The notes under the pieces were generated by a model that did not search any database, was not told where the DNA came from, and saw only the letters and a program-made list of their open reading frames with translations. A DNA stretch of 64,000 nucleotides. It comes from Cellvibrio sp. PSBB006. GTDB taxonomy: Bacteria; Pseudomonadota; Gammaproteobacteria; Pseudomonadales; Cellvibrionaceae. The stretch lies in assembly GCF_002162135.1 (NCBI RefSeq), contig NZ_CP021382.1, positions 4,400,001-4,464,000 on the forward strand, read 5' to 3'. This document shows positions 1-64,000 of this stretch, one piece after another; position 1 is the first letter of the stretch, and each line of letters begins with the position of its first letter. Position numbers and translations under genes: made by a program.

Positions 1-2
1 TT

Positions 3-119
3 GATACAGAAAAATCTGTTTCTTACGACCACGTTGTTAGAGTTCGTGAGGGCGGAATTGGGTCTGCAGACAACGGGCAACTTACGCATCCGTACTGCAA
101 TCAATCTATAAAGCAGTAG
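3..119 (+). CDS. C-terminal end of an unrecognised gene (5' end outside window)
   Basis: From the window edge one forward frame stays open for 38 codons and ends with TAG at 117-119. The sequence (ending ...PYCNQSIKQ) looks like normal protein rather than noise, and the stop lies just before an attC-like palindrome, as expected for the gene of the preceding cassette. The other two forward frames also stop within this interval, so the choice rests on protein-like composition only. No family is recognised and no function is proposed. Confidence 0.4.
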   Translation, partial: DTEKSVSYDHVVRVREGGIGSADNGQLTHPYCNQSIKQ

Positions 120-121
120 GC

Positions 122-226
122 ATATAACAAAGTCCTGCAGTCGGACAAAATCATAGTTTCATGCCTTTGCAGAATTCGCAAAAGGCACTCCACTATGATT
201 TCGCCGCTAAGGAACGACGTTAACTA
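122..226 (+). other. attC-like recombination site
   Basis: A cassette-type R'' half (TATAACAAAG) opens the element and an R'-like half (ACGTTAACT) closes it. Between them lies a long imperfect hairpin: AAATCATAGT pairs with ACTATGATTT, and an inner ATGCCTTTGC pairs with GCAAAAGGCA around a short loop. This two-level palindrome with conserved outer ends is the form of integron attC sites. The R' core does not match GTTRRRY exactly, so it is a putative or diverged site. It separates the partial gene on the left from the gene starting at 238. Confidence 0.5.
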
Positions 227-237
227 AAAGGAAGGTC

Positions 238-777
238 ATGAAGAACTTACTGGTAATATTACTGATGTCGCTTTCTGCCTACGCAATGAGCGATGATTTC
301 TTTTGGAGATTAACTGATGGATCTAAAGCTCCCGAAACTGAAAACCAAAAAAGTATCAAAGGATTTGGTGGGTGGCTTATAGTAACGTCGGATAAAGACT
401 GGGAAGAAAAATGGAATACCCCAAGAGAGCATGTTCCGCATTTTTCTGAAGCAAGTGAAGTAAAAATAGGTGAAGAGCTAACAATTCTACCTTTTTTTGC
501 CAATCCAAAATTGGATAAATCATCTAATTTTGAGCTTGTATGCACAATTCAAGTTGAAAAGCCTGATGGCACCTATTCAATAAACGAAAAAAATACTCCA
601 TGTGCCTCCGGAAAAATGGAAATGGACCCTATGTCCATATTTTTGACCCAGACCGTTGTGAGGTATATAGGTGAAAAAGGTGATCCTTTTGGTGTTTGGA
701 CTATTCATTTTGAAATCAAAGACGTAAAGCGAGGTGTGTCAGTGCCTCTAAAAACGTCTTTCAAGCTGGTTGAGTAA
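238..777 (+). CDS. Unknown secreted protein
   Basis: A 179-residue protein with a clean N-terminal signal peptide (MKNLLVILLMSLSAYA, then SDD), so it is probably periplasmic or outer-membrane associated. The start is supported by an AAGGAAGG ribosome site just upstream. The mature part is polar and has two cysteines (near residues 102 and 122) that could form a disulfide. No family is recognised. It lies between two attC-like sites on the same strand as its neighbours, which fits a gene-cassette cargo gene. Confidence 0.7.
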   Translation: MKNLLVILLMSLSAYAMSDDFFWRLTDGSKAPETENQKSIKGFGGWLIVTSDKDWEEKWNTPREHVPHFSEASEVKIGEELTILPFFANPKLDKSSNFELVCTIQVEKPDGTYSINEKNTPCASGKMEMDPMSIFLTQTVVRYIGEKGDPFGVWTIHFEIKDVKRGVSVPLKTSFKLVE

Positions 778-848
778 TAACTGATCAACCATCGTTCGCT
801 TCGCTCTCTGGACCGCCTTTGGCGGCCGTTTACCTTAACGTTCGGGCG
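778..848 (+). other. attC-like recombination site
   Basis: Directly after the stop of the 238-777 gene comes a GC-rich palindrome (GGACCGCC TTT GGCGGCC) followed by GTTTACCTTAACGTTCGGGC. The order 'GGACCGCC-loop-GGCGGCC, then CTTAACGTT' is typical of attC sites in proteobacterial integrons. The R' core reads GTTCGGG instead of GTTRRRY, one mismatch. The next gene begins 12 nt later. Confidence 0.5.
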
Positions 849-860
849 TGTGGGAAACAA

Positions 861-1540
861 ATGGCTACGACCAAAATAAAGACTAAATTCGATAGGCCTA
901 TAATCTTCCGAACCTGCGACAAGATCGTGTACGAGTCCACATTGAAAAGCGGTGAAATCTGGATGAGGTCGAGTCGCTACTACCGTAATATTGAGAATCT
1001 TGCGCGCCAAGATAAGTCTGAAGGCGTAAATGGTACACAGGTCCTTTTCCCCCTCCATTTTTCGCCAGATTCCGCGCAGGGAATCCGTTGGGAGGGAGAA
1101 GGCTCAGTGGGGCAAGAAATCATTCCTCACTACATAATGTCGATGCATGGCACCAGTATTGCCGAGAGCGTTCGAAAAGGCTTCGGCGGTTTCACGCTCG
1201 GTATAAGCTGCATCGCTGATCTTGCCGCAGAAATAATCTATAAAACGTCGCAACAGTTGTCTGTCCACTCCTATCGGTTTGGTCAGGTTGCATATCAAAG
1301 AACCGCCCTCTGTCAATCATACTCGGCGCATGGAGCGGCGATCGAACTCACAGGAAATCCTCAGTGTACGTCAAGTCCGTAAATACAGATGTCCTTCGTA
1401 AAGATCCCGTAGAGCCTTTTATTTCCCAAGATGAATGGAGAATAGTGATATTCCCAACGAACTATTTGAATAACGATTGGCAGGAGCCATTAAAGATCAA
1501 TGTCGACCCCAAGCATTTCTATCCCTATATTGAGCCTTAG
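861..1540 (+). pseudogene. Unknown cassette-type gene, frameshifted
   Basis: The reading frame from ATG 861 encodes MATTKIKTKF... and runs into a stop at 1380. The adjacent frame then continues with convincing protein (YVKSVNTDVLRKDP ... HFYPYIEP) to TAG 1538-1540. Joining them needs one extra base near 1361-1366 (for example CAGTG read as CAAGTG). The combined product would be about 226 residues. No function is recognised. The upstream in-frame codons from 819 lie inside the attC-like palindrome and are not considered coding. This is either a real single-base deletion or a sequence error in an AA run. Confidence 0.6.
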
Positions 1541-1622
1541 GTTGCCGGGTAAAAGTACCCATACAAGCGTTGCAGTCTGACGCCAAAACCTCCGTATTTT
1601 TGTGTTATTCAATGCGCCCAAA

Positions 1623-1672
1623 CATTAATACAAAAACACTTCGCCTTCGGCGCAGCTGAAGCGGACGTTAAT
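1623..1672 (+). other. Weak attC-like palindrome
   Basis: Between the two frameshifted genes lies CATTAATAC, a GC-rich hairpin (CTTCGCC TTC GGCG, then GCTGAAG) and GCGGACGTTAATAC. The closing part resembles an L'/R' cassette end, but the opening R'' half is poor. It is listed because it occupies the place where a cassette boundary is expected. Confidence 0.3.
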
Positions 1673-1692
1673 ACACAATCAAGTCAGAGATT

Positions 1693-2057
1693 ATGCGAAT
1701 TTCTGTGATTAAAGGTATTACCAGAAATATTGCCCATTTCGCATTGAGCGGAAGTGCCTACGGAGCACCTGAAAGAACATTGGATGAGCGTCGATCGGGC
1801 TTAGAGTTGAAAGTTGCTATATTGGCCGGAGAACCCCTGAGCTTCCCCATGAAGTCATGTTCATGCAGTCTGCATCAGAGAAGCTGCTTTCAATACTCCG
1901 CTCGGCCGGCATCAGCCACGCGGATGTTCAATATGCATTTGCCGAGTTTTATTTCAAGGGGCAATGTAGGGGTGCGGATAAGTGTGTCGTTACGATCAAA
2001 CTCAAAGATGGTCGTAGCGTCAGCGGGGCTCATCTGAATAATACATTTGGCCGTTAA
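1693..2057 (+). pseudogene. Unknown small cassette-type gene, frameshifted
   Basis: Frame 1 from ATG 1693 gives MRISVIKGITRNIAHFALSG and continues to about residue 49 (...ILAGEPL). From about 1838 the protein-like sequence moves to another frame (ELPHEVMFMQSASEKL ... LNNTFGR) ending at TAA 2055-2057. One added G near 1838 (CCTGAGC to CCTGGAGC) would restore one continuous protein of about 121 residues. A shorter product starting at the internal ATG 1857 is possible, but the sequence just upstream of it in that frame is also protein-like. The family is not recognised. Confidence 0.5.
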
Positions 2058-2147
2058 CAATTAGCAGAATAGCGACACTTATACAAAGGCATTTGCACCT
2101 GGTGTGACACACACAGGCTGAGAACTTCGCGAAGTAAGCTTGCGTAC

Positions 2148-2915
2148 TTGATCAGATTTTTAAAAAAACTTAAAGGGTTATTTCAGAAAGCTTTATACCA
2201 TAGAGGATCAGTAGGTTCAGGCGTGACAACAGAACAAGAAAAAGCGTTTCGCGAAAAAGGTTGTATTTATATTCCCGGCGCGCTGGAGAAAAACGTGGTT
2301 CAGCCGGTTAAGGATCATGTGCTCAAAGAACTAAAGAGGCTGAATATCTGGTCGACGGGGAGAGTTCTGTCCCAAAAATTAAAAGGCGTCCCGGTGTTCC
2401 AACAAACTGGAAAACTGGGTCAGTTGATAAACTATCCCGACTTAAATGAGAAGCTTGTTTCGCAAGAGCTGTATTCTGATATGTGCATATTGGCCGGCGC
2501 ATCATTACAGGCCCAGATTGGCCAACTGCTCATTTCGTTACCGCATCAAGTTGCTTGGACGCTTGAGGGATTAAACTGGCATCGTGATATTTCTACATCT
2601 CCGTTGAGGGGGATTCCGGGGGTTCAAGTTTTCGTTCTATTGGATACTGTGGCAGTCAATGGAGGAGCAACCTTAGCGTTGGTCGGCTCACACAGGTTGA
2701 AAAACCAATCTCAAGCAAAGGAGGGGATATCAGTGCTCACGAGTCATGGTGTAAACCATAGTGTCAATATTGGTGGGGTCGAGCTATCGATTATGGAGAT
2801 GTCGGGTCGACCGGGAGATGTCTACCTGATGGATATGCGGGTTCTACATACGCCTTCAATCAATGCAACCAGAAACGTTCGATTAATGGCAACAGCACGG
2901 TACTTTGCAGAATAA
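2148..2915 (+). CDS. Phytanoyl-CoA dioxygenase (PhyH) family protein
   Basis: A member of the Fe(II)/2-oxoglutarate-dependent PhyH oxygenases, which hydroxylate diverse small molecules. The facial triad is visible as H145-x-D147 (in WHRDIS) and H234 (in VLHTPS), with R246 as the likely 2-oxoglutarate ligand. Length (255 aa) is normal. The open frame begins with TTG 2148 and has no good ribosome site. GTG 2223 (residue 26, before TTEQEKAF, where family similarity would begin) is an alternative start. The substrate cannot be inferred. It sits in the cassette-like run and has no metabolic partner next to it. Confidence 0.75.
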   Translation: MIRFLKKLKGLFQKALYHRGSVGSGVTTEQEKAFREKGCIYIPGALEKNVVQPVKDHVLKELKRLNIWSTGRVLSQKLKGVPVFQQTGKLGQLINYPDLNEKLVSQELYSDMCILAGASLQAQIGQLLISLPHQVAWTLEGLNWHRDISTSPLRGIPGVQVFVLLDTVAVNGGATLALVGSHRLKNQSQAKEGISVLTSHGVNHSVNIGGVELSIMEMSGRPGDVYLMDMRVLHTPSINATRNVRLMATARYFAE

Positions 2916-3180
2916 TGGCGATATTCAGGATAAATTAGACGGTCAAAAATAGATCTGGCAATCATCCTTCAAATGGTTAACTTTAGAGCGCGAGCTTGGC
3001 GTGGCGGTCAGCGGTACTCTGTGTCAGAGCCTGTGGTGGTAAAAGATGGCAAGTATTTCGCAAGGTAGATCAGGCCTTCGCGGCGCTGCTTACATTATGC
3101 GGCTTTGCGGGCTTCGCTAAGCGCACCTTTGCGCAACATGCGTGCAATATAAGCATTAAACACTCAGGACATCTCATCAC
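2916..3180 (+). other. Intergenic stretch with a possible gene fragment
   Basis: No complete gene is seen. A 31-codon open stretch from ATG 2973 to TAG 3066-3068 ends in protein-like sequence (VSEPVVVKDGKYFAR) and may be the remnant of a broken gene. The rest contains GC-rich short palindromes (around GCGGCTTTGCGGGCTTCGC) but no convincing attC ends. Confidence 0.3.
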
Positions 3181-3732
3181 ATGAACAACCATTATTCATT
3201 TATCGGCGGCTCCGAAGGGGCTTGGCAGGTCGTCAGCTGTGAAACTGTCATTGGTGCGCCTCTTGAAACGGTACAGAGGGTCAATGTCGTTAATATGCCC
3301 TCAATTAATTTGGCCGAACGTGGCACCTGGGTGCTTCAAGGTTTTACAAGCAATGTTCGGTACGCCGAACGGCATGAAATAAACCAGCTTCGCGCAAAAC
3401 AGGAAGATTTGAATCGTCCAGCGTCATCATGCGCTGCGCTCATTCCAATTAAAAAGTCCGCCGAGTGGTGGGCCATGTCCCAGGATGAGCGACGCGAAAT
3501 TTTTGAAGCACAGTCACACCACACAGAAATTGGCCTGGCATATCTTCCCGAAATCGCACGACAATTACATCACTCACGTGATCTCGGCGAGCCTTTCGAT
3601 TTCCTAACCTGGTTCGAGTTCGCTCCAGAGCATACTGACTTGTTCAATAAGCTATTGGTTCAGTTGCGCTCGTCAAAGGAGTGGGAGTACATCGAGCGCG
3701 AGATAGATATTCGACTTGTAAAAAATGTTTAA
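3181..3732 (+). CDS. Chlorite dismutase-like family protein
   Basis: A 183-residue protein that resembles the chlorite dismutase/HemQ-type ferredoxin-like fold. It has a WVLQGFTSNVRY strand, an IPIKKSAEWW segment, an ER-containing helix followed by SHHTEIG (H113/H114, candidate haem ligands), and the C-terminal 'FDFLTWFEFAP ... LVQLRSSKEWEYI' segment typical of the family. Known members bind haem and act on chlorite, or decarboxylate coproheme. Whether this small member binds haem is inference. It lacks a signal peptide. It ends inside the R'' half of an attC-like site, which supports a cassette origin. Confidence 0.65.
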   Translation: MNNHYSFIGGSEGAWQVVSCETVIGAPLETVQRVNVVNMPSINLAERGTWVLQGFTSNVRYAERHEINQLRAKQEDLNRPASSCAALIPIKKSAEWWAMSQDERREIFEAQSHHTEIGLAYLPEIARQLHHSRDLGEPFDFLTWFEFAPEHTDLFNKLLVQLRSSKEWEYIEREIDIRLVKNV

Positions 3733-3785
3733 CAAAAAATTCAACTCACTAGCTACGCTGGCTGAAGCCGTTACGTGCGTTAAAC
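3727..3785 (+). other. attC-like site with exact R cores
   Basis: The site opens with GTTTAAC (3727-3733, matches RYYYAAC) and closes with GTTAAAC (3779-3785, matches GTTRRRY). The two ends are exact inverted repeats. The 59-bp length is within the classical attC range, and a small GGC-TGAA-GCC hairpin lies in the middle. The inner L box pairing is weak. It overlaps the last codons of the chlorite-dismutase-like gene, as is common for cassette genes. Confidence 0.55.
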
Positions 3786-3842
3786 GCTGAAATCCATTCA
3801 TGTTCGAATGTTAGCGTAAACCTATTCGCAAAAGGAGAATTT

Positions 3843-4061
3843 ATGAAATTTGATATGTCAATTACTGATAACTATGCATCCTTCATCGATAAGGATTCAG
3901 GTGTAGCTGTATTCGTAGACTCTTTCGACAATCAAGAATTTGAGGTACGAATTGGGACCATTAATGAATCAGAACCTGCAGGCAGCATTTTCGCAGAAAC
4001 AAGCGAAGAGCTGAATGCCAAGCTGGCCGCTCTATTTTCAGCACACACAGGAGAGAAATAA
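3843..4061 (+). CDS. Unknown small acidic protein
   Basis: A 72-residue acidic cytoplasmic protein (MKFDMSITDN start) preceded by an AAAGGAG ribosome site at good distance. It has no signal peptide, membrane segment or recognised domain. Its TAA stop shares its last A with the ATG of the next small gene, so the two are probably translationally coupled. Confidence 0.6.
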   Translation: MKFDMSITDNYASFIDKDSGVAVFVDSFDNQEFEVRIGTINESEPAGSIFAETSEELNAKLAALFSAHTGEK

Positions 4062-4195
4062 TGGGAATTTCAATAAATGAAATATCTGTTTTAGAAACTG
4101 TGCTGAATGAAAAATTCTCAAAGGAACGTCTAAAGTTTAGGATGGTTTGGGTTGTGCCAGATGGCAGATCCTTTTGGAAATCTAATCAGTCTTAG
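4061..4195 (+). CDS. Unknown 44-residue protein
   Basis: A short gene whose ATG overlaps the stop of the preceding gene by one base (TAATG), the usual mark of translational coupling. The product (MGISINEISVLETVLNEKF ... FWKSNQS) is polar and has no recognised domain. Such coupled pairs are often two-component modules, but there is no sequence evidence for any particular role. A gene this short could also be a truncated remnant. Confidence 0.45.
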   Translation: MGISINEISVLETVLNEKFSKERLKFRMVWVVPDGRSFWKSNQS

Positions 4196-4224
4196 TGGTC
4201 CCCTTGGATAAAAGGAGTCATTTA

Positions 4225-4685
4225 ATGGAAATTACCAACCCAGTGGTAGAAGCTCAAATGCTTATTCGTCGGCCAGTATCCGATTGCTTTGAGGCTTTTG
4301 TAAATCCGGAAATTACTACGAAATTCTGGTTTAAAAAAGCAGTGGTCGCCTTGCGGTTGGCAAAAAAATACGCTGGTATTGGGAAATGTTCGGCGTTGGT
4401 GATTCGCTCACGGTTAAAGAATTTGAAGAAAATCGCCGGATACTGATCCAGTGGGAATCTGATCCAACAACAGTTGAATGGCGTTTTGAAGCCCATGGAC
4501 ATGAAGCTACGTTAGTAAAAATATCTAATTGGGGTTTCCCTGGAGATTGCGACAGTGTGTTACCTCAAGCAATTGATGCCAAGGGCGGTTATTCAATGGT
4601 ACTCGCGGGGCTCAAAGCGTGGCTTGAATATGGAATTGAGCTCAATTTGGTTCGCGACCAGTTTCCAAGTGATCACTCAGTTTAA
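4225..4685 (+). pseudogene. SRPBCC/AHSA1-family protein, frameshifted
   Basis: ATG 4225 follows a good AAAGGAG site. The product starts MEITNPVVEAQMLIRRPVSD and reaches FWFKK, then loses similarity. From about 4333 the adjacent frame carries the rest of a SRPBCC domain (KSSGRLAVGKKIRWYWEM ... TTVEWRFEAHG ... LKAWLEYGIELNLV) to TAA 4685. One missing A in the A6 run at about 4333-4338 explains the break. The restored protein would be about 153 residues, normal for this hydrophobic-pocket fold. The function of such proteins is usually unknown. A homopolymer sequencing error is a real alternative to inactivation. Confidence 0.75.
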
Positions 4686-4735
4686 TTACCGCTGATTTAA
4701 TCAGCCTATTAATTAGAATCAACTTAAGGAGACAT

Positions 4736-5134
4736 ATGATGAAAAGTAATCCTGTTGTTCATTTCGAAATTTATGTTGAAGACATGACTCGCGCTAAAGC
4801 GTTTTATGAGGCTGTATTCGAAACCAGACTTGAGCAGATGCCCAATCCGACTCCCGAGATGGAGATGGACATGTGGTTCTTCCCCATGGATAAAGATACC
4901 GGGATGAGCAGTTACGGCGCGGGTGGCATGCTGATCAAAATGGACGGCTTTACACCAGGCGGTGGTGGTACTCTGGTTTACTTTGGTTGTGATGACTGTG
5001 CGGTGCAAGCTGCTCGTGCTGCGGAGCATGGAGGCACTGTTTTTCAAGAGAAAACATCCATCGGCGAGCACGGTTTCTGCGCCGTAGTCCGTGATACGGA
5101 AGGTAATCTGATTGGGTTGCATTCAATGAAATAA
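4736..5134 (+). CDS. VOC (glyoxalase/bleomycin-resistance) family protein
   Basis: A 132-residue protein with the paired beta-alpha-beta-beta-beta modules of the vicinal oxygen chelate fold. It begins with VVHFEIYVEDMTRAKAFYEA and closes with GFCAVVRDTEGNLIGLHS. Members bind a divalent metal and act as lyases, isomerases or binding proteins; the substrate cannot be told. The start is clear: TAAGGAG lies 6-9 nt upstream of two consecutive ATG codons (4736 and 4739). It directly follows the SRPBCC gene. SRPBCC and VOC genes are often neighbours, so a small operon is possible. Confidence 0.8.
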   Translation: MMKSNPVVHFEIYVEDMTRAKAFYEAVFETRLEQMPNPTPEMEMDMWFFPMDKDTGMSSYGAGGMLIKMDGFTPGGGGTLVYFGCDDCAVQAARAAEHGGTVFQEKTSIGEHGFCAVVRDTEGNLIGLHSMK

Positions 5135-5269
5135 GTCTATTGATTATATGGATCAGGTTGTATTTTTTTGATGATCAAGCAGGTTATTTGCGATACCTTT
5201 AAAAGGAAAAGTAACATACCTCAACCAATAGATTCTTTTCCTTTAAACCTCTTGTGTATATGTAATGCT

Positions 5270-5686
5270 ATGAGTCGATATATAAAACAACGTGATTTTG
5301 TGAAAATTTTATTCTTGTTTTTATTATCTGTAATGCCTAAATCCGTGTTCGGCAGCTGTCTTATTGGCCAAAATCTGCTGACCAACGGTGAGGCGATAAG
5401 TATAAAGATCAGTGAGCAGAGGATAGCCACTGGAGCGGTGACGTATTTTATTTCCCTTCCAGAGCTTCACAATGGAGAATCTTTAACCGGCGCGTATCTT
5501 AAAATCGGAGATCTGGTAAATGATGAGGCTTTAATTCCATTAAAAGCGGAGCGTTTGAAGGAAGGCTATATGACTCATGTGATCTTGCAACCAGCATTTG
5601 AAAGTGGGGCCTATCTGACAGCGATGTATGGAAGGTGTAATAGTCTTGGCAAGACCGTAAGAGTTCGCACCAAAACGCCTAAATAA
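5270..5686 (+). CDS. Unknown secreted protein
   Basis: ATG 5270 is chosen because it places a signal peptide (basic MSRYIKQRD, then a hydrophobic FVKILFLFLLSVMP stretch, cleavage near SVFG-SC) at the N-terminus. The same frame is open from 5168, but the added part is not signal-like. The mature protein of about 115 residues has two cysteines and an alternating hydrophobic pattern suggesting a small beta-sandwich. The family is not recognised. Local sequence is AT-rich compared with the region to the right. Confidence 0.55.
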   Translation: MSRYIKQRDFVKILFLFLLSVMPKSVFGSCLIGQNLLTNGEAISIKISEQRIATGAVTYFISLPELHNGESLTGAYLKIGDLVNDEALIPLKAERLKEGYMTHVILQPAFESGAYLTAMYGRCNSLGKTVRVRTKTPK

Positions 5687-5731
5687 TTGGCGCGGTGACG
5701 CAAAAATTACTTGCTCGGAAATATATTTGAT

Positions 5732-5965
5732 ATGAAATTCTACCTTCTCGCATTCTTATATCTATTCGTTTTCTTCGGATCGATATACGGCTTGTTCGTA
5801 AATGAATTGAATATTGGGTTTGGAGCAGACTCGGCCTTCAACTATTCGTTATCAGGATGGATCAAGAATCTAGTCTGCATATTTGGTTTATTGTTGGCGG
5901 GTGCCGTGTCTACCTGGCCCATAGTCAGTGCAGTTTACAGAGCATTGAAAGGGTCTACTCAATGA
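5732..5965 (+). CDS. Unknown small membrane protein
   Basis: 77 residues with two predicted membrane helices: residues 3-21 (FYLLAFLYLFVFFGSIYGL) and about 48-68 (IKNLVCIFGLLLAGAV). The loop between them is polar. ATG 5732 is preferred over the in-frame TTG 5711 because it starts directly at the first helix. No family is recognised. It may be co-transcribed with the secreted protein upstream. Confidence 0.45.
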   Translation: MKFYLLAFLYLFVFFGSIYGLFVNELNIGFGADSAFNYSLSGWIKNLVCIFGLLLAGAVSTWPIVSAVYRALKGSTQ

Positions 5966-6055
5966 TTGAAGCCAGCACATTGCTGGAGCATCACAGGCAG
6001 GCTGTGTAACAAATTACGCGAAAGCGATATTCATGCTTCCTGCTTTTTTTTTGAG

Positions 6056-6205
6056 ATGAAAGTTATCGGAATGTTGTGCCTATTGTCTGCTAACTCAGCT
6101 CTTGCTGAAGTCGAACTCGTCAAGGTCGAAAAATCTGAAAATTCAACACCGCTGATCCTTCCCTGGCAAAGCTTGCATCCGCATTTATGGCTGCAAGAGT
6201 ATTAA
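6056..6205 (+). CDS. Short fragment with signal peptide
   Basis: A 49-codon frame starting at ATG 6056 encodes a signal-peptide-like N-terminus (MKVIGMLCLLSANSALA) followed by about 32 polar residues, ending at TAA just before the convergent aminotransferase gene. It is probably the 5' remnant of a longer secreted protein. A GTGTAACAAATTACGCG sequence at about 6005 resembles a cassette R'' half, but no full attC is seen. Confidence 0.3.
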   Translation: MKVIGMLCLLSANSALAEVELVKVEKSENSTPLILPWQSLHPHLWLQEY

Positions 6206-6214
6206 GAGATGCCC

Positions 6215-7030
6215 TTAAAGCTGATTCGCAGGCTCAGCCGCGTAGGCCTCATGAAGCAGTTCGATAAACGGCTTTGCTTCTGCGATAACGGTAGAAGCAA
6301 TCGCGGTAACTGCAATGCCGGGAGTCCATGAGTTCATTACGGCGGCGCCGGACAGTTTCCTGAATCGTTCTAGGGTGATGGCTTCATGACGCTGGGGAAT
6401 ATTGAGGTGATCCAGTTGCCGCTGGACTATGCCCATCATCGTGCCCTTCAACATGGCGGCCTTTGGCCAGATAACCGTTTCATTATCCCAAAAAACAAGA
6501 TTCCATATGGTGGCCTCGCTCAATCGCCCTTGACGGTCTATAAACGCTGCGTCATCGAAACCTTGACGTATGGCTTGATGCAGATAATAAGTTTTGCCGA
6601 CTTCGCCGACATGTTTTATCTCAGCCAGAGGTCTTTCATGATTCACTGCGCTTAGCCTTAACGGACCGGCGGGTCCATGAGATGGCGCGCCTGTGCGGAC
6701 GAGCACGGTTGGCTCCACATCCATGCTGGCTCCCGTAAATTCGCCGCTACGCGAAAAGACGCTGACTGTTAACGACTGGTCTTTCGGGCCGGCATCAACT
6801 GCTGTTTTGATGTAGGACAGTAGTTGGTCATCAGGTAGTGTTCTTCCAAAAAATTCTCTGGATGCTTCACGCAGGCGATTTAGGTGAAGATCCAGCCCTT
6901 TGATCTTACGATCTCGCACCTGCATTGCCGTAAAGTGGGCAAATCCCGCAAAAGCCACGGGAATCAACTCTGAAAGGGTGGCTGGGTGGCCATTGATATG
7001 GGCTTGGTAAGTACTGGCTTCTATAGACAT
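6215..7030 (-). CDS. PLP-dependent aminotransferase class IV family protein
   Basis: A 271-residue fold-type IV PLP enzyme, the family of branched-chain aminotransferases, D-amino acid aminotransferases and aminodeoxychorismate lyase. The likely PLP lysine is K139 (AEIKHVG), and the conserved glutamate region is E172 (GRLSEATIWNLVFW). The N-terminal LHLNRLREASREFF segment is also typical. The exact reaction is not determined. The gene is divergent from a MerR regulator, and its promoter carries the MerR-type operator at 7077-7098, so it is probably the regulator's target. ATG 7030 lies downstream of a CAGGAG ribosome site. Confidence 0.8.
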   Translation of the reverse strand: MSIEASTYQAHINGHPATLSELIPVAFAGFAHFTAMQVRDRKIKGLDLHLNRLREASREFFGRTLPDDQLLSYIKTAVDAGPKDQSLTVSVFSRSGEFTGASMDVEPTVLVRTGAPSHGPAGPLRLSAVNHERPLAEIKHVGEVGKTYYLHQAIRQGFDDAAFIDRQGRLSEATIWNLVFWDNETVIWPKAAMLKGTMMGIVQRQLDHLNIPQRHEAITLERFRKLSGAAVMNSWTPGIAVTAIASTVIAEAKPFIELLHEAYAAEPANQL

Positions 7031-7070
7031 CTCGTTGGCTCCTGATTGAATTCATAGTAAAGAGTCACTA

Positions 7071-7101
7071 CCCTAAACCCTGACAGCGCTGTGAGGGTCA
7101 A
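7071..7101 (-). promoter_or_regulatory. MerR-type promoter with palindromic operator in a 19-bp spacer
   Basis: On the minus strand a TTGACC -35 box (7101-7096) and a TTAGGG -10 box (7076-7071) are separated by exactly 19 bp. That is the over-long spacing used by MerR-family activators. A near-perfect 22-bp inverted repeat centred on CAGCGCTG (7077-7098, one mismatched pair) fills the spacer. The promoter points to the aminotransferase gene. The adjacent divergent merR-type gene is the obvious binder. The assignment follows from family knowledge plus the visible geometry. Confidence 0.75.
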
Positions 7102-7113
7102 GGGGAGAGCAAA

Positions 7114-7464
7114 ATGAAAATAGGTGAATTGTCGAAGCGCACCGGCGTGAGTATTCGGATGCTGCGCTACTACGACGCAGAAGGGCTGCTGAAGTCGACG
7201 CGCACCGCAAGCGGGTATCGCGATTACGATCCAGATGAGGTGAAGACTGTCGAACGTATTAAATTGCTTGGCTCGGCTGGAATGACTCTTGCGACGATCC
7301 AGCAGTTTTTACCTTGTGTGAGAGGTGAAGGTCCGGTCTTTGAGCCCTGTGATGAGTTACGCGATATTTTGCGCGAGCAGATTCATATTGCTAATCAGAA
7401 GGCGGCGAAGCTTGCTGAAAGCAGAAAGACCCTGGAACATTTTCTGCGCGAAATAGAACGTTAA
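7114..7464 (+). CDS. MerR-family transcriptional regulator
   Basis: A 116-residue protein with the N-terminal winged-helix domain of the MerR family (MKIGELSKRTGVSIRMLRYYDAEGLL, residues 1-26, continuing through SGYRDYD). A dimerisation helix follows (about residues 78-112). Two cysteines (C69 in LPCVRG and C80 in FEPCDE) could bind an inducer or a metal, but the classic metal-binding loop of CueR/ZntR is absent, so the signal is unknown. It would twist the promoter at 7071-7101 and control the divergent aminotransferase gene. A GGGGAGAG ribosome site precedes ATG 7114. Confidence 0.9.
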   Translation: MKIGELSKRTGVSIRMLRYYDAEGLLKSTRTASGYRDYDPDEVKTVERIKLLGSAGMTLATIQQFLPCVRGEGPVFEPCDELRDILREQIHIANQKAAKLAESRKTLEHFLREIER

Positions 7465-7545
7465 AGAAAAAATAAATCGGTAAGCTATTAAGAGGCGCTA
7501 CTGGCAACAAGATAGAAGCCTTATCTGTGGAGGTATAAAACCAGC

Positions 7546-7911
7546 ATGACTTACGATGAGTACAATGAATTTTGTGGCTCTCTGCCAGTGACTTCCTACG
7601 TTAATCAATGGGGTGGCTCTCATGTGTGGAAAGTAGGAGGAAAAGTTTTTGCAATCGGTGTACCAACGAAATTGAATAACCTTGCTGTGTCCTTTAAAGT
7701 GTCGGAGCATAATTTTGAGGTATTAAAAGATCAGCCAGGTTTTAGGCCAGCGCCTTATTTGGCTTCTCGCGGCATGAAGTGGATACAGCAGTACGAGATT
7801 TCAGAAAAACAGGTAGATGAGTTCAAATATTACATCAAAGAGTCTCATCGCATTGTTTCGCTGGGGTTACCCAAAGCGAAGCAGAGAGAACTTGGCCTGA
7901 ATCAGAATTAA
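7546..7911 (+). CDS. MmcQ/YjbR family protein
   Basis: 121 residues of the MmcQ/YjbR DNA-binding-like fold. It has the N-terminal 'MTYDEYNEFCGSLP' helix, a KVGGKVFAIG strand pair, a 'LAVSFKVS' strand, and the family's 'PGFRPAPYLASRGMKWI' segment before a final helix pair. The precise role of the family is unclear. A GTGGAGG ribosome site supports the start. It is not obviously linked to its neighbours. Confidence 0.85.
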   Translation: MTYDEYNEFCGSLPVTSYVNQWGGSHVWKVGGKVFAIGVPTKLNNLAVSFKVSEHNFEVLKDQPGFRPAPYLASRGMKWIQQYEISEKQVDEFKYYIKESHRIVSLGLPKAKQRELGLNQN

Positions 7912-7951
7912 TGGTGGTAGCTTGCGCTACCTGGAACCTAAACGGAATTGA

Positions 7952-9487
7952 ATGATGATGATTGGATTGTTAAGGAAGGTGTTATTCGGCGTTTCGATTT
8001 CTTTGTTATTTATTGTTACGCTTTTCTTTGTAGGTGTATGGTGGCCGCTTGAAGAAGTTGAACCTGTTAGAAACACTTCACCTATAGCAATTGTTAACGC
8101 TTCTGTTATTGATCTTTACTCTGGTGAAATACTCCCAGAGCAGACAATTCTTATTGAAAATAAAAAAATAAAATCTGTCGGTCAATCGCAAACAATAGAC
8201 CTTTCAGATGGCACTATAAAAATAAACGCGCGCAATCAGTATGTCATGCCAGCTTTATGGGACATGCACACCCACATCTATAAAGTTACACCGCTTTTGG
8301 ATTTACCGTTATATGTTGCCTATGGTGTGACCAATGTAAGGGATATGACGAGCTGTCCGAAACAAGGTGATCCCTTTGCTTCATGTCCGGAGGATCTTAG
8401 ACGCTGGAATCAGGCCGCTGTTAATGATCAGCTCGTTGGGCCGCGCATACAGGGGATTTCAAGCTGGCAACTTAATGGTCCTGGCATTCACGAACGCATG
8501 AAAGATCTGCCGGATTTTTTTGGTACGTCGAATGCTCAACAAGCCAGGGAGTTTGCCCGTTATTATGCGGGAAAAGTCGATGCCCTGAAAATCTATAACT
8601 ATATACCGAGGGATGCCTACTTTGCGGTGGTAGATGAGGCAAGAAAGGTGGGGTTGGATGTCGTGGGTCATCGCCCTCATGCCGTTAGTGCAATCGAAGC
8701 GGCACAGTCGCAAAAGAGTATTGAGCATGCTCGTTTTATTTTGCATGAATCATTTCCTGGTAGTCGGGAATTGCGAGAGTCGGCAGAAAAGGGCGAGTGG
8801 AAAGAGGATCGGCGCCGGATGCTGGATGAGCATGATCCGCACATGGCATCCGCCATATTCAAGGCTATGAAGGACGCGGGAACATGGTATGTGCCGACGC
8901 ATCTTACCCGCAGGGTCGATGCTTATGGCGAAGAGCCTATCATTTTGAATGACCCTATCATTAAATATTTACATCCGTTAATGAAATGGCAATGGCTGGA
9001 GGATGTTAATAAGGTCATCAACGAAGAACCGTCTGCTGAAGCGCGTCAAACATACCGGGACTTTTACCATAAAGGTCTTGAGCTCACTGGCGACGCTCAT
9101 CGCGCAGGTGTAAAAGTCCTGGTGGGGACCGATTATATTGTGGCTGGCATAACGGTTCATCATGAGATGGAGCAATTGACTATGGCTGGCCTGACACCTC
9201 TTGAAGCGCTTCGTGCCGCGACTATATTGCCGGCCGAATATTTTGGGCTGCAAAATGAGTATGGCAAGGTTGCACAAGGCATGAGTGCAGACCTTATGCT
9301 GTTGCGGAAAAACCCATTGGAAGATATCAGGAATTCATTGTCCATCGAATCGGTAATATTTAATGGCAATCTTTACGATAGGGCGCGTCTGGATGATATA
9401 GAAGGGCTGGTTGAGAGGAGGGCCAATAGTTGGAGTATCGCTTGTAAAATACTGTGGGCGTTTATTAAAAACCCTGTCGGATATTAG
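7952..9487 (+). CDS. Membrane-anchored amidohydrolase family protein
   Basis: A 511-residue metal-dependent hydrolase of the imidazolonepropionase/prolidase-like amidohydrolase superfamily. An N-terminal membrane anchor or signal (residues 4-30) is followed by a small beta domain and the TIM barrel. Metal-site residues are visible: H106-x-H108 (DMHTH), K213 (DALKIYN, the carboxylated lysine position), H240 (VVGH), H259 (IEHA) and D394 (VGTD). The substrate may be a peptide or cyclic amide; this cannot be decided. The catalytic part would lie in the periplasm. Three ATG codons in a row begin the gene; the first is used. Confidence 0.85.
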   Translation: MMMIGLLRKVLFGVSISLLFIVTLFFVGVWWPLEEVEPVRNTSPIAIVNASVIDLYSGEILPEQTILIENKKIKSVGQSQTIDLSDGTIKINARNQYVMPALWDMHTHIYKVTPLLDLPLYVAYGVTNVRDMTSCPKQGDPFASCPEDLRRWNQAAVNDQLVGPRIQGISSWQLNGPGIHERMKDLPDFFGTSNAQQAREFARYYAGKVDALKIYNYIPRDAYFAVVDEARKVGLDVVGHRPHAVSAIEAAQSQKSIEHARFILHESFPGSRELRESAEKGEWKEDRRRMLDEHDPHMASAIFKAMKDAGTWYVPTHLTRRVDAYGEEPIILNDPIIKYLHPLMKWQWLEDVNKVINEEPSAEARQTYRDFYHKGLELTGDAHRAGVKVLVGTDYIVAGITVHHEMEQLTMAGLTPLEALRAATILPAEYFGLQNEYGKVAQGMSADLMLLRKNPLEDIRNSLSIESVIFNGNLYDRARLDDIEGLVERRANSWSIACKILWAFIKNPVGY

Positions 9488-9584
9488 CTTTTTGTCGTGG
9501 CATATTACACCGTCGGCCAATATGCTGGCAGCGCTAGTTCAAGCACAATGATTCGTAACGACATCAACACCACGGAATACCTTT

Positions 9585-10397
9585 ATGACGAGCCTTAATC
9601 CTTACGTCCGCGAAGCAGGTGTGGGGCCGGGAGTTGTCTGCATCCATTCAAACGCCAGCAGCTCAACGCAATGGCGCGGCCTCATGGACCTGCTATCCAG
9701 TGACTATTGCGTGCTTGCCCCCGATTCGTATGGTTCCGGAAAGAGTCCCGATTGGCAGTCTGACTGCGAGATCACTCTACAAGATGAAGTTAACTTTCTT
9801 GAGCCGGTATTTGCGCGCGCCGGTTCGCGTTTCACTCTTGTCGGCCACTCCTACGGTGCGTGTGTTGCGTTGATGGCAGCATTGGCAAATTCAGAGCGTA
9901 TTCGCGCCGTTGCGGTATACGAGCCCACCTTGTTCAAGCTCGTTGATGCGGAGAGTCCTCCACCCAATGGAGCAGATGGCATTCGCAATGCGGTGTTCGC
10001 CGCAGGTGCAGCATTGGACGTTGGGGACCGGGACGCCGCAGCCGGACATTTTATTGATTTCTGGATGGGGCCCGGCAGTTGGCTCACCATGCCGCCCCAG
10101 CGCAAGCCAGCGATCATCGCTTCTATCGCAAACGTTATGCGTTGGTCCCATGCGCTGTTCACCGAGCCTACTCCGGTCGATGCCTTTGCCGCCCTGGATG
10201 TGCCGATTCTTTATATGCTTGGCGGTTCTTCTCCCGAATCTGCTCATGCGGTGGCAAGAGTATTAATTCCCGTTTTGCGCAACGCTCGCGTCGTAGAGTT
10301 TCCGGGGCTGGGCCACATGGCACCGGTAACGCATCCGGAGGTTGTCAACGCTGAAATTAAAAAATTTCTGAGCGAGATAAAATCAGAACTGGGGTAA
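9585..10397 (+). CDS. Alpha/beta hydrolase
   Basis: 270 residues with the alpha/beta-hydrolase fold: an oxyanion region near HSNASSS (21-27), the nucleophile elbow GHSYG with S89, and the catalytic histidine H244 in GHMAP. The usual acidic residue after strand 6 would be expected near LYMLGGSSPES (210-219). There the common Asp is missing, and E218 may substitute. The substrate is unknown. No signal peptide is seen, so the protein is cytoplasmic. It ends before a convergent gene, with a stem-loop between them. Confidence 0.85.
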   Translation: MTSLNPYVREAGVGPGVVCIHSNASSSTQWRGLMDLLSSDYCVLAPDSYGSGKSPDWQSDCEITLQDEVNFLEPVFARAGSRFTLVGHSYGACVALMAALANSERIRAVAVYEPTLFKLVDAESPPPNGADGIRNAVFAAGAALDVGDRDAAAGHFIDFWMGPGSWLTMPPQRKPAIIASIANVMRWSHALFTEPTPVDAFAALDVPILYMLGGSSPESAHAVARVLIPVLRNARVVEFPGLGHMAPVTHPEVVNAEIKKFLSEIKSELG

Positions 10398-10463
10398 AAC
10401 ATAAAGCGTCGTTCGGTTAATGGGTGATAATGTGATAGGCGGTCCCACTGGCTGGATATAAAG

Positions 10464-10489
10464 GCCCTCCCAATATTTAATGGCAGGGC
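10464..10489. terminator. Possible bidirectional terminator
   Basis: An inverted repeat (GCCCTCCC ... GGCAGGGC, one mismatch, 10-nt loop) lies between the convergent alpha/beta hydrolase and the 10553-11119 gene. T-rich sequence follows on both sides but there is no long T tract, so efficiency is uncertain. Confidence 0.45.
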
Positions 10490-10552
10490 TGTACTTTTAT
10501 ATGGTTATTTTTATTTGTAGTTAGAATATAGCGTTAATGTAACTTAAAATTC

Positions 10553-11119
10553 TTACACCACTTCAGTTTCATTTTTTTCTATAGACCCGGCTGGCTGAAT
10601 GGCTCTACTTTTGTACCTGCTAAAGCAGTTAATCATATTGATATAAGCAGCGGCATTTTTTCCACCAAGCAGGACGTAACCAACAGCTTCAGAAAATTCG
10701 AAAGTCTGTTCCAGTGACCAATTTTGATTGCTATCCATGGTCGTAAAATTCGCATTTTCAAGACGAAGGTATTCACCATTTTGGTTAAATAGAAATATGC
10801 AAATTCCATCACCGTTCATTGATTCTGCTTCAATAGTCAGTTTATAAATAGGTATTATCGAATGTAACAGGATAGCGTTGTAATCTGATATGGATGGGTC
10901 ATTGAGAATTGATATATTTTGGTGGTTGGAAGCGTTTGGAGGAAAGTATTGAAAAAGTTTAACGAGCTCTTGAGTGGCACCACCAATACTCTTCAATTTC
11001 AATGTGCCTACCGCAGGCTTAATGGTCGCGGGAGTATGTTCCGGTAGCCATGTCAATGTGAGTGGATTTTCGACGCTGGTGTGTGTGGAAAATTTATTGG
11101 CGATAATTTTCGTATTCAT
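10553..11119 (-). CDS. Unknown protein
   Basis: 188 residues, not recognised. ATG 11119 is chosen because AGGAGATACT lies directly upstream; an in-frame extension to 11155 has no such support. The protein (MNTKIIANKFSTHTSVENP start) is rich in beta-prone segments, has no signal peptide and no membrane segment. It stands alone, convergent to the hydrolase and divergent from ybaK. AT content is higher than in neighbouring genes, which may point to acquisition. Confidence 0.55.
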   Translation of the reverse strand: MNTKIIANKFSTHTSVENPLTLTWLPEHTPATIKPAVGTLKLKSIGGATQELVKLFQYFPPNASNHQNISILNDPSISDYNAILLHSIIPIYKLTIEAESMNGDGICIFLFNQNGEYLRLENANFTTMDSNQNWSLEQTFEFSEAVGYVLLGGKNAAAYINMINCFSRYKSRAIQPAGSIEKNETEVV

Positions 11120-11413
11120 AGTATCTCCTTTAATTAGAACGTTAGGTTGGCGCATTAATTATCTGAAATTTATCAACTAAGCTTTATCGGCTAGATTTCA
11201 CTGCTGCACTAAGACTACTCCAAACTTACGACGAATAACATCATCCATATGCTTACCAAAAATATTATATTCAACATTGATAAAAAATAGGTTTGCTAGT
11301 GATTTTTTTATGAAAAGAGTGGCTTTCCGCGACGGACAGATCTTAATATAACGTTTTGGCGCCACCGATTGTTTAGTTCCTGATAATTTCGTTGCATCGA
11401 TAGTGAGATAGAT

Positions 11414-11881
11414 ATGACACCCGGAATCAATGTTGCCAGGCAAAATAAAATTGTTCATCGCGTTCATGAATATACGCATGATGCATCAAGTGAATCCTAC
11501 GGGTTGGAGGCGGCGGATAAGTTGGGCGTGCCAGGCGCACAGGTTTTCAAAACCCTGGTCGTGGCACTTGATAGCAAAGAGCTGGCCGTCGGCGTAATTC
11601 CTGTTTCATCTATGCTCAGCATGAAGCTTATCGCGAAAGCTGCCGGTGCTAAAAAAGCGGCTATGGCTGACCCGGCAGATGTGGAACGCTCAACGGGATA
11701 TGTCTTGGGTGGCGTGAGCCCGCTGGGTCAAAAGAAGCGGCTCAAAACCATTATTGATTCCTCGGCGGAGAAGTTCGCCACTATCTACGTCAGCGCCGGT
11801 CGCCGGGGACTGGAGATAGAATTAAGTCCGATGGATCTTAAAAAATTATCAAATGGTGTGTTTGCTGAGATATGTCAGTAA
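11414..11881 (+). CDS. ybaK: Cys-tRNA(Pro)/Cys-tRNA(Cys) deacylase YbaK
   Basis: 155 residues, full length for YbaK. The family removes cysteine wrongly attached to tRNA-Pro, acting in the cytoplasm. Conserved features are K46 in the AQVFKTLVV strand (the catalytic lysine position), the [12 protein letters not shown] helix, [14 protein letters not shown] (about 94-107) and the closing [13 protein letters not shown]. The first ATG, which reads [12 protein letters not shown], is the likely start although no strong ribosome site is visible. Confidence 0.92.
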
Positions 11882-11948
11882 CCTGTTTCTCATATTATGG
11901 CGTGAGCCAGGTGGTGGGCTCAGTCATCTCATTAAAGAAGGTGTGCCG

Positions 11949-12299
11949 ATGTCCAAGCATAGAATTTTTGAAATGCCCTTTGCAAAAGTTTATCCAATGT
12001 ATATTCAAAAGGCTGAACGAAAAGGCCGGACTAAGGAAGAAGTTGATAAGATCATTTGTTGGTTGACGGGTTATAGCGAGGCAGGTTTGCGAAAGCAGAT
12101 CGATGCGGGAAAAGATTTTGAAACGTTTTTCAGCGAGGCACCAGCCATCAACCTTAATGTATCGCTTATTAAAGGCGTTGTGTGCGGTATTCGCGTTGAA
12201 GAAATCGATGATCCGCTGATGCAAAAGATTCGTTATCTCGATAAGTTGATTGATGAGCTTGCAAAGGGTAAGGCGATGGAGAAAATTCTCAGACAATGA
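11949..12299 (+). CDS. DUF2200 family protein
   Basis: A 116-residue protein beginning [19 protein letters not shown], with the family motif '[22 protein letters not shown]' split over the first helices and the [20 protein letters not shown] segment. ATG 11949 is preferred because it matches the usual family start; the frame is open further upstream across the ybaK stop. Function is unknown. It often occurs as a lone gene. Confidence 0.85.
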
Positions 12300-12350
12300 G
12301 AGCCTTGTCCCCTAATTAACTACCCATTTCTCATTTTCCGGGGTACGCCA

Positions 12351-13148
12351 ATGAAATCACGTCCCAAAGCCTTATTTATTTCTCATGGCGGCGGTCCCCT
12401 GCCGTTGCTCGGTGACGCGGGACACCAACAAATGGTTTCCTGTTTACAAAACATCGCGGCAAGTATTGCTCGTCCCGAAGCCATACTTGTCGTCAGTGCA
12501 CATTGGGAAGAAAGTGTACCTACCATTACTGCCCGCCCGAATCCTTCGCTAATCTATGATTACTATGGTTTCCCTCCGGCGTCTTACGAAATTCAATATC
12601 CCTGCGCCGGCGAATCGGCGTTGGCTCTTGAGATTTATAAGTTGCTTGAGCAGCAAGGCATCAATGCAAAGCTGGACGAGGTGAGGGGGCTTGATCACGG
12701 TGTCTTTGTACCTTTAAAGATCATGTACCCGGAAGCTGATATCCCTTGCGTACAATTGTCTCTGGTAAATACCTTGGATGCTGCGTTTCACATCCGCTTG
12801 GGTAATGCGCTGGGACGTTTGGCGGATAAGAATGTGCTGATTATGGGGTCCGGATTTTCGTTCCATAATATGAGAGCATTCTTTGGACCGACCGACACTG
12901 AGTCGCATCGCCTCAATGAGGCGTTTGAGAATTGGCTGCACGATGTGTGCAGTGATCAGGATCTGTCGGAGCAGCAAAGGCAGGCGCTATTGGAGCATTG
13001 GGCTGATGCACCGGGCGCGCGTTATTGTCATCCCAGAGAAGAGCATCTTTTGCCACTCCATGTATGTTATGGCGTGGCCCAGTCGCCCTGCACCAAAATT
13101 TATAACCTTGAGATTCTAGGTAAAAGATCGAGCATGTATGTGTGGTAA
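12351..13148 (+). CDS. Class III extradiol ring-cleavage dioxygenase, YgiD/DODA type
   Basis: 265 residues of the LigB-like dioxygenase family that includes plant DODA and bacterial YgiD, which cleave catechol rings such as DOPA using a divalent metal. Conserved features are FISHGGGPLPLLGD (H12), VVSAHWEE (the second histidine), GLDHGVFVPLK, and GSGFSFHN. The C-terminal CHPREEHLLPL contributes the last conserved His. The enzyme is cytoplasmic. The natural substrate in free-living bacteria is unsettled. The start at ATG 12351 follows a modest GGGGT site. Confidence 0.9.
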   Translation: MKSRPKALFISHGGGPLPLLGDAGHQQMVSCLQNIAASIARPEAILVVSAHWEESVPTITARPNPSLIYDYYGFPPASYEIQYPCAGESALALEIYKLLEQQGINAKLDEVRGLDHGVFVPLKIMYPEADIPCVQLSLVNTLDAAFHIRLGNALGRLADKNVLIMGSGFSFHNMRAFFGPTDTESHRLNEAFENWLHDVCSDQDLSEQQRQALLEHWADAPGARYCHPREEHLLPLHVCYGVAQSPCTKIYNLEILGKRSSMYVW

Positions 13149-13206
13149 ATCCGCTAACAGGCTATTTTAGAATCGCACCAACATCAATGAACTATTGAGG
13201 TGCAAT

Positions 13207-13815
13207 ATGTTTTTGTATCTACTCGATCTTGCCGGTGTCGCTGTGTTTTCAATCAGCGGTGTGTTGGCGGCCCGCGACCGGGGTCTCGATCTTATCGGTG
13301 TCATTGTGGTAGCTGCCATTACGGCGATTGGTGGTGGTACGCTCCGCGATCTCTTATTGGATCGCCATCCGATATTTTGGGTGACCGATGCCTCTTACCT
13401 GACGGTCATCATTGTCTCCGCCGTCATGACCATTATTTATGTACGCAAATGGCCACCGCCCGGCGTCATTCTTCTTGTGGCGGATGCGCTGGGATTAGCG
13501 TTATTCGCACTGTCGGGTGCACAATATGCCGAAGCGGCGCAATGCCCTCCGCTGATCATCATAATCATGGGTACAATGACAGGCGTCATGGGTGGCATCA
13601 TCAGAGATGTGATTACCGCGCGGGTACCATTAATTTTGCAGCGGGAAATCTATGCGACTGCAGCTATCGCAGGCATTTCTGTTTATTTGCTGTTGCAAGC
13701 CATCGACGTGCCGCGTGTAGTTTCGTTCGGCGGTGGCATGGTGACGGTGGTGGTATTGCGACTGATCGCTATTCGATGGAATCTTCACTTGCCAGTTTTT
13801 CGTAACCGCGAATAG
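13207..13815 (+). CDS. TRIC-type cation channel / YicG family membrane protein
   Basis: About 202 residues with two homologous halves of three membrane helices each. The family glycine motif is visible as AIGGGTLRDLLL in the first half and GVMGGIIRDVI in the second. Bacterial members are homologous to trimeric intracellular cation channels and conduct monovalent cations; some are studied as YicG/YadS, possibly for glycine. ATG 13207 with a GAGG site is preferred to TTG 13195. Confidence 0.9.
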   Translation: MFLYLLDLAGVAVFSISGVLAARDRGLDLIGVIVVAAITAIGGGTLRDLLLDRHPIFWVTDASYLTVIIVSAVMTIIYVRKWPPPGVILLVADALGLALFALSGAQYAEAAQCPPLIIIIMGTMTGVMGGIIRDVITARVPLILQREIYATAAIAGISVYLLLQAIDVPRVVSFGGGMVTVVVLRLIAIRWNLHLPVFRNRE

Positions 13816-13921
13816 GAGGAGCATTGTCAAAGATATAATGAAAACAAGCTTCACATTGACGGACTATAATAGCTACGCGTCGGGTGACGCATAAACAATA
13901 AGTACATCAGTGGTATTGAAT

Positions 13922-14557
13922 ATGGAGAATTTCTTTTTTCTGCTTTTTGGAGCCATTTTACTCATGGCTTCCTATATGTTTTATAAAAAATCCGTTGCGC
14001 GCAAACGATCCCGGTGGATCGACCGCTTTCCGTTTCCAGCAACGATCACCACTAAAATCTTACAAGCCTACCCACATTTAACCGATCAACAAGCCGCTCT
14101 GGTCATCAAAGCGCTACGTGAGTATTTCCAATTATGTAACGTGGCCGGTAAACGCGTTGTTTCCATGCCGTCCCAGGTTGTTGATCTTGCCTGGCATGAA
14201 TTTATTTTGTTCACTCGACAGTATCAGCAATTCTGTAACAAAGCCCTTGGACGGTTCTTGCATCACACGCCAGCAGAAGCAATGAAGTCACCAACCGTCG
14301 CCCAGCAAGGCATTAAAACGGCGTGGAAGGTTGCCTGTGCGCGGGAGCATATCCATCCGAAATCACCCCATCGTTTGCCGTTGCTGTTTGCAATAGATGC
14401 TGAGTTGAATATCCCTAATGGATTCAAATACGCGCTCGACTGCAGAGGTTCCGACAAGGGTGACTATTGCGGCTCTCATATCGGCTGCAGTAGTTGTGCG
14501 GGCGGATGTGCGGGTGGTTCGGGTTGCAGTAGTGGTTGCGGTGGAGGAGGAGATTAA
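13922..14557 (+). CDS. Membrane-anchored protein with Gly/Cys-rich tail, unknown function
   Basis: 211 residues in three parts. An N-terminal membrane helix (residues 3-21) comes first. It is followed by a helical soluble domain with a conserved-looking DLAWHEFILFTRQYQQFC segment (about 85-102). Last is a tail (about 175-211) made almost only of Gly, Ser and eight cysteines in Cys-Gly-Gly patterns. Similar glycine-rich-tailed proteins with a WHEF motif are widespread and uncharacterised. The tail could bind metal or be disulfide-linked, but nothing in the neighbourhood decides. A strong terminator follows the stop at once. Confidence 0.7.
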   Translation: MENFFFLLFGAILLMASYMFYKKSVARKRSRWIDRFPFPATITTKILQAYPHLTDQQAALVIKALREYFQLCNVAGKRVVSMPSQVVDLAWHEFILFTRQYQQFCNKALGRFLHHTPAEAMKSPTVAQQGIKTAWKVACAREHIHPKSPHRLPLLFAIDAELNIPNGFKYALDCRGSDKGDYCGSHIGCSSCAGGCAGGSGCSSGCGGGGD

Positions 14558-14568
14558 ACGTAATAAAA

Positions 14569-14602
14569 AGCCCCGCCAACTCGTGCTGGCGGGGCTCTCT
14601 TA
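14569..14602. terminator. Strong bidirectional Rho-independent terminator
   Basis: A perfect 10-bp stem (AGCCCCGCCA / TGGCGGGGCT) with an 8-nt loop is flanked by an A-run on the left and TCTCTT on the right. It serves the Gly/Cys-tailed gene on the plus strand and the chitinase gene on the minus strand, which end on either side of it. Confidence 0.9.
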
Positions 14603-14622
14603 TAACAACAATAACCGACTAA

Positions 14623-16242
14623 TTAATTACACTGATTCTGCAACACGCACGCTTGAATGCTGTTGGAGAAGAAGTAATTCACCAGGTTATCTTCATTCAC
14701 GGACCAAGCCATAACACCGCGCAAATCCGGGTAGGTTTTTGCGGGAGTGTAGCCACTGCCGCAATCGCCGGAACGCAAACAGCGCAATGCTGCTTTCACA
14801 ACGGTCGGGTCGGTGTAGCCGCTGCCGGCAGCGCTGGGCGCACTGGAAGCGGGTAAGCCGATGACGATCTTGTTGGCGGGCAGACCTTGATAGTTCACGC
14901 CGGTGTTGGCGATGGGGAAGCCTTCGATCAGTGCTTCGGTCCAGGCGACCAGGGCATCCTGCGTGGCAGAGTTATAGAAGCTGCCGTTCAGGCCGGGCAT
15001 GCTGCCGGTGTTGTAGTTCTGCATTTGTACCCAGGTAATCTCATTGCGCAGCGCGTTCATCAGCGGCAGGTAAACACCCCAGTTGATGCTGCCTTGCCAG
15101 TTGGCCGGAAGCATCGCACCGATGGTGTGAGCCGTTTCCGGCGCCATGGTCACCATGAAGTCCGGGCCGTAATGCGCTTTGATTCGCTTGATTGCGCGCA
15201 CGAGGTGGTCCGCTGAGTATTGCGGATTGGTTTCGTTGATCAATGCGTTCGGTGCGGTATGCAGGCCTTTTTCAGTATCGATATCGATACCGTCCAGATT
15301 CCACTCATCGGCAATCGCAATAAATGAATTCACGAAATTATCTTCGTGAGCCATGCTGGTCAGCGCCAGCGGCGTGGTCGCCCCACCGATGGCTAACAAT
15401 ACTTTTTTACCCTGGGCCTGAGCCGCGGCAACCTGAGCTGGCGTCGGGTTATTTTGGGTAAAGTCAGCATTGGTCAGGGTGAGTGAACCATCAGCATTGA
15501 TGCGTGGGAAAGAAATATTCAGCACGGTGTAATTGGGAATCGTGCTGGGCGTGAGCAACGGCCAATGCCAGTTTTCCCAATACCCGACCAACTCACTGTC
15601 ACCGGTAGGTGCGACGCTGCTGGAGCTGGAAGACACACTGGAGCTTGAAGAAACCACCGAGCTAACCGAGCTGGATGATGAACTGCTCGGTACAACGCTT
15701 GACGAGCTGCCGCCACTGCAAGAACCGCCCGCAGACCAGGCCGAGGTCCAGTAGGTACCGGTACCCGGCGCATAAGCCCAGGCCGCCGTTGACGAACACC
15801 AGCCGGGAATATCGCAGGTGTAATTAGCACCGGCATTAGTCACAACCTGACCCAATGTGTAGCTGGTACCTGCGGCATATTGCGGGCAAGAACCGCCCCC
15901 GGTGCTGCTCGATGAGCTGGCCACGATAGACGAGCTTGAGCTGCTGACGATACTGCTGGAAGAAGAGCTGACAACCGAGGACACCGAACTGGATGAGCTC
16001 GTCACGCCATCACAAGCACCATTATCCGCCCAATGTTGCCATTGGCCGGAGCTGGTGGTGGGGTTGTTGTTTTGCGTCCAATAATTTGCGGTGTAACCGC
16101 GATTATTGTGTTTAACCTGATTGCCCTGCGTGTACACAGTGCTGCTGCTCCAGGTGGGGCGGCTACTGCAATCGACGGCGAATACATTCGAAGAGAGAAA
16201 GGCTGTCACTAACAGCCCTCCCAGTGCGAGGGTGGTTTTCAT
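14623..16242 (-). CDS. Secreted GH18 chitinase with two N-terminal binding modules
   Basis: 539 residues, exported by a signal peptide (MKTTLALGGLLVTAFLSSNVFA). Order: a CBM5/12-type chitin-binding module (about 24-78), a poly-Ser/Val linker (81-113), a second small aromatic module with four cysteines (118-175, CBM5/73-like), a second poly-Ser linker (178-211) and the GH18 barrel (216-539). The GH18 signature DGIDIDTE lies at 317-324, with E324 the catalytic acid. It is expected to act as an endo- or exochitinase on insoluble chitin outside the cell. Poly-Ser linkers are a hallmark of Cellvibrio, Teredinibacter and Saccharophagus enzymes. An AAAAAGG site precedes ATG 16242. Confidence 0.95.
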   Translation of the reverse strand: MKTTLALGGLLVTAFLSSNVFAVDCSSRPTWSSSTVYTQGNQVKHNNRGYTANYWTQNNNPTTSSGQWQHWADNGACDGVTSSSSSVSSVVSSSSSSIVSSSSSSIVASSSSSTGGGSCPQYAAGTSYTLGQVVTNAGANYTCDIPGWCSSTAAWAYAPGTGTYWTSAWSAGGSCSGGSSSSVVPSSSSSSSVSSVVSSSSSVSSSSSSVAPTGDSELVGYWENWHWPLLTPSTIPNYTVLNISFPRINADGSLTLTNADFTQNNPTPAQVAAAQAQGKKVLLAIGGATTPLALTSMAHEDNFVNSFIAIADEWNLDGIDIDTEKGLHTAPNALINETNPQYSADHLVRAIKRIKAHYGPDFMVTMAPETAHTIGAMLPANWQGSINWGVYLPLMNALRNEITWVQMQNYNTGSMPGLNGSFYNSATQDALVAWTEALIEGFPIANTGVNYQGLPANKIVIGLPASSAPSAAGSGYTDPTVVKAALRCLRSGDCGSGYTPAKTYPDLRGVMAWSVNEDNLVNYFFSNSIQACVLQNQCN

Positions 16243-16515
16243 GGTATTGACCTTTTTGATTTGAATTTTACTTTGAAATTATTGTGTTACTGCCGTAAAG
16301 CCGATTCAGCATATTTACCGTGTGTTCACAATGCAAGCAATCGGCGGAACAAATATGATTTAAGTCACTAGATAAAAGCGAAAAGCATTTTTCTTATGTC
16401 AGGATGGGATATATTTTGGCGATGGCAGCGCTGTCATTGGTGCGGAATGCTATAAGAAGAATTTTCGATTTCTTATTTCTTTAGATGGCGAATTCGCAGA
16501 ATAGATATCGTACTC

Positions 16516-16645
16516 GGCACAATACAAGTTTGGCGTTAGGGCCTGTGGTTCGAAACCCTCAAGTCATGGACGACTTGAGGGAGCTACAAGGATGTATGCA
16601 TGCGTTTTCGAACCACAGGCCCTAATGACAAACGAACTACGAAGT
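16516..16645. repeat. MITE-like inverted-repeat element, copy 1 (short form)
   Basis: A 19-bp perfect inverted repeat (16536-16554 and 16607-16625, ending in TTCGAA) encloses a hairpin CCTCAAGTC/GACTTGAGG and the sequence GGAGCTACAAGGATGTA. Outside the repeat, the left flank CACAATACAAGTTTGGCG matches the inverted right end of copy 3, and the right flank TAATGACAAACG...CGAAGTA matches copies 2 and 3. It has no coding capacity. It lies in the 424-bp gap between the chitinase start and the end of the haem-motif gene; the rest of the gap (16243-16515) would hold the chitinase promoter, though none is evident. Confidence 0.75.
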
Positions 16646-16666
16646 ACCACTACGATGATCAAAGTT

Positions 16667-18520
16667 TTAATGCACCGCATGCACTCGTGGCGGCGTTGTT
16701 AAACGCTCCAACACCAAATTCCCCACAGCAATCTCCCCATCAATCGCACAACTCATATTCGCCGCATTATCAAGATCAATAGCGCGACGGGCGAGGTCGT
16801 TAAATGTGCGTGGAATGGCCGGATTGCGTGGATCGGGGAGGGTGATGCCGGTAAGGAAGCCCGATAGCAATGCCGGTTGACCCACTGGAGTGTTGTAATC
16901 CAGATGCGCAAAAGGAGTACCGGTTTCAATCACATGGCAGCCACTGCAAGTATTTAATGCCAATTCAAATAACGCATCATCACGCACCGTTGCCGGTGGT
17001 GGTGTGTTGGGCGACGGTGTAGTCGGTACGGTTAACATTGAGTTGGGCACATTCCACAACACAGCCGCGGGCGCAGCGCCGGCCAGGAAATGATCGCCAT
17101 TGTAAGTATGGGTAATTTCATGTTGTGCCGGTGGTGGCCCAACCAAAAGTGGCCATTCCGCATTCAGGAAATCTGCCAGCAATGACGAATTATTGTGTTG
17201 AATTTGCGGTTCCTGTTTCACTGTTGTCTGTTCCATCAAACCACCCGTGCGCGGCAAGACAAATTCACGCAATTCCCATCCCGGCGAGCCGGGTAATAAT
17301 TCGTTGGTACGAATTTGCCCGATAGCACTTTGATTGGGTGCAGCGGGATTAGCGCCGGCGGCAGTGAACACATTGGTCAGCTGGGCGAGATCGTCGTTGT
17401 AGTTGGCGGAGCCGGCGAGGTCGACCCACTGCTGCGCCCAATCACGCACATTCGTGCAACCGGCAATCGGCACTTTGTACTCCAGAATCAGCGTTTTGGA
17501 TTTGTTGTTACAGTTGCCATCATGAAGCGAAAACACAAAGCGCCCTTCGCCCGCTTCACCGCCGCCATACACACCGCCTTCGCCGCGCAAATCAATTCGC
17601 AGCACAATACCTAACAAGCGAAAAGGACTTTCTTCAGGCAACAACGGTGCACCCACGCCGCCACTGCGAATTTCCCACTCACGAATAATTTGCTGGTACA
17701 CCAGTGGCCGTGCCAAAACATTTTGGTTATTGATGATTTGCACAGAATTCCAATGATCAAAAAAGCGTTTGATGTAATCAGACGTAGACGCCGTGCCGTT
17801 CGCAATATTTTCCATCAATCGCCAGTAAGTCCATTCACCGGTGGGATTACCGACCGGTGGTTGATTAGGCGAACGACAGGCCCAGGTGCGTGTTGGATCG
17901 TTGACCACATTAAGGTCAGTAATCATCAGCGAATGCGGAACACTGGCCGCCCGACTGCTGCCACCGCCAGTGGGTACACCGAGCGGTTGCCCAAGCAGCG
18001 GTAAATCAATATTTTGGTCTGCGCGAAATAAATCACGTGCGAGAGGCAACTGAAATTGTTGCTCTTCTCGCCCGGTTTGCTCTGTAAACAGTAGATGATC
18101 CTCTTTAGCAACTATTCGGCGGGTGCCAATTTGTTGCCGTCCGCCCGCAGAAAACAAGGCCTGCGTCTCACCTTTATGAGTCTCGGCTAATTGCAAATTA
18201 GCTTTGGCAAACGCGTCAAAATCAAAGTCGGCCTTGATAGAAAAAATACCGTCACCGGGTTTTTCATCGCCATCTTTTCCTGTGTCTGACAACACAAGGG
18301 TTTTATCACCGATACTGATAAACACCTGGCCACCGGGTTTTTCTCGTGGCAGTTTCGCATTGATCAATGCCGTTTTTTCGTCGAGTGGTGTGATTGATAA
18401 ATTGGTTGGTGTAACAGATTTTGCCTCATTATTTTCTTGTGCAACAGCAAATGAAACCAAAAACGTTGTAACCAAAATTCCGCTTGAAATAACAGATAGG
18501 AAATGCGTAATCCTCTGCAT
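16667..18520 (-). CDS. Large secreted protein with one c-type haem motif
   Basis: 617 residues from ATG 18520, which has an ideal AGGAGGACCCAAC site; the 17 extra upstream codons are not needed. A signal peptide (MQRITHFLSVISSGILVTTFLVSFAVA) is followed by an N-terminal beta domain with KDGDEKPGDGIFS (a pattern seen in choice-of-anchor and calcium-binding domains). A large central region of unknown fold and a C-terminal CSGCH haem-attachment motif (C525-H529) follow. It is probably periplasmic or extracellular with covalently bound haem. Function is unknown; an electron-transfer or oxidoreductase role is inference. Only one CxxCH is present. Confidence 0.65.
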   Translation of the reverse strand: MQRITHFLSVISSGILVTTFLVSFAVAQENNEAKSVTPTNLSITPLDEKTALINAKLPREKPGGQVFISIGDKTLVLSDTGKDGDEKPGDGIFSIKADFDFDAFAKANLQLAETHKGETQALFSAGGRQQIGTRRIVAKEDHLLFTEQTGREEQQFQLPLARDLFRADQNIDLPLLGQPLGVPTGGGSSRAASVPHSLMITDLNVVNDPTRTWACRSPNQPPVGNPTGEWTYWRLMENIANGTASTSDYIKRFFDHWNSVQIINNQNVLARPLVYQQIIREWEIRSGGVGAPLLPEESPFRLLGIVLRIDLRGEGGVYGGGEAGEGRFVFSLHDGNCNNKSKTLILEYKVPIAGCTNVRDWAQQWVDLAGSANYNDDLAQLTNVFTAAGANPAAPNQSAIGQIRTNELLPGSPGWELREFVLPRTGGLMEQTTVKQEPQIQHNNSSLLADFLNAEWPLLVGPPPAQHEITHTYNGDHFLAGAAPAAVLWNVPNSMLTVPTTPSPNTPPPATVRDDALFELALNTCSGCHVIETGTPFAHLDYNTPVGQPALLSGFLTGITLPDPRNPAIPRTFNDLARRAIDLDNAANMSCAIDGEIAVGNLVLERLTTPPRVHAVH

Positions 18521-18828
18521 GTTGGGTCCTCCTGGGGGCATAGTTGAAAATTGAATAACAATTTTTATCATTAGGCCGCAGAGAATATGATGAATATTCT
18601 CGAATCTGCGGATTATGATCTATAGAAGAGGACTTACAACAGGTCAAACGCTGGATAGCTAATTGACGCCTATGTTCTCAGGCTGATTTGCTATGTTAAA
18701 AAATAAATCCAACTTATTTGGTTTCGGTATAAATAGGGAAATTTGAATAGCAATATTTTTAGTTTAGTAAGCGGGAATTTTTATGGATAAAACCGAAGGC
18801 AGTTAATTTTGGATAAATAAAACATCAG
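18521..18828. other. AT-rich intergenic region
   Basis: About 300 bp between the start of the haem-motif gene and the end of the DUF1993 gene. It must contain the promoter of the former on the minus strand. It is AT-rich with several TATAAT-like runs, but no single promoter stands out and no RNA or repeat is recognised. Confidence 0.4.
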
Positions 18829-19333
18829 CTACACAAATGAAAATCCCACCGGATAGCTGTGGTAACCATCAAAGTCGGCTTTGCTCAAGGGAATACCCGC
18901 CTGGCGGGCAATGGCATAACTCATGGACAGATGAAAGAAAAAAATTCGGTAGCGCATAAAGGCTGACATATTCATCGCATGTCAAGTCCAGATCATTAAA
19001 ACCAGCCTTATCCTGAATCCTCAACGGCGCTTTTTCAAAATCGACATCCGTCAACGCCTCCAGATACCGCAAGGTTTCCAGAAGCTGCTCACGCAAACCC
19101 GCAAAAGTCGGCTCACTGTCAAAGCTAAACCGCTCCCGACCAACCAACGGACAACACGTGCGCAGTGAAAAATTAATTGCCGTGCGCACCTGAGCAATAA
19201 ACGGCAACATGTCTTTTTGTAAGCTGCTGTGAAGTATATCCGCTTGACCAGAACAATGAGTCTCGATTTTCACCAGCATCTTTTCCAATTGTTTTAGGCA
19301 ATTGATAAAAATCGGAGCGGGATTTGAGTGCAT
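18829..19333 (-). pseudogene. DUF1993 family protein, frameshifted near the 3' end
   Basis: From ATG 19333 the frame encodes most of a DUF1993 protein (MHSNPAPIFINCLKQLEKML ... DEYVSLYALPNFF). At the A7 run 18938-18944 (T7 in the gene) the frame breaks and would end at 18869. If one T is removed, the sequence continues as FFFHLSMSYAIARQAGIPLS ... GYHSYPVGFSFV to the stop at 18829-18831, exactly the family's conserved C-terminus. So the gene carries a single-base insertion in a homopolymer, or the sequence has an error there. The restored protein has about 167 residues. DUF1993 is a four-helix DinB-like fold of unknown function. Confidence 0.8.
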
Positions 19334-19389
19334 TATTTTTCTCAAGTCTTCCTGTTATTAAAAATTAAGCTGATATTGGCAAGATGTGA

Positions 19390-19565
19390 GTTTGTCATTC
19401 AGCGCTTGGTTTCGAAACCCTCAAGTCAAGGACGACTTGAGGGAGCTACAAGGAAGATTCATTCGCCACATCCTTGTGGCTCACCCTTCGGGCAGCTTCG
19501 CTGTGCAAATTGGCTGTCCTGCCAATTTGTTATGCGTTTTCGAAACCAAGCGCTGAATGACAAAC
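19390..19565. repeat. MITE-like inverted-repeat element, copy 2 (long form)
   Basis: A 28-bp perfect terminal inverted repeat (19390-19417 and 19538-19565) starts with GTTTGTCATT and ends in TTTCGAAA. Inside are the CCTCAAGTC/GACTTGAGG hairpin, GGAGCTACAAGGA, a CCACATCCTTGTGG hairpin and AATTGGCTGTCCTGCCAATT. Copy 3 shares this interior in opposite orientation; copy 1 lacks the second half. The right flank GGATTCCGAAGTA matches the other copies. It has no gene. It lies between the DUF1993 and DUF533 genes. Confidence 0.8.
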
Positions 19566-19590
19566 GGATTCCGAAGTACAATAAAACCAA

Positions 19591-20301
19591 CTACTCTCCC
19601 GTCACCTGATGATCCAAATGCGCCACCAGATCTTTCGGCAAATTCAAACGATGCGCCAACGCCTCCATATACATCCGCTCCGCCGGATGATCCCCATCCG
19701 CCACCAAACGCGACACCAGATAAACCTCCGACGCCTGCTCAACACCCTGCACCTTCGCAACAATCGTGGCCAGATCCACCGGCTGCCGCAACGCATCAAA
19801 CACAAAACCCTTACTCTCCGCATCCAGTGATAACTTTTCCACATGCTCAAAGATCACCGTCTGTTCACGCGCATCAATGTGACCATCGGCCTTGGCCGCA
19901 GCAATCATGGCCGTAATAAGGGTCAAGCCAAAATTATTGGTGCCGGTAGGTTCAGGCGTGGGGATAAAACGAGGATCGACATTATTCAAATCCGCTGGCG
20001 TCGCAACTGGAGCAGTAGCCACTTGCTTGCCTTGTTGCCAATTCTGATAAGCCTTATAAGCCAGGGCGCCGGCCGCCGCCGCACCGCCGTACCCAATCAG
20101 GCCGCCGGCCATCTTGCGCGCTTTTTTATTGCCCACCAACAAACCCAGGATGCCCCCGGCCACGGCGCCGCCAGCGAAATTACCACCGGGCATACCAAAA
20201 CCCTGATTGCCCGAAGAAGCAGAAGGTGCCTGCTGTGTTCCTTGCCCTTGTGTATTGCCGCCCATAAATTGTTCAAGCAGTTTACCCACGTTGTTAATCA
20301 T
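19591..20301 (-). CDS. DUF533 (YebE-like) membrane-associated protein
   Basis: 236 residues from ATG 20301, with CTGGAGC as ribosome site; an in-frame upstream extension has no support. The N-terminal part is Gly/Gln-rich (MINNVGKLLEQFMGG ... GMPGGNFAGGAVAGGILGLLVG), followed by a Gly/Ala membrane segment (MAGGLIGYGGAAAAGALAY). A C-terminal TerB-like helical domain follows (ITAMIAAAKADGHIDAREQ, and SRLVADGDHPAERMYMEALA). E. coli YebE is the named relative, an inner-membrane protein of unknown role. It stands alone, divergent from the LacI gene. Confidence 0.85.
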   Translation of the reverse strand: MINNVGKLLEQFMGGNTQGQGTQQAPSASSGNQGFGMPGGNFAGGAVAGGILGLLVGNKKARKMAGGLIGYGGAAAAGALAYKAYQNWQQGKQVATAPVATPADLNNVDPRFIPTPEPTGTNNFGLTLITAMIAAAKADGHIDAREQTVIFEHVEKLSLDAESKGFVFDALRQPVDLATIVAKVQGVEQASEVYLVSRLVADGDHPAERMYMEALAHRLNLPKDLVAHLDHQVTGE

Positions 20302-20568
20302 ATAATCAGCTCCAGGATACGTATTTTTAGCTCCATTCAGACCACAACACAGGCGAAGAGTCACCTGCCATTGCATTAATTTACCGAACCGGAGTATAGG
20401 GATATCCGTCCAAATGTAAAATGATGGGCGGCGTTGAGAAAGCGCAATCTGCCGCCATTGTCTTTTCACAATCGGCTGGTGTAGTATCAGCCGGTTCATA
20501 ATCTATAAGAAGCTGCTCCGCGTTTAGCTTTTGACTATAAGCTAGCGTGAGATGGAGATATCAATCCC

Positions 20569-21618
20569 ATGAAAGATGACAAACCGACTTCGTTTGATAT
20601 TGCCTATCTCGCGGGAGTGTCCCAATCGACCGTCTCGCGCGCCCTGCGCAACAGCCCTTTGGTTAATGAAGAAACCCGCCTCAAGGTGCAGGCCATTGCC
20701 AAAGAATTAAATTACAAGGTTGATAAAAATGCGCGCAACCTTCGCTCGCAGCAAACCCGCACCATTGCCTTGTTGTTGTGTGAAGATCACGGCACTGGCG
20801 ATTCACTGATCAACCCGTTTTTCCTCTCAATGCTGGGGAGTATTACCCGCGCCTCGGCCAATCGCGGTTACGATTTATTAATTTCATTTCAGCAATTCAG
20901 TGAAGACTGGCATGCGGATTATGAGTACGCCAACCGCGCGGACGGCATTATCTTTTTAGGTTACGGTGACTATGTGACCTATGTGCAAAAGCTCACCTAT
21001 TTGACGCAAGTAGGCGCGCACTTTATTACCTGGGGTCCGGTGCTGGAAGGGCAGCCGGGCTTTTCTATCGGTTGCGATAACTTCAACAGCGCTCACAAAG
21101 CGACCCACCATTTAATTCAGTTAGGCCATAAGAATATTGCGTTCCTTGGTGATATCTCTGAACACAGCCCGGAATTCAAAGCGCGTTACGAAGGCTACGC
21201 CAAAGCCTTGCAAGATGCCGGGTTACCGGTAAACCCACAACTACAAATCAATGCAGAAACTTCTGAAGAGGAAGGTTATAAAGCCACACTTAAATTACAG
21301 CAACGACGCATTGAGTTTGATGCTGTGTTTGGTGCGAGCGACCTGATTGCGATTGGTGCAATCAAGGCATTGGAGGAGGCTGGTTTGATTATTCCTGATG
21401 ATGTGGCGGTGATGGGTTTTGATGATATTCCTATGGCGTCTTACACGCATCCGCCGTTGACCACTGTGCAACAAAATACACATTTGGCAGGAGAATTGCT
21501 GGTAGAAAATCTGCTGAAGCTGGTGGATGGTGAGGCTGTTGAGTCTTTGTTGTTGCCGGCGGAGTTGATGGTGCGGGGGTCGTGTGGGGCTAAAAAATCT
21601 TCAAAGAAAATCTCTTAA
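20569..21618 (+). CDS. LacI-family regulator, probable controller of the glucan locus
   Basis: 349 residues. The helix-turn-helix lies at residues 8-27 (FDIAYLAGVSQSTVSRALR). The hinge helix NARNLRS (about 54-60) is of the type that inserts a leucine into the central CpG of a palindromic operator. A periplasmic-binding-protein-like sensor domain follows (about 64-340), with the family's VMGFDDIPMASYTHPPLTTV segment. It lies at one end of the starch locus. The ATACGTAT palindromes there have a central CG, as LacI-family operators do. It is the best candidate to bind them, with a maltose-like sugar as effector; this is inference. A GATGGAGAT site precedes ATG 20569. Confidence 0.9.
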   Translation: MKDDKPTSFDIAYLAGVSQSTVSRALRNSPLVNEETRLKVQAIAKELNYKVDKNARNLRSQQTRTIALLLCEDHGTGDSLINPFFLSMLGSITRASANRGYDLLISFQQFSEDWHADYEYANRADGIIFLGYGDYVTYVQKLTYLTQVGAHFITWGPVLEGQPGFSIGCDNFNSAHKATHHLIQLGHKNIAFLGDISEHSPEFKARYEGYAKALQDAGLPVNPQLQINAETSEEEGYKATLKLQQRRIEFDAVFGASDLIAIGAIKALEEAGLIIPDDVAVMGFDDIPMASYTHPPLTTVQQNTHLAGELLVENLLKLVDGEAVESLLLPAELMVRGSCGAKKSSKKIS

Positions 21619-21660
21619 AAGATATACCATATTCAAATACGGTAGGGACTCAGAGCTCAT

Positions 21661-21863
21661 TACTTCGTAAACGTTTGTCATTAGGACTTAAGTTTCGAAA
21701 ACGCATGACAAATTGGCAGGAAAGCCAATTTGCACAGCGAAGCTGCCCGTAGGGTGAGCCACAAGGATGTGGCGAATGAACCAGCCCTGTAGCTCCTTCA
21801 AGTCGTCCCTGACTTGAAGGTTTCGAAACAATAGGCCTAACGCCAAACTTGCATTGTGCTAGC
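21661..21863. repeat. MITE-like inverted-repeat element, copy 3 (long form, inverted)
   Basis: Imperfect terminal repeats 21673-21700 (starting GTTTGTCATTAGG) and 21821-21848 (ending TAACGCCAAAC) both carry TTTCGAAA at their inner ends. The interior is the reverse complement of copy 2 with point differences (AATTGGCAGGAAAGCCAATT, GAGCCACAAGGATGTGG, GTAGCTCCTTCAAGTC). The right flank TTGCATTGTGCTAGC is the inverse of the left flank of copy 1. It lies between the convergent LacI and transporter genes and has no coding capacity. Confidence 0.75.
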
Positions 21864-21893
21864 GTCAGTTTTGATAGAACTTAGCCTTTTCAA

Positions 21894-23393
21894 TTACTCA
21901 CCTTCATCTTTTACCCATAAGGTTGCCGCAGCAGCGAGAAACATCAGTACGCCTCCGCAGACTAACGCATAAATAGTTCTTCCGGAAAATAATTCCCGCA
22001 CGATCAAACCTAGAATACTGGCCGCCAGTATTTGTGGTATCACGATGAAGAAATTGAAGATGCCCATGTACACGCCCATTTTTTTGGCGGGTAGTGAGCA
22101 GGATAAAATTGCGTAGGGCATGGATAGGATGGAGGCCCAGGCGAAGCCGACGCCGATCATCGAGGCCAGCAGCCAGCGCGGATCATCGATAAATAAAAAT
22201 GAAATCAGGCCGATGCCGCCGAAGCATAAGTTAATCGCGTGAGCGACGCGGCGGTTGGTCATGCTGGCCAGAATCGGGATGGCGAAGGCGGCGAGGGCGG
22301 CGAAGCCGTTGTAGGCGGCGAAGAGTACGCCGACCCAGTCAGCGCCGGCGTTGTAGGCGGCGCTGGTGGCGTCTTGTGAGTCGTAATGAAAACTGGTGAC
22401 GGCGCTGGTGGCGTAGATCCACAGAGAAAACAACGCGAACCAGGAGAAGAATTGCACCACCGCCAGCTGCTTCATGGTGCCGGGCATGGCAAATAAATCC
22501 TGGATGATGTGATAAAACCCGTTTTCGGTTTTACCACTTTTTTGTAGTTGGTTAGTCAGTATCAGTAACACACCGAACAAGGCGATACCAACCGCCAGGA
22601 TATACAGCTGTTGATCAATCTGCGTCTGTGCGACAACCACAACCCCGATGATGCCGAGGACAAGTGAAACCAATCCAATCGATAAGTAACGCGGCTGTTT
22701 TGGTTGCGCGTCTGGGGTGGCCGTTTCTTGCAAGCTTTCCTGATAGCGGCTGAAGGCTTCCAGTTGTTCCGGTGAATATTCTTTGGTAGTGAACACAGTC
22801 CACAACACGGCGAGCAGTAACACTGCACCGCCCCAATAAAATGAATACACCACTGCATCGGGGATAACGCCAGCGGCAGCGGTGTTGCTGACGCCGAACC
22901 AGTTGGTCATCATCCAGGGCAAAGCTGAAGCAACAACGGCGCCTATGCCGATAAAGAAACTTTGCATGGCAAAGCCGGTGGTGCGTTGTTCTTCCGGCAA
23001 CATATCACCCACGAAGGCGCGGAAGGGTTCCATCGCGACGTTGATGGATGCATCCATAATCCACAGCATGCCAGCGGCGATCCACAACACCGGCGAGTGC
23101 GGCATAAAAAATAAAGCGAAGCTGGCTGCCAGTGCGCCGTATAAAAAATAGGGTCGCCGGCGTCCCAGGCGATTCCAGGTTTTATCACTCATATAACCGA
23201 TAATCGGTTGTACCAGCAAACCGGTGACGGGTGCGGCGATCCATAAGATGGGAATGTCATCGATAGAGGCGCCGAGGGTTTGAAAGATGCGGCTGACGTT
23301 GGCGTTTTGCAGCGCAAATCCAAATTGAATACCGATAAATCCGAAACACATATTCCAGATTTGCCAGAAGCTGAGCTGAGGTTTTTTTGTCAT
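21894..23393 (-). CDS. MFS sugar/cation symporter (SLC45/GPH-like), probable maltose or maltodextrin uptake
   Basis: 499 residues with about 12 membrane helices. The N-terminal half starts SFWQIWNMCFGFIGIQFGFA and carries the family loop DKTWNRLGRRRPY between helices 2 and 3, typical of sucrose/maltose-type proton symporters. A long cytoplasmic loop with PEQLEAFSRYQESLQ lies in the middle. It would move maltose or short maltodextrins from the periplasm into the cytoplasm. It lies downstream of the GH15 gene on the same strand (93-bp gap with a REP-like palindrome) and is probably co-transcribed from the promoter at 26086-26132. Confidence 0.88.
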   Translation of the reverse strand: MTKKPQLSFWQIWNMCFGFIGIQFGFALQNANVSRIFQTLGASIDDIPILWIAAPVTGLLVQPIIGYMSDKTWNRLGRRRPYFLYGALAASFALFFMPHSPVLWIAAGMLWIMDASINVAMEPFRAFVGDMLPEEQRTTGFAMQSFFIGIGAVVASALPWMMTNWFGVSNTAAAGVIPDAVVYSFYWGGAVLLLAVLWTVFTTKEYSPEQLEAFSRYQESLQETATPDAQPKQPRYLSIGLVSLVLGIIGVVVVAQTQIDQQLYILAVGIALFGVLLILTNQLQKSGKTENGFYHIIQDLFAMPGTMKQLAVVQFFSWFALFSLWIYATSAVTSFHYDSQDATSAAYNAGADWVGVLFAAYNGFAALAAFAIPILASMTNRRVAHAINLCFGGIGLISFLFIDDPRWLLASMIGVGFAWASILSMPYAILSCSLPAKKMGVYMGIFNFFIVIPQILAASILGLIVRELFSGRTIYALVCGGVLMFLAAAATLWVKDEGE

Positions 23394-23429
23394 TATCGTG
23401 TCACTGTTATTATTACTTTATGGCCTGTG

Positions 23430-23464
23430 TGTCGGATTACGTCTTTGGCGTAATCCGACCTACG
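23430..23464. repeat. REP-like palindrome, copy A
   Basis: GTCGGATTACG ... CGTAATCCGAC hairpin followed by CTACG. The same palindrome occurs at 28187, 60912 and 63764, always between genes. It may stabilise mRNA between the GH15 and transporter genes or be a REP/RAYT-type repeat. Confidence 0.75.
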
Positions 23465-23486
23465 GGTTTTGTTCGGGTTGAAGGTG

Positions 23487-25940
23487 TTAGTCCTTAGGTT
23501 GTGCGTAGCGTTCTTCTACCAGCGGGTAGCGGTCCCACACTTTTTGATCGTGAAAGGAGCGCAATAATTTAATGTATTCCGCATGGGTCCAGGCCAGCGG
23601 CGTGGCGGAGTTGGTGCCTTCGCCGAAGCCGTATTGGTATCCGCCATTATTGCCCACGCCATCCCAGACTTGCTCGGGTAACATTAACCCTTCGTTGGCA
23701 AATAATTCCATCGCTTTGACATAGATATTGCGCAAGGTGTCCATGCTTGCAGCGTCGATATCGCCCTCGACTTGCGCCCGTGCAAGTTCGTAATGGCCGC
23801 GTTCGCCGGTAAAGAAGGGCCACACGCGACCGCGTTGGTCATCGCTCATCTGATCATTCACTGCACCGTAAGCCAGGCCAGTGGTGATGTCTTCACCATA
23901 ACCATCGATGCCGTAACGTCGCCAGCCGGGGAAGGTGCCTTCTACGCCGGGAAACGTAAATTCATATTTTACGCGCAGTTTATCCGGCAGATTCATGTTG
24001 TCGATTTCGGGCAAGGTGTCGAGCACATAGGGATCATTCGCCGGACGCACACCGTAGCGCACCAATTCCAGAAAGCCTCCATCGATAACGTCGGTTTCGT
24101 CGGGCATGGGTTGGCCATTGGCGGTACCCAAAGCGGCGCGATCATTGGGGTCAGTATTTTGAGTAATGCGTAAATAATAACGGCCGTCGCTGGGTGCATC
24201 TTGCAGCGAGCCGTTGGTGGTGAACATGGTGCTTTCGAGCATAGCGGAATATTTATCGGCGGCCGCAAGATAACGCGTTGCACTGCTTTCGTCATCGGCC
24301 AGACGCGCAAGGTCAGCAGCCGATACCAATCCGGCAATCACGGCTGCGGTGGTGGAGGGCGAATAACCGGATTGTTCTTCCCAGCGTTCCTGTTGGGTGT
24401 AGGGCGGTGTTAAGTCAATGTCACTCCAATCCAGTTTAACTTTGCCACCGCTTGCCAGAAAGTCGGCTGCCGGTTTTAGCATGCGGTGATACCAACGTGT
24501 GGCTTCATCATCACTGAGCACGCCTTCCTGCCACAAACGCCAGCCGAGCATCACTGGCATAGCAGTTTGATCCAGTTGTATCGCAATCCATTCCAGTTGT
24601 CCGTCCACTTGGGTTTTTTGTAAAAACCAGCCAGGTGTGCCGGTAAAACCGGGTGTCGTCTTGGTGACTTGTACTTTGTGCAGATATTCGAAAGCAACCT
24701 TGGGGGTTTCTTTATCGCCCAAGGCCAACATAGCCATCGCCACCTGATAAAAATCGCGCGGCCAAACGGCTTTGTAACCAGTCTTGGATTGTTCGGCGGA
24801 TTTGGTGTCGCCCCAGGGATTGGACAGTGACGCAATCAAGGCGCCTGCATGGGTTTTATCTTCCTGTGCTTTTAACACCAGTGCGCTGGCATAAAGTAAT
24901 TTACCGTTGTCGGTAGTGGTCGATGATAGCTGCGTTAATGCCGGCAGGGATTGCACGTAATCTTCCCAACCAATAGCAGCACCTTCGCCGTTATAATTTG
25001 CCAACACGTGTTCATACCCGGCAGACAATGTGTGCTGTGCACTTGCCTTGCTTTCGGCCGGATCTTTTCCAAAACCGAGTACGAATTGCCATTCAGCATT
25101 GGTGTTGCTTAACGTAGGTAACTGTAGCAAAAGCGCAACGTTACCGCTTTGCTTGCCAGTATCCTGATAAGCGATAAAATCGGTTTTATTTTTTATTGCA
25201 TCAAGCCCATCTGAAGCGCCGACAAAACCGACCGTGCTTTTGGTAACGGTGGCATCTGTCTTTAACGCCAGGGCTGTGCTGCCGTCCTGCGCATACCAGG
25301 TGTTATCGTCAAACCAGGCGCGATCGGCACTGCCGGTATTGGCAATATGCGGATCAAGATACAGATAGGGTTTGATGTTGTCGGCTAGCGCGCGGAAAAA
25401 TACTTTCATCACCAGGCTGTTGCGGTCCGGATCAGTGAAAATATGTTTTTCAATTTCGTACTTACCTTCTTTGTCTTTGTTGACAATTTTGTAAGCCAGC
25501 GACAGCGGGCGACCCGCGTCATCGGTGTGCAAATATTCGATATGACTGATGGTGTCTTTTTTCTCTTCGTCAACAAAACCGTCACCGGATACAAAGAACT
25601 GCATCTCGCGCAACTGTGCTTCATGAATCAAACCGAACATGGTTTCGGTAACGACGCCTTGAGCAAGAGAAAACCACACGCGGGAAACCGGGCCGGTAGC
25701 GGCGCTATCAGTATAATGGCCCTCCTGATATTGCTCGTAAGAAGTTCCGATACCGGTCTTGCCTGAGTAGGCCCAGAGGGACTCTTTCCCCGGCGCGCCT
25801 GGCGCAACGCTTGCGTCTGTATCTTCAGAAGGAGAAGGGCTGCACGCGACGAGTGCCGTCATACTGCCGGCCAGTAAAAATTTAAGTGCCGGACGAGCAG
25901 CAGGAAAAAAACTGGTGCGCGGTTTTGTCGGATGGTTCAT
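23487..25940 (-). CDS. GH15 glucoamylase/glucodextranase-type lipoprotein
   Basis: 817 residues, exported as a lipoprotein: the lipobox LVAC places the lipidated cysteine at C33. An N-terminal beta-sandwich domain of the bacterial glucodextranase/glucoamylase type (about 50-335) is followed by the (alpha/alpha)6 barrel. WPRDFYQ lies at 393-399. RWEEQSGYSPST (519-530) carries the general-acid glutamate, and PEQVW (about residue 755) carries the likely general base. It would release glucose from non-reducing ends of malto- or isomalto-oligosaccharides at the periplasmic or outer-membrane face. It is the first gene of a minus-strand unit with the symporter, divergent from GH13 at 26481. Confidence 0.93.
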   Translation of the reverse strand: MNHPTKPRTSFFPAARPALKFLLAGSMTALVACSPSPSEDTDASVAPGAPGKESLWAYSGKTGIGTSYEQYQEGHYTDSAATGPVSRVWFSLAQGVVTETMFGLIHEAQLREMQFFVSGDGFVDEEKKDTISHIEYLHTDDAGRPLSLAYKIVNKDKEGKYEIEKHIFTDPDRNSLVMKVFFRALADNIKPYLYLDPHIANTGSADRAWFDDNTWYAQDGSTALALKTDATVTKSTVGFVGASDGLDAIKNKTDFIAYQDTGKQSGNVALLLQLPTLSNTNAEWQFVLGFGKDPAESKASAQHTLSAGYEHVLANYNGEGAAIGWEDYVQSLPALTQLSSTTTDNGKLLYASALVLKAQEDKTHAGALIASLSNPWGDTKSAEQSKTGYKAVWPRDFYQVAMAMLALGDKETPKVAFEYLHKVQVTKTTPGFTGTPGWFLQKTQVDGQLEWIAIQLDQTAMPVMLGWRLWQEGVLSDDEATRWYHRMLKPAADFLASGGKVKLDWSDIDLTPPYTQQERWEEQSGYSPSTTAAVIAGLVSAADLARLADDESSATRYLAAADKYSAMLESTMFTTNGSLQDAPSDGRYYLRITQNTDPNDRAALGTANGQPMPDETDVIDGGFLELVRYGVRPANDPYVLDTLPEIDNMNLPDKLRVKYEFTFPGVEGTFPGWRRYGIDGYGEDITTGLAYGAVNDQMSDDQRGRVWPFFTGERGHYELARAQVEGDIDAASMDTLRNIYVKAMELFANEGLMLPEQVWDGVGNNGGYQYGFGEGTNSATPLAWTHAEYIKLLRSFHDQKVWDRYPLVEERYAQPKD

Positions 25941-26085
25941 ATAACTTACCTGCTATTTTTTTGTGTTTATACGGATTCCCTGAGGGAGCGAGATATCCGG
26001 CATTGATCTTGGTCTGGTAGGTGACGCTGGGATATTTGAATGGCGCTTCGTTATTGTTCCCGTGAAGGGGAAATATTCAGCTTAT

Positions 26086-26132
26086 ACGTTAGGTGGAGAC
26101 TCCTTGAAATACAAGGGTTTACATACGTATTC
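26086..26132 (-). promoter_or_regulatory. ATACGTAT operator plus promoter for GH15-transporter unit
   Basis: The palindrome ATACGTAT at 26123-26130 is followed on the minus strand, after 8 nt, by TTGTAT (26114-26109). After a 17-bp spacer comes TAACGT (26091-26086). The -10 match is weak, but the 8-nt gap is identical to that in the three other promoters of the locus. Transcription would start near 26079 and read the GH15 gene. Confidence 0.5.
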
Positions 26133-26157
26133 ACGCAGATGAAACGCAGCGGCGGTA

Positions 26158-26173
26158 TTGCATACGTATGCAA
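26158..26173. promoter_or_regulatory. ATACGTAT operator (16-bp perfect palindrome)
   Basis: TTGCATACGTATGCAA is perfectly palindromic with a central CG. It is the most symmetrical copy in the window and lies midway in the divergent control region, 39 bp from the copy serving the GH15 promoter. It is a candidate auxiliary site for the LacI-family regulator. Confidence 0.7.
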
Positions 26174-26201
26174 CAATGGCCGCCAATTTTATCCATCAAA
26201 T

Positions 26202-26213
26202 GAATACGTATTC
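26202..26213. promoter_or_regulatory. ATACGTAT operator
   Basis: GAATACGTATTC is a perfect 12-bp palindrome, 42 bp from the previous copy and 50 bp upstream of the copy next to the GH13 promoter. It is a candidate auxiliary binding site. Confidence 0.7.
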
Positions 26214-26251
26214 TATGGGTTTTGCGGTCTTATTTCGTGGCGCGAGCATAT

Positions 26252-26299
26252 GCATACGTATGTAAGCTCTTGCACACAGGAACAGCGCTGACGTATTTT
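26252..26299 (+). promoter_or_regulatory. ATACGTAT operator plus promoter for GH13 alpha-glucosidase
   Basis: The palindrome at 26254-26261 (GCATACGTATGT) is followed after exactly 8 nt by TTGCAC (26270-26275), an 18-bp spacer and TATTTT (26294-26299). The predicted start is near 26306, giving a leader of about 175 nt to ATG 26481. Nothing else is recognised in that leader. Confidence 0.55.
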
Positions 26300-26480
26300 G
26301 GATTTAGTCAATTCTTTACCCTCCTGCCAGGGCTGTTGAACTTTCGTGGCAGAAGACGTACCCAGGATTAAAACCGAAAAAAGCAATTCATAATAAAGCG
26401 TCAGGATAACAATTTATGTGCCCCGCAATTTTTCCAGAAAGAGTAACCAGCGTTTTTGCCCGCTGTAGTGAGGTGTCATT

Positions 26481-28154
26481 ATGAGTCAGACCCCTTGGTG
26501 GCGTGGCGCCGTCATTTATCAAATTTACCCGCGCAGTATGATGGACAGCAACGGTGATGGTATCGGTGACTTGCCCGGTATCATCCAGAAGCTGGATTAC
26601 ATTGCCAGCCTGGGCGTGGATGCCATTTGGATCTCGCCCTTTTTTAAATCACCCATGAAAGACTTTGGTTACGATATCAGTGACTATCGATCTATTGATC
26701 CGATCTTCGGTTCTCTTGATGATTTTGACCGCTTGATCAAGCGCGCGCACAGTTTGGGTATCAAGGTGATTATCGATCAGGTGTTGAGCCATACCTCGGA
26801 CCAACACGCCTGGTTTCAGGAGAGTCGCACCTCCAAAGATAATCCCAAAGCCGATTGGTATGTCTGGGCAGACCCTCGTGAAGACGGTACACCGCCGAAT
26901 AACTGGTTATCAATTTTCGGCGGTTGTGCCTGGGAGTGGGAGCCGCGCCGCGGGCAGTATTACCTGCACAATTTTTTAAAGAGCCAACCGGATTTGAATT
27001 TTCATTGCGCAGAAGTACGTAAGGAAATTCTGGATGAAGTAGAGTTCTGGTTAAAGCGCGGCGTCGACGGCTTGCGTCTGGACGCGATTAATTTTTGCTT
27101 TCACGATCAGCAGCTGCGCAACAACCCCCATAAGCCCGTTCATGAACGTAAAGGACGGGGATTTAAGGAAGATAATCCTTACGCATTCCAATACCACATC
27201 TACGACAATACGCGCCCGGAAAATATTGCCTTTTTGCAATCCCTGCGCGGCTTGATGGATCGCTACCCCGGCTCGGTCACGCTTGGCGAAATTTCAGCGG
27301 AAGATTCACTGAAAACCATGGCGGAATACACCACCGGACAATCCCGTTTGCACATGGCTTACAGTTTTGAATTGTTGGTCGATAAAATGTCGGCATCATA
27401 CATTCGCCAAACGGTTGAAACACTGGAAGCGGGGTTGAAAGAGGGATGGCCTTGCTGGTCGATCGGCAATCATGATGTGGTGCGGGTAATGTCGCGTTGG
27501 GGCGGAAAGAAACCCGACGATAAACTGGCCCGTATGCTTAACGCCATGTTGCTGTCCCTGCGTGGCAGCGTGTGCAGTTACCAGGGCGAAGAGTTAGGTT
27601 TAACCGAAGCCGATATTCAACAGGATCAATTGCAAGACCCTTACGGCATCGCATTCTGGCCGATGTTTAAAGGGCGTGACGGCTGCCGTACACCCATGCC
27701 GTGGGAAGCGGACAGTGCGCATTGCGGTTTTTCCACCGCTGCCACCTGGTTACCGATTCCTGATGATCATCGCGAGCGTGCGATAGAGCTACAGGAAAAA
27801 GCTCCGGATTCGGTGCTCAATCATTATCGACAATTCATGCAGTGGCGAAAACAGCAACCGACTTTGCGTTTGGGCAGCATTCACTTTATTGATGCGCCGG
27901 ATGATGTATTGATGTTTGTGCGTGAATACGAGGGCGAACGCATGCTGGCGGTTTTTAATTTATCTTCAGCATCCAGGACGGTGGCTTTGGCCAACATCAA
28001 TATTAAAAGTTTGCTCGATGGGCATGGCTTTGACACTACCGCTATGGAAGAAGAGTCTTTGATTGTTGAGGGCTTTGGTGTGTTCTTCGCAAGCGTCAAT
28101 ATGTCCGTGGAAGATGCGTCAGTAGAAAACGTGTTGCTGGCTCAGTCGCCGTAA
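26481..28154 (+). CDS. Cytoplasmic GH13 alpha-glucosidase
   Basis: 557 residues without signal peptide. GH13 regions are clear: VIYQIYPRS and GDGIGDLPG near the N-terminus, VIIDQVLSHTS (97-107), DGLRLDAINF with nucleophile D201, TLGEIS with acid/base E270 and GNHDVVR with D332. The sequence style is that of the bacterial alpha-glucosidases of GH13 subfamily 23 that split maltose and short maltodextrins. Being cytoplasmic, it would act on sugar brought in by the symporter at 21894. A GAGGTG site precedes ATG 26481. It is controlled by the operator-promoter at 26252-26299. Confidence 0.93.
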   Translation: MSQTPWWRGAVIYQIYPRSMMDSNGDGIGDLPGIIQKLDYIASLGVDAIWISPFFKSPMKDFGYDISDYRSIDPIFGSLDDFDRLIKRAHSLGIKVIIDQVLSHTSDQHAWFQESRTSKDNPKADWYVWADPREDGTPPNNWLSIFGGCAWEWEPRRGQYYLHNFLKSQPDLNFHCAEVRKEILDEVEFWLKRGVDGLRLDAINFCFHDQQLRNNPHKPVHERKGRGFKEDNPYAFQYHIYDNTRPENIAFLQSLRGLMDRYPGSVTLGEISAEDSLKTMAEYTTGQSRLHMAYSFELLVDKMSASYIRQTVETLEAGLKEGWPCWSIGNHDVVRVMSRWGGKKPDDKLARMLNAMLLSLRGSVCSYQGEELGLTEADIQQDQLQDPYGIAFWPMFKGRDGCRTPMPWEADSAHCGFSTAATWLPIPDDHRERAIELQEKAPDSVLNHYRQFMQWRKQQPTLRLGSIHFIDAPDDVLMFVREYEGERMLAVFNLSSASRTVALANINIKSLLDGHGFDTTAMEEESLIVEGFGVFFASVNMSVEDASVENVLLAQSP

Positions 28155-28186
28155 ATTTGTATTAGTCATAGTCCTTTCCCTTGCAG

Positions 28187-28220
28187 TGTCGGATTACGCC
28201 TTTGGCTAATCCGACCTACG
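28187..28220. repeat. REP-like palindrome, copy B
   Basis: TGTCGGATTACGCC TTTGG CTAATCCGACCTACG, about 30 nt after the stop of the GH13 alpha-glucosidase gene. Same family as copies A, C and D. One base is missing on the right arm compared with copy A. Confidence 0.75.
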
Positions 28221-28288
28221 CTATTCTTGTGTCTGCGCTGCTACCTTTTCTTTTTCTTCTATCTGCCAACTTTCGGTTTTCTTTTTTT

Positions 28289-28355
28289 GCATACGTATGC
28301 GTTTTGCTGAATACGTATGCATTCTATTGTGGGGAGGTTGGCGCGGATTTACTAT
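28289..28355 (+). promoter_or_regulatory. Tandem ATACGTAT operators plus promoter for pullulanase operon
   Basis: Two palindromes (28291-28298 and 28311-28318) have centres 20 bp apart, about two helical turns. The second is followed after 8 nt by TTGTGG (28327-28332), a 17-bp spacer and TACTAT (28350-28355). The block is repeated almost exactly at 36404-36470 (same -35, same -10, same spacings). Transcription would start near 28362, leaving a leader of about 285 nt before the pullulanase ATG; no known riboswitch is recognised in it. Confidence 0.7.
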
Positions 28356-28646
28356 CTTTACAAACAATTACCAGAAGTTTCTACGACAGCTTTTCTTGCA
28401 GTACGCGTGCCTCGCATGCGAATGGTATCGACAAGATATATAAGATTTAACGAAAGCCATTGTACGTTTTTCCATAAACAAGACTGTGAACAATTTAAAA
28501 CTATAAACAACTCTCTGAGGTTAGTGAGAAACGCTGTCTCGCTGTAGAACCACATTTTTCCCAAGAACAGAAAATTTCCAACACTGTAAACCAGCATATT
28601 CATCTACACCGTTTTAAAACAATAACGATTAGTGGGGTAACAAACC

Positions 28647-31600
28647 ATGTTTAATTTACGCAATAAATTGGGGCTCATCGCGCTGGTCTGCTCATTGGCA
28701 GGCCTGGCAGGCCTGGCGGGATGCGGGGGTGGTAGTGGTACGGACAATGAACAAGCGAATTTACCGGCGTGCCGCGATCCACTGGTTATTCTTGATGATG
28801 GGTCTTGTGGGGAGCCGCGTGATCCTTATGTTCCGCCACCTTGTCCTGAAGGACAAATTCGCAACAGCCTGGGCGCTTGTATTGTTCCGGATTTTCCGAC
28901 ACCCAGCCGGCTTCCTGGCGAAAATGAAGTTGTTATCTACGTCAACATCGAAGGTACTGAAGACGAAAAAAATGCAGCCTATGCTGGTTACAACCTGCAC
29001 CTGTGGCAGGCCTGCGGCAATGGTTGGGCTGATTCAACGGTCGATGGAAACAACACATCCTGGAGCATTCCCACAGAGTGGCCCGATGGTCCGAATGTAA
29101 GCAGCCGAAATGATGGTGAGTCCGGCATCAAACATGATCCCTATTACGGTGCTTTCTTTGTTATTCCTGCCAGTGAAACCGGTGGTACTTGCGGTAACTA
29201 TATTGTTAAAACGCCTGGCGGGGCAGCCCAGACCAACGACCTGCAAATGCAGATAAAGCGCAATGGCGGCGATTATGATCGCATGGCTTTTATTATCGTT
29301 AACGCAACTGACATGCGTAACAGCCGCATCAGCGATATTCCGATTTGCATTAACGATATTTGTACTCTAGAGCAACCGCTATTGACCATTACCGATGTGG
29401 AGGCCCACTGGATCGGTACGCACACGATTATCTGGAATCGCGAATTTTCACCCGATAAAAAAATCGAACTTTACCGCTCAACCGCTGGTGGTATGAGCGG
29501 TGCAGAAGATGGCAGCGTTACCGGCGGAACCTTGGTTGCTGAATTGAGCCCTGGCCGCGAGATGACGGATGAAGAAAAAGCGTTAGTGCCGCACTTGGCT
29601 TCTTACTTTGCCTATGATTTACCGCCAGATATTTCTCTCGACACCATCAAGTCAGCCATCAAAGACGAACTTCTAATTGTTGGCCGTTATGATTCGATAG
29701 AAGAGGATGAGCAAGGCGAAAGTGTCACGATAGAACGTGCCCGTGCAACACGGATTCAATTGCCCCATGTATTGGATGCGCTCTACACCAGTGGTGAAAA
29801 CGACGCTGATGAAGCAACGTTAGGTGTTACTTATGGCGAAGGCGTTGGTGTGTCCTTGTGGGCGCCTACTGCGCAAAATGTAGAGCTGCGCATTTATTCC
29901 GGTGACCCGTTGCGCATTGCGGATACGCAACCCATGAGCTTTGATAATGCAACCGGTATCTGGCACTACCAGGGAACAGCAGCGGAGTTAGATCGCAAGT
30001 TCTACCGTTTCCGTGTAACCACCTACAACCCGGTTACCAAAAAAGTATATCGCCTGGAAGTGACTGATCCCTATTCAATTTCCCTGTCAACAAACAGCCG
30101 TTACTCGCAATTTGTTAATTTTGCCGATGAAGATCTGAAGCCTGCCGGTTGGGATGGCCACGCAGTGCCCGAGGTAACCGCGCCGGAAGCCGCGAGTATC
30201 TATGAAATTCATGTGCGCGATTTCAGTGTTGACGATGAAAGTACTTCCGCTATGCATCGCGGCAAGTACATGGCATTTACCGAGGCTAATAGTGCACCGG
30301 TTATGCACTTGCAAGAGTTGGCCAATGCCGGATTAACCTACGTGCATGTGTTGCCATCCAATGACTTCTCCAGTGTTAACGAAGACGGCTCGGCGCAAAT
30401 CAATCTCGACAGTTTTGTCTACGAACTATGCCAACGTGTTTCCGATCCGGATTCAGTGAATGCCTGCGATGGTTCATTCAGTAACTCAGCCACCTTGCGC
30501 AGTGTCCTGGAAAGCTTTGATCCACAAACTGACCAGGCCCGTTCGCTTGTTGCCGCTATGGCCAACCTCGATGGTTTCAACTGGGGTTATGATCCGCAAC
30601 ATTTCAATGCGCCGGAAGGTAGCTACGCCACAGATCCAGACGGTTTTGCCCGTATCAAGGAAATGCGTGCAATGAATATGGCCTTACATCAAATGGGTCT
30701 GCGCGTGGTATTGGATGTGGTTTACCCCCACACGATTTCATCGGGCGTAGAAGTCGCGAACTCTGTCTTCGATAAAGTGATTCCGGGTTATTACTATCGC
30801 ACCAATCCCGCCACCGGACTTGCGGAACAGGGCACGGGAGCTGGTCCGGATACTGCAACAGAACATCGCATGATGGCTAAGTTTGTAAAAGACTCTGTTG
30901 TGCAATGGGCGCAGGAATATAAGTTTGACGGCTTCCGTTTTGATCAATCCGGCTTTATGCCCAAATCTGTTCTGGTTGAAGCATTTGACGCGGTTAAACA
31001 AGTCGATCCGGATAATTATTTCTACGCAGAAGCCTGGGCACCGCACGGTGGTACCTCTGGTGACCGTATCGCAGAACGCGCTATGCAGGAGGCTCTGGCC
31101 GGTACGGGCATTGGTACCTTTAATGATCGCATTCGCAATCCATTGCAACAGTTCAACTTAATCAAAGGCGGAAATGTTGATGCGATTCGTGCGGGTATGG
31201 CCGGCAACCTGAAAGATTTTGAAATCAAAGCCAGAAATGGTGCGGTGATCAAAGCAGAAGCGGTGGGTGCTTATAATCTTGATCCGCAGGAAGCCGTCAA
31301 CTACGTTGAGAAACACGATAACGAAACCCTGTGGGACTGGATGCATCGCCCCGATGCTATTCCGGTAGATACTCCGCTGGAAAATCGTGTGCGGATTCAT
31401 AACCTGACGTTATCAATTCCATTATTGAGCCAGGGTGTTCCGTTTATTCATATGGGCAGCGATTTATTGCGCTCCAAATCCATGTCACCTAACAGTTATA
31501 ACGCGGGTGACTGGTTTAATCGGGTGGATTTTACCCGTACCACCAATAATTGGTCCGTGGGTTTGCCACCGGAATTGCGCGATGGCATTACCGATGATTA

Positions 31601-33149
31601 CGTGATGGGTTTGTTTGCCAATCCGCAAACCAAAGCCGGCAGTCAGGATATTGAAATGGCAGCCATGGTATTCCAGGAATTCCTGGCTATCGCCAGCAGC
31701 AGCCCGCTGTTCAGTCTGCAAACGGCTGAAGAGGTGATTGATCGGGTCGGCTTCCACGATGGCGGTATGAATTATCAAGCCGGTTTGATCGTAATGAGCA
31801 TTGATGATGGTGCGGGTACCGTTTATGGCACTGACTCAACCGCGCGAGCTGATCTTGATCCCTCGGTCGATGCAATGGTCGTCATCGTCAATGGTACAGC
31901 TGAAAATAAAACTGCCAAGGTCATCGGTTCTACAGGGTTTGCTCTGCACGATACGTTGCAAAGTTCTGTTGATGCAAATGTACGTACCGCCACGTTTGCT
32001 GAAGCAGTTGGTGAGGAAGATGGTGGCACGTTCACTGTACCGGCTTACACCACTGCCGTGTTTGTAAAAAACCAGGCGGGTGCCCAGGGAGTAGGTTTGG
32101 ATGCACGCGGCACCTTGGATTTATCCGAGCAAGAGCCGCCCACCTACGCTAATACCATTCATGTGCGTGGCAGTATTTACGATGCGGGCTGGAGTGCTGA
32201 CAGTGGTAATGAGATGGCATACCACGGCAAAGGTATCTACTCAGTCGTACTGGACGTATTACCAGGCAGTTACGCATTTAAGATTGCCGACGCAAATTGG
32301 AGTGGTCCAAACCTCGGCAGTACCCAAGCATTAGCGGTAGGTGGTTCTATTACCTTAAACAACGCTTCTAATAGTAGTGATATCAATATTGAAATCACTG
32401 AGGCGGGTACTTACCGTTTTGAATTAGATACCTCTGCCAATCCCGACAGTCCGATACTGAGCGTTTTCCCGGATGCATTTGCTGGTGTAACGGCGCATGT
32501 GCGCGGCGATATTTCTACTGCCGGTTGGGATGCGAGTATCGACAATATGTTGACCTATGAAGGCAAAAGGATTTATGCATTGATCGTCGATGTGACGGCG
32601 TCCGATCAGGCTCGCGAATTTAAAGTGGCCAGTGAGGATTGGTCGAGTGTGAACCTCGGCGGAGATCTTGTGGTTTCATTAGGGGATGCTACGCCGCTGG
32701 TCGTTGGCTCCAATGACAATTTGGAAATTCAGTTGACTACGTCGGGCCGCTATCGTTTTGAAGTGAATATGCAAAATCCGGCGGCGCCAGTATTGCGTGT
32801 TTATATCGACGATCTGTTCAGTGCAACGCCCGCCTATTTACCCGGTGAGATTTCGTCGGTCGGTTGGAATTTTTCAGAAGATAATCGCCTGACTTATCGC
32901 GGTGCGGGTTTATATCAACTCACCTTATCCGTTGCTGCAGGTAACTACCAATTTAAAGTAGCGGGTTCGGATTGGAGCAACCCCAATCTGGGTGGCCCGG
33001 AGATAGAGCTCGGAGACGCTTTCGAATTAACGCAAGGCAGCAACGACAATATCCGGCTTGCCGTGCCTGCCGATGGTGACTACTTATTTACCGTAAATAC
33101 CACCGTCGCGGACGCCATAACCATCCAGGTGGACTCCCTTAATCCCTAA
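28647..33149 (+). CDS. Pullulanase-type GH13 lipoprotein with CBM41, CBM48 and three C-terminal repeats
   Basis: 1500 residues. The signal ends in lipobox LAGC (C26). Domains in order: a CBM41/PUD-type module (about 90-230), a linking beta domain, a CBM48-like module (about 395-490, GVSLWAPTAQNVEL), and the GH13 barrel. The pullulanase motif FNWGYDP lies near 644, nucleophile D766 in GFRFDQSG, acid/base E795 in YAEAW and D891 in HDNETLW. Three tandem modules of about 107-112 residues follow (from about 1169, 1281 and 1393), each with HVRG/LPGE...GW...Y.G.GIY...FK.A...WS.(P)NLG; they look like starch-binding SusE/X25-type modules. It would split alpha-1,6 links at the cell surface or periplasm. 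First gene of the operon starting at the promoter 28289-28355. Confidence 0.93.
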   Translation: MFNLRNKLGLIALVCSLAGLAGLAGCGGGSGTDNEQANLPACRDPLVILDDGSCGEPRDPYVPPPCPEGQIRNSLGACIVPDFPTPSRLPGENEVVIYVNIEGTEDEKNAAYAGYNLHLWQACGNGWADSTVDGNNTSWSIPTEWPDGPNVSSRNDGESGIKHDPYYGAFFVIPASETGGTCGNYIVKTPGGAAQTNDLQMQIKRNGGDYDRMAFIIVNATDMRNSRISDIPICINDICTLEQPLLTITDVEAHWIGTHTIIWNREFSPDKKIELYRSTAGGMSGAEDGSVTGGTLVAELSPGREMTDEEKALVPHLASYFAYDLPPDISLDTIKSAIKDELLIVGRYDSIEEDEQGESVTIERARATRIQLPHVLDALYTSGENDADEATLGVTYGEGVGVSLWAPTAQNVELRIYSGDPLRIADTQPMSFDNATGIWHYQGTAAELDRKFYRFRVTTYNPVTKKVYRLEVTDPYSISLSTNSRYSQFVNFADEDLKPAGWDGHAVPEVTAPEAASIYEIHVRDFSVDDESTSAMHRGKYMAFTEANSAPVMHLQELANAGLTYVHVLPSNDFSSVNEDGSAQINLDSFVYELCQRVSDPDSVNACDGSFSNSATLRSVLESFDPQTDQARSLVAAMANLDGFNWGYDPQHFNAPEGSYATDPDGFARIKEMRAMNMALHQMGLRVVLDVVYPHTISSGVEVANSVFDKVIPGYYYRTNPATGLAEQGTGAGPDTATEHRMMAKFVKDSVVQWAQEYKFDGFRFDQSGFMPKSVLVEAFDAVKQVDPDNYFYAEAWAPHGGTSGDRIAERAMQEALAGTGIGTFNDRIRNPLQQFNLIKGGNVDAIRAGMAGNLKDFEIKARNGAVIKAEAVGAYNLDPQEAVNYVEKHDNETLWDWMHRPDAIPVDTPLENRVRIHNLTLSIPLLSQGVPFIHMGSDLLRSKSMSPNSYNAGDWFNRVDFTRTTNNWSVGLPPELRDGITDDYVMGLFANPQTKAGSQDIEMAAMVFQEFLAIASSSPLFSLQTAEEVIDRVGFHDGGMNYQAGLIVMSIDDGAGTVYGTDSTARADLDPSVDAMVVIVNGTAENKTAKVIGSTGFALHDTLQSSVDANVRTATFAEAVGEEDGGTFTVPAYTTAVFVKNQAGAQGVGLDARGTLDLSEQEPPTYANTIHVRGSIYDAGWSADSGNEMAYHGKGIYSVVLDVLPGSYAFKIADANWSGPNLGSTQALAVGGSITLNNASNSSDINIEITEAGTYRFELDTSANPDSPILSVFPDAFAGVTAHVRGDISTAGWDASIDNMLTYEGKRIYALIVDVTASDQAREFKVASEDWSSVNLGGDLVVSLGDATPLVVGSNDNLEIQLTTSGRYRFEVNMQNPAAPVLRVYIDDLFSATPAYLPGEISSVGWNFSEDNRLTYRGAGLYQLTLSVAAGNYQFKVAGSDWSNPNLGGPEIELGDAFELTQGSNDNIRLAVPADGDYLFTVNTTVADAITIQVDSLNP

Positions 33150-33163
33150 ATCTTGTCGATCAT

Positions 33164-33184
33164 CCCCCTCCTGCGCGGAGGGGG
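33164..33184 (+). other. Stem-loop between pullulanase and TonB receptor genes
   Basis: CCCCCTCC / GGAGGGGG, a perfect 8-bp GC stem with a 5-nt loop, lies in the 79-bp gap. No T-run follows, so it is more likely an mRNA-stabilising or partial-termination structure than a full terminator. It may set different expression of the two genes. Confidence 0.6.
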
Positions 33185-33228
33185 CTCAGAACAACAAATA
33201 GCAAAGATAACGAACTGAGATCACGCAC

Positions 33229-36207
33229 ATGAAAACATTTTCTCTAAAGCCCCTGGCAATTGCGATGTCCGGGTTGACGTTGGCCTCCCTGAGCCAGATT
33301 TCCTTCGCACAAAACGATGAAGAGTCGGCAGACCCTATTGAAGAGTTGGTGGTAGTTGGCTACGCCAAATCAATTCAAAACAGCCTTGATACCAAACGCA
33401 ATGCCGATACAGTTGTACAAGCAATTTCTGCCGCTGACCTGGCCGGTTTACCGGATGTCTCTATTGCTGATGCGCTGGCGCGAGTGCCGGGCATTACGGT
33501 TACCCGGTCAGGCGGACAGGCCAGTACCATCCAGGTGCGTGGTATGGGTGAAGGTTTTGTGTTTTCTACCTTAAATGGTCGGGAGCAGGTATCGCCTAAC
33601 GGTACGCGGGCGATGGAGTTCAGCCAGTTTCCATCAGAGCTGATTCAATCGGTGGAAGTTTATATGTCTCCCAAGGCATCCCTGATCGAAGGGGGGGTTG
33701 CGGGCTCCGTTGAATTAAAAACAGTGAATCCACTGGATATGACCGAAGATCAGCGCTTTGTAATCGGTGTACGCGGCAGCTACAACGATCAGGCGAGTGA
33801 TATCTACGGTGCGGAAGCCTATGGGCAACGTTACACCTTGTCGTTCCAGAAAAAATTACTGGATGACACATTAGGTGTTGCCTTGGGTTATGCGCGCCTC
33901 GTACAACCGCGCGCAGCGAGTCGATTCGAGCATTACAATTACGAAGCCACGCCACTATCGCTGATCAACGACGCTGGCGTTAATATTCATGTCGTGGACG
34001 AAAATTTTAACCAACTACCTACGGAGGACCGGCCGTTCAATGTCGCCATTAGCGATGGCTTTGAGTTATTTCAAACTGGTGGCGAAGAAGTGCGAGATGG
34101 TTTTGTGGGTGCATTGCAATTTGAGCCTAATGACAACTGGAGTATTCAGTCCGATGTCTTTTATTCCAAGTTTACTTCGGACAGTTATTCGCGCGGATTC
34201 CGTGTACAGCCGTTGCGCAACTCTACCATTACCAATGTCGTGTTGTGGAACAACAGCGCTGTGGTGGGCGGTGAATTTGGTGTAAGTGATCAGAGCCCCA
34301 CATCATTTGATTTGCAAGTGAACAGTAATGACGTAACCCTGGAAAATGAACTGATTGCAGGTGGTTTCAATGTGGAGTGGCGCCAGGATGCGTTGACGCT
34401 GTCGTTGGACTTGTCTCATTCTGAAGCATCCGGCGTGCAGGCGGATGGCGTGGTGCGCGCACATATGTACCGACCGATAGAAGATCCTGTACCGGGTCTT
34501 GATCCTTACGAGCGTGACCCTGACCAATCCATGGTTTACTTGCTGGACGGTATTGATTTACCCAGTGTGAATTTCAGTCGTAATTATGCTGAGTATGATT
34601 CCAATGGCGTCAGTAATTTGCGCATGACAAACTATGAGCGCTACCCGCGTATCAACGATGATGTCATTAGTGCAGTACGTATGGATGTGGAATATGAATT
34701 TGATATGCCGGTGATACGTTCGGTGGAAGCTGGCGTGCGTTACTCGGAACGCAATCACCAGGATCAACGCCAGGTATTTGTATACGGTGACGGTGCAGCG
34801 GGTACCATTGATACGGATTTCTCACTGCCGATTACTACGGAAAATTCTGACATTGTGGAATGGAAAGGTGATTTTGACCGGTTTCCTTCATTCCTCGCCA
34901 TTGATGGTGATGCCATCATCCGTGAAGCCCATGCAAACGGTTTGGTCTTGACCGGTGTGCCGGATTTTTCCGATGTCGAAGCTGTTCCCCGCTCACTTGA
35001 GCCGGCTGCGCGATGGGGAGAAGGGCGTGATTGGTCAATGAAACAACGCTCCGATATTGATGAAAATATCACAGCACTGTATCTCCAGGCCAATATTGAA
35101 ACCAGCCTGTTCGGTAAAGACCTTACCGGTAATATCGGCCTGCGCCATGTACGCACAGATCAATCCAGTGTAGCGCTGGTTAATGTGAATGGCAGCGTGG
35201 AAAACGGCGCAGTAGAAATTTGTGATGAAGTAGGTGAGTGCAGAAGTGAATTTGCTTATCAACGATTAGGTATTGAGTACAGCGATAATTTACCTTCGCT
35301 GAACCTGAATTATCAATTGGCAGAAAACGATCAACTTCGTTTGGCTCTCGCGCGCGTACTGTCGCGGCCGCCCATCGCACGGCTTGCAGCTCCGGACTCC
35401 GAGGGTACGGTGACGGTTCAGGCTGGTGATATTCCCACATTTAATTACGGTTCCAATACGTCGCCTTTCCTGCGTCCATTTATTGCTGACCAGATAGACA
35501 TTTCCTACGAACATTATCTGCCTGAATACAACGGTGCATTTGTTATTGCCGGTTATCATCGTGAAATTAAATCGTTTATTCAGGATATCACTTATCAGGA
35601 TTTCGACTTCAGGGCTGCGGGATTCGATGTGCCTGATACCTGGATTATTACCGACCAAGGTGGCGTGGACGTTGAGGTACCGGTAGAGAATGGTGATTAT
35701 TCAACATCAATCAATAATCTGGACGGCGGTTTTATTCGCGGGATTGAAATTTCTTATACCCAAACCTTCAATTTCCTGCCTGACTTGTGGTCCGGTTTGG
35801 GTGTCAGCACCAGCTACTCCCTGACCGACAGTGAAATCAATGTGAGCAACCCATTAGAAGGAATTGAAACGGCAGGTACGCTACCGTTTCCCGGTCTGGT
35901 AGAAAAGTCAGCAAACTTTACGGTGTTTTACAGTTATGAAAACTTCGAAACCCGGTTGTCAACAACGTACCAGGACTCTTTTGTTGGTGAGACCCGTAAC
36001 GTCAATCTCCAGCCCATTGTCTACGCTCCAGAGACATTGCTGGATTATCAGGCATCCTACAAATTTGATAATGGGATAGATGTGATATTTTCAGTAAGTA
36101 ACCTGACTAACGAGCCTAATAGAAGCTATATGTTTGACGAAGAACTAACCAGGACATTGCAGTGGTTCGGAAGAACGTTTTACCTGGGGGCAAATTACTC
36201 ATTTTAA
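33229..36207 (+). CDS. TonB-dependent receptor (first of the glucan locus)
   Basis: 992 residues, normal for the large carbohydrate-type TonB-dependent receptors of the Caulobacter/Xanthomonas kind. A signal peptide ends near SQISFAQ. A TonB-box-like EELVVVGY lies at about 38-46, and the plug domain follows (about 60-180, with VSIADALARVPGITV and VRGMGEGFVFSTLNGRE). A 22-strand barrel follows, ending in the outer-membrane signature aromatic F (YLGANYSF). It would import malto-oligosaccharides across the outer membrane using TonB energy; the substrate is inferred from neighbours. It reads on from the pullulanase gene and ends at a strong terminator. Confidence 0.92.
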   Translation: MKTFSLKPLAIAMSGLTLASLSQISFAQNDEESADPIEELVVVGYAKSIQNSLDTKRNADTVVQAISAADLAGLPDVSIADALARVPGITVTRSGGQASTIQVRGMGEGFVFSTLNGREQVSPNGTRAMEFSQFPSELIQSVEVYMSPKASLIEGGVAGSVELKTVNPLDMTEDQRFVIGVRGSYNDQASDIYGAEAYGQRYTLSFQKKLLDDTLGVALGYARLVQPRAASRFEHYNYEATPLSLINDAGVNIHVVDENFNQLPTEDRPFNVAISDGFELFQTGGEEVRDGFVGALQFEPNDNWSIQSDVFYSKFTSDSYSRGFRVQPLRNSTITNVVLWNNSAVVGGEFGVSDQSPTSFDLQVNSNDVTLENELIAGGFNVEWRQDALTLSLDLSHSEASGVQADGVVRAHMYRPIEDPVPGLDPYERDPDQSMVYLLDGIDLPSVNFSRNYAEYDSNGVSNLRMTNYERYPRINDDVISAVRMDVEYEFDMPVIRSVEAGVRYSERNHQDQRQVFVYGDGAAGTIDTDFSLPITTENSDIVEWKGDFDRFPSFLAIDGDAIIREAHANGLVLTGVPDFSDVEAVPRSLEPAARWGEGRDWSMKQRSDIDENITALYLQANIETSLFGKDLTGNIGLRHVRTDQSSVALVNVNGSVENGAVEICDEVGECRSEFAYQRLGIEYSDNLPSLNLNYQLAENDQLRLALARVLSRPPIARLAAPDSEGTVTVQAGDIPTFNYGSNTSPFLRPFIADQIDISYEHYLPEYNGAFVIAGYHREIKSFIQDITYQDFDFRAAGFDVPDTWIITDQGGVDVEVPVENGDYSTSINNLDGGFIRGIEISYTQTFNFLPDLWSGLGVSTSYSLTDSEINVSNPLEGIETAGTLPFPGLVEKSANFTVFYSYENFETRLSTTYQDSFVGETRNVNLQPIVYAPETLLDYQASYKFDNGIDVIFSVSNLTNEPNRSYMFDEELTRTLQWFGRTFYLGANYSF

Positions 36208-36225
36208 TTGTCTTGAAGTGTTGTG

Positions 36226-36252
36226 CCGCACAGACAACTGTGCGGTTTTTTT
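36226..36252 (+). terminator. Rho-independent terminator after first TonB receptor
   Basis: Perfect 8-bp stem CCGCACAG/CTGTGCGG, 4-nt loop, followed by seven T. It ends the pullulanase-receptor transcript; the second receptor has its own promoter. Confidence 0.92.
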
Positions 36253-36403
36253 ATGAACGCGTCGGTTGACGATTATCACGTCAGCTAATAACTATTCCGC
36301 TTTTCCATTTCCACTCTTATTAATTAATATCCTGTTGATTACCCATAATGCAGCTAAGCTCAGTAGAAAGCCCCGTTTGGGAATAAATGTCTGGAACGGC
36401 AAT

Positions 36404-36470
36404 GCATACGTATGCGAACCGTTGAATACGTATGCACGCTATTGTGGGCATTAGCGCCACGACTTACTAT
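36404..36470 (+). promoter_or_regulatory. Tandem ATACGTAT operators plus promoter for second receptor operon
   Basis: Palindromes at 36406-36413 and 36426-36433 have centres 20 bp apart. An 8-nt gap follows, then TTGTGG (36442-36447), a 17-bp spacer and TACTAT (36465-36470). All spacings and both hexamers equal those at 28289-28355, and the text between them is also related (GCRC/ATTCTATTGTGGG). Transcription would start near 36477, about 113 nt before ATG 36590. Confidence 0.7.
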
Positions 36471-36589
36471 CCTCCAGAGGACAGAACAACTCTGTTTATG
36501 CAGCTGGCACAGGTTATACAACAGGCATAACAATCGCCGACAACATGTGCCCATAAAAAATAATAGTAATACCTCCACGGAGAGTCATC

Positions 36590-39385
36590 ATGAAAAAGCG
36601 CACTTTCAATCACGCATTGGCGTTAATGTCTACCATGGCATTGGTGTCAGGCTCAGTTAATGTCTACGCCCAAGCCGAGGATGCCGCACCCATTGAAGAA
36701 GTGGTTGTGACCGGTTTCCGGGCCAGTTTGCAAAATTCTATTTCTGCCAAGCAGAAGGCCACGTCCATTGTTGATGCTGTATACGCAGAAGACATTGGTA
36801 AATTACCGGATACCAGTATTGCTGAGTCGCTAGCGCGGCTACCCGGTTTGGGCGGTGAACGTCGCGACGGCCGCACCAGTGGTATTTCTGTTCGTGGTTT
36901 TAATGAAAACTACGTAGCGACGACGATGAATGGTCGCGAAATTTTAGGTATTGGTGACAACCGCGGCGTTGAATACGATTTATACCCATCCGAAATTATT
37001 TCCGGTGCCATGGTGTACAAAACACCTGATGCCAGTTTGGTTAACCAGGGGTTAGGCGGTACTGTTGATTTACAGACTCTTCGCCCATTGGAGAAAGACC
37101 GCATTATCGGCATTACCGGCAGTTATGAAATGAACGAGTTGGAATCATCCAACCCGGATTATGATGATACCGGCCATCGGTTAGCATTTACCTATTCGGA
37201 TAAATTTGCCGACGATACCATCGGCGTAGCGCTTTCAATTGCGACTATGGAATCGCCCAGTCAAGAAGAACAATTTCGTGCGTGGGGTTACGCAGACCTT
37301 GATAATGAGGGACCCGGTGAAACGGTTGCTTTAGGCGGTCACGATTCTTACGTTCGTTCATCTATGATGGAGCGTGATACGTTTTCTGGCGTTGTGCAAT
37401 TCGCACCAAATGATCAATGGACATTTACATTAGACGCGCTGTACATCGATTTTACCGACTCCAAAGTATTTCGCGGTATGGAAGAGGGGACGGTATGGGG
37501 TGGTGGTGTAACAAACGTTCACTCAACGATTGAGGACAACCTGGTTACCAGTGGTGAATGGAATGGTTTTCACAGTGTTATTCGCAATGATGGCGAAGTA
37601 AAAGACGGTGAACTGACGACGTTTGGATTCAATGTTGAATATCAACTTTCTGATAGCTGGAAACTAACATTGGATGCAGCGACCGGCGAGTCATCAAAAG
37701 ATTTGTTGAATGTCGAGAGCTACTCCGGTGTTGGGCGTGCAGGTACTGCTTCCCAGGGTGATCCTGCAGCACGATCTTATGTACTGTCCGCCAATGGTGT
37801 GCAATACGGACCTCATTCCACGATCTCTATGCCCGACTACTCCAACCCGGCAAATATTCGTTTAGCTGGACCCCAGGCCTGGGGTGGCGCTATAGCGCAG
37901 GTGGTTGGTCAAAACAACGCACAAGACGGCTTTGTTAATAATCCGCTGTTTGAAGAAGATCTGGATACATTGCGTTTGCAAGCTGAAGGCGAAGTTGATT
38001 TCTCTATCATCAACAGCGTTGAGTTTGGTGTTAATTACTCTGATCGCAGTAAATCTAAAGTTAACTATGGTTCATTCCTGATCGCACCAGGATATTTTGC
38101 CGCTGATGGGGTTACGGTTGCAGGTGGCGATATTGCAGTGCCTGCGGATTATATTGTAGGTGCGGCAGATCTCAGCTTTTTAGGGTTGGGCAGTGTCCTG
38201 GCATATGACGGTATTGGTTTGTATAACGACGGTATTTATCGTGAAGTGGTCGCTGATCAATACGAGCCTTCACGTTTAGGTGATACCTATGAGGTCACCG
38301 AGAAAGTGACCACGGGTTATGCCATGGCGAACTTTGAGTCGGGCATTATCTCCGGTAATCTGGGTGTGCAAGTTGTTCATACAGACCAAACTGCAACCGG
38401 CTATGACGCTTATACCGGTGAGGAAGGTACTGTTGTTGCGACGCCGGTTTCAGATGGCGACAAATACACGAAAGTATTACCCAGCCTGAACATGAATTTC
38501 CAGGTAACCGACGATCAGGTGGTGCGTTTTGCTGCATCGAAAACTGCATCGCGGGCGCGTATGGATTCCATGAAGCCGGGTGATACGATCAACTTCAGTT
38601 TTGATGCAGCGCGCCGTGGCAGTTCCGATCCTGACTTCAGTGCATGGGATGCTTCATCGGGTGATGCAGCCTTGAAGCCGATTGAGGCTGTTCAGGTGGA
38701 TCTTGCCTACGAATATTATTACGCAGAAGACGGCCTTGCATCGGTTGCTCTATTCCATAAAGACATTCAGAACTGGCATGTTAACAACCGGACATTGACG
38801 GATTTTTCTGATTACGTCATCGCTGGCTACCACGATGCAGATATTCCTGAGCTGGTATCAACCACAGGATATACCACAGCAATTGCTGAAGCGGGTGATG
38901 GCTACGTAACGGGTGCGGAATTTCAGTTGAGTTTACCCTTCCACTTGTTCAGCGATGCTTTAGATGGATTGGGTTTAACCACCAGCTATACATTGCTTGA
39001 TGGTGAAATCGAAGTGGACGGTGCCAAGCAAGAAATTCCGGGCTTGTCTGATGAAATGTACCAATTGACCGTTTACTATGAGAAAAATGGTTTCGAGTTC
39101 CGTGTGAGTGGACGCAAGCGTGATGAGTTCCTTACCGAAGAACGCGGTGTCAGTCTTTCATTGGTGCCAATCACGGATCGCGGTGCTGAGTTGTGGGATG
39201 CGCAAGTCGGTTACAACTTTAGTGAAAGTGGTATTCGCGGATTGGAAGGGCTGACAATCACCTTGCAAGCGCAAAACTTCACCGACGAAGATACCGTAAC
39301 TGCTGATGCCGATGATCCGCGTCGCGTCAGCAAGTACCAACACTTCGGTGCTAACTACTTGTTAGGCTTCAACTACAAATTCTGA
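36590..39385 (+). CDS. TonB-dependent receptor (second of the glucan locus)
   Basis: 931 residues with a signal peptide (MKKRTFNHALALMSTMALVSGSVNVYAQ) and TonB-box-like IEEVVVTGF at about 36-44. The plug domain has DTSIAESLARLPGLGGERR and ISVRGFNENYVATTMNGRE, and a barrel follows ending in F (LLGFNYKF). The sequence clearly differs from the first receptor but has the same architecture, so it may import another oligomer size or branch type. CGGAGAG lies before ATG 36590. It is followed by a terminator and then by the halogenase-like gene, so downstream genes are probably expressed by partial read-through. Confidence 0.92.
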   Translation: MKKRTFNHALALMSTMALVSGSVNVYAQAEDAAPIEEVVVTGFRASLQNSISAKQKATSIVDAVYAEDIGKLPDTSIAESLARLPGLGGERRDGRTSGISVRGFNENYVATTMNGREILGIGDNRGVEYDLYPSEIISGAMVYKTPDASLVNQGLGGTVDLQTLRPLEKDRIIGITGSYEMNELESSNPDYDDTGHRLAFTYSDKFADDTIGVALSIATMESPSQEEQFRAWGYADLDNEGPGETVALGGHDSYVRSSMMERDTFSGVVQFAPNDQWTFTLDALYIDFTDSKVFRGMEEGTVWGGGVTNVHSTIEDNLVTSGEWNGFHSVIRNDGEVKDGELTTFGFNVEYQLSDSWKLTLDAATGESSKDLLNVESYSGVGRAGTASQGDPAARSYVLSANGVQYGPHSTISMPDYSNPANIRLAGPQAWGGAIAQVVGQNNAQDGFVNNPLFEEDLDTLRLQAEGEVDFSIINSVEFGVNYSDRSKSKVNYGSFLIAPGYFAADGVTVAGGDIAVPADYIVGAADLSFLGLGSVLAYDGIGLYNDGIYREVVADQYEPSRLGDTYEVTEKVTTGYAMANFESGIISGNLGVQVVHTDQTATGYDAYTGEEGTVVATPVSDGDKYTKVLPSLNMNFQVTDDQVVRFAASKTASRARMDSMKPGDTINFSFDAARRGSSDPDFSAWDASSGDAALKPIEAVQVDLAYEYYYAEDGLASVALFHKDIQNWHVNNRTLTDFSDYVIAGYHDADIPELVSTTGYTTAIAEAGDGYVTGAEFQLSLPFHLFSDALDGLGLTTSYTLLDGEIEVDGAKQEIPGLSDEMYQLTVYYEKNGFEFRVSGRKRDEFLTEERGVSLSLVPITDRGAELWDAQVGYNFSESGIRGLEGLTITLQAQNFTDEDTVTADADDPRRVSKYQHFGANYLLGFNYKF

Positions 39386-39414
39386 TAGCGCTTATTGCAA
39401 GTCGGTAAAAATTG

Positions 39415-39447
39415 GCCCTGTCAGTGACAGCTGACGGGGCTTTTTTT
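39415..39447 (+). terminator. Terminator/attenuator between second receptor and halogenase-like gene
   Basis: A 10-bp stem (GCCCTGTCAG/CTGACGGGGC, one G-T pair), 6-nt loop and seven T. The next gene starts only about 10 nt later and has no visible promoter of its own, so this element would lower, not stop, expression of the downstream genes. Confidence 0.85.
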
Positions 39448-39457
39448 CAGGTTGGCC

Positions 39458-40951
39458 ATGATGAAAAATTTTATAAAAAAAGTTGTCATTGTTGGCGGCG
39501 GCACGGCGGGTTGGATAGCGGCGGCGTTGCTGAGCAAGTTAATGGGTAACGCGTTAACCATTGAGCTGGTTGAGTCCGATGCAATCGGCACGATTGGTGT
39601 TGGTGAAGCGACCATTCCACCGATTCGTCATTTGAACGAAGCGCTCGGCATTGACGAAGCGGATTTTATGCGCGAAACCGGCGCGACGATCAAGCTGGCT
39701 ATAAAATTTGAAGGATGGCACAGGCCGGGACAGGATTACTTCCACGCATTCGGCGCTGTGGGACAGGATTTTGCTTTTTGTCCGTTTCATCATTTTTGGT
39801 TGCGTGCGCAGCAGACCAATATTCATTCGGAACTCTGGGATTACAACCTGAATTATCAGTGTATTCAGGCTAATAAATTTGCGCCGGTGTCCACCAAAGA
39901 CCCCAACCTTGAAGTGCCTTATGCCTATCATTTTGACGCAAGCCGCTACGCGCTTTATTTGCGGCGCTATGCAGAACAGCGCGGTGTAAAACGTGTCGAG
40001 GGAATGGTAGAGCAGGTACAGCGCGATACAACTTCGGGAGATATTGCGCAGCTGATCTTGAAAGATGGAACAGTTCTCGCCGGTGATTTATTTCTTGATT
40101 GCTCCGGATTGCGCGGTTTGTTAATTCACGAAACGCTTGGTACGGCGTTTGAAGACTGGAGTCATTGGTTGCCCTGTGACCGTGCTGTGGCTGTGCCATC
40201 GGAGCCTCTGACAGCAGCTTTGGCTTATACGCGCTCTATTGCACATCCCATGGGTTGGCAATGGCGGATTCCCTTGCAGCATCGCAATGGGAATGGTTTG
40301 GTTTACAGCAGCCGGCATTGTTCCGACGACGAAGCCGCTCATCAACTTTTAACACAGCTTGATTCCACGGCTACCGATGAGCCTCGTTTGATTCGATTTA
40401 CCACGGGGCGGCGAGTAGAAAACTGGCGTCACAATGTGGTGGCTATCGGTTTATCCAGCGGCTTTCTTGAACCCTTGGAGTCCACCAGCATTCATCTCAT
40501 CCAGTCCGCCGTTGTGCGGTTACTCAAGCTGTTTTCGCGTCAGCGAATTGAACCGGCTACCGTTGCAGAATACAACCGTCAGTCCGCACTTGAGCTTGAG
40601 CAGATACGGGATTTTATTATCTTGCATTATCACGCGAACCAACGGGTTAATGATCCTTTTTGGGATGAGCTGCGGCATATGAAAATCCCCAACAGCCTTG
40701 CGCAGAAAATCCATTTGTTTCAGCAAACCGGTGCGCTGTTTAAAACCCAGGATGAGTTGTTTGTTGAATCTTCCTGGTTGCAAGTGCTAATAGGGCAAGG
40801 TGTTGTGCCTCAGGACTACCACCCGATGGCAGACCAGGTGACAGAGGCGCAATTGCGTAGCCTGCTGAACAACATGAAGAAAATCAAACAGGCACCGCTG
40901 CAACAGATGCTAGATTACCGCGAATTTTTGGCACGCATCAACAATAAATAA
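39458..40951 (+). CDS. Tryptophan halogenase-like flavoprotein of a TonB-receptor locus
   Basis: 497 residues of the flavin-dependent tryptophan halogenase family. The FAD-binding GGGTAGW lies at 13-19. The halogenase signature W267-x-W269-x-I271-P272 is intact (GWQWRIP). K79 (TIKLAIKF) is at the position of the catalytic lysine of PrnA-type halogenases, and E341 (LEPLESTSIH) at that of the catalytic glutamate. Known relatives chlorinate or brominate tryptophan using FADH2. Homologues beside TonB-dependent receptors in carbohydrate loci are common but unexplained. ATG 39458 and 39461 are both possible starts; TTG 39452 is unlikely. No flavin reductase gene is nearby. Confidence 0.88.
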   Translation: MMKNFIKKVVIVGGGTAGWIAAALLSKLMGNALTIELVESDAIGTIGVGEATIPPIRHLNEALGIDEADFMRETGATIKLAIKFEGWHRPGQDYFHAFGAVGQDFAFCPFHHFWLRAQQTNIHSELWDYNLNYQCIQANKFAPVSTKDPNLEVPYAYHFDASRYALYLRRYAEQRGVKRVEGMVEQVQRDTTSGDIAQLILKDGTVLAGDLFLDCSGLRGLLIHETLGTAFEDWSHWLPCDRAVAVPSEPLTAALAYTRSIAHPMGWQWRIPLQHRNGNGLVYSSRHCSDDEAAHQLLTQLDSTATDEPRLIRFTTGRRVENWRHNVVAIGLSSGFLEPLESTSIHLIQSAVVRLLKLFSRQRIEPATVAEYNRQSALELEQIRDFIILHYHANQRVNDPFWDELRHMKIPNSLAQKIHLFQQTGALFKTQDELFVESSWLQVLIGQGVVPQDYHPMADQVTEAQLRSLLNNMKKIKQAPLQQMLDYREFLARINNK

Positions 40952-40968
40952 ATATCCATGGAGCTCAT

Positions 40969-42813
40969 ATGAAGTCAATCCTGATTGCCTGGGTCATGCT
41001 GTTGGCTATACCCGTTTCCGCGCAACAATATGCTATCCAGCATCTGGAGCCCGCTAATTGGTGGGTGGGCATGCGCTACCATCAGGTAGAGATTCTGGTC
41101 CACGGCGAGGATATCAGCGAGCTGACGCCGGGCATAAATTATCCCGGGGTTACCTTGGTTGAAACCAAGAAAGTTGATAACCCTAATTACCTGTTTATCA
41201 CCCTGGATATTTCTCCTTCCGCCCAGGTGGGACAATTTGCGATTGATTTCACACAAGGTGGAAAAACCCGCGTAAGTACAAATTATGTGTTAAACGCGCG
41301 TGAAAAAAATTCGGCGCAACGGCGCGGCTTTGACAGTTCGGATGTTATCTACCTGATTACGCCGGATCGTTTCGCCAATGGTGATCCGCGCAATGACAGC
41401 CTCGCGCAACTGACAGAAAAAGCGGATCGCAAGAATCCGGGTGGGCGTCACGGTGGTGATATTGCGGGCATGATACGTCACCTCGATTACATCGCCGATA
41501 TGGGCTTTACGCAAATTTGGCCCAACCCCCTGTTGGAAAATAACCAACCGGCTTATTCCTATCACGGCTATGCCGCCACCCATAATTATTTAATCGATCC
41601 GCGTTTTGGCAGTAATGAGGATTTCAAAAAATTTGTAACCGAGGCGCGCAAAAAAGGCATCGGTGTTATTCAGGATATTATCCTCAACCACATCGGTTCT
41701 GAACATTGGTGGATGAAAGATTTACCATCACAGGATTGGTTGAACAACCCGCAAACTTACGTTGAAACCAATCATCGCCGCACTACTATTCAAGACCCCT
41801 ATGCAGCACCAGCAGACAAAGCCCAATTTGTCGGAGGCTGGTTTTCGCGTGCTATGCCGGATCTGAACCAACGCAATCCGCTGGTGGCACGCTATCTGAT
41901 TCAGAACACTTTGTGGTGGATCGAGTACGCCGGCTTATCCGGTATTCGCGAAGATACTTACGGTTACGCGGATGAAAAATTTCTTACAGCCTGGGCCAAA
42001 GCGGTCATGGAAGAATACCCAAACCTGAATATTGTCGGCGAAGAGTGGAGTAGTAATCCCAATATCGTTGCACATTGGCAGAAGGGTAAAGATAACCCTA
42101 GCGGTCATGTGCCCTACGCACCGAGTATGATGGACTTTGGGATTCACGATGCGCTACGTATTGCACTGTTGGAGAAAGAAGGCTGGGACACCGGCTTGAT
42201 TCGTTTGTACGAAACGCTGGCCAATGATTTTATTTATCCCGATCCATACAATCTGGTGATCTTTCCGGAGAATCACGATACGTCGCGCATCTACAGTTTT
42301 TTGCATGAAGATGTGGACCTTTTCAGGATGGCTATGGTGTATATGGCTACCATGCGGGGTATCCCGCAATTCTATTATGGCTCGGAAATTTTAATGACCA
42401 GCCCGCGCGAGCGCGACGATGGTGCGGTGCGCGCCGATATGCCCGGCGGCTGGCGTGGTGATGATAAAAATGCTTTTACTGGAAAAGGCTTGAATAAAGC
42501 GCAACGGGACACCCAGGCATTTATTAAGCGCTTATTGAACTGGCGAAAAAACGCAACGGTAGCCCACAGCGGGAAACTGCAACACTTTGCACCCATTGAC
42601 GGCGTCTATGTTTATTTTCGTTACGACGACGAGAACACACTGATGGTCGTCTTGAATAAAAATGACACGGAAGTAACGCTTGACCTCAAGCGCTTCAACG
42701 ATTTTATTGCCGACAATGCATCGGGTATAGATGTGCTGACGGGGAAGAAAGTTAATCTGGCATCCGGCCTGACGCTGGGGAAAAAATCCTCGACGATTAT
42801 TGAGCTTCGTTAA
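40969..42813 (+). CDS. SusA-like periplasmic GH13 neopullulanase/cyclomaltodextrinase
   Basis: 614 residues with signal peptide (MKSILIAWVMLLAIPVSA). An N-terminal Ig-like domain (about 20-115) typical of SusA and related cyclomaltodextrinases precedes the barrel. GH13 residues: VIYLITPDRFANGD, nucleophile D329 in GIREDTYGY, acid/base E358 in IVGEEW, D437 in ENHDTSR. It would cut maltodextrins, pullulan or cyclodextrins after import into the periplasm. It is 17 bp from the halogenase gene and 28 bp from the GH97 gene, so it is one operon. Confidence 0.92.
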   Translation: MKSILIAWVMLLAIPVSAQQYAIQHLEPANWWVGMRYHQVEILVHGEDISELTPGINYPGVTLVETKKVDNPNYLFITLDISPSAQVGQFAIDFTQGGKTRVSTNYVLNAREKNSAQRRGFDSSDVIYLITPDRFANGDPRNDSLAQLTEKADRKNPGGRHGGDIAGMIRHLDYIADMGFTQIWPNPLLENNQPAYSYHGYAATHNYLIDPRFGSNEDFKKFVTEARKKGIGVIQDIILNHIGSEHWWMKDLPSQDWLNNPQTYVETNHRRTTIQDPYAAPADKAQFVGGWFSRAMPDLNQRNPLVARYLIQNTLWWIEYAGLSGIREDTYGYADEKFLTAWAKAVMEEYPNLNIVGEEWSSNPNIVAHWQKGKDNPSGHVPYAPSMMDFGIHDALRIALLEKEGWDTGLIRLYETLANDFIYPDPYNLVIFPENHDTSRIYSFLHEDVDLFRMAMVYMATMRGIPQFYYGSEILMTSPRERDDGAVRADMPGGWRGDDKNAFTGKGLNKAQRDTQAFIKRLLNWRKNATVAHSGKLQHFAPIDGVYVYFRYDDENTLMVVLNKNDTEVTLDLKRFNDFIADNASGIDVLTGKKVNLASGLTLGKKSSTIIELR

Positions 42814-42841
42814 TTATTAGTGAAAGCCTGTGGAGAACACC

Positions 42842-44911
42842 ATGACGATAAAAGCAACTTTCATAGGGCGCAGCATCCTGCTTTGTTCAGCATTGATAAG
42901 CCTGAACCTTGCAGCGGAAACGCTTAAGGTCGCATCACCTGACGGCAATATTGTCTTCCATGTCAGTGATGACAATGGCCTGCCGGGTTACCGGATCGAC
43001 TTTCGCGGCAAGGAAGTCATTAGCCCGTCTGCATTGGGGCTGGAGTTCAAAGGGGTAGAGGGCTTTGTTCGCGACCTGAAGATTACCGACCACAAAAAAA
43101 CGCAGCAGGATTCTACCTGGGAACAACCCTGGGGCGAACGGCGCCTGGTACGTGATCAGCACAATGAACTGACGGTGACCTTTGCGCGTACCGAGAAAAA
43201 ATCTTCCAATCATTTCACCCTGCGCGTGCGCGTATTTAACGACGGTATCGGGTTCCGCTATGAAGTGCCGCAACAGAAAAAACTGGCTGATAATCGCCAG
43301 GGCAAGATTGATATCATCGATGAAAAAACCACGTTCAGTTTGCCCACACCCGAGCAAACCAAAACCTGGTGGATTCCGTCGCGCGGCTGGAATCGCTATG
43401 AATATTTGTACAACACCACCATGCTCGATGTGGTGGATCGGGTACACACACCGGTTACTTTCAAATCATCCACGGGCGTGCACCTGAGTATTCATGAAGC
43501 CGCGTTGGTGGATTACGCAGCCATGACATTGGACCAACAGCGAAACGGTGTGTTGAAAGCGGATTTAACGCCCTGGTCGGATGGTGTTCGCGTGAAGACG
43601 CAGCTGCCTTTCAAAACACCCTGGCGCACCATTCAGATTGCAGCGGAGGCTACAGGCTTATTGAATTCTGATTTGATTTTGAATCTGAATGAACCGAATA
43701 AACTTGGCGATGTGTCCTGGGTGGAGCCGGGCAAATATGTCGGTATCTGGTGGGGCATGCATGTGGGAACTGCAACCTGGGGCTCCGGTGAAAAACACGG
43801 TGCAACCACCGCAGAAACCAAACGCCACATGGATTTCGCTGCACAGCATGGATTTTCCGGTGTACTGGTCGAAGGTTGGAACATCGGCTGGGATGGCGAC
43901 TGGTATGCCAACGGCGACATCTTCAGCTTTACCAAACCTTATCCGGACTTTAATTTGCCGGAGATTACCGTTTACGGAAAATCCAAAGGCGTGCGTTTGA
44001 TCGGCCATCACGAAACCTCTGGTGCGGTAACAAACTATAAAAACCAGATGGCTGATGCATTTGATCTTTATCAACAGCATAACGTTGCCCAGGTTAAGAC
44101 TGGCTACGTTGCTGATGGCGGAAAAATAAAACGCATTGATGAACAGGGCATTGTGCGTAACGAGTGGCACGACGGGCAATTTATGGTGGGGGAATACCTG
44201 CGCTCAGTGACCGAGGCGGCCAAACGCAAAATCAGTATCAACACCCACGAACCGATCAAGGACACGGGCTTGCGTCGCACCTATCCCAACTGGATTGCAC
44301 GGGAAGGCGCGCGTGGCCAGGAATACAACGCCTGGGGCTCGCCACCAAACTCTGCTGAACACACCGCTATCCTGCCGTTTACGCGTATGTTATCCGGCCC
44401 CATGGATTACACACCGGGTATTTTTGATCTTGCTCCTTACGGACTCGCTGCTGAAAACCGTGTGCGCTCCACCCTCGCAAAAGAATTATCGCTCTACGTC
44501 GTGCTGTACAGCCCGATTCAAATGGTGGCTGATCTGCTGGAAAATTATGAAAAACATACGGATGCATTTCAATTTATTCGCGATGTGCCCACCGACTGGG
44601 AGGAGAGTCGCGCGCTTGCGGGAGAAGTGGGGGACTATGTCGTGTTCGCACGCAAAGAACGCGCTGGTGAAGATTGGTACCTCGGTGCATTGACTGATGA
44701 GGACGCGCGCAAGCTCAGCGTATCGCTAGATTTTCTTTCGCCGGATAAAAACTACGAGGCGCAGATTTATCGCGATGGGCCAGACGCCGATTGGAAAACC
44801 AATCCGTATGCAATGGTTATCGAAAAGAAAACCATGAAGCGTGGCGATACACTGCAACTCGACCTGGCTACCAGCGGCGGTGCCGCGATTCGTTTTAAAG
44901 CGTTGGACTGA
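42842..44911 (+). CDS. GH97 alpha-glucosidase (SusB-like)
   Basis: 689 residues from ATG 42842, with GTGGAG just upstream; GTG 42830 is less likely because it lies in that site. A signal peptide (MTIKATFIGRSILLCSALISLNLAA) is followed by the GH97 N-terminal beta-sandwich, which starts at KVASPDGNIVFHVSDDNG. The TIM barrel carries the family motif THEPIKDTGLRRTYPN (E470) and REGARGQEYNAWG (E488, E494), which fits the inverting, calcium-dependent SusB branch. It would release glucose from non-reducing ends of maltodextrins in the periplasm. Confidence 0.93.
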   Translation: MTIKATFIGRSILLCSALISLNLAAETLKVASPDGNIVFHVSDDNGLPGYRIDFRGKEVISPSALGLEFKGVEGFVRDLKITDHKKTQQDSTWEQPWGERRLVRDQHNELTVTFARTEKKSSNHFTLRVRVFNDGIGFRYEVPQQKKLADNRQGKIDIIDEKTTFSLPTPEQTKTWWIPSRGWNRYEYLYNTTMLDVVDRVHTPVTFKSSTGVHLSIHEAALVDYAAMTLDQQRNGVLKADLTPWSDGVRVKTQLPFKTPWRTIQIAAEATGLLNSDLILNLNEPNKLGDVSWVEPGKYVGIWWGMHVGTATWGSGEKHGATTAETKRHMDFAAQHGFSGVLVEGWNIGWDGDWYANGDIFSFTKPYPDFNLPEITVYGKSKGVRLIGHHETSGAVTNYKNQMADAFDLYQQHNVAQVKTGYVADGGKIKRIDEQGIVRNEWHDGQFMVGEYLRSVTEAAKRKISINTHEPIKDTGLRRTYPNWIAREGARGQEYNAWGSPPNSAEHTAILPFTRMLSGPMDYTPGIFDLAPYGLAAENRVRSTLAKELSLYVVLYSPIQMVADLLENYEKHTDAFQFIRDVPTDWEESRALAGEVGDYVVFARKERAGEDWYLGALTDEDARKLSVSLDFLSPDKNYEAQIYRDGPDADWKTNPYAMVIEKKTMKRGDTLQLDLATSGGAAIRFKALD

Positions 44912-44914
44912 TCG

Positions 44915-46795
44915 ATGAAGCGTAAACATGTATTGCTAATTGGCGCTGCCCTTGCAGGACTCGGTGCTTGCACAACGCAAGCACCGCCGACGCAAACTCT
45001 GGCTGAACCGGCGGGCAAGCCAGTGGTGTATCAGGTATTTACCCGTTTGTTCGGCAATACCAATACCACCAATAAACCCTGGGGCACCATTGAAGAAAAC
45101 GGTGTGGGGAAATTTAATGATTTTACCGATACCGCGCTGGCTGAAATCAAAGCCATGGGTGTGACTCACATCTGGTACACCGGTGTGCCGCACCATGCGG
45201 TGATTCGTGATTACTCCGCTTACGGCATCAGTAACGATGATCCGGATGTCGTAAAAGGGCGCGCCGGTTCACCCTACGCAGTAAAAGATTATTACAGTGT
45301 AAATCCCGATTTGGCCGTTGATCCGGAACGGCGCCTGGAAGAATTTCAGGCGCTGATCGAGCGCACGCATCAGCATGGGATGAAGGTTGTTATTGATATC
45401 GTGCCGAATCACGTCGCGCGCCATTATGAATCCCTGCATAAACCGGAAGGCGTGCAGGATTTCGGTGCTGACGACGATACATCAGTAGCTTACCTGCGTA
45501 GCAATAATTTCTATTATGTGCCCGGCGAAGCTTTTCGTGTGCCCGACCCTTTGGAAAATTATCGTCCCCTGGGTGGAGATGCGCATCCGCTCGCCGACGG
45601 AAAATTTACCGAAGTGCCCGCCAAATGGACCGGTAATGGTTCGCGTAAAGCCCAACCGCATTTTCACGATTGGTATGAAACCGTAAAGATTAATTACGGT
45701 GTACGGCCCGATGGCAGTTACGACTTCCCGTCATTGCCGGCAACCTACGCAGAAAAAAATTATCGCGCGCACGCCGCGTTTTGGGCCGATAAAGATGTAC
45801 CCGATTCCTGGAAAAAATTTCGCGATATCACACACTACTGGTTGGACATGGGTGTCGAGGGTTTTCGTTTTGATATGGCGGAGATGGTGCCGGTAGAGTT
45901 CTGGAGCTATTTGAATTCGTCGATCAAATTAAAAAATCCGGATGCGTTTTTATTGGCCGAGGTCTACAACCCCAAGGAATATCGCAACTACCTGCATCTG
46001 GGCAAGATGGACTACCTCTACGATAAAGTGGAGTTCTACGATACGCTCAAAACCATTATGCAAGGCACGGGTTCTATCGACAGTCTGGTGGCGATCCAGG
46101 CGGGCCTGGCGGATATCGAAGCGCATATGCTGCACTTCCTGGAAAATCACGATGAGCAGCGTATCGCCAGCCCGGATTTTGCCGGCAGTGCAGAAAAAGG
46201 TAAGCCGGCGATGGTGGTATCGGCCTTGATCAGTCGTTCACCGACGATGATTTACTTCGGTCAGGAAGTGGGCGAAGACGGCATGCTGGATTCCGGCTTT
46301 GGCGATCCCTCGCGCACCAGTATCTTTGATTACGCCGGCGTACCCGCCCATCAGCGATGGATGAACGGCGGTAAGTTTGACGGCGGGCGCCTGAGTAATC
46401 AGGAGCAAGCCCTGCGTGATTTTTACCAGCGGTTATTGAATTTCTCAGCCCACAGCCCGGCGATGCGTGGCTCCTATCAGGAGCTTCACACCCACAATCG
46501 GGCGACCACGGCAGGCTACACAGAAGACGTCTTCGCCTTTGCCCGTTGGGCAGATACGCAAAAGTTAATCGTGATCAGCAATTTTTCCGCGACAGAAACG
46601 CGCGCCTTTAACCTGCAGATACCCAAGAGCCTGCTAACAACCTGGGCATTAGCGGTAGGGGATTATCCCTTGCGGGATCAATTGGGCGAACAGAAAACGC
46701 TGACACTGGCAGCTCGACAAACCCATGCCAGCGTGCCGGTCAGGCTGGCTCCGCTGGAGTCCCTGGTGTTAACAATCGGCCAGCCGTCTCATTGA
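44915..46795 (+). CDS. GH13 alpha-amylase lipoprotein
   Basis: 626 residues; lipobox LGAC with C19. GH13 residues: VVYQVFTRLFGN at the start, VVIDIVPNHVAR, nucleophile D320 in GFRFDMAEM, acid/base E349 in LLAEVYNP and D413 in ENHDEQR. It would act as an amylase at the outer membrane or periplasmic face, functionally like SusG, although the sequence is of a different subfamily style. It starts 3 nt after the GH97 stop, so it is the last gene of the operon. It has a beta-rich C-terminal domain (about 520-626). Confidence 0.9.
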   Translation: MKRKHVLLIGAALAGLGACTTQAPPTQTLAEPAGKPVVYQVFTRLFGNTNTTNKPWGTIEENGVGKFNDFTDTALAEIKAMGVTHIWYTGVPHHAVIRDYSAYGISNDDPDVVKGRAGSPYAVKDYYSVNPDLAVDPERRLEEFQALIERTHQHGMKVVIDIVPNHVARHYESLHKPEGVQDFGADDDTSVAYLRSNNFYYVPGEAFRVPDPLENYRPLGGDAHPLADGKFTEVPAKWTGNGSRKAQPHFHDWYETVKINYGVRPDGSYDFPSLPATYAEKNYRAHAAFWADKDVPDSWKKFRDITHYWLDMGVEGFRFDMAEMVPVEFWSYLNSSIKLKNPDAFLLAEVYNPKEYRNYLHLGKMDYLYDKVEFYDTLKTIMQGTGSIDSLVAIQAGLADIEAHMLHFLENHDEQRIASPDFAGSAEKGKPAMVVSALISRSPTMIYFGQEVGEDGMLDSGFGDPSRTSIFDYAGVPAHQRWMNGGKFDGGRLSNQEQALRDFYQRLLNFSAHSPAMRGSYQELHTHNRATTAGYTEDVFAFARWADTQKLIVISNFSATETRAFNLQIPKSLLTTWALAVGDYPLRDQLGEQKTLTLAARQTHASVPVRLAPLESLVLTIGQPSH

Positions 46796-46895
46796 GGCGG
46801 TGCCGATTAATTGTCCAATAAACCCGCCAACTGCGGTGAAATTGTGCAAAAAATACGTAAACCTCTCCCAAGCTTGCAGATCAGTACACTTTCTG

Positions 46896-46924
46896 CTTGA
46901 CTCAGTAGTAACAGAACATTAGAA
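46896..46924 (+). promoter_or_regulatory. Possible promoter for the NTF2-like gene
   Basis: TTGACT (46896-46901), a 17-bp spacer and TAGAAA (46919-46924) in the 239-bp gap after the amylase operon. The -35 is close to consensus; the -10 is moderate. No operator palindrome lies nearby. Confidence 0.35.
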
Positions 46925-47034
46925 AGGCATCTTTACGTCTGCTGTTAGTTCAATTTGCTAATTAAATTGTTCATTGGGTTCCTCCGCGCAGTATCCTTCC
47001 GTCCGAACCCGGCAGTGTCATTCAGAGTGAGATC

Positions 47035-47421
47035 ATGCAGCCCAAAGAAATCGTCACCCAATTTATCCAGGGAATAAAATCCCAACATTTTGATCAGGCC
47101 AAGCACTTGTTGCATGTTGACGGCTTCGAATACATCGGCCCGAACATGTACTTTACTGACCCGGAAGACATGCTTGCCTACCTCTTTGGTATGGCCGGTA
47201 TTCAGAAGGATATTGTGGTGCGCGAGATCGCGGCAGAGGGCAATTCGGTGTTCGGCGTACTGGATTACAAGACCTACTTTGAGCCCATTGGCGATGTGCG
47301 TATCGCTATCTGGTGTACCGTCGATGGTGACAAGATTCGTAAGGTGGAAGGCTTCTACAACGCCGCCGTGGTCGAAAATATGCTGAATGTCGAAGGCCAG
47401 ACCTTTCCCCCGATGCCGTAA
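47035..47421 (+). CDS. NTF2-like (SnoaL-type) protein
   Basis: 128 residues with the cone-shaped NTF2-like fold pattern: an N-terminal helix (QPKEIVTQFIQGIKS), a DYKTYFEPIGDVRIAIWC strand pair and VEGFYN near the end. Such proteins are often small hydrolases or isomerases or simply ligand-binding. No partner gene indicates a substrate. Start at ATG 47035. Confidence 0.75.
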   Translation: MQPKEIVTQFIQGIKSQHFDQAKHLLHVDGFEYIGPNMYFTDPEDMLAYLFGMAGIQKDIVVREIAAEGNSVFGVLDYKTYFEPIGDVRIAIWCTVDGDKIRKVEGFYNAAVVENMLNVEGQTFPPMP

Positions 47422-47528
47422 TGCCTTTATAGGTATTGGCTATCTAATCCATAACATCAATTGTCTTTAGCTTTTGCGGTGCCAGGCGTATTCTGGGTTC
47501 ATCAAGTAACCCAAAAGGAGCAGGCACC

Positions 47529-47738
47529 ATGGCCAAGACAATGACTTTCGCAACAATTCACTTCACCGTCGCTTTTTCGGTCGCCTACGCCCTGACAGGT
47601 GATGTCCTGGTGGGCAGTGCGGTGGCGATGGTTGAACCTGCGGTCAATACTGTCGCTTTCTACTTCCACGAGTTGGGCTGGAAGAAATTCGAGGCGCATA
47701 AACAAGTTCTACAACAATTTTTTGCTGAAACAGTTTAG
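47529..47738 (+). CDS. DUF2061 small membrane protein
   Basis: 69 residues with two short membrane segments (about 5-25 and 27-45) and the family pattern TIHFTVAFSVAYALTGD, then VEPAVNTVAFYFHELGW. Function is unknown. An AAGGAG site precedes ATG 47529, and a clean terminator follows the gene. Confidence 0.85.
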   Translation: MAKTMTFATIHFTVAFSVAYALTGDVLVGSAVAMVEPAVNTVAFYFHELGWKKFEAHKQVLQQFFAETV

Positions 47739-47801
47739 GTTCCGGGCCTGTTAAATCGGCCCGGCCAAACACAGAATCCACAGGATGGGTAACCGGGGGA
47801 A

Positions 47802-47836
47802 AACCGGAGTGATTAACCACCACTCCGGTTTTTTTA
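47802..47836. terminator. Bidirectional Rho-independent terminator
   Basis: AACCGGAGTG / CACTCCGGTT, a perfect 10-bp stem with 9-nt loop followed by a T-run. It sits between the convergent DUF2061 and peroxiredoxin genes. Confidence 0.9.
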
Positions 47837-47845
47837 TTTGAAGAG

Positions 47846-48484
47846 TTATTGTCTTGGATCGGGCGTCATCCGCAGGTAAGGCTTGATGACCTTGTAACCT
47901 TTCGGAAAGCGCTGCTTGATCTCGTCCGGGTCTTGCAGTGCCGGGACAATCACAACATCTTCGCCCGGTTTCCAGTTGCCGGGTGTGGCTACCTTGTGAT
48001 GTTCGGTCAGTTGCAGCGAATCAATCACGCGCAAAATCTCATCAAAGTTGCGTCCAGTACTAGCCGGGTAGGTGATGATCAAACGAATTTTCTTGGCCGG
48101 ATCGATGATAAACAACGAACGCACCGTCAGTGTTGCGTTGGCGTTGGGGTGAATCATGTCGTACAAGTCAGACACCTTGCGATCCGCATCCGCAATGATC
48201 GGAAAATTAACGCGGGTGTTTTGGGTTTCGTTGATATCGTTTACCCAGGCGTGGTGAGAGTCGACCGGGTCCACACTCAGCGCAATGGCTTTTACGTTGC
48301 GCTTTTCAAATTCCTCTTTCAGTTTGGCGGTAAGGCCAAGTTCGGTGGTGCAGACCGGCGTAAAATCAGACGGGTGCGAAAAAAGTACACCCCAGCTATC
48401 ACCCAGCCATTCATGAAACTTGATGACGCCAGCGGTGGATTCCTGTTCAAAATCCGGTGCGGTATCGCCTAATCGTAATGTCAT
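47846..48484 (-). CDS. 1-Cys peroxiredoxin (Prx6 type)
   Basis: 212 residues from ATG 48484, chosen because AAGGAG lies 7 nt upstream; the earlier ATG 48490 is too close to that site. The peroxidatic cysteine is C45 in HPSDFTPVCTTE, with no resolving cysteine near the C-terminus. The long C-terminal domain (TGRNFDEILRVIDSLQLT, then VATPGNWKPGEDV) is typical of Prx6. It reduces hydrogen peroxide and organic hydroperoxides in the cytoplasm. Confidence 0.93.
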   Translation of the reverse strand: MTLRLGDTAPDFEQESTAGVIKFHEWLGDSWGVLFSHPSDFTPVCTTELGLTAKLKEEFEKRNVKAIALSVDPVDSHHAWVNDINETQNTRVNFPIIADADRKVSDLYDMIHPNANATLTVRSLFIIDPAKKIRLIITYPASTGRNFDEILRVIDSLQLTEHHKVATPGNWKPGEDVVIVPALQDPDEIKQRFPKGYKVIKPYLRMTPDPRQ

Positions 48485-48588
48485 AGCCATTCTCCTTTCC
48501 AGAACATGTGGGCACTTATCTTAAGTAGAAACCTAACCGCAGAGAAAGACTATTTTGCTCTTTGGTTAGAACGGAAATGGGTAGGCGG

Positions 48589-49341
48589 TCAATCCTGCTT
48601 TGCTTCTTCGATCTCGCGGGCTTCCTTATTCTTATGCAATATGCGACCTACAAACACACCGACCTCAAACAGCATCCACATAGGCAAGGCGAGCAGAATT
48701 TGCGAGAACACATCCGGCGGGGTCAGTAGCATCCCAATAATAAAGCAGCCGACCACGATGTAAGGGCGCTTGGCCGCCAGGCCATCCGGTGTCAGCACGC
48801 CGGCATGGATCATCAGGATCACCGCAATAGGAATTTCAAACGCAAACCCGAAAGCAAAAAATAACTGCAAAACGAAATCCAGATATTTTGCGATATCGGT
48901 CATGGTTGCCACGCCTTCCAGGCCGATCCCGGTGACAAAGCCAAACAGCAGTGGAAATACCACGAAATACGCGAAGGTCATGCCCGCGTAAAACAGGAAT
49001 ACGCTGGAAATTAACAGTGGCGCGGCGAGACGTTGTTCATGTTTATACAAGCCGGGAGCAATGAACGCCCAGATCTGATAAAGGATGTAAGGAATGGATA
49101 GCAGAACAGCGGCAAAAAAAGTCAGCTTCAGTGGTGTCAGGAAAGGCGAGACCACATCGGTGGCAATCATGCTGGTGTTTTCCGGCAGCAGGTTTTGCAA
49201 GGGCGCCGAAATGATGTAGTAAATATCGTTAGAAAAATAAAACAGACAACAAAAAACGACCAGCACGAAGATCACGGTATGTAATAACCGCGTGCGTAAC
49301 TCAATCAAATGTTGTACCAGCGGAAGCTCTCTGTCACTCAT
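48589..49341 (-). CDS. tatC: Twin-arginine translocase subunit TatC
   Basis: About 250 residues with six membrane helices, beginning [19 protein letters not shown], the conserved cytoplasmic N-terminus that binds twin-arginine signal peptides. The loop with [14 protein letters not shown] and the [16 protein letters not shown] helix are also typical. It forms the receptor complex with TatB for export of folded proteins. ATG 49341 lies 5 nt after the tatB stop. Last gene of the hisI-hisE-tatABC run. Confidence 0.95.
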
Positions 49342-49346
49342 AGCTA

Positions 49347-49745
49347 TCAATGGCCGCTTTTTTCAGGGACGGTGGGAGATGGCGCGTCATCAGGCTTGGC
49401 TGCGTCAGCCGGCTTTTCATCCATATGGGCATGGTCAGGCAGTTCGACATGTTCCTGGTAAGCGCGCGGTTTTGGTTCGGCTTGTTCTCCATCCTTGACG
49501 GCGTTCTCGATTTCGCGGCGCGTTTTTTCCAGGCTTTGCATAATCTCTTCATTGTGCAGCTGGCGGCGAATATCGTCAGCGCCGATCTGGCGCTCCAACT
49601 CGCTGCGTGTTTCGCGCAGGCTGCGTTTCAGGCGGCCAATCCACAGGCTGACGGCGCGTACCGTTTCCGGTAAACGCTCCGGCCCAATGACCACCAGGCC
49701 CACAATGGCGCACAAGATTAATTCAAAAAAACTGATATCAAACAC
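49347..49745 (-). CDS. tatB: Twin-arginine translocase subunit TatB
   Basis: 132 residues from a GTG start at 49745; the family starts (M)[25 protein letters not shown], and here the first codon before FDISFFEL is GTG. An open extension to 49781 has no family support. One N-terminal membrane helix with the GPERLP hinge is followed by an amphipathic helix and a charged tail rich in Pro and Asp. It works with TatC in signal peptide recognition. Confidence 0.93.
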
Positions 49746-49817
49746 ACAATTACCTGTCGCGGTTGATCGGGTCAGGGTCATGCCAACTAAATGGCATGAC
49801 CAACCTTGGTTTGCACA

Positions 49818-50054
49818 TTACTTCTGCTCAGTTTTTTCTTTTTGTGCGCTGGTGATGTTGTCCTGGGCAGTTTTGTCTTCAACATTTCTGGTGTCGTTTT
49901 TTGCTTCGTCTTCATCGCCGATGGATTTTTTGAATCCCTTGATGGCGCTGCCAAGATCGCTGCCGAGTGAACGCAGACGCTTGGTGCCGAATAACATGAT
50001 CACGATTGCCAGAATGATCAACAATTGCCAAATACTGATACCGCTGATACCCAT
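49818..50054 (-). CDS. tatA: Twin-arginine translocase subunit TatA
   Basis: 78 residues: an N-terminal membrane helix ([17 protein letters not shown]), the [21 protein letters not shown] amphipathic helix split at Leu/Gly, and an acidic, lysine-rich tail. It forms the pore-like assembly of the Tat translocase. AGAGGAAAT lies just before ATG 50054. Confidence 0.95.
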
Positions 50055-50081
50055 AATATTTCCTCTGTCTTTCAGTAGGGG

Positions 50082-50420
50082 TTATTGCTTGCGCGAGGCC
50101 TTTTCGGCATGGCCGGATACATCAAAACGTCGCGCCAGTTCGTTCAGGACCGAGTCGGCGTTTTCACCCAGGTGAGATAACATCACCAGGGTGTGGAACC
50201 ACAGATCGGCTGTTTCGTAAATCAACTCGCTGGTGTCACCGCTGGCTTGTGCATCTTTGGCAGCCAGCAGTGTTTCGGTGCATTCCTCACCGACTTTTTC
50301 CAATATTTTATTCAATCCTTTTTTATGCAGGCTGGCCACATAGGAGCTGTCTGCATCGGCATTGTTCTTACGCGCTTCCAGGATCTGCGTCAGTTGTTCC
50401 AGTATGTCGTGAGCGTTCAT
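50082..50420 (-). CDS. hisE: Phosphoribosyl-ATP pyrophosphatase HisE
   Basis: 112 residues. It carries the MazG-like four-helix motif of His[17 protein letters not shown] and [18 protein letters not shown], with acidic metal ligands. It performs the second step of histidine synthesis (PR-ATP to PR-AMP). HisE is a separate gene here, not fused to HisI. It lies between hisI and tatA on the same strand. Confidence 0.95.
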
Positions 50421-50438
50421 AAATTGTGTCGGGCGTTA

Positions 50439-50840
50439 TTATTGATAGATATCTTTCGGGTCTTTGAGCACGGCATCGACCACCTGCCATTCGCCGTCTT
50501 TCAGCACGCGATAAAAACAGGACTCCCGTCCTGTATGACAGGCAATACCGCCCATTTGCTCAACTTGCAGGACGATCACATCGGCATCGCAATCGAGGCG
50601 AATTTCACTCAGATGTTGCACGTGACCGGAGGTCTCACCCTTATGCCATAAACGGTTGCGCGAGCGCGACCAATAGACCGCCTGGTTCAATTCGGCGCTG
50701 CGTTGCAAGGCTTCGCGATTCATCCAGGCCATCATCAGAATGCGGCCGCTTTGTGCGTCCTGGGCGATCGCTGGCACCAGGCCGTCGTTGTCCCATTTAA
50801 TGCTATTGAGCCAATCGTTAGAACTGTCGGTTGTTACCAT
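50439..50840 (-). CDS. hisI: Phosphoribosyl-AMP cyclohydrolase HisI
   Basis: 133 residues from ATG 50840; a TTG at 50852 overlaps the upstream stop and is less likely. Conserved features: the segment [30 protein letters not shown], the acidic cluster [15 protein letters not shown] and [11 protein letters not shown] with the zinc-binding cysteines. It performs the third step of histidine synthesis. It stands just downstream of the aldo/keto reductase, probably in the same operon. Confidence 0.95.
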
Positions 50841-50848
50841 AAATCGAT

Positions 50849-51646
50849 TCAATCCTGATGCAGGGCGAGCAACGCCTTGCTCACGTTATCACGTAAATGT
50901 TGCGGGTTAATGGTGCCGACAATCGCGCTGCTGATACCGGGGTGAGCAAAGACGAAGTTCATACTCGTCTGCACCGGATCGTCTGTTGCGTCGTCGCTGC
51001 ACAAATGGCCGCTGGCCAGGGCCTTTTTCACCATTACCCCTTTATTCAAGCGCAGGCATTCATCAATGACGGCTTCTTCGGCGCGGTGGTTCAGGTTATA
51101 GGTCACCATCACTAGGTCCGCGTGCCGTGCGGTCAGCAAGCCACCTTCCAGGGTTTTGGTGGACATGCCGAAGGCGCGCAACCAGCCGGCTCGCTTGAGT
51201 TCGGCCAACACATCAAAGATTTCATAACGCTCAATGATCGCGCTGTCATTGCCGTCAGAGTGTACCAGTACCATGTCGATATAGTCACGGCGCAAACGTC
51301 GCAAACTACGTTCTATACTCACGCGCACCTGGGTCGGAGTGAAATCAAAACAGGATTCGCCATCGGCAAATTCTTCACCGACTTTGGTGCTGATTACCCA
51401 ATCATGGCCCGAGCCCGCCATCAGTTTACCGAGGCGTTCTTCACTGGTGCCATAGGCCGGCGCGGTGTCCAGCAGGTTGATACCCAGCTCCCAGGCAATG
51501 TCCAGCAATCGCTTCACTTGATCATCGTCGGGAAGGTCGAAGGCGGAGGGGTAGTTCACTTTCTGGTTGCGGCCCAGCTTCACGGTACCCAGGCCCAGAG
51601 GGCTGACAGAAAGGTCGGTCTGACCAAGGCGTTTAGGTATCAGCAT
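50849..51646 (-). CDS. Aldo/keto reductase
   Basis: 265 residues from ATG 51646, chosen because GATGAGGC lies just upstream; ATG 51661 is an alternative. The catalytic tetrad is D60, Y65 (LLDTAPAYG), K88 (STKVG) and H129 (LVHSDG). It uses NAD(P)H to reduce carbonyl compounds; the substrate is unknown. It overlaps the end of the upstream FAD oxidoreductase gene by 14 bp, so the two are translationally coupled and may act in one pathway. Confidence 0.9.
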
Positions 51647-52907
51647 CGGTTGCCTCATCATCGGTCAGGCTGCTATCGGGTGGCGGCGGGAAGGCGATAT
51701 CCCAAGGCGTTTTTGCTATAGGCGCACGCATCAAGTGGCGACCCAATTCAGCCGCTTCGTTCGTTGCACTACCGGGTGTAATGGCGTCTTTGTTCAATAG
51801 CGCCAATATTTCATTAGCGAGGTTGGGAGCCAAGGTCAGTTTGGTTGGCCACCCGAGAATCAGGTTATTAACTCCGACTACCTGTGTCGCGAACGCGTTA
51901 TCCGGGCGAGCAAAGTGACGTTGCAGGGGTTCCGCACGCTCGACTGGCAGGGTCGCCCATTCAGCTTCACTGAAGTCCAGCCAGGGCATAAGATCCGCCA
52001 GCTCCTGCTTGGCACTTTCAATTAGTTCAGTAGCATCCTGATGTACCCCACGCTCTGCGAGGCTGCCACCCAAATACCACACTGGCGCGCCGTAGCTGGT
52101 GGTGTGGCTGGAGATCGTCAGGCGGGGCGTGGTTTCAGCGCCCAGGCAGTGGCCGTAAAAACGGTGTGGATAATGATGTTTGACCATCACTTGTTGCAGG
52201 GGGCGTACTTGCATGGCGGGTTGTTGCAGGCCGAGCTGCTGCAACAAAGCAGCGTTGCCCTTGCCGGCGGTCAGCACGATGCGCTGTGCCGTCACTTCAA
52301 TGGATTGCCCGTCCTGTTCGGTAATCAGGCTTACTTCACCATTTGCTGCGGCCGTTAAGCGCGTGCTGTTCTCCTCAACCTGGAAAACGCGACTGGGCAG
52401 GTTGTTAGCGAGATTGGTAACCAGGCTGGGCACGTCGAGCACGAGGTCTTCCAGTCGGTAGAGGCTGCCACTGAAATGGTTGTTGCGTAGCAAGGGTGGG
52501 CGTTTGTCGTCAGCTACCGGCTCAACCCGTCCGCGCGTCAGCTTACTTGCCAAAAAGGTTGTCAGGCGCGACGTCATGGTTTCGCTGGACCACATAAAAA
52601 AGTGGTCGCTGAGGATGCGCGTATTGCGCAGGTCCACGTCTCCTTCACCGCACAGGCAGGCGCGCCAGTGACGCGGCATCTCGGCGATAGCTTCGGATGC
52701 GCCGGTGAGGGTGCCGCTGAGGGTGTACTTCATGCCGCCGTGGATCATCCCCTGCGAGGCAACAGTCTGGTCGCTGCCGAGGGCTTTGGATTCGAATAAG
52801 GCCAGTGAATAACCGGTATTTGCCAGACGATTCGCCAGCCACAAACCCGCCACACCACCACCGATGATGGCGATATCGAAGTGAAAACGGATCGGCGTTG
52901 CAGGCAT
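51633..52907 (-). CDS. FAD-dependent oxidoreductase (DAO superfamily)
   Basis: 424 residues. An N-terminal Rossmann fold with IIGGGVAGLWLANRLA binds FAD. TVASQGMIHGGMKY (about 48-61) is the flavin-contacting segment of glycerol-3-phosphate dehydrogenase/D-amino-acid-oxidase-like enzymes. The C-terminal VNNLILGWPTKLTLAP closes the FAD site. The substrate is not known. The proline- and acid-rich end ([18 protein letters not shown]) is probably disordered. First gene of the minus-strand unit continuing to tatC. Confidence 0.85.
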   Translation of the reverse strand: MPATPIRFHFDIAIIGGGVAGLWLANRLANTGYSLALFESKALGSDQTVASQGMIHGGMKYTLSGTLTGASEAIAEMPRHWRACLCGEGDVDLRNTRILSDHFFMWSSETMTSRLTTFLASKLTRGRVEPVADDKRPPLLRNNHFSGSLYRLEDLVLDVPSLVTNLANNLPSRVFQVEENSTRLTAAANGEVSLITEQDGQSIEVTAQRIVLTAGKGNAALLQQLGLQQPAMQVRPLQQVMVKHHYPHRFYGHCLGAETTPRLTISSHTTSYGAPVWYLGGSLAERGVHQDATELIESAKQELADLMPWLDFSEAEWATLPVERAEPLQRHFARPDNAFATQVVGVNNLILGWPTKLTLAPNLANEILALLNKDAITPGSATNEAAELGRHLMRAPIAKTPWDIAFPPPPDSSLTDDEATDADT

Positions 52908-53089
52908 AAAGACTCGTCAGTTCAGGAACGAAACCGGGATTAAAAGTGCGGGCAGTATAAAGCTTTTTCTTATCCTTGGCGGTGTAACTTGCAGGTGCAG
53001 GAATTTATGGCACACTGCCGGCAAGCAAACAGGCCCGCGTTGCCGGGCCTATGGGTATACATAAATCGGTATACATCACTGGAGGCACA

Positions 53090-54181
53090 ATGAGGTCGAA
53101 ATTGCTGACCGGGTCACTTTTTGCAGCGCTGCTGATCGGCTTGGGATATTTCCTTACCCTGCCGCAAGATCCGCTGATCAAGGCGAATCATGAACATTTT
53201 CAATACACCGGTCGCGTTGATTTCTCTTCACCGGAAATGCCAGTGTTTTCCTGGCCGGGTACCATGATCCAGACAGGCTTTACCGGCCGTTCGATAGCGC
53301 TGGTCATGGATGATCATTACGGCATGAATTACTTCAACGTATTTATTGATCAGGACTGGGATAACCCCATTGTGATAAAAGGCGAGAAGGGCAAAAAAAC
53401 CTATCCCATCGCTTATAGTCTCAGCGATGGGGAACATGTATTGACCATCACCAAACGCACCGAGGGCGAAGAAGGCGCGACCACCTTTTACGGCGTGCTG
53501 TTAGCCGATGACGGTCAACTGACGGCGCCGCCCCCTCGCCCCGAACGGCGGATTGAGTTTTTTGGTGATTCCATTACCAGTGGCATGGGTAACGAAGGTC
53601 CTGAAGGTGGGCCGGATGACAACAAAGCAGAGAAAAATAATTTCCTCGCCTACGGTGCTATTACAGCGCGCAACCTGGACGCGGAATATGTCAGTACATC
53701 ACAAAGTGGTGTCGGCCTGATGACGAGTTTCGTGGGATTTACCATGCAGGAATTTTACGACCAGCTCAGCGCCATTGATGACAATAATTCCGTGTGGGAT
53801 TTCAACCGCTGGACGCCCCATGTGGTGGTGATTAATTTATTTCAAAACGACAGCGTGCTGGTGGAAGAGCGGCTTGACCCAGTGCCTGACGATGAACAAC
53901 GGATTGCCGTGTATTACGATTTCGTTCGGCGGATTCGCGGCCATTACCCGGAAGCCTATATCATTTGCACGCTTGGTACGATGGATGCCAGCAAACCCGG
54001 CTCACCCTGGCCAGGTTATATTCACGCAGCGGTGGACCGGTGGAAGGCAGAGGCTGATGATAAACGCATTGATGTAATGATCTTCGAATTCAAGGATTTT
54101 TATCAGCATCCACGCGTGCGCCATCACCGCGAAAATGCCGAGGTGCTCACGGCCTATATTAAAGACAAAATGGGTTGGTAA
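53090..54181 (+). CDS. CE2-type acetyl esterase with N-terminal anchor
   Basis: 363 residues from ATG 53090 (GGAGGCACA upstream). An N-terminal membrane anchor or signal (residues 5-24) and a jelly-roll domain (about 35-140) precede an SGNH-type esterase domain with FFGDSITSG (nucleophile S161), the pattern of carbohydrate esterase family 2. The closing HPRVRHHRENAEVL provides the catalytic His. CE2 enzymes of Cellvibrio remove acetyl groups from xylan, mannan or glucomannan. The location here, outside any xylan gene group, leaves the substrate open. Confidence 0.85.
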   Translation: MRSKLLTGSLFAALLIGLGYFLTLPQDPLIKANHEHFQYTGRVDFSSPEMPVFSWPGTMIQTGFTGRSIALVMDDHYGMNYFNVFIDQDWDNPIVIKGEKGKKTYPIAYSLSDGEHVLTITKRTEGEEGATTFYGVLLADDGQLTAPPPRPERRIEFFGDSITSGMGNEGPEGGPDDNKAEKNNFLAYGAITARNLDAEYVSTSQSGVGLMTSFVGFTMQEFYDQLSAIDDNNSVWDFNRWTPHVVVINLFQNDSVLVEERLDPVPDDEQRIAVYYDFVRRIRGHYPEAYIICTLGTMDASKPGSPWPGYIHAAVDRWKAEADDKRIDVMIFEFKDFYQHPRVRHHRENAEVLTAYIKDKMGW

Positions 54182-54209
54182 TTTCAGCCGTTGCGAATGG
54201 ATGTTTTTT

Positions 54210-55484
54210 ATGCGTTGGTTTTACACCCTGATTTTTTATCTTGCGATCCCCGTCATTCTTCTGCGTTTGCTGTGGCGCGCCTGGCGTGCGCCAGCTTATG
54301 CGCGTCGCTGGCATGAGCGGTTTGGTTTTATTCCCGAGTTGGAAACGGAAAAAAAAGTCGTCTGGTTTCACACAGTTTCAGTCGGTGAATTTTTAGCGGC
54401 GCTGCCACTGATTCGTATCTTGCAACAGCAGGCCCAGGTGCAATTGGTTATTACCACGACCACACCAACCGGTTCAGAGCGCGTGCGAGCGGCCTTGGGC
54501 GATAGCGTGTACCACGTTTACGCACCTTATGACTTGCCGGATTGTGTGGCACGTTTTCTGACGCGGGTGCAGCCGCAATTACTGCTGATCATGGAAACCG
54601 AACTCTGGCCCAACACCATTGCGGCCTGCGCGCAGCGCGAGATTCCCGCATTGCTTATCAACGGACGTTTGTCTGCGCGCTCGGCACGCGGCTATGCGCG
54701 CTTTGGTGCTATGACGAAGGACATGCTGGAGCAATTGACCTGTGCGGCAATACAACACACCGATGATGCTGCACGCTTTCAACAACTCGGCCTGCCAGCT
54801 GCGGCAACGGTTGTTACCGGCAATGTGAAATTTGATTTGACCCTGGGTGAGGACGTACTCGCGCAAGCTCACATCCTCAAGCACCAATGGACCCAGGGCG
54901 GCGAACGCTTAGTGTGGATTGCCGCCAGCACCCATCAGGGGGAGGACGAACAAATCCTTAATGCGTTTGCCCAGGTGCGTGCTTCCGGTACGGACGCAGC
55001 AAAGAAACTGTTGCTGGTGCTGGTACCGCGCCATCCCGAACGTTTTGAACGTGTGGGGAATTTATGTGTTGCACGCGGTTATCACATGGTGCGTCGCAGT
55101 CAGAAAACCATTGCGGCCGATACCGATGTTTTATTGGGCGATACCATGGGCGAATTGTTATTGCTGCTGGGTGCCAGCGATATTTCCTTTGTCGGCGGCA
55201 GCCTTGTGCCCACTGGTGGTCATAATTTTATGGAGCCCGCTGCCTGGCAGCTGCCGTTACTAAGCGGTACTCACGTGTTCAATTTTGCGGAAGCAGCGCG
55301 CTTGCTACAGGAAGCGGATGCGTTGCGTTTAGTCGACACCGCCGAGGCATTAGCGCAGGAAGTGCAGTGCCTGATAAGCGATGAGGGAGAGCGTAAAAAA
55401 CGCGGTCAAGCCGCGCTTTCGGTAGCCAATAGCAATCGCGGAGCGATGGCAAAGACACTCAACATTATTGAACGATATCTATAA
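54210..55484 (+). CDS. waaA: 3-deoxy-D-manno-octulosonic acid (Kdo) transferase WaaA
   Basis: 424 residues, the usual length. An N-terminal membrane anchor (MRWFYTLIFYLAIPVILLRL) is followed by a GT-B glycosyltransferase of family GT30. The catalytic HTVSVGEFLAALPLI has the conserved Glu, METELWPNTI and NGRLSARS are typical, and the C-terminal domain has SFVGGSLVPTGGHNFMEPA for CMP-Kdo binding. It adds Kdo to lipid A precursor at the inner membrane. ATG 54201 is an alternative start. Confidence 0.95.
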   Translation: MRWFYTLIFYLAIPVILLRLLWRAWRAPAYARRWHERFGFIPELETEKKVVWFHTVSVGEFLAALPLIRILQQQAQVQLVITTTTPTGSERVRAALGDSVYHVYAPYDLPDCVARFLTRVQPQLLLIMETELWPNTIAACAQREIPALLINGRLSARSARGYARFGAMTKDMLEQLTCAAIQHTDDAARFQQLGLPAAATVVTGNVKFDLTLGEDVLAQAHILKHQWTQGGERLVWIAASTHQGEDEQILNAFAQVRASGTDAAKKLLLVLVPRHPERFERVGNLCVARGYHMVRRSQKTIAADTDVLLGDTMGELLLLLGASDISFVGGSLVPTGGHNFMEPAAWQLPLLSGTHVFNFAEAARLLQEADALRLVDTAEALAQEVQCLISDEGERKKRGQAALSVANSNRGAMAKTLNIIERYL

Positions 55485-55488
55485 CGGA

Positions 55489-55914
55489 TTAAGATTCGAG
55501 CTTGGCATCAAGCGTAATCTCGGCATTCAACACTTTTGATACAGGGCAGCCAGTCTTGGCCTGATTGGCGATCGTTTCAAACGTGCTGCGATCAATGCCG
55601 GGAATATTCGCCGTTAAGTCGAGATGCACTGCCGTAATGGCAAAGCCACCATCGATCTTATCAAGCGTCACGGCAGCATGGGTTTTAATGCTTTCAACTG
55701 TCATACCTGCTTCGGTTAGCTGAGCAGATAACGCCATGGTGAAACAGCCCGCATGGGCGGCGGCGATAAGTTCTTCCGGATTGGTGCCGGGGCCATCTTC
55801 AAAACGGGTATTGAAACCGTATTGAGTTTGCGACAGCACACCACTCTGGGTAGAAATTTTACCTTTACCCTCTTTCAAATTGCCCGTCCACATTGCTGAC
55901 GCTGTACGTTTCAT
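55489..55914 (-). CDS. OsmC-family peroxidase
   Basis: 141 residues. The two reactive cysteines are C57 (AAHAGCFTM) and C123 (KTGCPVSKV). The pattern ([17 protein letters not shown]) fits the OsmC branch more than Ohr. It reduces organic hydroperoxides in the cytoplasm. ATG 55914 lies downstream of a CAGGAGAACC site. Convergent with waaA, only 4 bp between stops. Confidence 0.92.
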
Positions 55915-55940
55915 CGTGGTTCTCCTGTCTTTGAAAAATG

Positions 55941-56183
55941 TTACGGCCAGGGTGCAGGGTTGTCATTGATGTACTGAGCGCCGCCCTCTGAAGGTTCCGG
56001 CTCGCGCATTTGCGGTGGGCCGGCAATCGCCGTCGCCATAAAATTTTTTCTGGCTTCGGTGAAATCCTTCTGTGTTAAAGGCGGTGTCTGCACCGGTGAA
56101 TTCTCAATCGTCCATTGAATAATCTCGTCCAGTTTATGATTGAGTTCCCGAGCAAAGCCTGGTTTGGTTGTTGTTTCTGGCAT
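55941..56183 (-). CDS. Unknown 80-residue protein
   Basis: A short polar protein (MPETTTKPGFARELNHKLDEI start) with a helical first half and a Pro-rich end (PEPSEGGAQYINDNPAPWP). There is no signal peptide and no recognised domain. It lies in tandem with OsmC and may be co-expressed. It is likely real, given good protein composition and lack of competing frames. Confidence 0.55.
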   Translation of the reverse strand: MPETTTKPGFARELNHKLDEIIQWTIENSPVQTPPLTQKDFTEARKNFMATAIAGPPQMREPEPSEGGAQYINDNPAPWP

Positions 56184-56245
56184 AAGCGCGCTCGTAAAAA
56201 AGTTGAGCCATAGACTTGGCTATGGCCACGTAATCAAGTGAACAA

Positions 56246-56467
56246 TCAGTGTGTCTCTTTTTTTCCGGGTATTGGCGAATGACTCACCCATCCGCGTAAC
56301 TCTTCAATGAGTTGATGGATGCCCGAAATTTCGCTGATAAAAATTTCCCGGCCCATCAATGCCCGATATTTAGCTTCTGCAATTTGTTGCGCAGCTTCTA
56401 TGTTGTCGCTGGCGTTTTTTAATCCGTAGCGAGCGGAGTATTCCTGGTGTTGAGGAGAGTGGATCAT
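56246..56467 (-). CDS. Unknown small helical protein
   Basis: 73 residues from ATG 56467, which has GAGGTTAACGCT upstream; the frame is open further but without support. The product is mostly helical (SDNIEAAQQIAEAKYRALMG, then GIHQLIEELRGW). No domain is recognised. Function is unknown. Confidence 0.5.
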   Translation of the reverse strand: MIHSPQHQEYSARYGLKNASDNIEAAQQIAEAKYRALMGREIFISEISGIHQLIEELRGWVSHSPIPGKKETH

Positions 56468-56559
56468 AGCGTTAACCTCAATATGACTTGTTGTGTAATC
56501 GCTGACAAAATTCCTGTTATTTCTGACCCCTGTCATGAATGCATTCGTTGATTTCTACA

Positions 56560-56790
56560 TTACTGACAGTGTTGATGTAGCCGTGGATTTGTAAACTTTA
56601 CATGCTGCAGTGCAAGGCTTTCATCCAGTGACTCGTACCAGCCCTCCCACCATTGCACATAGTGAGACGTTTTTTTGTCGCTAATATTGCCGCCAGCAGT
56701 GCCCAGCAAACTCGCGAGATTGCCGTCCAGTGTTGGCGCGTTAATTCCATTTCTGTGCGCTATTTTTCCGCATTCTTTTGGTGTGATCAT
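56560..56790 (-). CDS. Unknown small protein
   Basis: 76 residues (MITPKECGKIAHRNGINAP start, then YVQWWEGWYESLDESLALQHV) with several tryptophans. No domain, signal peptide or membrane segment is recognised. It is in tandem with two other small minus-strand unknown genes. Confidence 0.45.
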   Translation of the reverse strand: MITPKECGKIAHRNGINAPTLDGNLASLLGTAGGNISDKKTSHYVQWWEGWYESLDESLALQHVKFTNPRLHQHCQ

Positions 56791-57116
56791 TATCTACCCT
56801 TACGACTTTTTAATCATGCTGATTGTAGAACAGTGCGTTGCTTTGATAATTGATAGCAAGCCGTGTGCCGTTTTTTAAAAAGGCGCTGAAAATTGAATAA
56901 ATGTTTTTAATTCGCGACAGGGATAACTTGGGAAAAAGTGTGGCTGGCTTGTGTGACTGTTGAATGAACGCGTTAAGCGGACGCAAGCGGCACGTTAGTT
57001 AGCGCACAAAAGAATGCGCGGCAGCAACGAAAAGTTATCAACCGCTTCGCTGTTGGTGAGATTTAAAGAATAAGAAAAAATAAGCGAAGATTTTTTACAG
57101 CAATCAACTGATTGAT
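56791..57116. other. Intergenic region without recognised feature
   Basis: About 325 bp between the start of the 56560 gene and the terminator of the DUF3300 gene. It must hold the minus-strand promoter of the small genes. No RNA gene or repeat is recognised. Confidence 0.4.
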
Positions 57117-57124
57117 TGTAAACA

Positions 57125-57159
57125 TAAAAAAACCGAAGCAGGCCGGCTTCGGTTTTTTT
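57125..57159. terminator. Rho-independent terminator, A-run on one side and T-run on the other
   Basis: AAAAAAACCGAAGC / GCTTCGGTTTTTTT, a strong stem with a short loop. On the minus strand it ends the DUF3300 gene (stop at 57178). The symmetric A and T runs would also work on the plus strand. Confidence 0.9.
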
Positions 57160-57177
57160 ATGACTTTCTTGTCGATA

Positions 57178-58722
57178 TTAGCGTTCTATGCGGCGACTCT
57201 CGCGCACGCCGGAGGAGCCGCCGCTTGCCCGCGTGTGGTTGGAACCGCCGATACCACGATGAACTTGTGGTTGCGGTCTGTTTTGTTCAATACGACGTTG
57301 GACTTGCGGCTCCGTTTGCCTTGGGCTTCTTTGGGGCTGCTGCACATTTTCCGTGCGGCGGATGATGTCCTGACGTGGTTGCTGATAAGTACTTCGCTCA
57401 ATATTTTGGGGGCGCTGCGGATTTCCTTGCCAATTATTCTGACGCGGTGCATTTTCTTGCGCCCGCTGGATAACGTCGCGTCGTTGTTCCACGTCGCCGG
57501 CGCTGCGTTGCACCGTATTGTTACCGCGATACACCGCCGCAGGCCGCTCGGGCTGGTTGCGTTGTACTTCTTCGCGCCCGCCGGTTTTCGTGGTGTTGGG
57601 CAGGGTGCGCTGGGGATACTTGCGCTCTACGTTGCTCACATCACGCGATGGGTTATTGGTGTTGGCAAGCCGCTCGCGTACACGCTCCGCGTCACTTTGG
57701 CCGCGCCAATGCGTAACGGGGCGCGGTGTGTCGGCATGGCGATTATTGGAGCCTTGCAGCTCCGGGCGATGCTGTGGTCGTGCACTGTTGGGGCGTGGGT
57801 GGCCCTCTGCAGTATGACGACGGCCGTAGTCCCGCTCTTCCTGCAACGCCCGGTAACTCTGGCGGTTGCTGTTGTAGTGGTGACGAATATTCTCATTGCG
57901 GTACACCACCCCGCGCCGATGTACGGGGTTGTGGTGCCAGTGCCTGGCGCCGTGGTAATGGGCGATGTGCCGGCCACTGTAAAAGCGCGGGTGATGATGG
58001 TGGTGGTAATCAATCACCACCACGCGGCGGTTATGCCAGTGGAAGGAGCTGAAGAAGAAGCTGGGCGCGACATAAACGCGCGGACCCCAATAAAAACCGC
58101 CGACAAATACATGATGACGGGGGTGATGCCAGTAGACGGGTGGGTAATCCGACCACCACCAGTCGCCATAGACCACGCGTGTGTCGTAGTAGGGAACGTA
58201 CACGACACGCTCAACGGCCGGTTCAATCACAATGATTTTTTCTTCGCGCTGTACCTTGACGTGTTCCATCTTGTCCAGGCTGCCTGAGGCATAAGCCTTC
58301 TGCCGCAAATCCTGGATGACCGTCATGACTTCCGCCTCATCAGCCAGGAAGGCATCGCCCACCCGCTGGGTCCAGTCGAGGTCGTCACTCATGCGCTGCA
58401 AGATTTGGGGGAAGGCCACCAGTGCCTTCACGCTGGGGTCCCAGTTTTCATTCTCCACCGCTGCCACCGCAGATTCCGCGCTTAGTTTGCTGTTGGCGCT
58501 GGCCCAGCGGGCCGCCTGGACAACTTCCAGCGGGTAGGTGGCGGCAATCAATACGTGGGAGAGTACTGTGTCCGGGTAAAGTGCAACCGGTGCGAGCATC
58601 TGGTCCAGCTCGGCGCGGCTGAAATCCGGTGGTGCCGTGCTGATGGTTTGCGTCTGCGCCTGACTCAACAGCGCAAAACCGCTCAGAAACAGGGTCAATG
58701 CCAATTTGGCGAGGGCGTTCAT
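57178..58722 (-). CDS. DUF3300 secreted protein with His/Tyr- and Arg/Gln-rich C-terminal half
   Basis: 514 residues from ATG 58722 (GAGAGGCC upstream). A signal peptide ends near LLSQA. The DUF3300 domain (about 30-200) starts FSRAELDQMLAPVALYPD and contains WDPSVKALVAFPQIL. A middle part is rich in Trp, Tyr and His (DWWWSDYPPVYWHHPRHH). The long C-terminal half is rich in Arg, Gln, Asn and Pro with repeated RPQ/NTQ-like words and is probably disordered. Function is unknown; it may bind metal or the cell envelope. Some homologues are lipoproteins, this one has no lipobox. Confidence 0.85.
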   Translation of the reverse strand: MNALAKLALTLFLSGFALLSQAQTQTISTAPPDFSRAELDQMLAPVALYPDTVLSHVLIAATYPLEVVQAARWASANSKLSAESAVAAVENENWDPSVKALVAFPQILQRMSDDLDWTQRVGDAFLADEAEVMTVIQDLRQKAYASGSLDKMEHVKVQREEKIIVIEPAVERVVYVPYYDTRVVYGDWWWSDYPPVYWHHPRHHVFVGGFYWGPRVYVAPSFFFSSFHWHNRRVVVIDYHHHHHPRFYSGRHIAHYHGARHWHHNPVHRRGVVYRNENIRHHYNSNRQSYRALQEERDYGRRHTAEGHPRPNSARPQHRPELQGSNNRHADTPRPVTHWRGQSDAERVRERLANTNNPSRDVSNVERKYPQRTLPNTTKTGGREEVQRNQPERPAAVYRGNNTVQRSAGDVEQRRDVIQRAQENAPRQNNWQGNPQRPQNIERSTYQQPRQDIIRRTENVQQPQRSPRQTEPQVQRRIEQNRPQPQVHRGIGGSNHTRASGGSSGVRESRRIER

Positions 58723-59025
58723 AATGGCCTCTCTTGTGATAGATAACCACAACATGGATGGAGCAAGCCTGTGGCTCGCGTATCCTGCTGCGCGCTATAG
58801 CATACGCTTGCGCTGGTTGCGGGCATACAGGTACAGGATCGTTTATATCGCCGGATGCCTTAACCCAAGCTGAATGCAGCCTGCTGATTGCTATACGGCT
58901 ATGACAGGTAAATGGCCGACAAGTTATCCATGACGGACGTGTATTGACTAATAAGCCAAGCCCTCGATAATGGCCACCTGATGCGTTATCCGTCGCCGTA
59001 GGGCGTCCGTTACAGTGAGAAACGA
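58723..59025. other. Divergent promoter region between DUF3300 and minC
   Basis: About 300 bp that must contain promoters for both divergent genes. No clear -35/-10 pair or operator palindrome stands out by eye and no RNA gene is seen. Confidence 0.4.
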
Positions 59026-59748
59026 ATGATAGATGTGAGTTTTCAATTAAAAGGCAGTGCCCTGTCGGTCGTGGTGCTGGCCCTTATCGACTACGATCCC
59101 GCCTCCCTTCGTCAGCAGTTGCAGGAAAAAATTGATCAGGCTCCCCAGTTCTTTGTGAATTCCCCGGTGTTGATTAACCTGGATAAGTTGGAAAATCCTT
59201 CCGCTCTGAATGATTGTGCCGGGTTGCTGCAAGTATGCCGCGACCTGGGGTTGCAACCACTTGGCTTTACCGCCGTGCCGGAGGCATTGGTGGAGGCGGT
59301 GCGTGCGACGGGCCTGGCGATATTGCCGCGTCAGGGTGAGCGTGCCTTGAAAATGCCGGAGCCTGAGCTGCGTACACCGCAGGTGGAAACGGTGGTTGAG
59401 GAGCGCTGGGTGCAGCGGGTGAGTAAGGTGATTACCCGGCCTGTTCGCTCAGGCCAACAAATTTATGCCGAGGGTGCGGATCTGATTGTGCTGGCGCAGG
59501 TCAGTGAAGGGGCTGAGGTGTTGGCGGATGGTCATATTCATATTTATGGTTCCTTGCGTGGCCGCGCGTTAGCTGGTGTGCGTGGTGATGAGAGTGCGCG
59601 GATTTTTTGCCAGAGTATGGAGGCGGAGTTGGTGTCTGTTGCGGGGAATTTTTTGTTGCGGGATTCGTTTGCGGATGAAGTGATGAAGAGGCCGGTGCAG
59701 GTTTATCTGGAGGGGGAGAATGTGCGGATTGAGAAGTTGTTGGCGTGA
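59026..59748 (+). CDS. minC: Septum site-determining protein MinC
   Basis: 240 residues. N-terminal FtsZ-inhibiting domain (about 1-105, FQLKGSALSVVVLAL at the start), a short variable linker, and the C-terminal beta-helix domain (about 125-235) with RSGQQIYAEGADLIVLAQV and GHIHIYGSLRGRALAGV, which binds MinD and the septum. It blocks Z-ring assembly away from mid-cell. First gene of minCDE. Confidence 0.95.
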   Translation: MIDVSFQLKGSALSVVVLALIDYDPASLRQQLQEKIDQAPQFFVNSPVLINLDKLENPSALNDCAGLLQVCRDLGLQPLGFTAVPEALVEAVRATGLAILPRQGERALKMPEPELRTPQVETVVEERWVQRVSKVITRPVRSGQQIYAEGADLIVLAQVSEGAEVLADGHIHIYGSLRGRALAGVRGDESARIFCQSMEAELVSVAGNFLLRDSFADEVMKRPVQVYLEGENVRIEKLLA

Positions 59749-59841
59749 ACTGAGTGCCGGCTGCAAAATTGGGCAATTGAATTTATTGAGCGCTGGAACA
59801 CCAGTGACTTTTGATTAAACAAGAATATAGAGGAGCCAACC

Positions 59842-60654
59842 TTGGCCAAGATTATCGTAGTGACTTCAGGTAAAGGTGGTGTGGGTAAAACTACCACCAG
59901 TGCAGCAATCAGTACCGGACTGGCTCAGCGCGGTCATAAAACGGCGGTGATAGATTTTGATGTGGGCTTGCGGAATCTGGATTTGATTATGGGATGCGAG
60001 CGGCGTGTGGTGTATGACTTTGTGAATGTCATCAAAGGCGAGGCGACTTTGAATCAGGCGTTGATCAAAGATAAACGCACGGAGGGTTTGTTTATCCTGC
60101 CTGCGTCGCAAACTCGCGATAAAGATGCCTTGACGCCAGAGGGTGTTGAGACGGTGTTGAATGATTTGTCGAAGGATTTTGATTTTATTGTCTGCGACTC
60201 GCCGGCCGGGATTGAGAAGGGGGCGCAGATGGCGTTGTATTATGCGGATATAGCGATTGTGGTGACGAATCCGGAAGTGTCGTCGGTGCGTGATTCGGAT
60301 CGTATCCTGGGTATTTTGCAAAGCAAATCACGCCGGGCTGAGCGGAGTGATGAGCCTATCAAGGAGCATTTGCTGTTGACGCGTTATAACCCGGAGCGTG
60401 TAGAGAAGGGTGAGATGCTGAGTGTGGCGGATGTGGAGGAGATTCTGGCGATTCCGTTGCTGGGGGTGATTCCGGAGTCCGAGGCGGTACTTAAGGCATC
60501 CAACCAGGGGCAGCCGGTGATTCTGGATGATGAAAGTCAGGCGGGACAGGCGTACAGTGATGCGGTGGATCGGTTGTTGGGTAAAGAGATTGCGCACCGG
60601 TTTCTGGAAGTGCAGAAGAAAAACTTTCTCAAGCGTTTGCTGGGAGGTAAGTAG
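59842..60654 (+). CDS. minD: Septum site-determining ATPase MinD
   Basis: 270 residues starting at TTG 59842, chosen because the family start (M)[17 protein letters not shown] lies there and GAGGAG is 6-7 nt upstream. Deviant Walker A GKGGVGKT at 10-17 with the signature K11 and K16; switch II near DSPAGIE; C-terminal amphipathic membrane-binding helix [11 protein letters not shown]. It recruits MinC and MinE to the membrane. Confidence 0.96.
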
Positions 60655-60911
60655 TGAGTATCTTCGATTATCTGCGCAAGAAGCGCGCGCCCTCGTCGGC
60701 GTCCATGGCAAAAGAGCGCTTACAAATTATCGTCGCTCACGAGCGCAATCGCCGCAATCATCCCCAACCGGATTTTTTGCCGCAAATGCAGCAGGAAATT
60801 ATTGAGGTGGTCCGCAAGTACATCAATATTTCATCGGATCAGGTGGTGGTCAATCTGGACAACACCGATGACTGTTCTGTACTTGAACTCAATATTACCC
60901 TCCCGGACTAA
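60654..60911 (+). CDS. minE: Cell division topological factor MinE
   Basis: 85 residues from GTG 60654, which overlaps the last base of the minD TAG stop; coupled translation is likely. N-terminal anti-MinCD region ([16 protein letters not shown]) and C-terminal topological domain ([12 protein letters not shown] ... LELNITLP) are present. It stimulates MinD ATPase and drives Min oscillation. Confidence 0.95.
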
Positions 60912-60945
60912 CGTAGGTCGGATTAGCCGAAGGCGTAATCCGACA
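60912..60945. repeat. REP-like palindrome, copy C
   Basis: CGTAGGTCGGATTAGCC GAAGG CGTAATCCGACA, immediately after the minE stop and 9 nt before the exonuclease ATG. Same family as copies A, B and D. Confidence 0.8.
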
Positions 60946-60954
60946 AATTATCTT

Positions 60955-61581
60955 ATGCACAACGCCAACACCGTCATCGTCCTCGACTTCGAAACCACTG
61001 GCCTCTCACCGGAGATGGGCGATCGCGCCATTGAAATCGGCGCTGTGCTGATTGAGGACGGTGTCATCACTGATCGCTTTCAGCGCCTGATGAATCCGGG
61101 CAAACGTGTGAACAGTTTTATCGAAAATTACACGGGCATAACCAATGATATGTTGCAGGACGCCCCGCCAGTTGCGGAGGTTATGCAGGAGTTCGCTGGG
61201 TTTATGGGCGGGTACAATCTCGTTGCGCACAACGCGTCGTTTGATCAACGTTTTTTGCGCGCCGAATTGAAGCGTTTGCGGCGTAGTTGCGACAATCCAT
61301 TTTCCTGTTCCATGTTGGCGTCACGCCGTATTTACCAGACCGCACCGAATCACACCTTGAGTGGTTTGGTTGATTATAAAAAAATTCCCACCGATGGTAT
61401 TTTCCACCGTGCGCTTGCCGACGCTGAAATGACAGCAAAACTGTGGCTAGCTCTGCTGGAAGACATAGCGCACATGTATAAAGTGCCGGCCTGCACCTTT
61501 AATGTGATGCAGCAACTGACCACAATTCCCAAACGTTCTGTACCGAGTTTTTTTCAAAAAATACTACTCAAAACCTGTTAA
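60955..61581 (+). CDS. DEDDh 3'-5' exonuclease (DnaQ/epsilon-like)
   Basis: 208 residues from ATG 60955. The four acidic metal ligands and the histidine are present: D11 and E13 (LDFETTG), D97 (HNASFDQRF), H151 and D156 (HRALADAE). This is the RNase T/DnaQ superfamily. It is a stand-alone exonuclease, without the C-terminal polymerase-binding part of true epsilon subunits, so a DNA repair or nucleic-acid turnover role is likely. It follows minE after a REP-like palindrome. Confidence 0.9.
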
Positions 61582-61607
61582 CTCTCTCCCCTTAAAAAGG
61601 ACGTTGT

Positions 61608-62222
61608 ATGAATATTCTGCGTGGTCTTTTCTTCATGTTGACAGTATTTTTCCTCCACGGGTGTGGGTATCTGTTGCAACCGGACGTCAAGCAGGGAATG
61701 GCGAATCTGGAAAAAGGTGAGTATGAACTTGATCCCCGTCATACCACCGTGCTGTTCAAAGTAGATCATTTGGGATTATCCAAATTTGTCGGACGTTTTA
61801 ATCGCGTTGACGCCAGCCTTGATTTTGACCCCGCCAATCCCGGCGCCGCCAAATTAACAGCCGTTATTTATACCGCCAGCATTGATGTGAATGATACGGA
61901 TTTTTCGGCAACCTTGGCCGGACGCAGCTGGTTTAACAGCGAACGTTTTCCCGAGGCACAATTTGTAACGCGCGCGGTAGAACTGGTCGATGGGACTCGT
62001 GCCCGTTTTATCGGTGATTTAACCCTGTTGGGCGTCACAGCGCCAATAACCCTGGACGTACAATTTAACGGCGGTGCAGACAATATGCTGACCGGTCGCT
62101 ACACCCTGGGATTTTCAGCCGTCACACGCTTTAATCGCTCGCAGTTTGGTATGGATCAATATATTCCGGCGGTAGGTGATCAGGTAGAGGTGGAAGTGCA
62201 CGCTGAGTTTTTGCGTCGCTGA
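61608..62222 (+). CDS. YceI-family lipocalin-like lipoprotein
   Basis: 204 residues. The lipobox LHGC places C19 as the lipidated residue. The YceI domain fills the rest: YELDPRHTTVLFKVDHLGLSKF, LSKFVGRFNR, FPEAQFVTRAVELV, GDLTLLGVTAPITLDV and the end VTRFNRSQFGMDQYI. Members bind isoprenoid-like lipids; here probably at the outer membrane. AAAAGGA lies before ATG 61608. Confidence 0.9.
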   Translation: MNILRGLFFMLTVFFLHGCGYLLQPDVKQGMANLEKGEYELDPRHTTVLFKVDHLGLSKFVGRFNRVDASLDFDPANPGAAKLTAVIYTASIDVNDTDFSATLAGRSWFNSERFPEAQFVTRAVELVDGTRARFIGDLTLLGVTAPITLDVQFNGGADNMLTGRYTLGFSAVTRFNRSQFGMDQYIPAVGDQVEVEVHAEFLRR

Positions 62223-62254
62223 TCATACGATGGCTTCAAGTTACGGAGAATAGA

Positions 62255-63760
62255 ATGTCAATGAATGGCTTCCTTATTGGTGGTAATGCGGAACGGCCCG
62301 TCGAATTAAATTTATCGATGGGCAATCGCCACGGCTTGATCGCCGGTGCAACGGGTACAGGAAAAACCGTCACCTTACAAGTTCTCGCCGAGGGTTTTGC
62401 CAGGGCGGGTGTGTCGGTATTTATGGCGGACGTAAAAGGTGATCTTTCGGGGTTGGCGCTTAGCGGCAAACCTCATCCCAGGGTTGATGAACGCGTTCAA
62501 AAAATTGGTGTCCAGAATTATCAACAGCGATCCTACCCTTGTGTGTTTTGGGATATTTACGGAAAACAGGGGCACCGGGTGCGTGCCACCATTTCTGACT
62601 TTGGGCCGCTCTTGTTGTCGAGTTTTCTGGAGTTAAACGAAACCCAATCCGCCGTTTTATATGCCGCATTCAACATTGCCGATGACCAGGGGTTGTTGAT
62701 GCTGGACCTGAAAGATTTGCAGGCCATGCTTAACTGGATGAAGGACGAACGCGCCAATCTGGAAGATGAGTACGGCGGAATGAGCACGACCAGCATTGCT
62801 GCAATCCAACGCCGCTTGATGATGCTGGAACAACAAGGCGCGGAAGATTTCTTTGGCGAGCCTGCACTGGATCTACAGCATTTGCTGCAAGTTACTCTGG
62901 ACGGACGCGGTGCGGTTAATATTCTTGATGCAACCAGTCTGATTCATCAACCGCGCCTGTATGCGATTTTTTTGTTATGGCTGATTGCCGAATTGTTTGA
63001 GAATTTACCGGAAGTGGGTGACATGGATCGCCCCAGGTTAGTGTTCTTTTTTGATGAAGCTCATTTGCTGTTTAACAATGCACCGAAATTGTTGCTGGAA
63101 AAGATCGAGCAGGTAGTGCGTTTGATTCGCTCGAAAGGTGTAGGTATTTATTTTATCTCACAAAGCCCCGACGATATTCCTGATACGGTACTGGGGCAAT
63201 TAGGGAATCGTGTGCAACACGCGCTGCGTGCTTTTACACCAAAAGATCAAGCGGCGGTCAAGGTTGCTGCACAAACCTTTCGGCCCAATCCTGCATTTAA
63301 AACCGAAGCGGTGATCAGTGAGCTGGGTATTGGTGAAGCATTGGTGTCGGTTCTTGATCCCAAGGGGGCGCCGACGATAGTTGAGCGCACCTTGATTGTT
63401 CCACCTGAGTCGCGAATTGGTCCATTAACCGCAGAGGAACGCGTAACCATTGTCGCGCGCTCACCCTATAAAAATATTTACGATAAATTGATCGATCGTG
63501 AGTCTGCATACGAAGTTCTGAAAGCACGCGCCTTGCAAAAGCAGACGGAAGACAATGCGGCGAAGAAAGATAATGACTGGGGTCTGCGCATGCCGGATAA
63601 ACCTGCCTCACGTTCAAGCTCCCGGAAAACAGCGCGCTCGTCCAGTCGCCAAGGGGTTGCAGAGACACTGGCCAAAAGCGTAGCCCGTTCCGTCGGCAGC
63701 TCGTTGGGTCGCCAAATTGTCCGCGGCTTGCTGGGCTCACTCCTCGGCGGCCGCCGCTAA
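62255..63760 (+). CDS. HerA-like ATPase (DUF853 family)
   Basis: 501 residues. Walker A GATGTGKT at 31-38, Walker B with D267-E268 in VFFFDEAH, and a GVGIYFISQSP sensor-like segment (about 294-304). This is the DUF853/HerA-FtsK bipolar DNA-translocase-like family. Its cellular role is unclear; HerA in archaea works with NurA nuclease, but no nurA gene is adjacent. The C-terminus is Ser/Arg/Lys-rich (ASRSSSRKTARSSSRQG) and ends in glycines, which may bind nucleic acid. CGGAGAATAG lies before ATG 62255. Confidence 0.9.
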   Translation: MSMNGFLIGGNAERPVELNLSMGNRHGLIAGATGTGKTVTLQVLAEGFARAGVSVFMADVKGDLSGLALSGKPHPRVDERVQKIGVQNYQQRSYPCVFWDIYGKQGHRVRATISDFGPLLLSSFLELNETQSAVLYAAFNIADDQGLLMLDLKDLQAMLNWMKDERANLEDEYGGMSTTSIAAIQRRLMMLEQQGAEDFFGEPALDLQHLLQVTLDGRGAVNILDATSLIHQPRLYAIFLLWLIAELFENLPEVGDMDRPRLVFFFDEAHLLFNNAPKLLLEKIEQVVRLIRSKGVGIYFISQSPDDIPDTVLGQLGNRVQHALRAFTPKDQAAVKVAAQTFRPNPAFKTEAVISELGIGEALVSVLDPKGAPTIVERTLIVPPESRIGPLTAEERVTIVARSPYKNIYDKLIDRESAYEVLKARALQKQTEDNAAKKDNDWGLRMPDKPASRSSSRKTARSSSRQGVAETLAKSVARSVGSSLGRQIVRGLLGSLLGGRR

Positions 63761-63763
63761 CAT

Positions 63764-63800
63764 GTAGGTCGGATTAGGCGAAAAGCGCCGTAATCCGACA
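63764..63800. repeat. REP-like palindrome, copy D
   Basis: GTAGGTCGGATTAGGCG ... CGCCGTAATCCGACA, directly after the stop of the HerA-like gene. Arms are the same as in copies A-C but the loop part (AAAAG) is longer. Confidence 0.75.
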
Positions 63801-63841
63801 AACTCTCTTTTACATTCTCACGAAAATCAAAGGAGGCATCC

Positions 63842-64000
63842 ATGAAAACCGCCCTCATCGTCCTGCTATTGCTGAGCCTGCTTCCCTACGCCTTCGCATG
63901 GATCTCCGGCTTCTACCGCCGCCAACAACTCGGCACCATCGACAATAAAAATCCCCGCCAACAATACACCCAACTCAGCGGCCCCGGTGCGCGCGCCGTC
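63842..64000 (+). CDS. MAPEG family membrane protein (3' end outside window)
   Basis: The first 53 codons are seen. They begin with MKTALIVLLLLSLLPYAFAW (first membrane helix), followed by the family pattern RRQQLGTIDNKNPRQQY and LSGPGARAV. MAPEG members are four-helix membrane enzymes related to microsomal glutathione transferases. AAAGGAGGC is an ideal ribosome site before ATG 63842. The rest of the gene is beyond the window. Confidence 0.8.
   Translation, partial: MKTALIVLLLLSLLPYAFAWISGFYRRQQLGTIDNKNPRQQYTQLSGPGARAV

Follow-up and report, generated by a model that had tools for sequence, protein, structure and literature searches.

A fixed operator-to-promoter register in a starch and maltodextrin locus of Cellvibrio sp. 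PSBB006 points to activation by the LacI-family regulator MalR

LacI-family regulators are by default usually annotated as repressors. In the window analysed here, a stretch of 64,000 nt of Cellvibrio sp. PSBB006 (NZ_CP021382.1, 4,400,001-4,464,000, forward strand), the gene of such a regulator, malR, lies in a locus with starch and maltodextrin genes, four promoters of which carry palindromic ATACGTAT operators upstream of the -35 box (Table 1). This layout raises the question whether MalR activates these genes, as an earlier note on this DNA had considered possible.

Table 1. Genes, operator cores and promoter boxes of the locus (window positions)
Feature	Position	Strand	Remarks
malR, regulator of the LacI family, putative activator of this locus	20569..21618	+	PF00356 and PF13377 above cut-off
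GH15 glucan 1,4-alpha-glucosidase, putative target	23487..25940	-	TIGR01535 above cut-off; PF00723
GH15 promoter, -10 TAACGT, 17-bp spacer, putative start ~26079	26086..26091	-	TAnnnT at 17 in 18/18
GH15 promoter, -35 TTGTAT	26109..26114	-	+8 TTG in 18/18 aligned promoters
GH15 promoter, proximal operator core, centre 26126.5	26123..26130	.	ATACGTAT; kept in 18 genomes
Upstream operator core between divergent promoters, centre 26165.5	26162..26169	.	ATACGTAT core
Upstream operator core between divergent promoters, centre 26207.5	26204..26211	.	ATACGTAT core
Alpha-glucosidase promoter, proximal operator core, centre 26257.5	26254..26261	.	ATACGTAT; kept in 18 genomes
Alpha-glucosidase promoter, -35 TTGCAC	26270..26275	+	+8 TTG in 18/18 aligned promoters
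Alpha-glucosidase promoter, -10 TATTTT, 18-bp spacer, putative start ~26306	26294..26299	+	spacer 17 in 16/18, 18 in 2/18
GH13 alpha-glucosidase-like enzyme (predicted activity), putative target	26481..28154	+	PF00128
Pullulanase promoter, distal operator core of tandem pair	28291..28298	.	20 bp from proximal core
Pullulanase promoter, proximal operator core, centre 28314.5	28311..28318	.	ATACGTAT
Pullulanase promoter, -35 TTGTGG	28327..28332	+	
Pullulanase promoter, -10 TACTAT, 17-bp spacer, putative start ~28362	28350..28355	+	
Pullulanase, putative target	28647..33149	+	TIGR02103 above cut-off
TonB-dependent receptor 3' of pullulanase, no ATACGTAT core upstream	33229..36207	+	TIGR01782 above cut-off
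TonB-receptor promoter (gene 36590..39385), distal operator core of tandem pair	36406..36413	.	
TonB-receptor promoter, proximal operator core, centre 36429.5	36426..36433	.	tandem pair in 17 genomes at 19-20 bp
TonB-receptor promoter, -35 TTGTGG	36442..36447	+	+8 TTG in 18/19 tandem promoters
TonB-receptor promoter, -10 TACTAT, 17-bp spacer, putative start ~36477	36465..36470	+	TACTAT 13/19, TACCAT 5/19
TonB-dependent receptor, putative target	36590..39385	+	TIGR01782 above cut-off

MalR has both domains of the LacI/GalR family, the N-terminal helix-turn-helix (PF00356, 56.8 bits, cut-off 27) and the periplasmic-binding-protein-like core (PF13377, 122.6 bits, cut-off 26.5). It scored far below the NCBIfam cut-offs of the Cra model (NF008452, 65.6 bits, cut-off 385) and the CcpA model (TIGR01481, 131.8 bits, cut-off 442.35), and below that of the E. 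coli MalI model (NF007449, 101.6 bits, cut-off 310). Relatives of MalR share 54-85% identity with the window protein.

According to the earlier note, precisely 8 nt separate the promoter-proximal palindrome from a hexamer that starts with TTG, and the coordinates are correct in all four promoters. The 8-nt gap, hereafter the +8 register, holds for the 8-bp core; a 14-bp palindrome gives a gap of 5 nt. Spacers of 17, 18, 17, and 17 bp separate the -35 box from the -10 box of the GH15, alpha-glucosidase, pullulanase and TonB-receptor promoters, respectively, as described. With the putative start set by convention 7 nt past the -10 box, the operator centres fall at -47.5, -48.5, -47.5, and -47.5, in agreement with the noted value of about -47, and the second sites 20 bp upstream in two promoters were likewise found. 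Those two promoters, of the pullulanase and the TonB receptor, resemble each other in sequence and are not two independent cases. Every promoter region of the window contains two to four operators, 20, 39, 42, or 50 bp apart. The operator has a central CpG, a trait of the LacI/GalR family, and MalR is its probable binder. In the whole genome RMATACGTATKY occurs at 11 places, eight of them within the window, compared with three for the control. No RNA element scored above the Rfam gathering score between window positions 20000 and 48000.

Across the genus, 208 of 305 sites were examined in 18 of 21 genomes, nearly completely for six genomes and, in the remaining ones, mostly within the malR locus only; a further 45 of 60 sites came from seven genomes of other genera. 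Sites inside open reading frames of at least 100 aa (34 of the 253 examined) and those near a locus end were dropped. The fetched pieces of G002 and G008 (short contigs) contained no core, the stretch of G006 no tandem promoter, and G005 no close malR. Within the genus, TTG stood at +8 on 74 of 128 gene-facing promoter-proximal flanks versus one of 94 non-facing flanks (Fisher 3e-22, with orthologues that are not independent). At the neighbouring offsets of the same 128 flanks it was found never (+7) or twice (+9). Combined with a TAnnnT box, the offset/spacer counts were 45 for +8/17, 21 for +8/18, one for +8/19, 12 for +5/17, six for +5/18, and one for any other. The 54 promoter-facing flanks without a +8 TTG, counted on crude gene calls, speak against the activator reading.

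Among orthologous promoters of 18 genus genomes, the own genome included, the +8 TTG was kept in 18/18, 18/18, and 18/19 aligned promoters, although the spacers have diverged. The -35 to -10 spacer (17 or 18 bp) and the distance within the tandem pairs (19 or 20 bp) vary; the +8 distance is constant. In 80 further loci, including Shewanella and Colwellia, +8 TTG plus TAnnnT occurred on 30 of 186 flanks, against three of 5022 trials at other offsets. The earlier note had allowed that the -35 and -10 boxes were wrongly chosen. This is now unlikely and was rejected, because TTG and TAnnnT are conserved despite the diverged spacers and recur in sequence-distinct promoters.

From 51 distinct promoters, 46 were picked for a +8 TTG and TAnnnT at 17 or 18, letters that are thus fixed by selection; distinct means less than 60% identity by sequence, not by gene, so that orthologues from distant species count separately. 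Following the TTG, the consensus letters A, C, and A were present in only seven, six, and eight of the 46 promoters. These letters do not exceed the spacer composition, and their depletion is slight (one-sided p 0.07, 0.03, and 0.13). Position 4 of the -10 box is A in two of the 46. A poor or missing -35 box, judged here by consensus letters and spacer composition, is a trait of contact activators (class II-like); the consensus TTGACA-N16-18-TATAAT had no match in the own genome and one in the control, and provided no standard of strong promoters for comparison. The fixed site distance adjoining the -35 box is another such trait. Between the lower edge of the operator and about +70 an operator-like site was found in none of the 46 promoters. 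The overlapping or downstream placement of classical LacI-type sites is therefore not seen, and operators hidden in the core promoter were rejected.

The operator is directional: TTG stands at +8 on 74 of 101 promoter-facing flanks of its G side versus none of 27 of its T side. There is a second register, with TTG at +5 and TAnnnT at 17 or 18, on 18 of the 128 flanks (seven G-side, 11 T-side); in relatives it serves a pullulanase gene and genes of CBM26 starch-binding proteins. This register complicates the reading of MalR as a contact activator, since a 3-bp shift should not be easily tolerated. In 26 Xanthomonadales-type loci, TAnnnT was located 31-32 nt past the core, the place of the Cellvibrio -10 box, on 12 of 22 G-side versus none of 22 T-side flanks. 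The pattern was spotted by eye before counting and the loci include orthologues; with L231 and L255, added after their sequence was seen, the count is 14/25 versus 0/25. None of the 12 flanks has the +8 TTG, and in three of them a TTG lies 3 nt downstream of that place (spacer 15). What seems new is the conserved register between operator and promoter, which persists even without the -35 TTG.

Judging from sequence, MalR is quite probably a dedicated LacI-family activator of the starch and maltodextrin genes that touches RNA polymerase. A MalR dimer would bind the CpG-centred operator at about -47.5, which directly precedes a weak promoter of the sigma70 type (TTGnnn, 17-18 bp, TAnnnT). Its promoter-side subunit would contact RNA polymerase, either sigma region 4 or the alpha C-terminal domain, and compensate for the poor -35 box. 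Where the operators are paired, before the pullulanase and the TonB-receptor gene, a second dimer would sit 20 bp upstream on roughly the same side of the helix and may strengthen recruitment. The co-effector is likely to be maltose or a maltodextrin. Activation is favoured because the register is fixed, the boxes are poor, the core promoter is free of operators, and the distance from operator to -10 box is retained without the -35 TTG. The suggestion of the earlier note is partly supported by the layout, though the sign is deduced from it and the +5 register complicates it. A more far-reaching version would make the whole proteobacterial MalR subfamily obligate activators, with the operator, in one main register, supporting the -35 box and replacing it in Xanthomonadales, and with orientation setting the register (G[CT]A half toward the promoter, +8; flipped, 3 bp closer); we give it slightly less than even credence.

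That MalR is the protein bound at these sites is suggested by co-occurrence: 27 genomes with a close MalR have between 3 and 27 sites (median 13; control 3), and 30 genomes without one between 0 and 10 (median 2; control 2). Another LacI paralogue could occupy the sites instead, as some relatives have paralogues of about 40% identity, some sites lie far from malR, and G026, although it lacks a close MalR, contains 10 sites (control 5), which counts against MalR as the binder. However, the other LacI matches in the window genome, among those listed, are only 31-33% identical, and G005, the sole congener without MalR, has two sites versus seven in the control; this reading is the least probable of all. 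(G005 has kept the alpha-glucosidase gene, 74% identical and in another context, without ATACGTAT in the 4500 bases covered, which is uninformative on the sign; a search for pullulanase gave weak matches only.) Almost as improbable is that the register was inherited with promoters copied alongside paralogous genes, the distance being functionally meaningless. The similarity of the two TTGTGG promoters and the related genes served by several promoters per genome would fit this, but the register is common to 46 promoters less than 60% identical over the stretch past the TTG, it is found again in further genera and orders, and the spacer length varies where the linker does not.

Repression has to be weighed in two forms. 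In one, several operators are bridged and the looped promoters silenced, as the multiple operators at every promoter region of the window might suggest. Against it, the match extends to residue 338 of 349 in MalR and to 328 of 360 in LacI, so that MalR has no LacI-like tetramerising extension, which speaks against looping by a tetramer. Moreover, sites with no second exact site within 300 bp (L137, L100, L170, and L177, for example) hold the same register, and the distances between operators differ among orthologues. Looping was rejected on the missing tail and the variable distances, and we consider it very improbable. In the other form, sugar-free MalR at -47.5 blocks access of sigma region 4 or the alpha C-terminal domain, or holds polymerase inactive, until maltose releases it. 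Repression is the usual sign of LacI-family sugar regulators, and a repressor acting through polymerase contact needs a fixed register too, which counts against the activator reading, as does the presence of several repressors among the maltose regulators treated in PMC4451989. The maltose induction reported for XCC2469, a receptor gene from a maltose locus of Xanthomonas (PMC1790865), is compatible with either sign. However, the boxes are poor, the core promoter and the stretch just past it are free of operator-like sites, and a promoter that keeps TAnnnT at its set distance despite the missing TTG would be of low activity, leaving little to repress. We therefore regard this form as unlikely, but less so than the other alternatives.

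How does the activator reading relate to known systems? Among the closest is MalR of Shewanella, likewise a LacI-family regulator of maltodextrin loci of the TonB-receptor type, with predicted sites upstream of receptor, malZ, susB, and malT-cga operons (Rodionov et al. 2010, PMC2996990); unlike the layout described here, the passages on it give neither the sign of action nor the distance between operator and promoter. In eight Shewanella loci the MalR relatives are 61-65% identical to the window protein, a kinship by identity, and four of these loci have the +8 register; the other four lack the ATACGTAT core in the fetched stretch. The open-licence literature searched yielded no published sign or operator geometry for a proteobacterial MalR. 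MalR of Streptococcus pneumoniae also belongs to the LacI family, has a CpG-centred operator and controls pullulanase and amylase genes, but it is a repressor and its operator sequence differs (PMC4451989). CytR resembles the proposed MalR in not working by classical occlusion (PMC3454398). It is, however, an anti-activator acting with CRP, and this mode was rejected here: CRP-like matches with up to two mismatches were found in nine of the 46 promoters, slightly more often than in shuffled sequences (about 10%) and without a common position, and those with up to three in 23 versus about 57%.

The earlier note had called activation unusual for the family. This is fair, yet there are precedents: Cra (FruR) and CcpA can activate (PMC4052901, PMC10766802), and PMC4451989, citing Andersson and Radstrom (2002), names MalR of Lactococcus lactis as activating the mal regulon. 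Cra and CcpA differ from the window MalR as global regulators with both signs, and the Lactococcus protein, a maltose regulator too, comes from a Firmicute.

If the layout does reflect activation, the regulatory sign now assumed for starch loci in many Gammaproteobacteria would need reversal, and for the LacI family the sign could be predicted from sequence alone by means of the operator-to-promoter register. Promoters that keep the operator and the -10 box without the -35 TTG would offer a direct test of a LacI-fold dimer engaging RNA polymerase.

The four promoters of the window (GH15 on the minus strand, alpha-glucosidase, pullulanase and TonB receptor) share one layout: the 8-bp core of the predicted MalR operator, 8 nt, TTGnnn, 17 or 18 bp and TAnnnT. 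On recomputation the coordinates and spacings of the earlier note were correct for all four. With the start placed by convention 7 nt past the -10 box, the operator centres lie at -47.5, -48.5, -47.5 and -47.5.

Besides the LacI-family gene malR, the starch locus contains genes for a transporter, a GH15 glucan glucosidase, a GH13 alpha-glucosidase-like enzyme, a pullulanase and two TonB-dependent receptors, and further amylase-type and GH97 genes. MalR fell under the cut-off of every NCBIfam model among the matches listed. The window holds nine ATACGTAT cores, all but one of which lie in the three promoter regions of the earlier note; the stricter pattern RMATACGTATKY had 11 matches in the genome (control 3), 8 of them at this locus. 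A weaker core is situated about 250 bp upstream of malR, through which autoregulation is possible. The pullulanase promoter, of the +8 tandem type, is similar to the TonB-receptor promoter and looks as if copied from it.

Coordinates of features in the window and of an operator pair elsewhere in the same genome
Feature	Position	Remark
malR	20569-21618	LacI-family gene
Weaker ATACGTAT core	20317-20324	
Pullulanase promoter	28291-28355	
TonB-receptor promoter	36403-36470	
Operator outside window	L050:6318 (G000:C1:2984315)	+5 layout
Operator outside window	L050:6426 (G000:C1:2984423)	

The distance from operator to -35 box was assessed on 253 sites from 25 genomes, comprising 208 of 305 sites of the genus (18 genomes) and 45 of 60 of other genera (7 genomes); 34 of the 253 were dropped as lying inside ORFs, and the two flanks of each palindrome served as mutual controls. 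Within the genus, TTG began at +8 on 74 of 128 gene-facing flanks without an intervening site versus 1 of 94 flanks facing no gene (other genera: 11/32 versus 0/30). Flanks with an intervening site had it in 17 of 154 cases, mostly as a TTGAAT belonging to the next operator. TTG and TAnnnT occurred jointly on the 128 gene-facing flanks as +8/17 (45), +8/18 (21), +8/19 (1), +5/17 (12), +5/18 (6) and other (1), with at most one count in every cell for the 94 control flanks. In genus and other genera together, TTG at +8 marked 85 promoter-proximal flanks, of which 51 were distinct in sequence; 46 of these 51 had TAnnnT after a spacer of 17 (27) or 18 bp (19).

Close relatives of malR (77-85% identical) are present in 19 of 20 congeners, and three promoter classes were aligned from up to 18 genomes including our own. 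TTG stands at +8 in all 18 GH15 promoters, with TAnnnT at 17 in each, and in all 18 alpha-glucosidase promoters, with TAnnnT at 17 in 16 and at 18 in 2. The tandem-operator promoters have TTG at +8 in 18 of 19, the sole exception being the congener G018 with TTC; their TAnnnT spacer is 18 in 14, 17 in 4 and absent in one. The TTG columns carry 1.7-2 bits versus 0.5-0.9 bits for the spacer columns. In these alignments the -35 to -10 spacer and the distance separating tandem operators (19 or 20 bp) tolerate indels; the stretch from operator to -35 has none.

The half-sites of the operator are not equivalent. In the genus TTG at +8 was found on 91 of 246 G-side versus 1 of 130 T-side flanks. When the G side faced the gene, 74 of 101 flanks had TTG at +8 and 7 the +5 register (TTG at +5, TAnnnT at 17 or 18); when the T side did, the numbers were 0 and 11 of 27. 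The operator is thus directional, and its orientation is linked to register. The +5 register, seen on 18 of the 128 gene-facing flanks (L157:2536, L141:8735, L102:1503, L159:2512, L135:2542, L063:17618 and others), serves CBM26 starch-binding proteins from the T side in L141 and L157, and from the G side the pullulanase gene (Pullulanase_N2) of the congener locus L063, unlike the +8 tandem promoter of the window genome. Our own genome has three sites outside the window (L050, L051), none with the +8 layout; the two at L050 are both strong operators, spaced by 108 bp and flanked by divergent ORFs. These sites, the +5 register and the 54 of 128 gene-facing flanks lacking TTG at +8 speak against a simple picture.

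The 27 genomes that encode a close MalR (E below 1e-100) contained 13 sites in the median (range 3-27; control median 3), and the 30 without one contained 2 (range 0-10; control median 2). G005, the only congener without one, had 2 sites versus 7 control matches, and G026, of another genus and also without, had 10 versus 5. The G005 locus L267 retains the alpha-glucosidase gene, with its genomic context changed, and ATACGTAT was not found in its examined stretch.

In named genomes, the best 80 of 566 loci (MalR 57-82% identical) held 93 cores spread over 50 loci. Of the 186 flanks, 30 had TTG at +8 together with TAnnnT at 17 or 18, distributed over 19 loci; at other offsets it was 3 of 5022 flank-offset trials. 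These 19 include two Gilvimarinus, 4 of 8 Shewanella, Colwellia, Paraglaciecola and two assemblies labelled alphaproteobacteria. Xanthomonadales-type loci among the 80 had the core in 16 of 26 and TTG at +8 with a -10 box in none of the 26. There TAnnnT, mostly TACCAT or TACTAT, stood 31 or 32 nt past the core, the place of the Cellvibrio -10 box (8+6+17 or 18), on 12 of 22 G-side versus 0 of 22 T-side flanks, a pattern seen by eye before counting, at an offset preset by the Cellvibrio promoters and with several of the 12 flanks looking orthologous. None of the 12 had TTG at +8, and 3 had it at +11 (15-bp spacer); L217:19359, L218:14914, L223:16707 and L258:14283 combine TACCAT 32 nt past the operator with a -35 place devoid of TTG. 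A gene was called at 9 of 14 such places, added loci included, and none at 5; among those checked, L258 has a TonB receptor, L218 and L219 have glycoside-hydrolase-like proteins, and the added locus L255 has an alpha-amylase.

Shewanella MalR is a predicted regulator of such maltodextrin loci (PMC2996990, PMC3223726), and a receptor gene of a Xanthomonas maltose locus is maltose-induced (PMC1790865). Cra and CcpA are known cases of LacI-family activation (PMC4052901, PMC10766802); the MalR of L. lactis has been cited as an activator, and that of S. pneumoniae is a repressor (PMC4451989). In the searched portions of the open-licence literature no description of the +8 register was found. The earlier observation is confirmed and extended.

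The earlier note had left two readings, activation or wrongly chosen boxes. The boxes are poor: after TTG the consensus A, C and A occur in 7, 6 and 8 of the 46 promoters, at or slightly under spacer composition (p 0.07, 0.03, 0.13), and position 4 of the -10 box is A in 2. Misassignment is unlikely, the TTG columns being conserved at a fixed distance from the operator. Repression by blocking polymerase would require no one-base register upstream of the -35 box, and a promoter without a -35 box would leave such a repressor little to repress. None of the 46 promoters has an operator-like site from the operator to about +70 (the best score there was 0.4, that of the weakest true site 9.0), CRP-like sites were barely above shuffles and scattered in position, and MalR lacks a tail like the one through which LacI forms tetramers. 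Because of the register, the poor boxes, the lack of a core-promoter operator, the scattered CRP-like sites and the missing tail, contact activation is the best-supported reading. Judged from promoter anatomy, MalR thus probably acts as an activator, which would contact RNA polymerase from an operator at -47.5.
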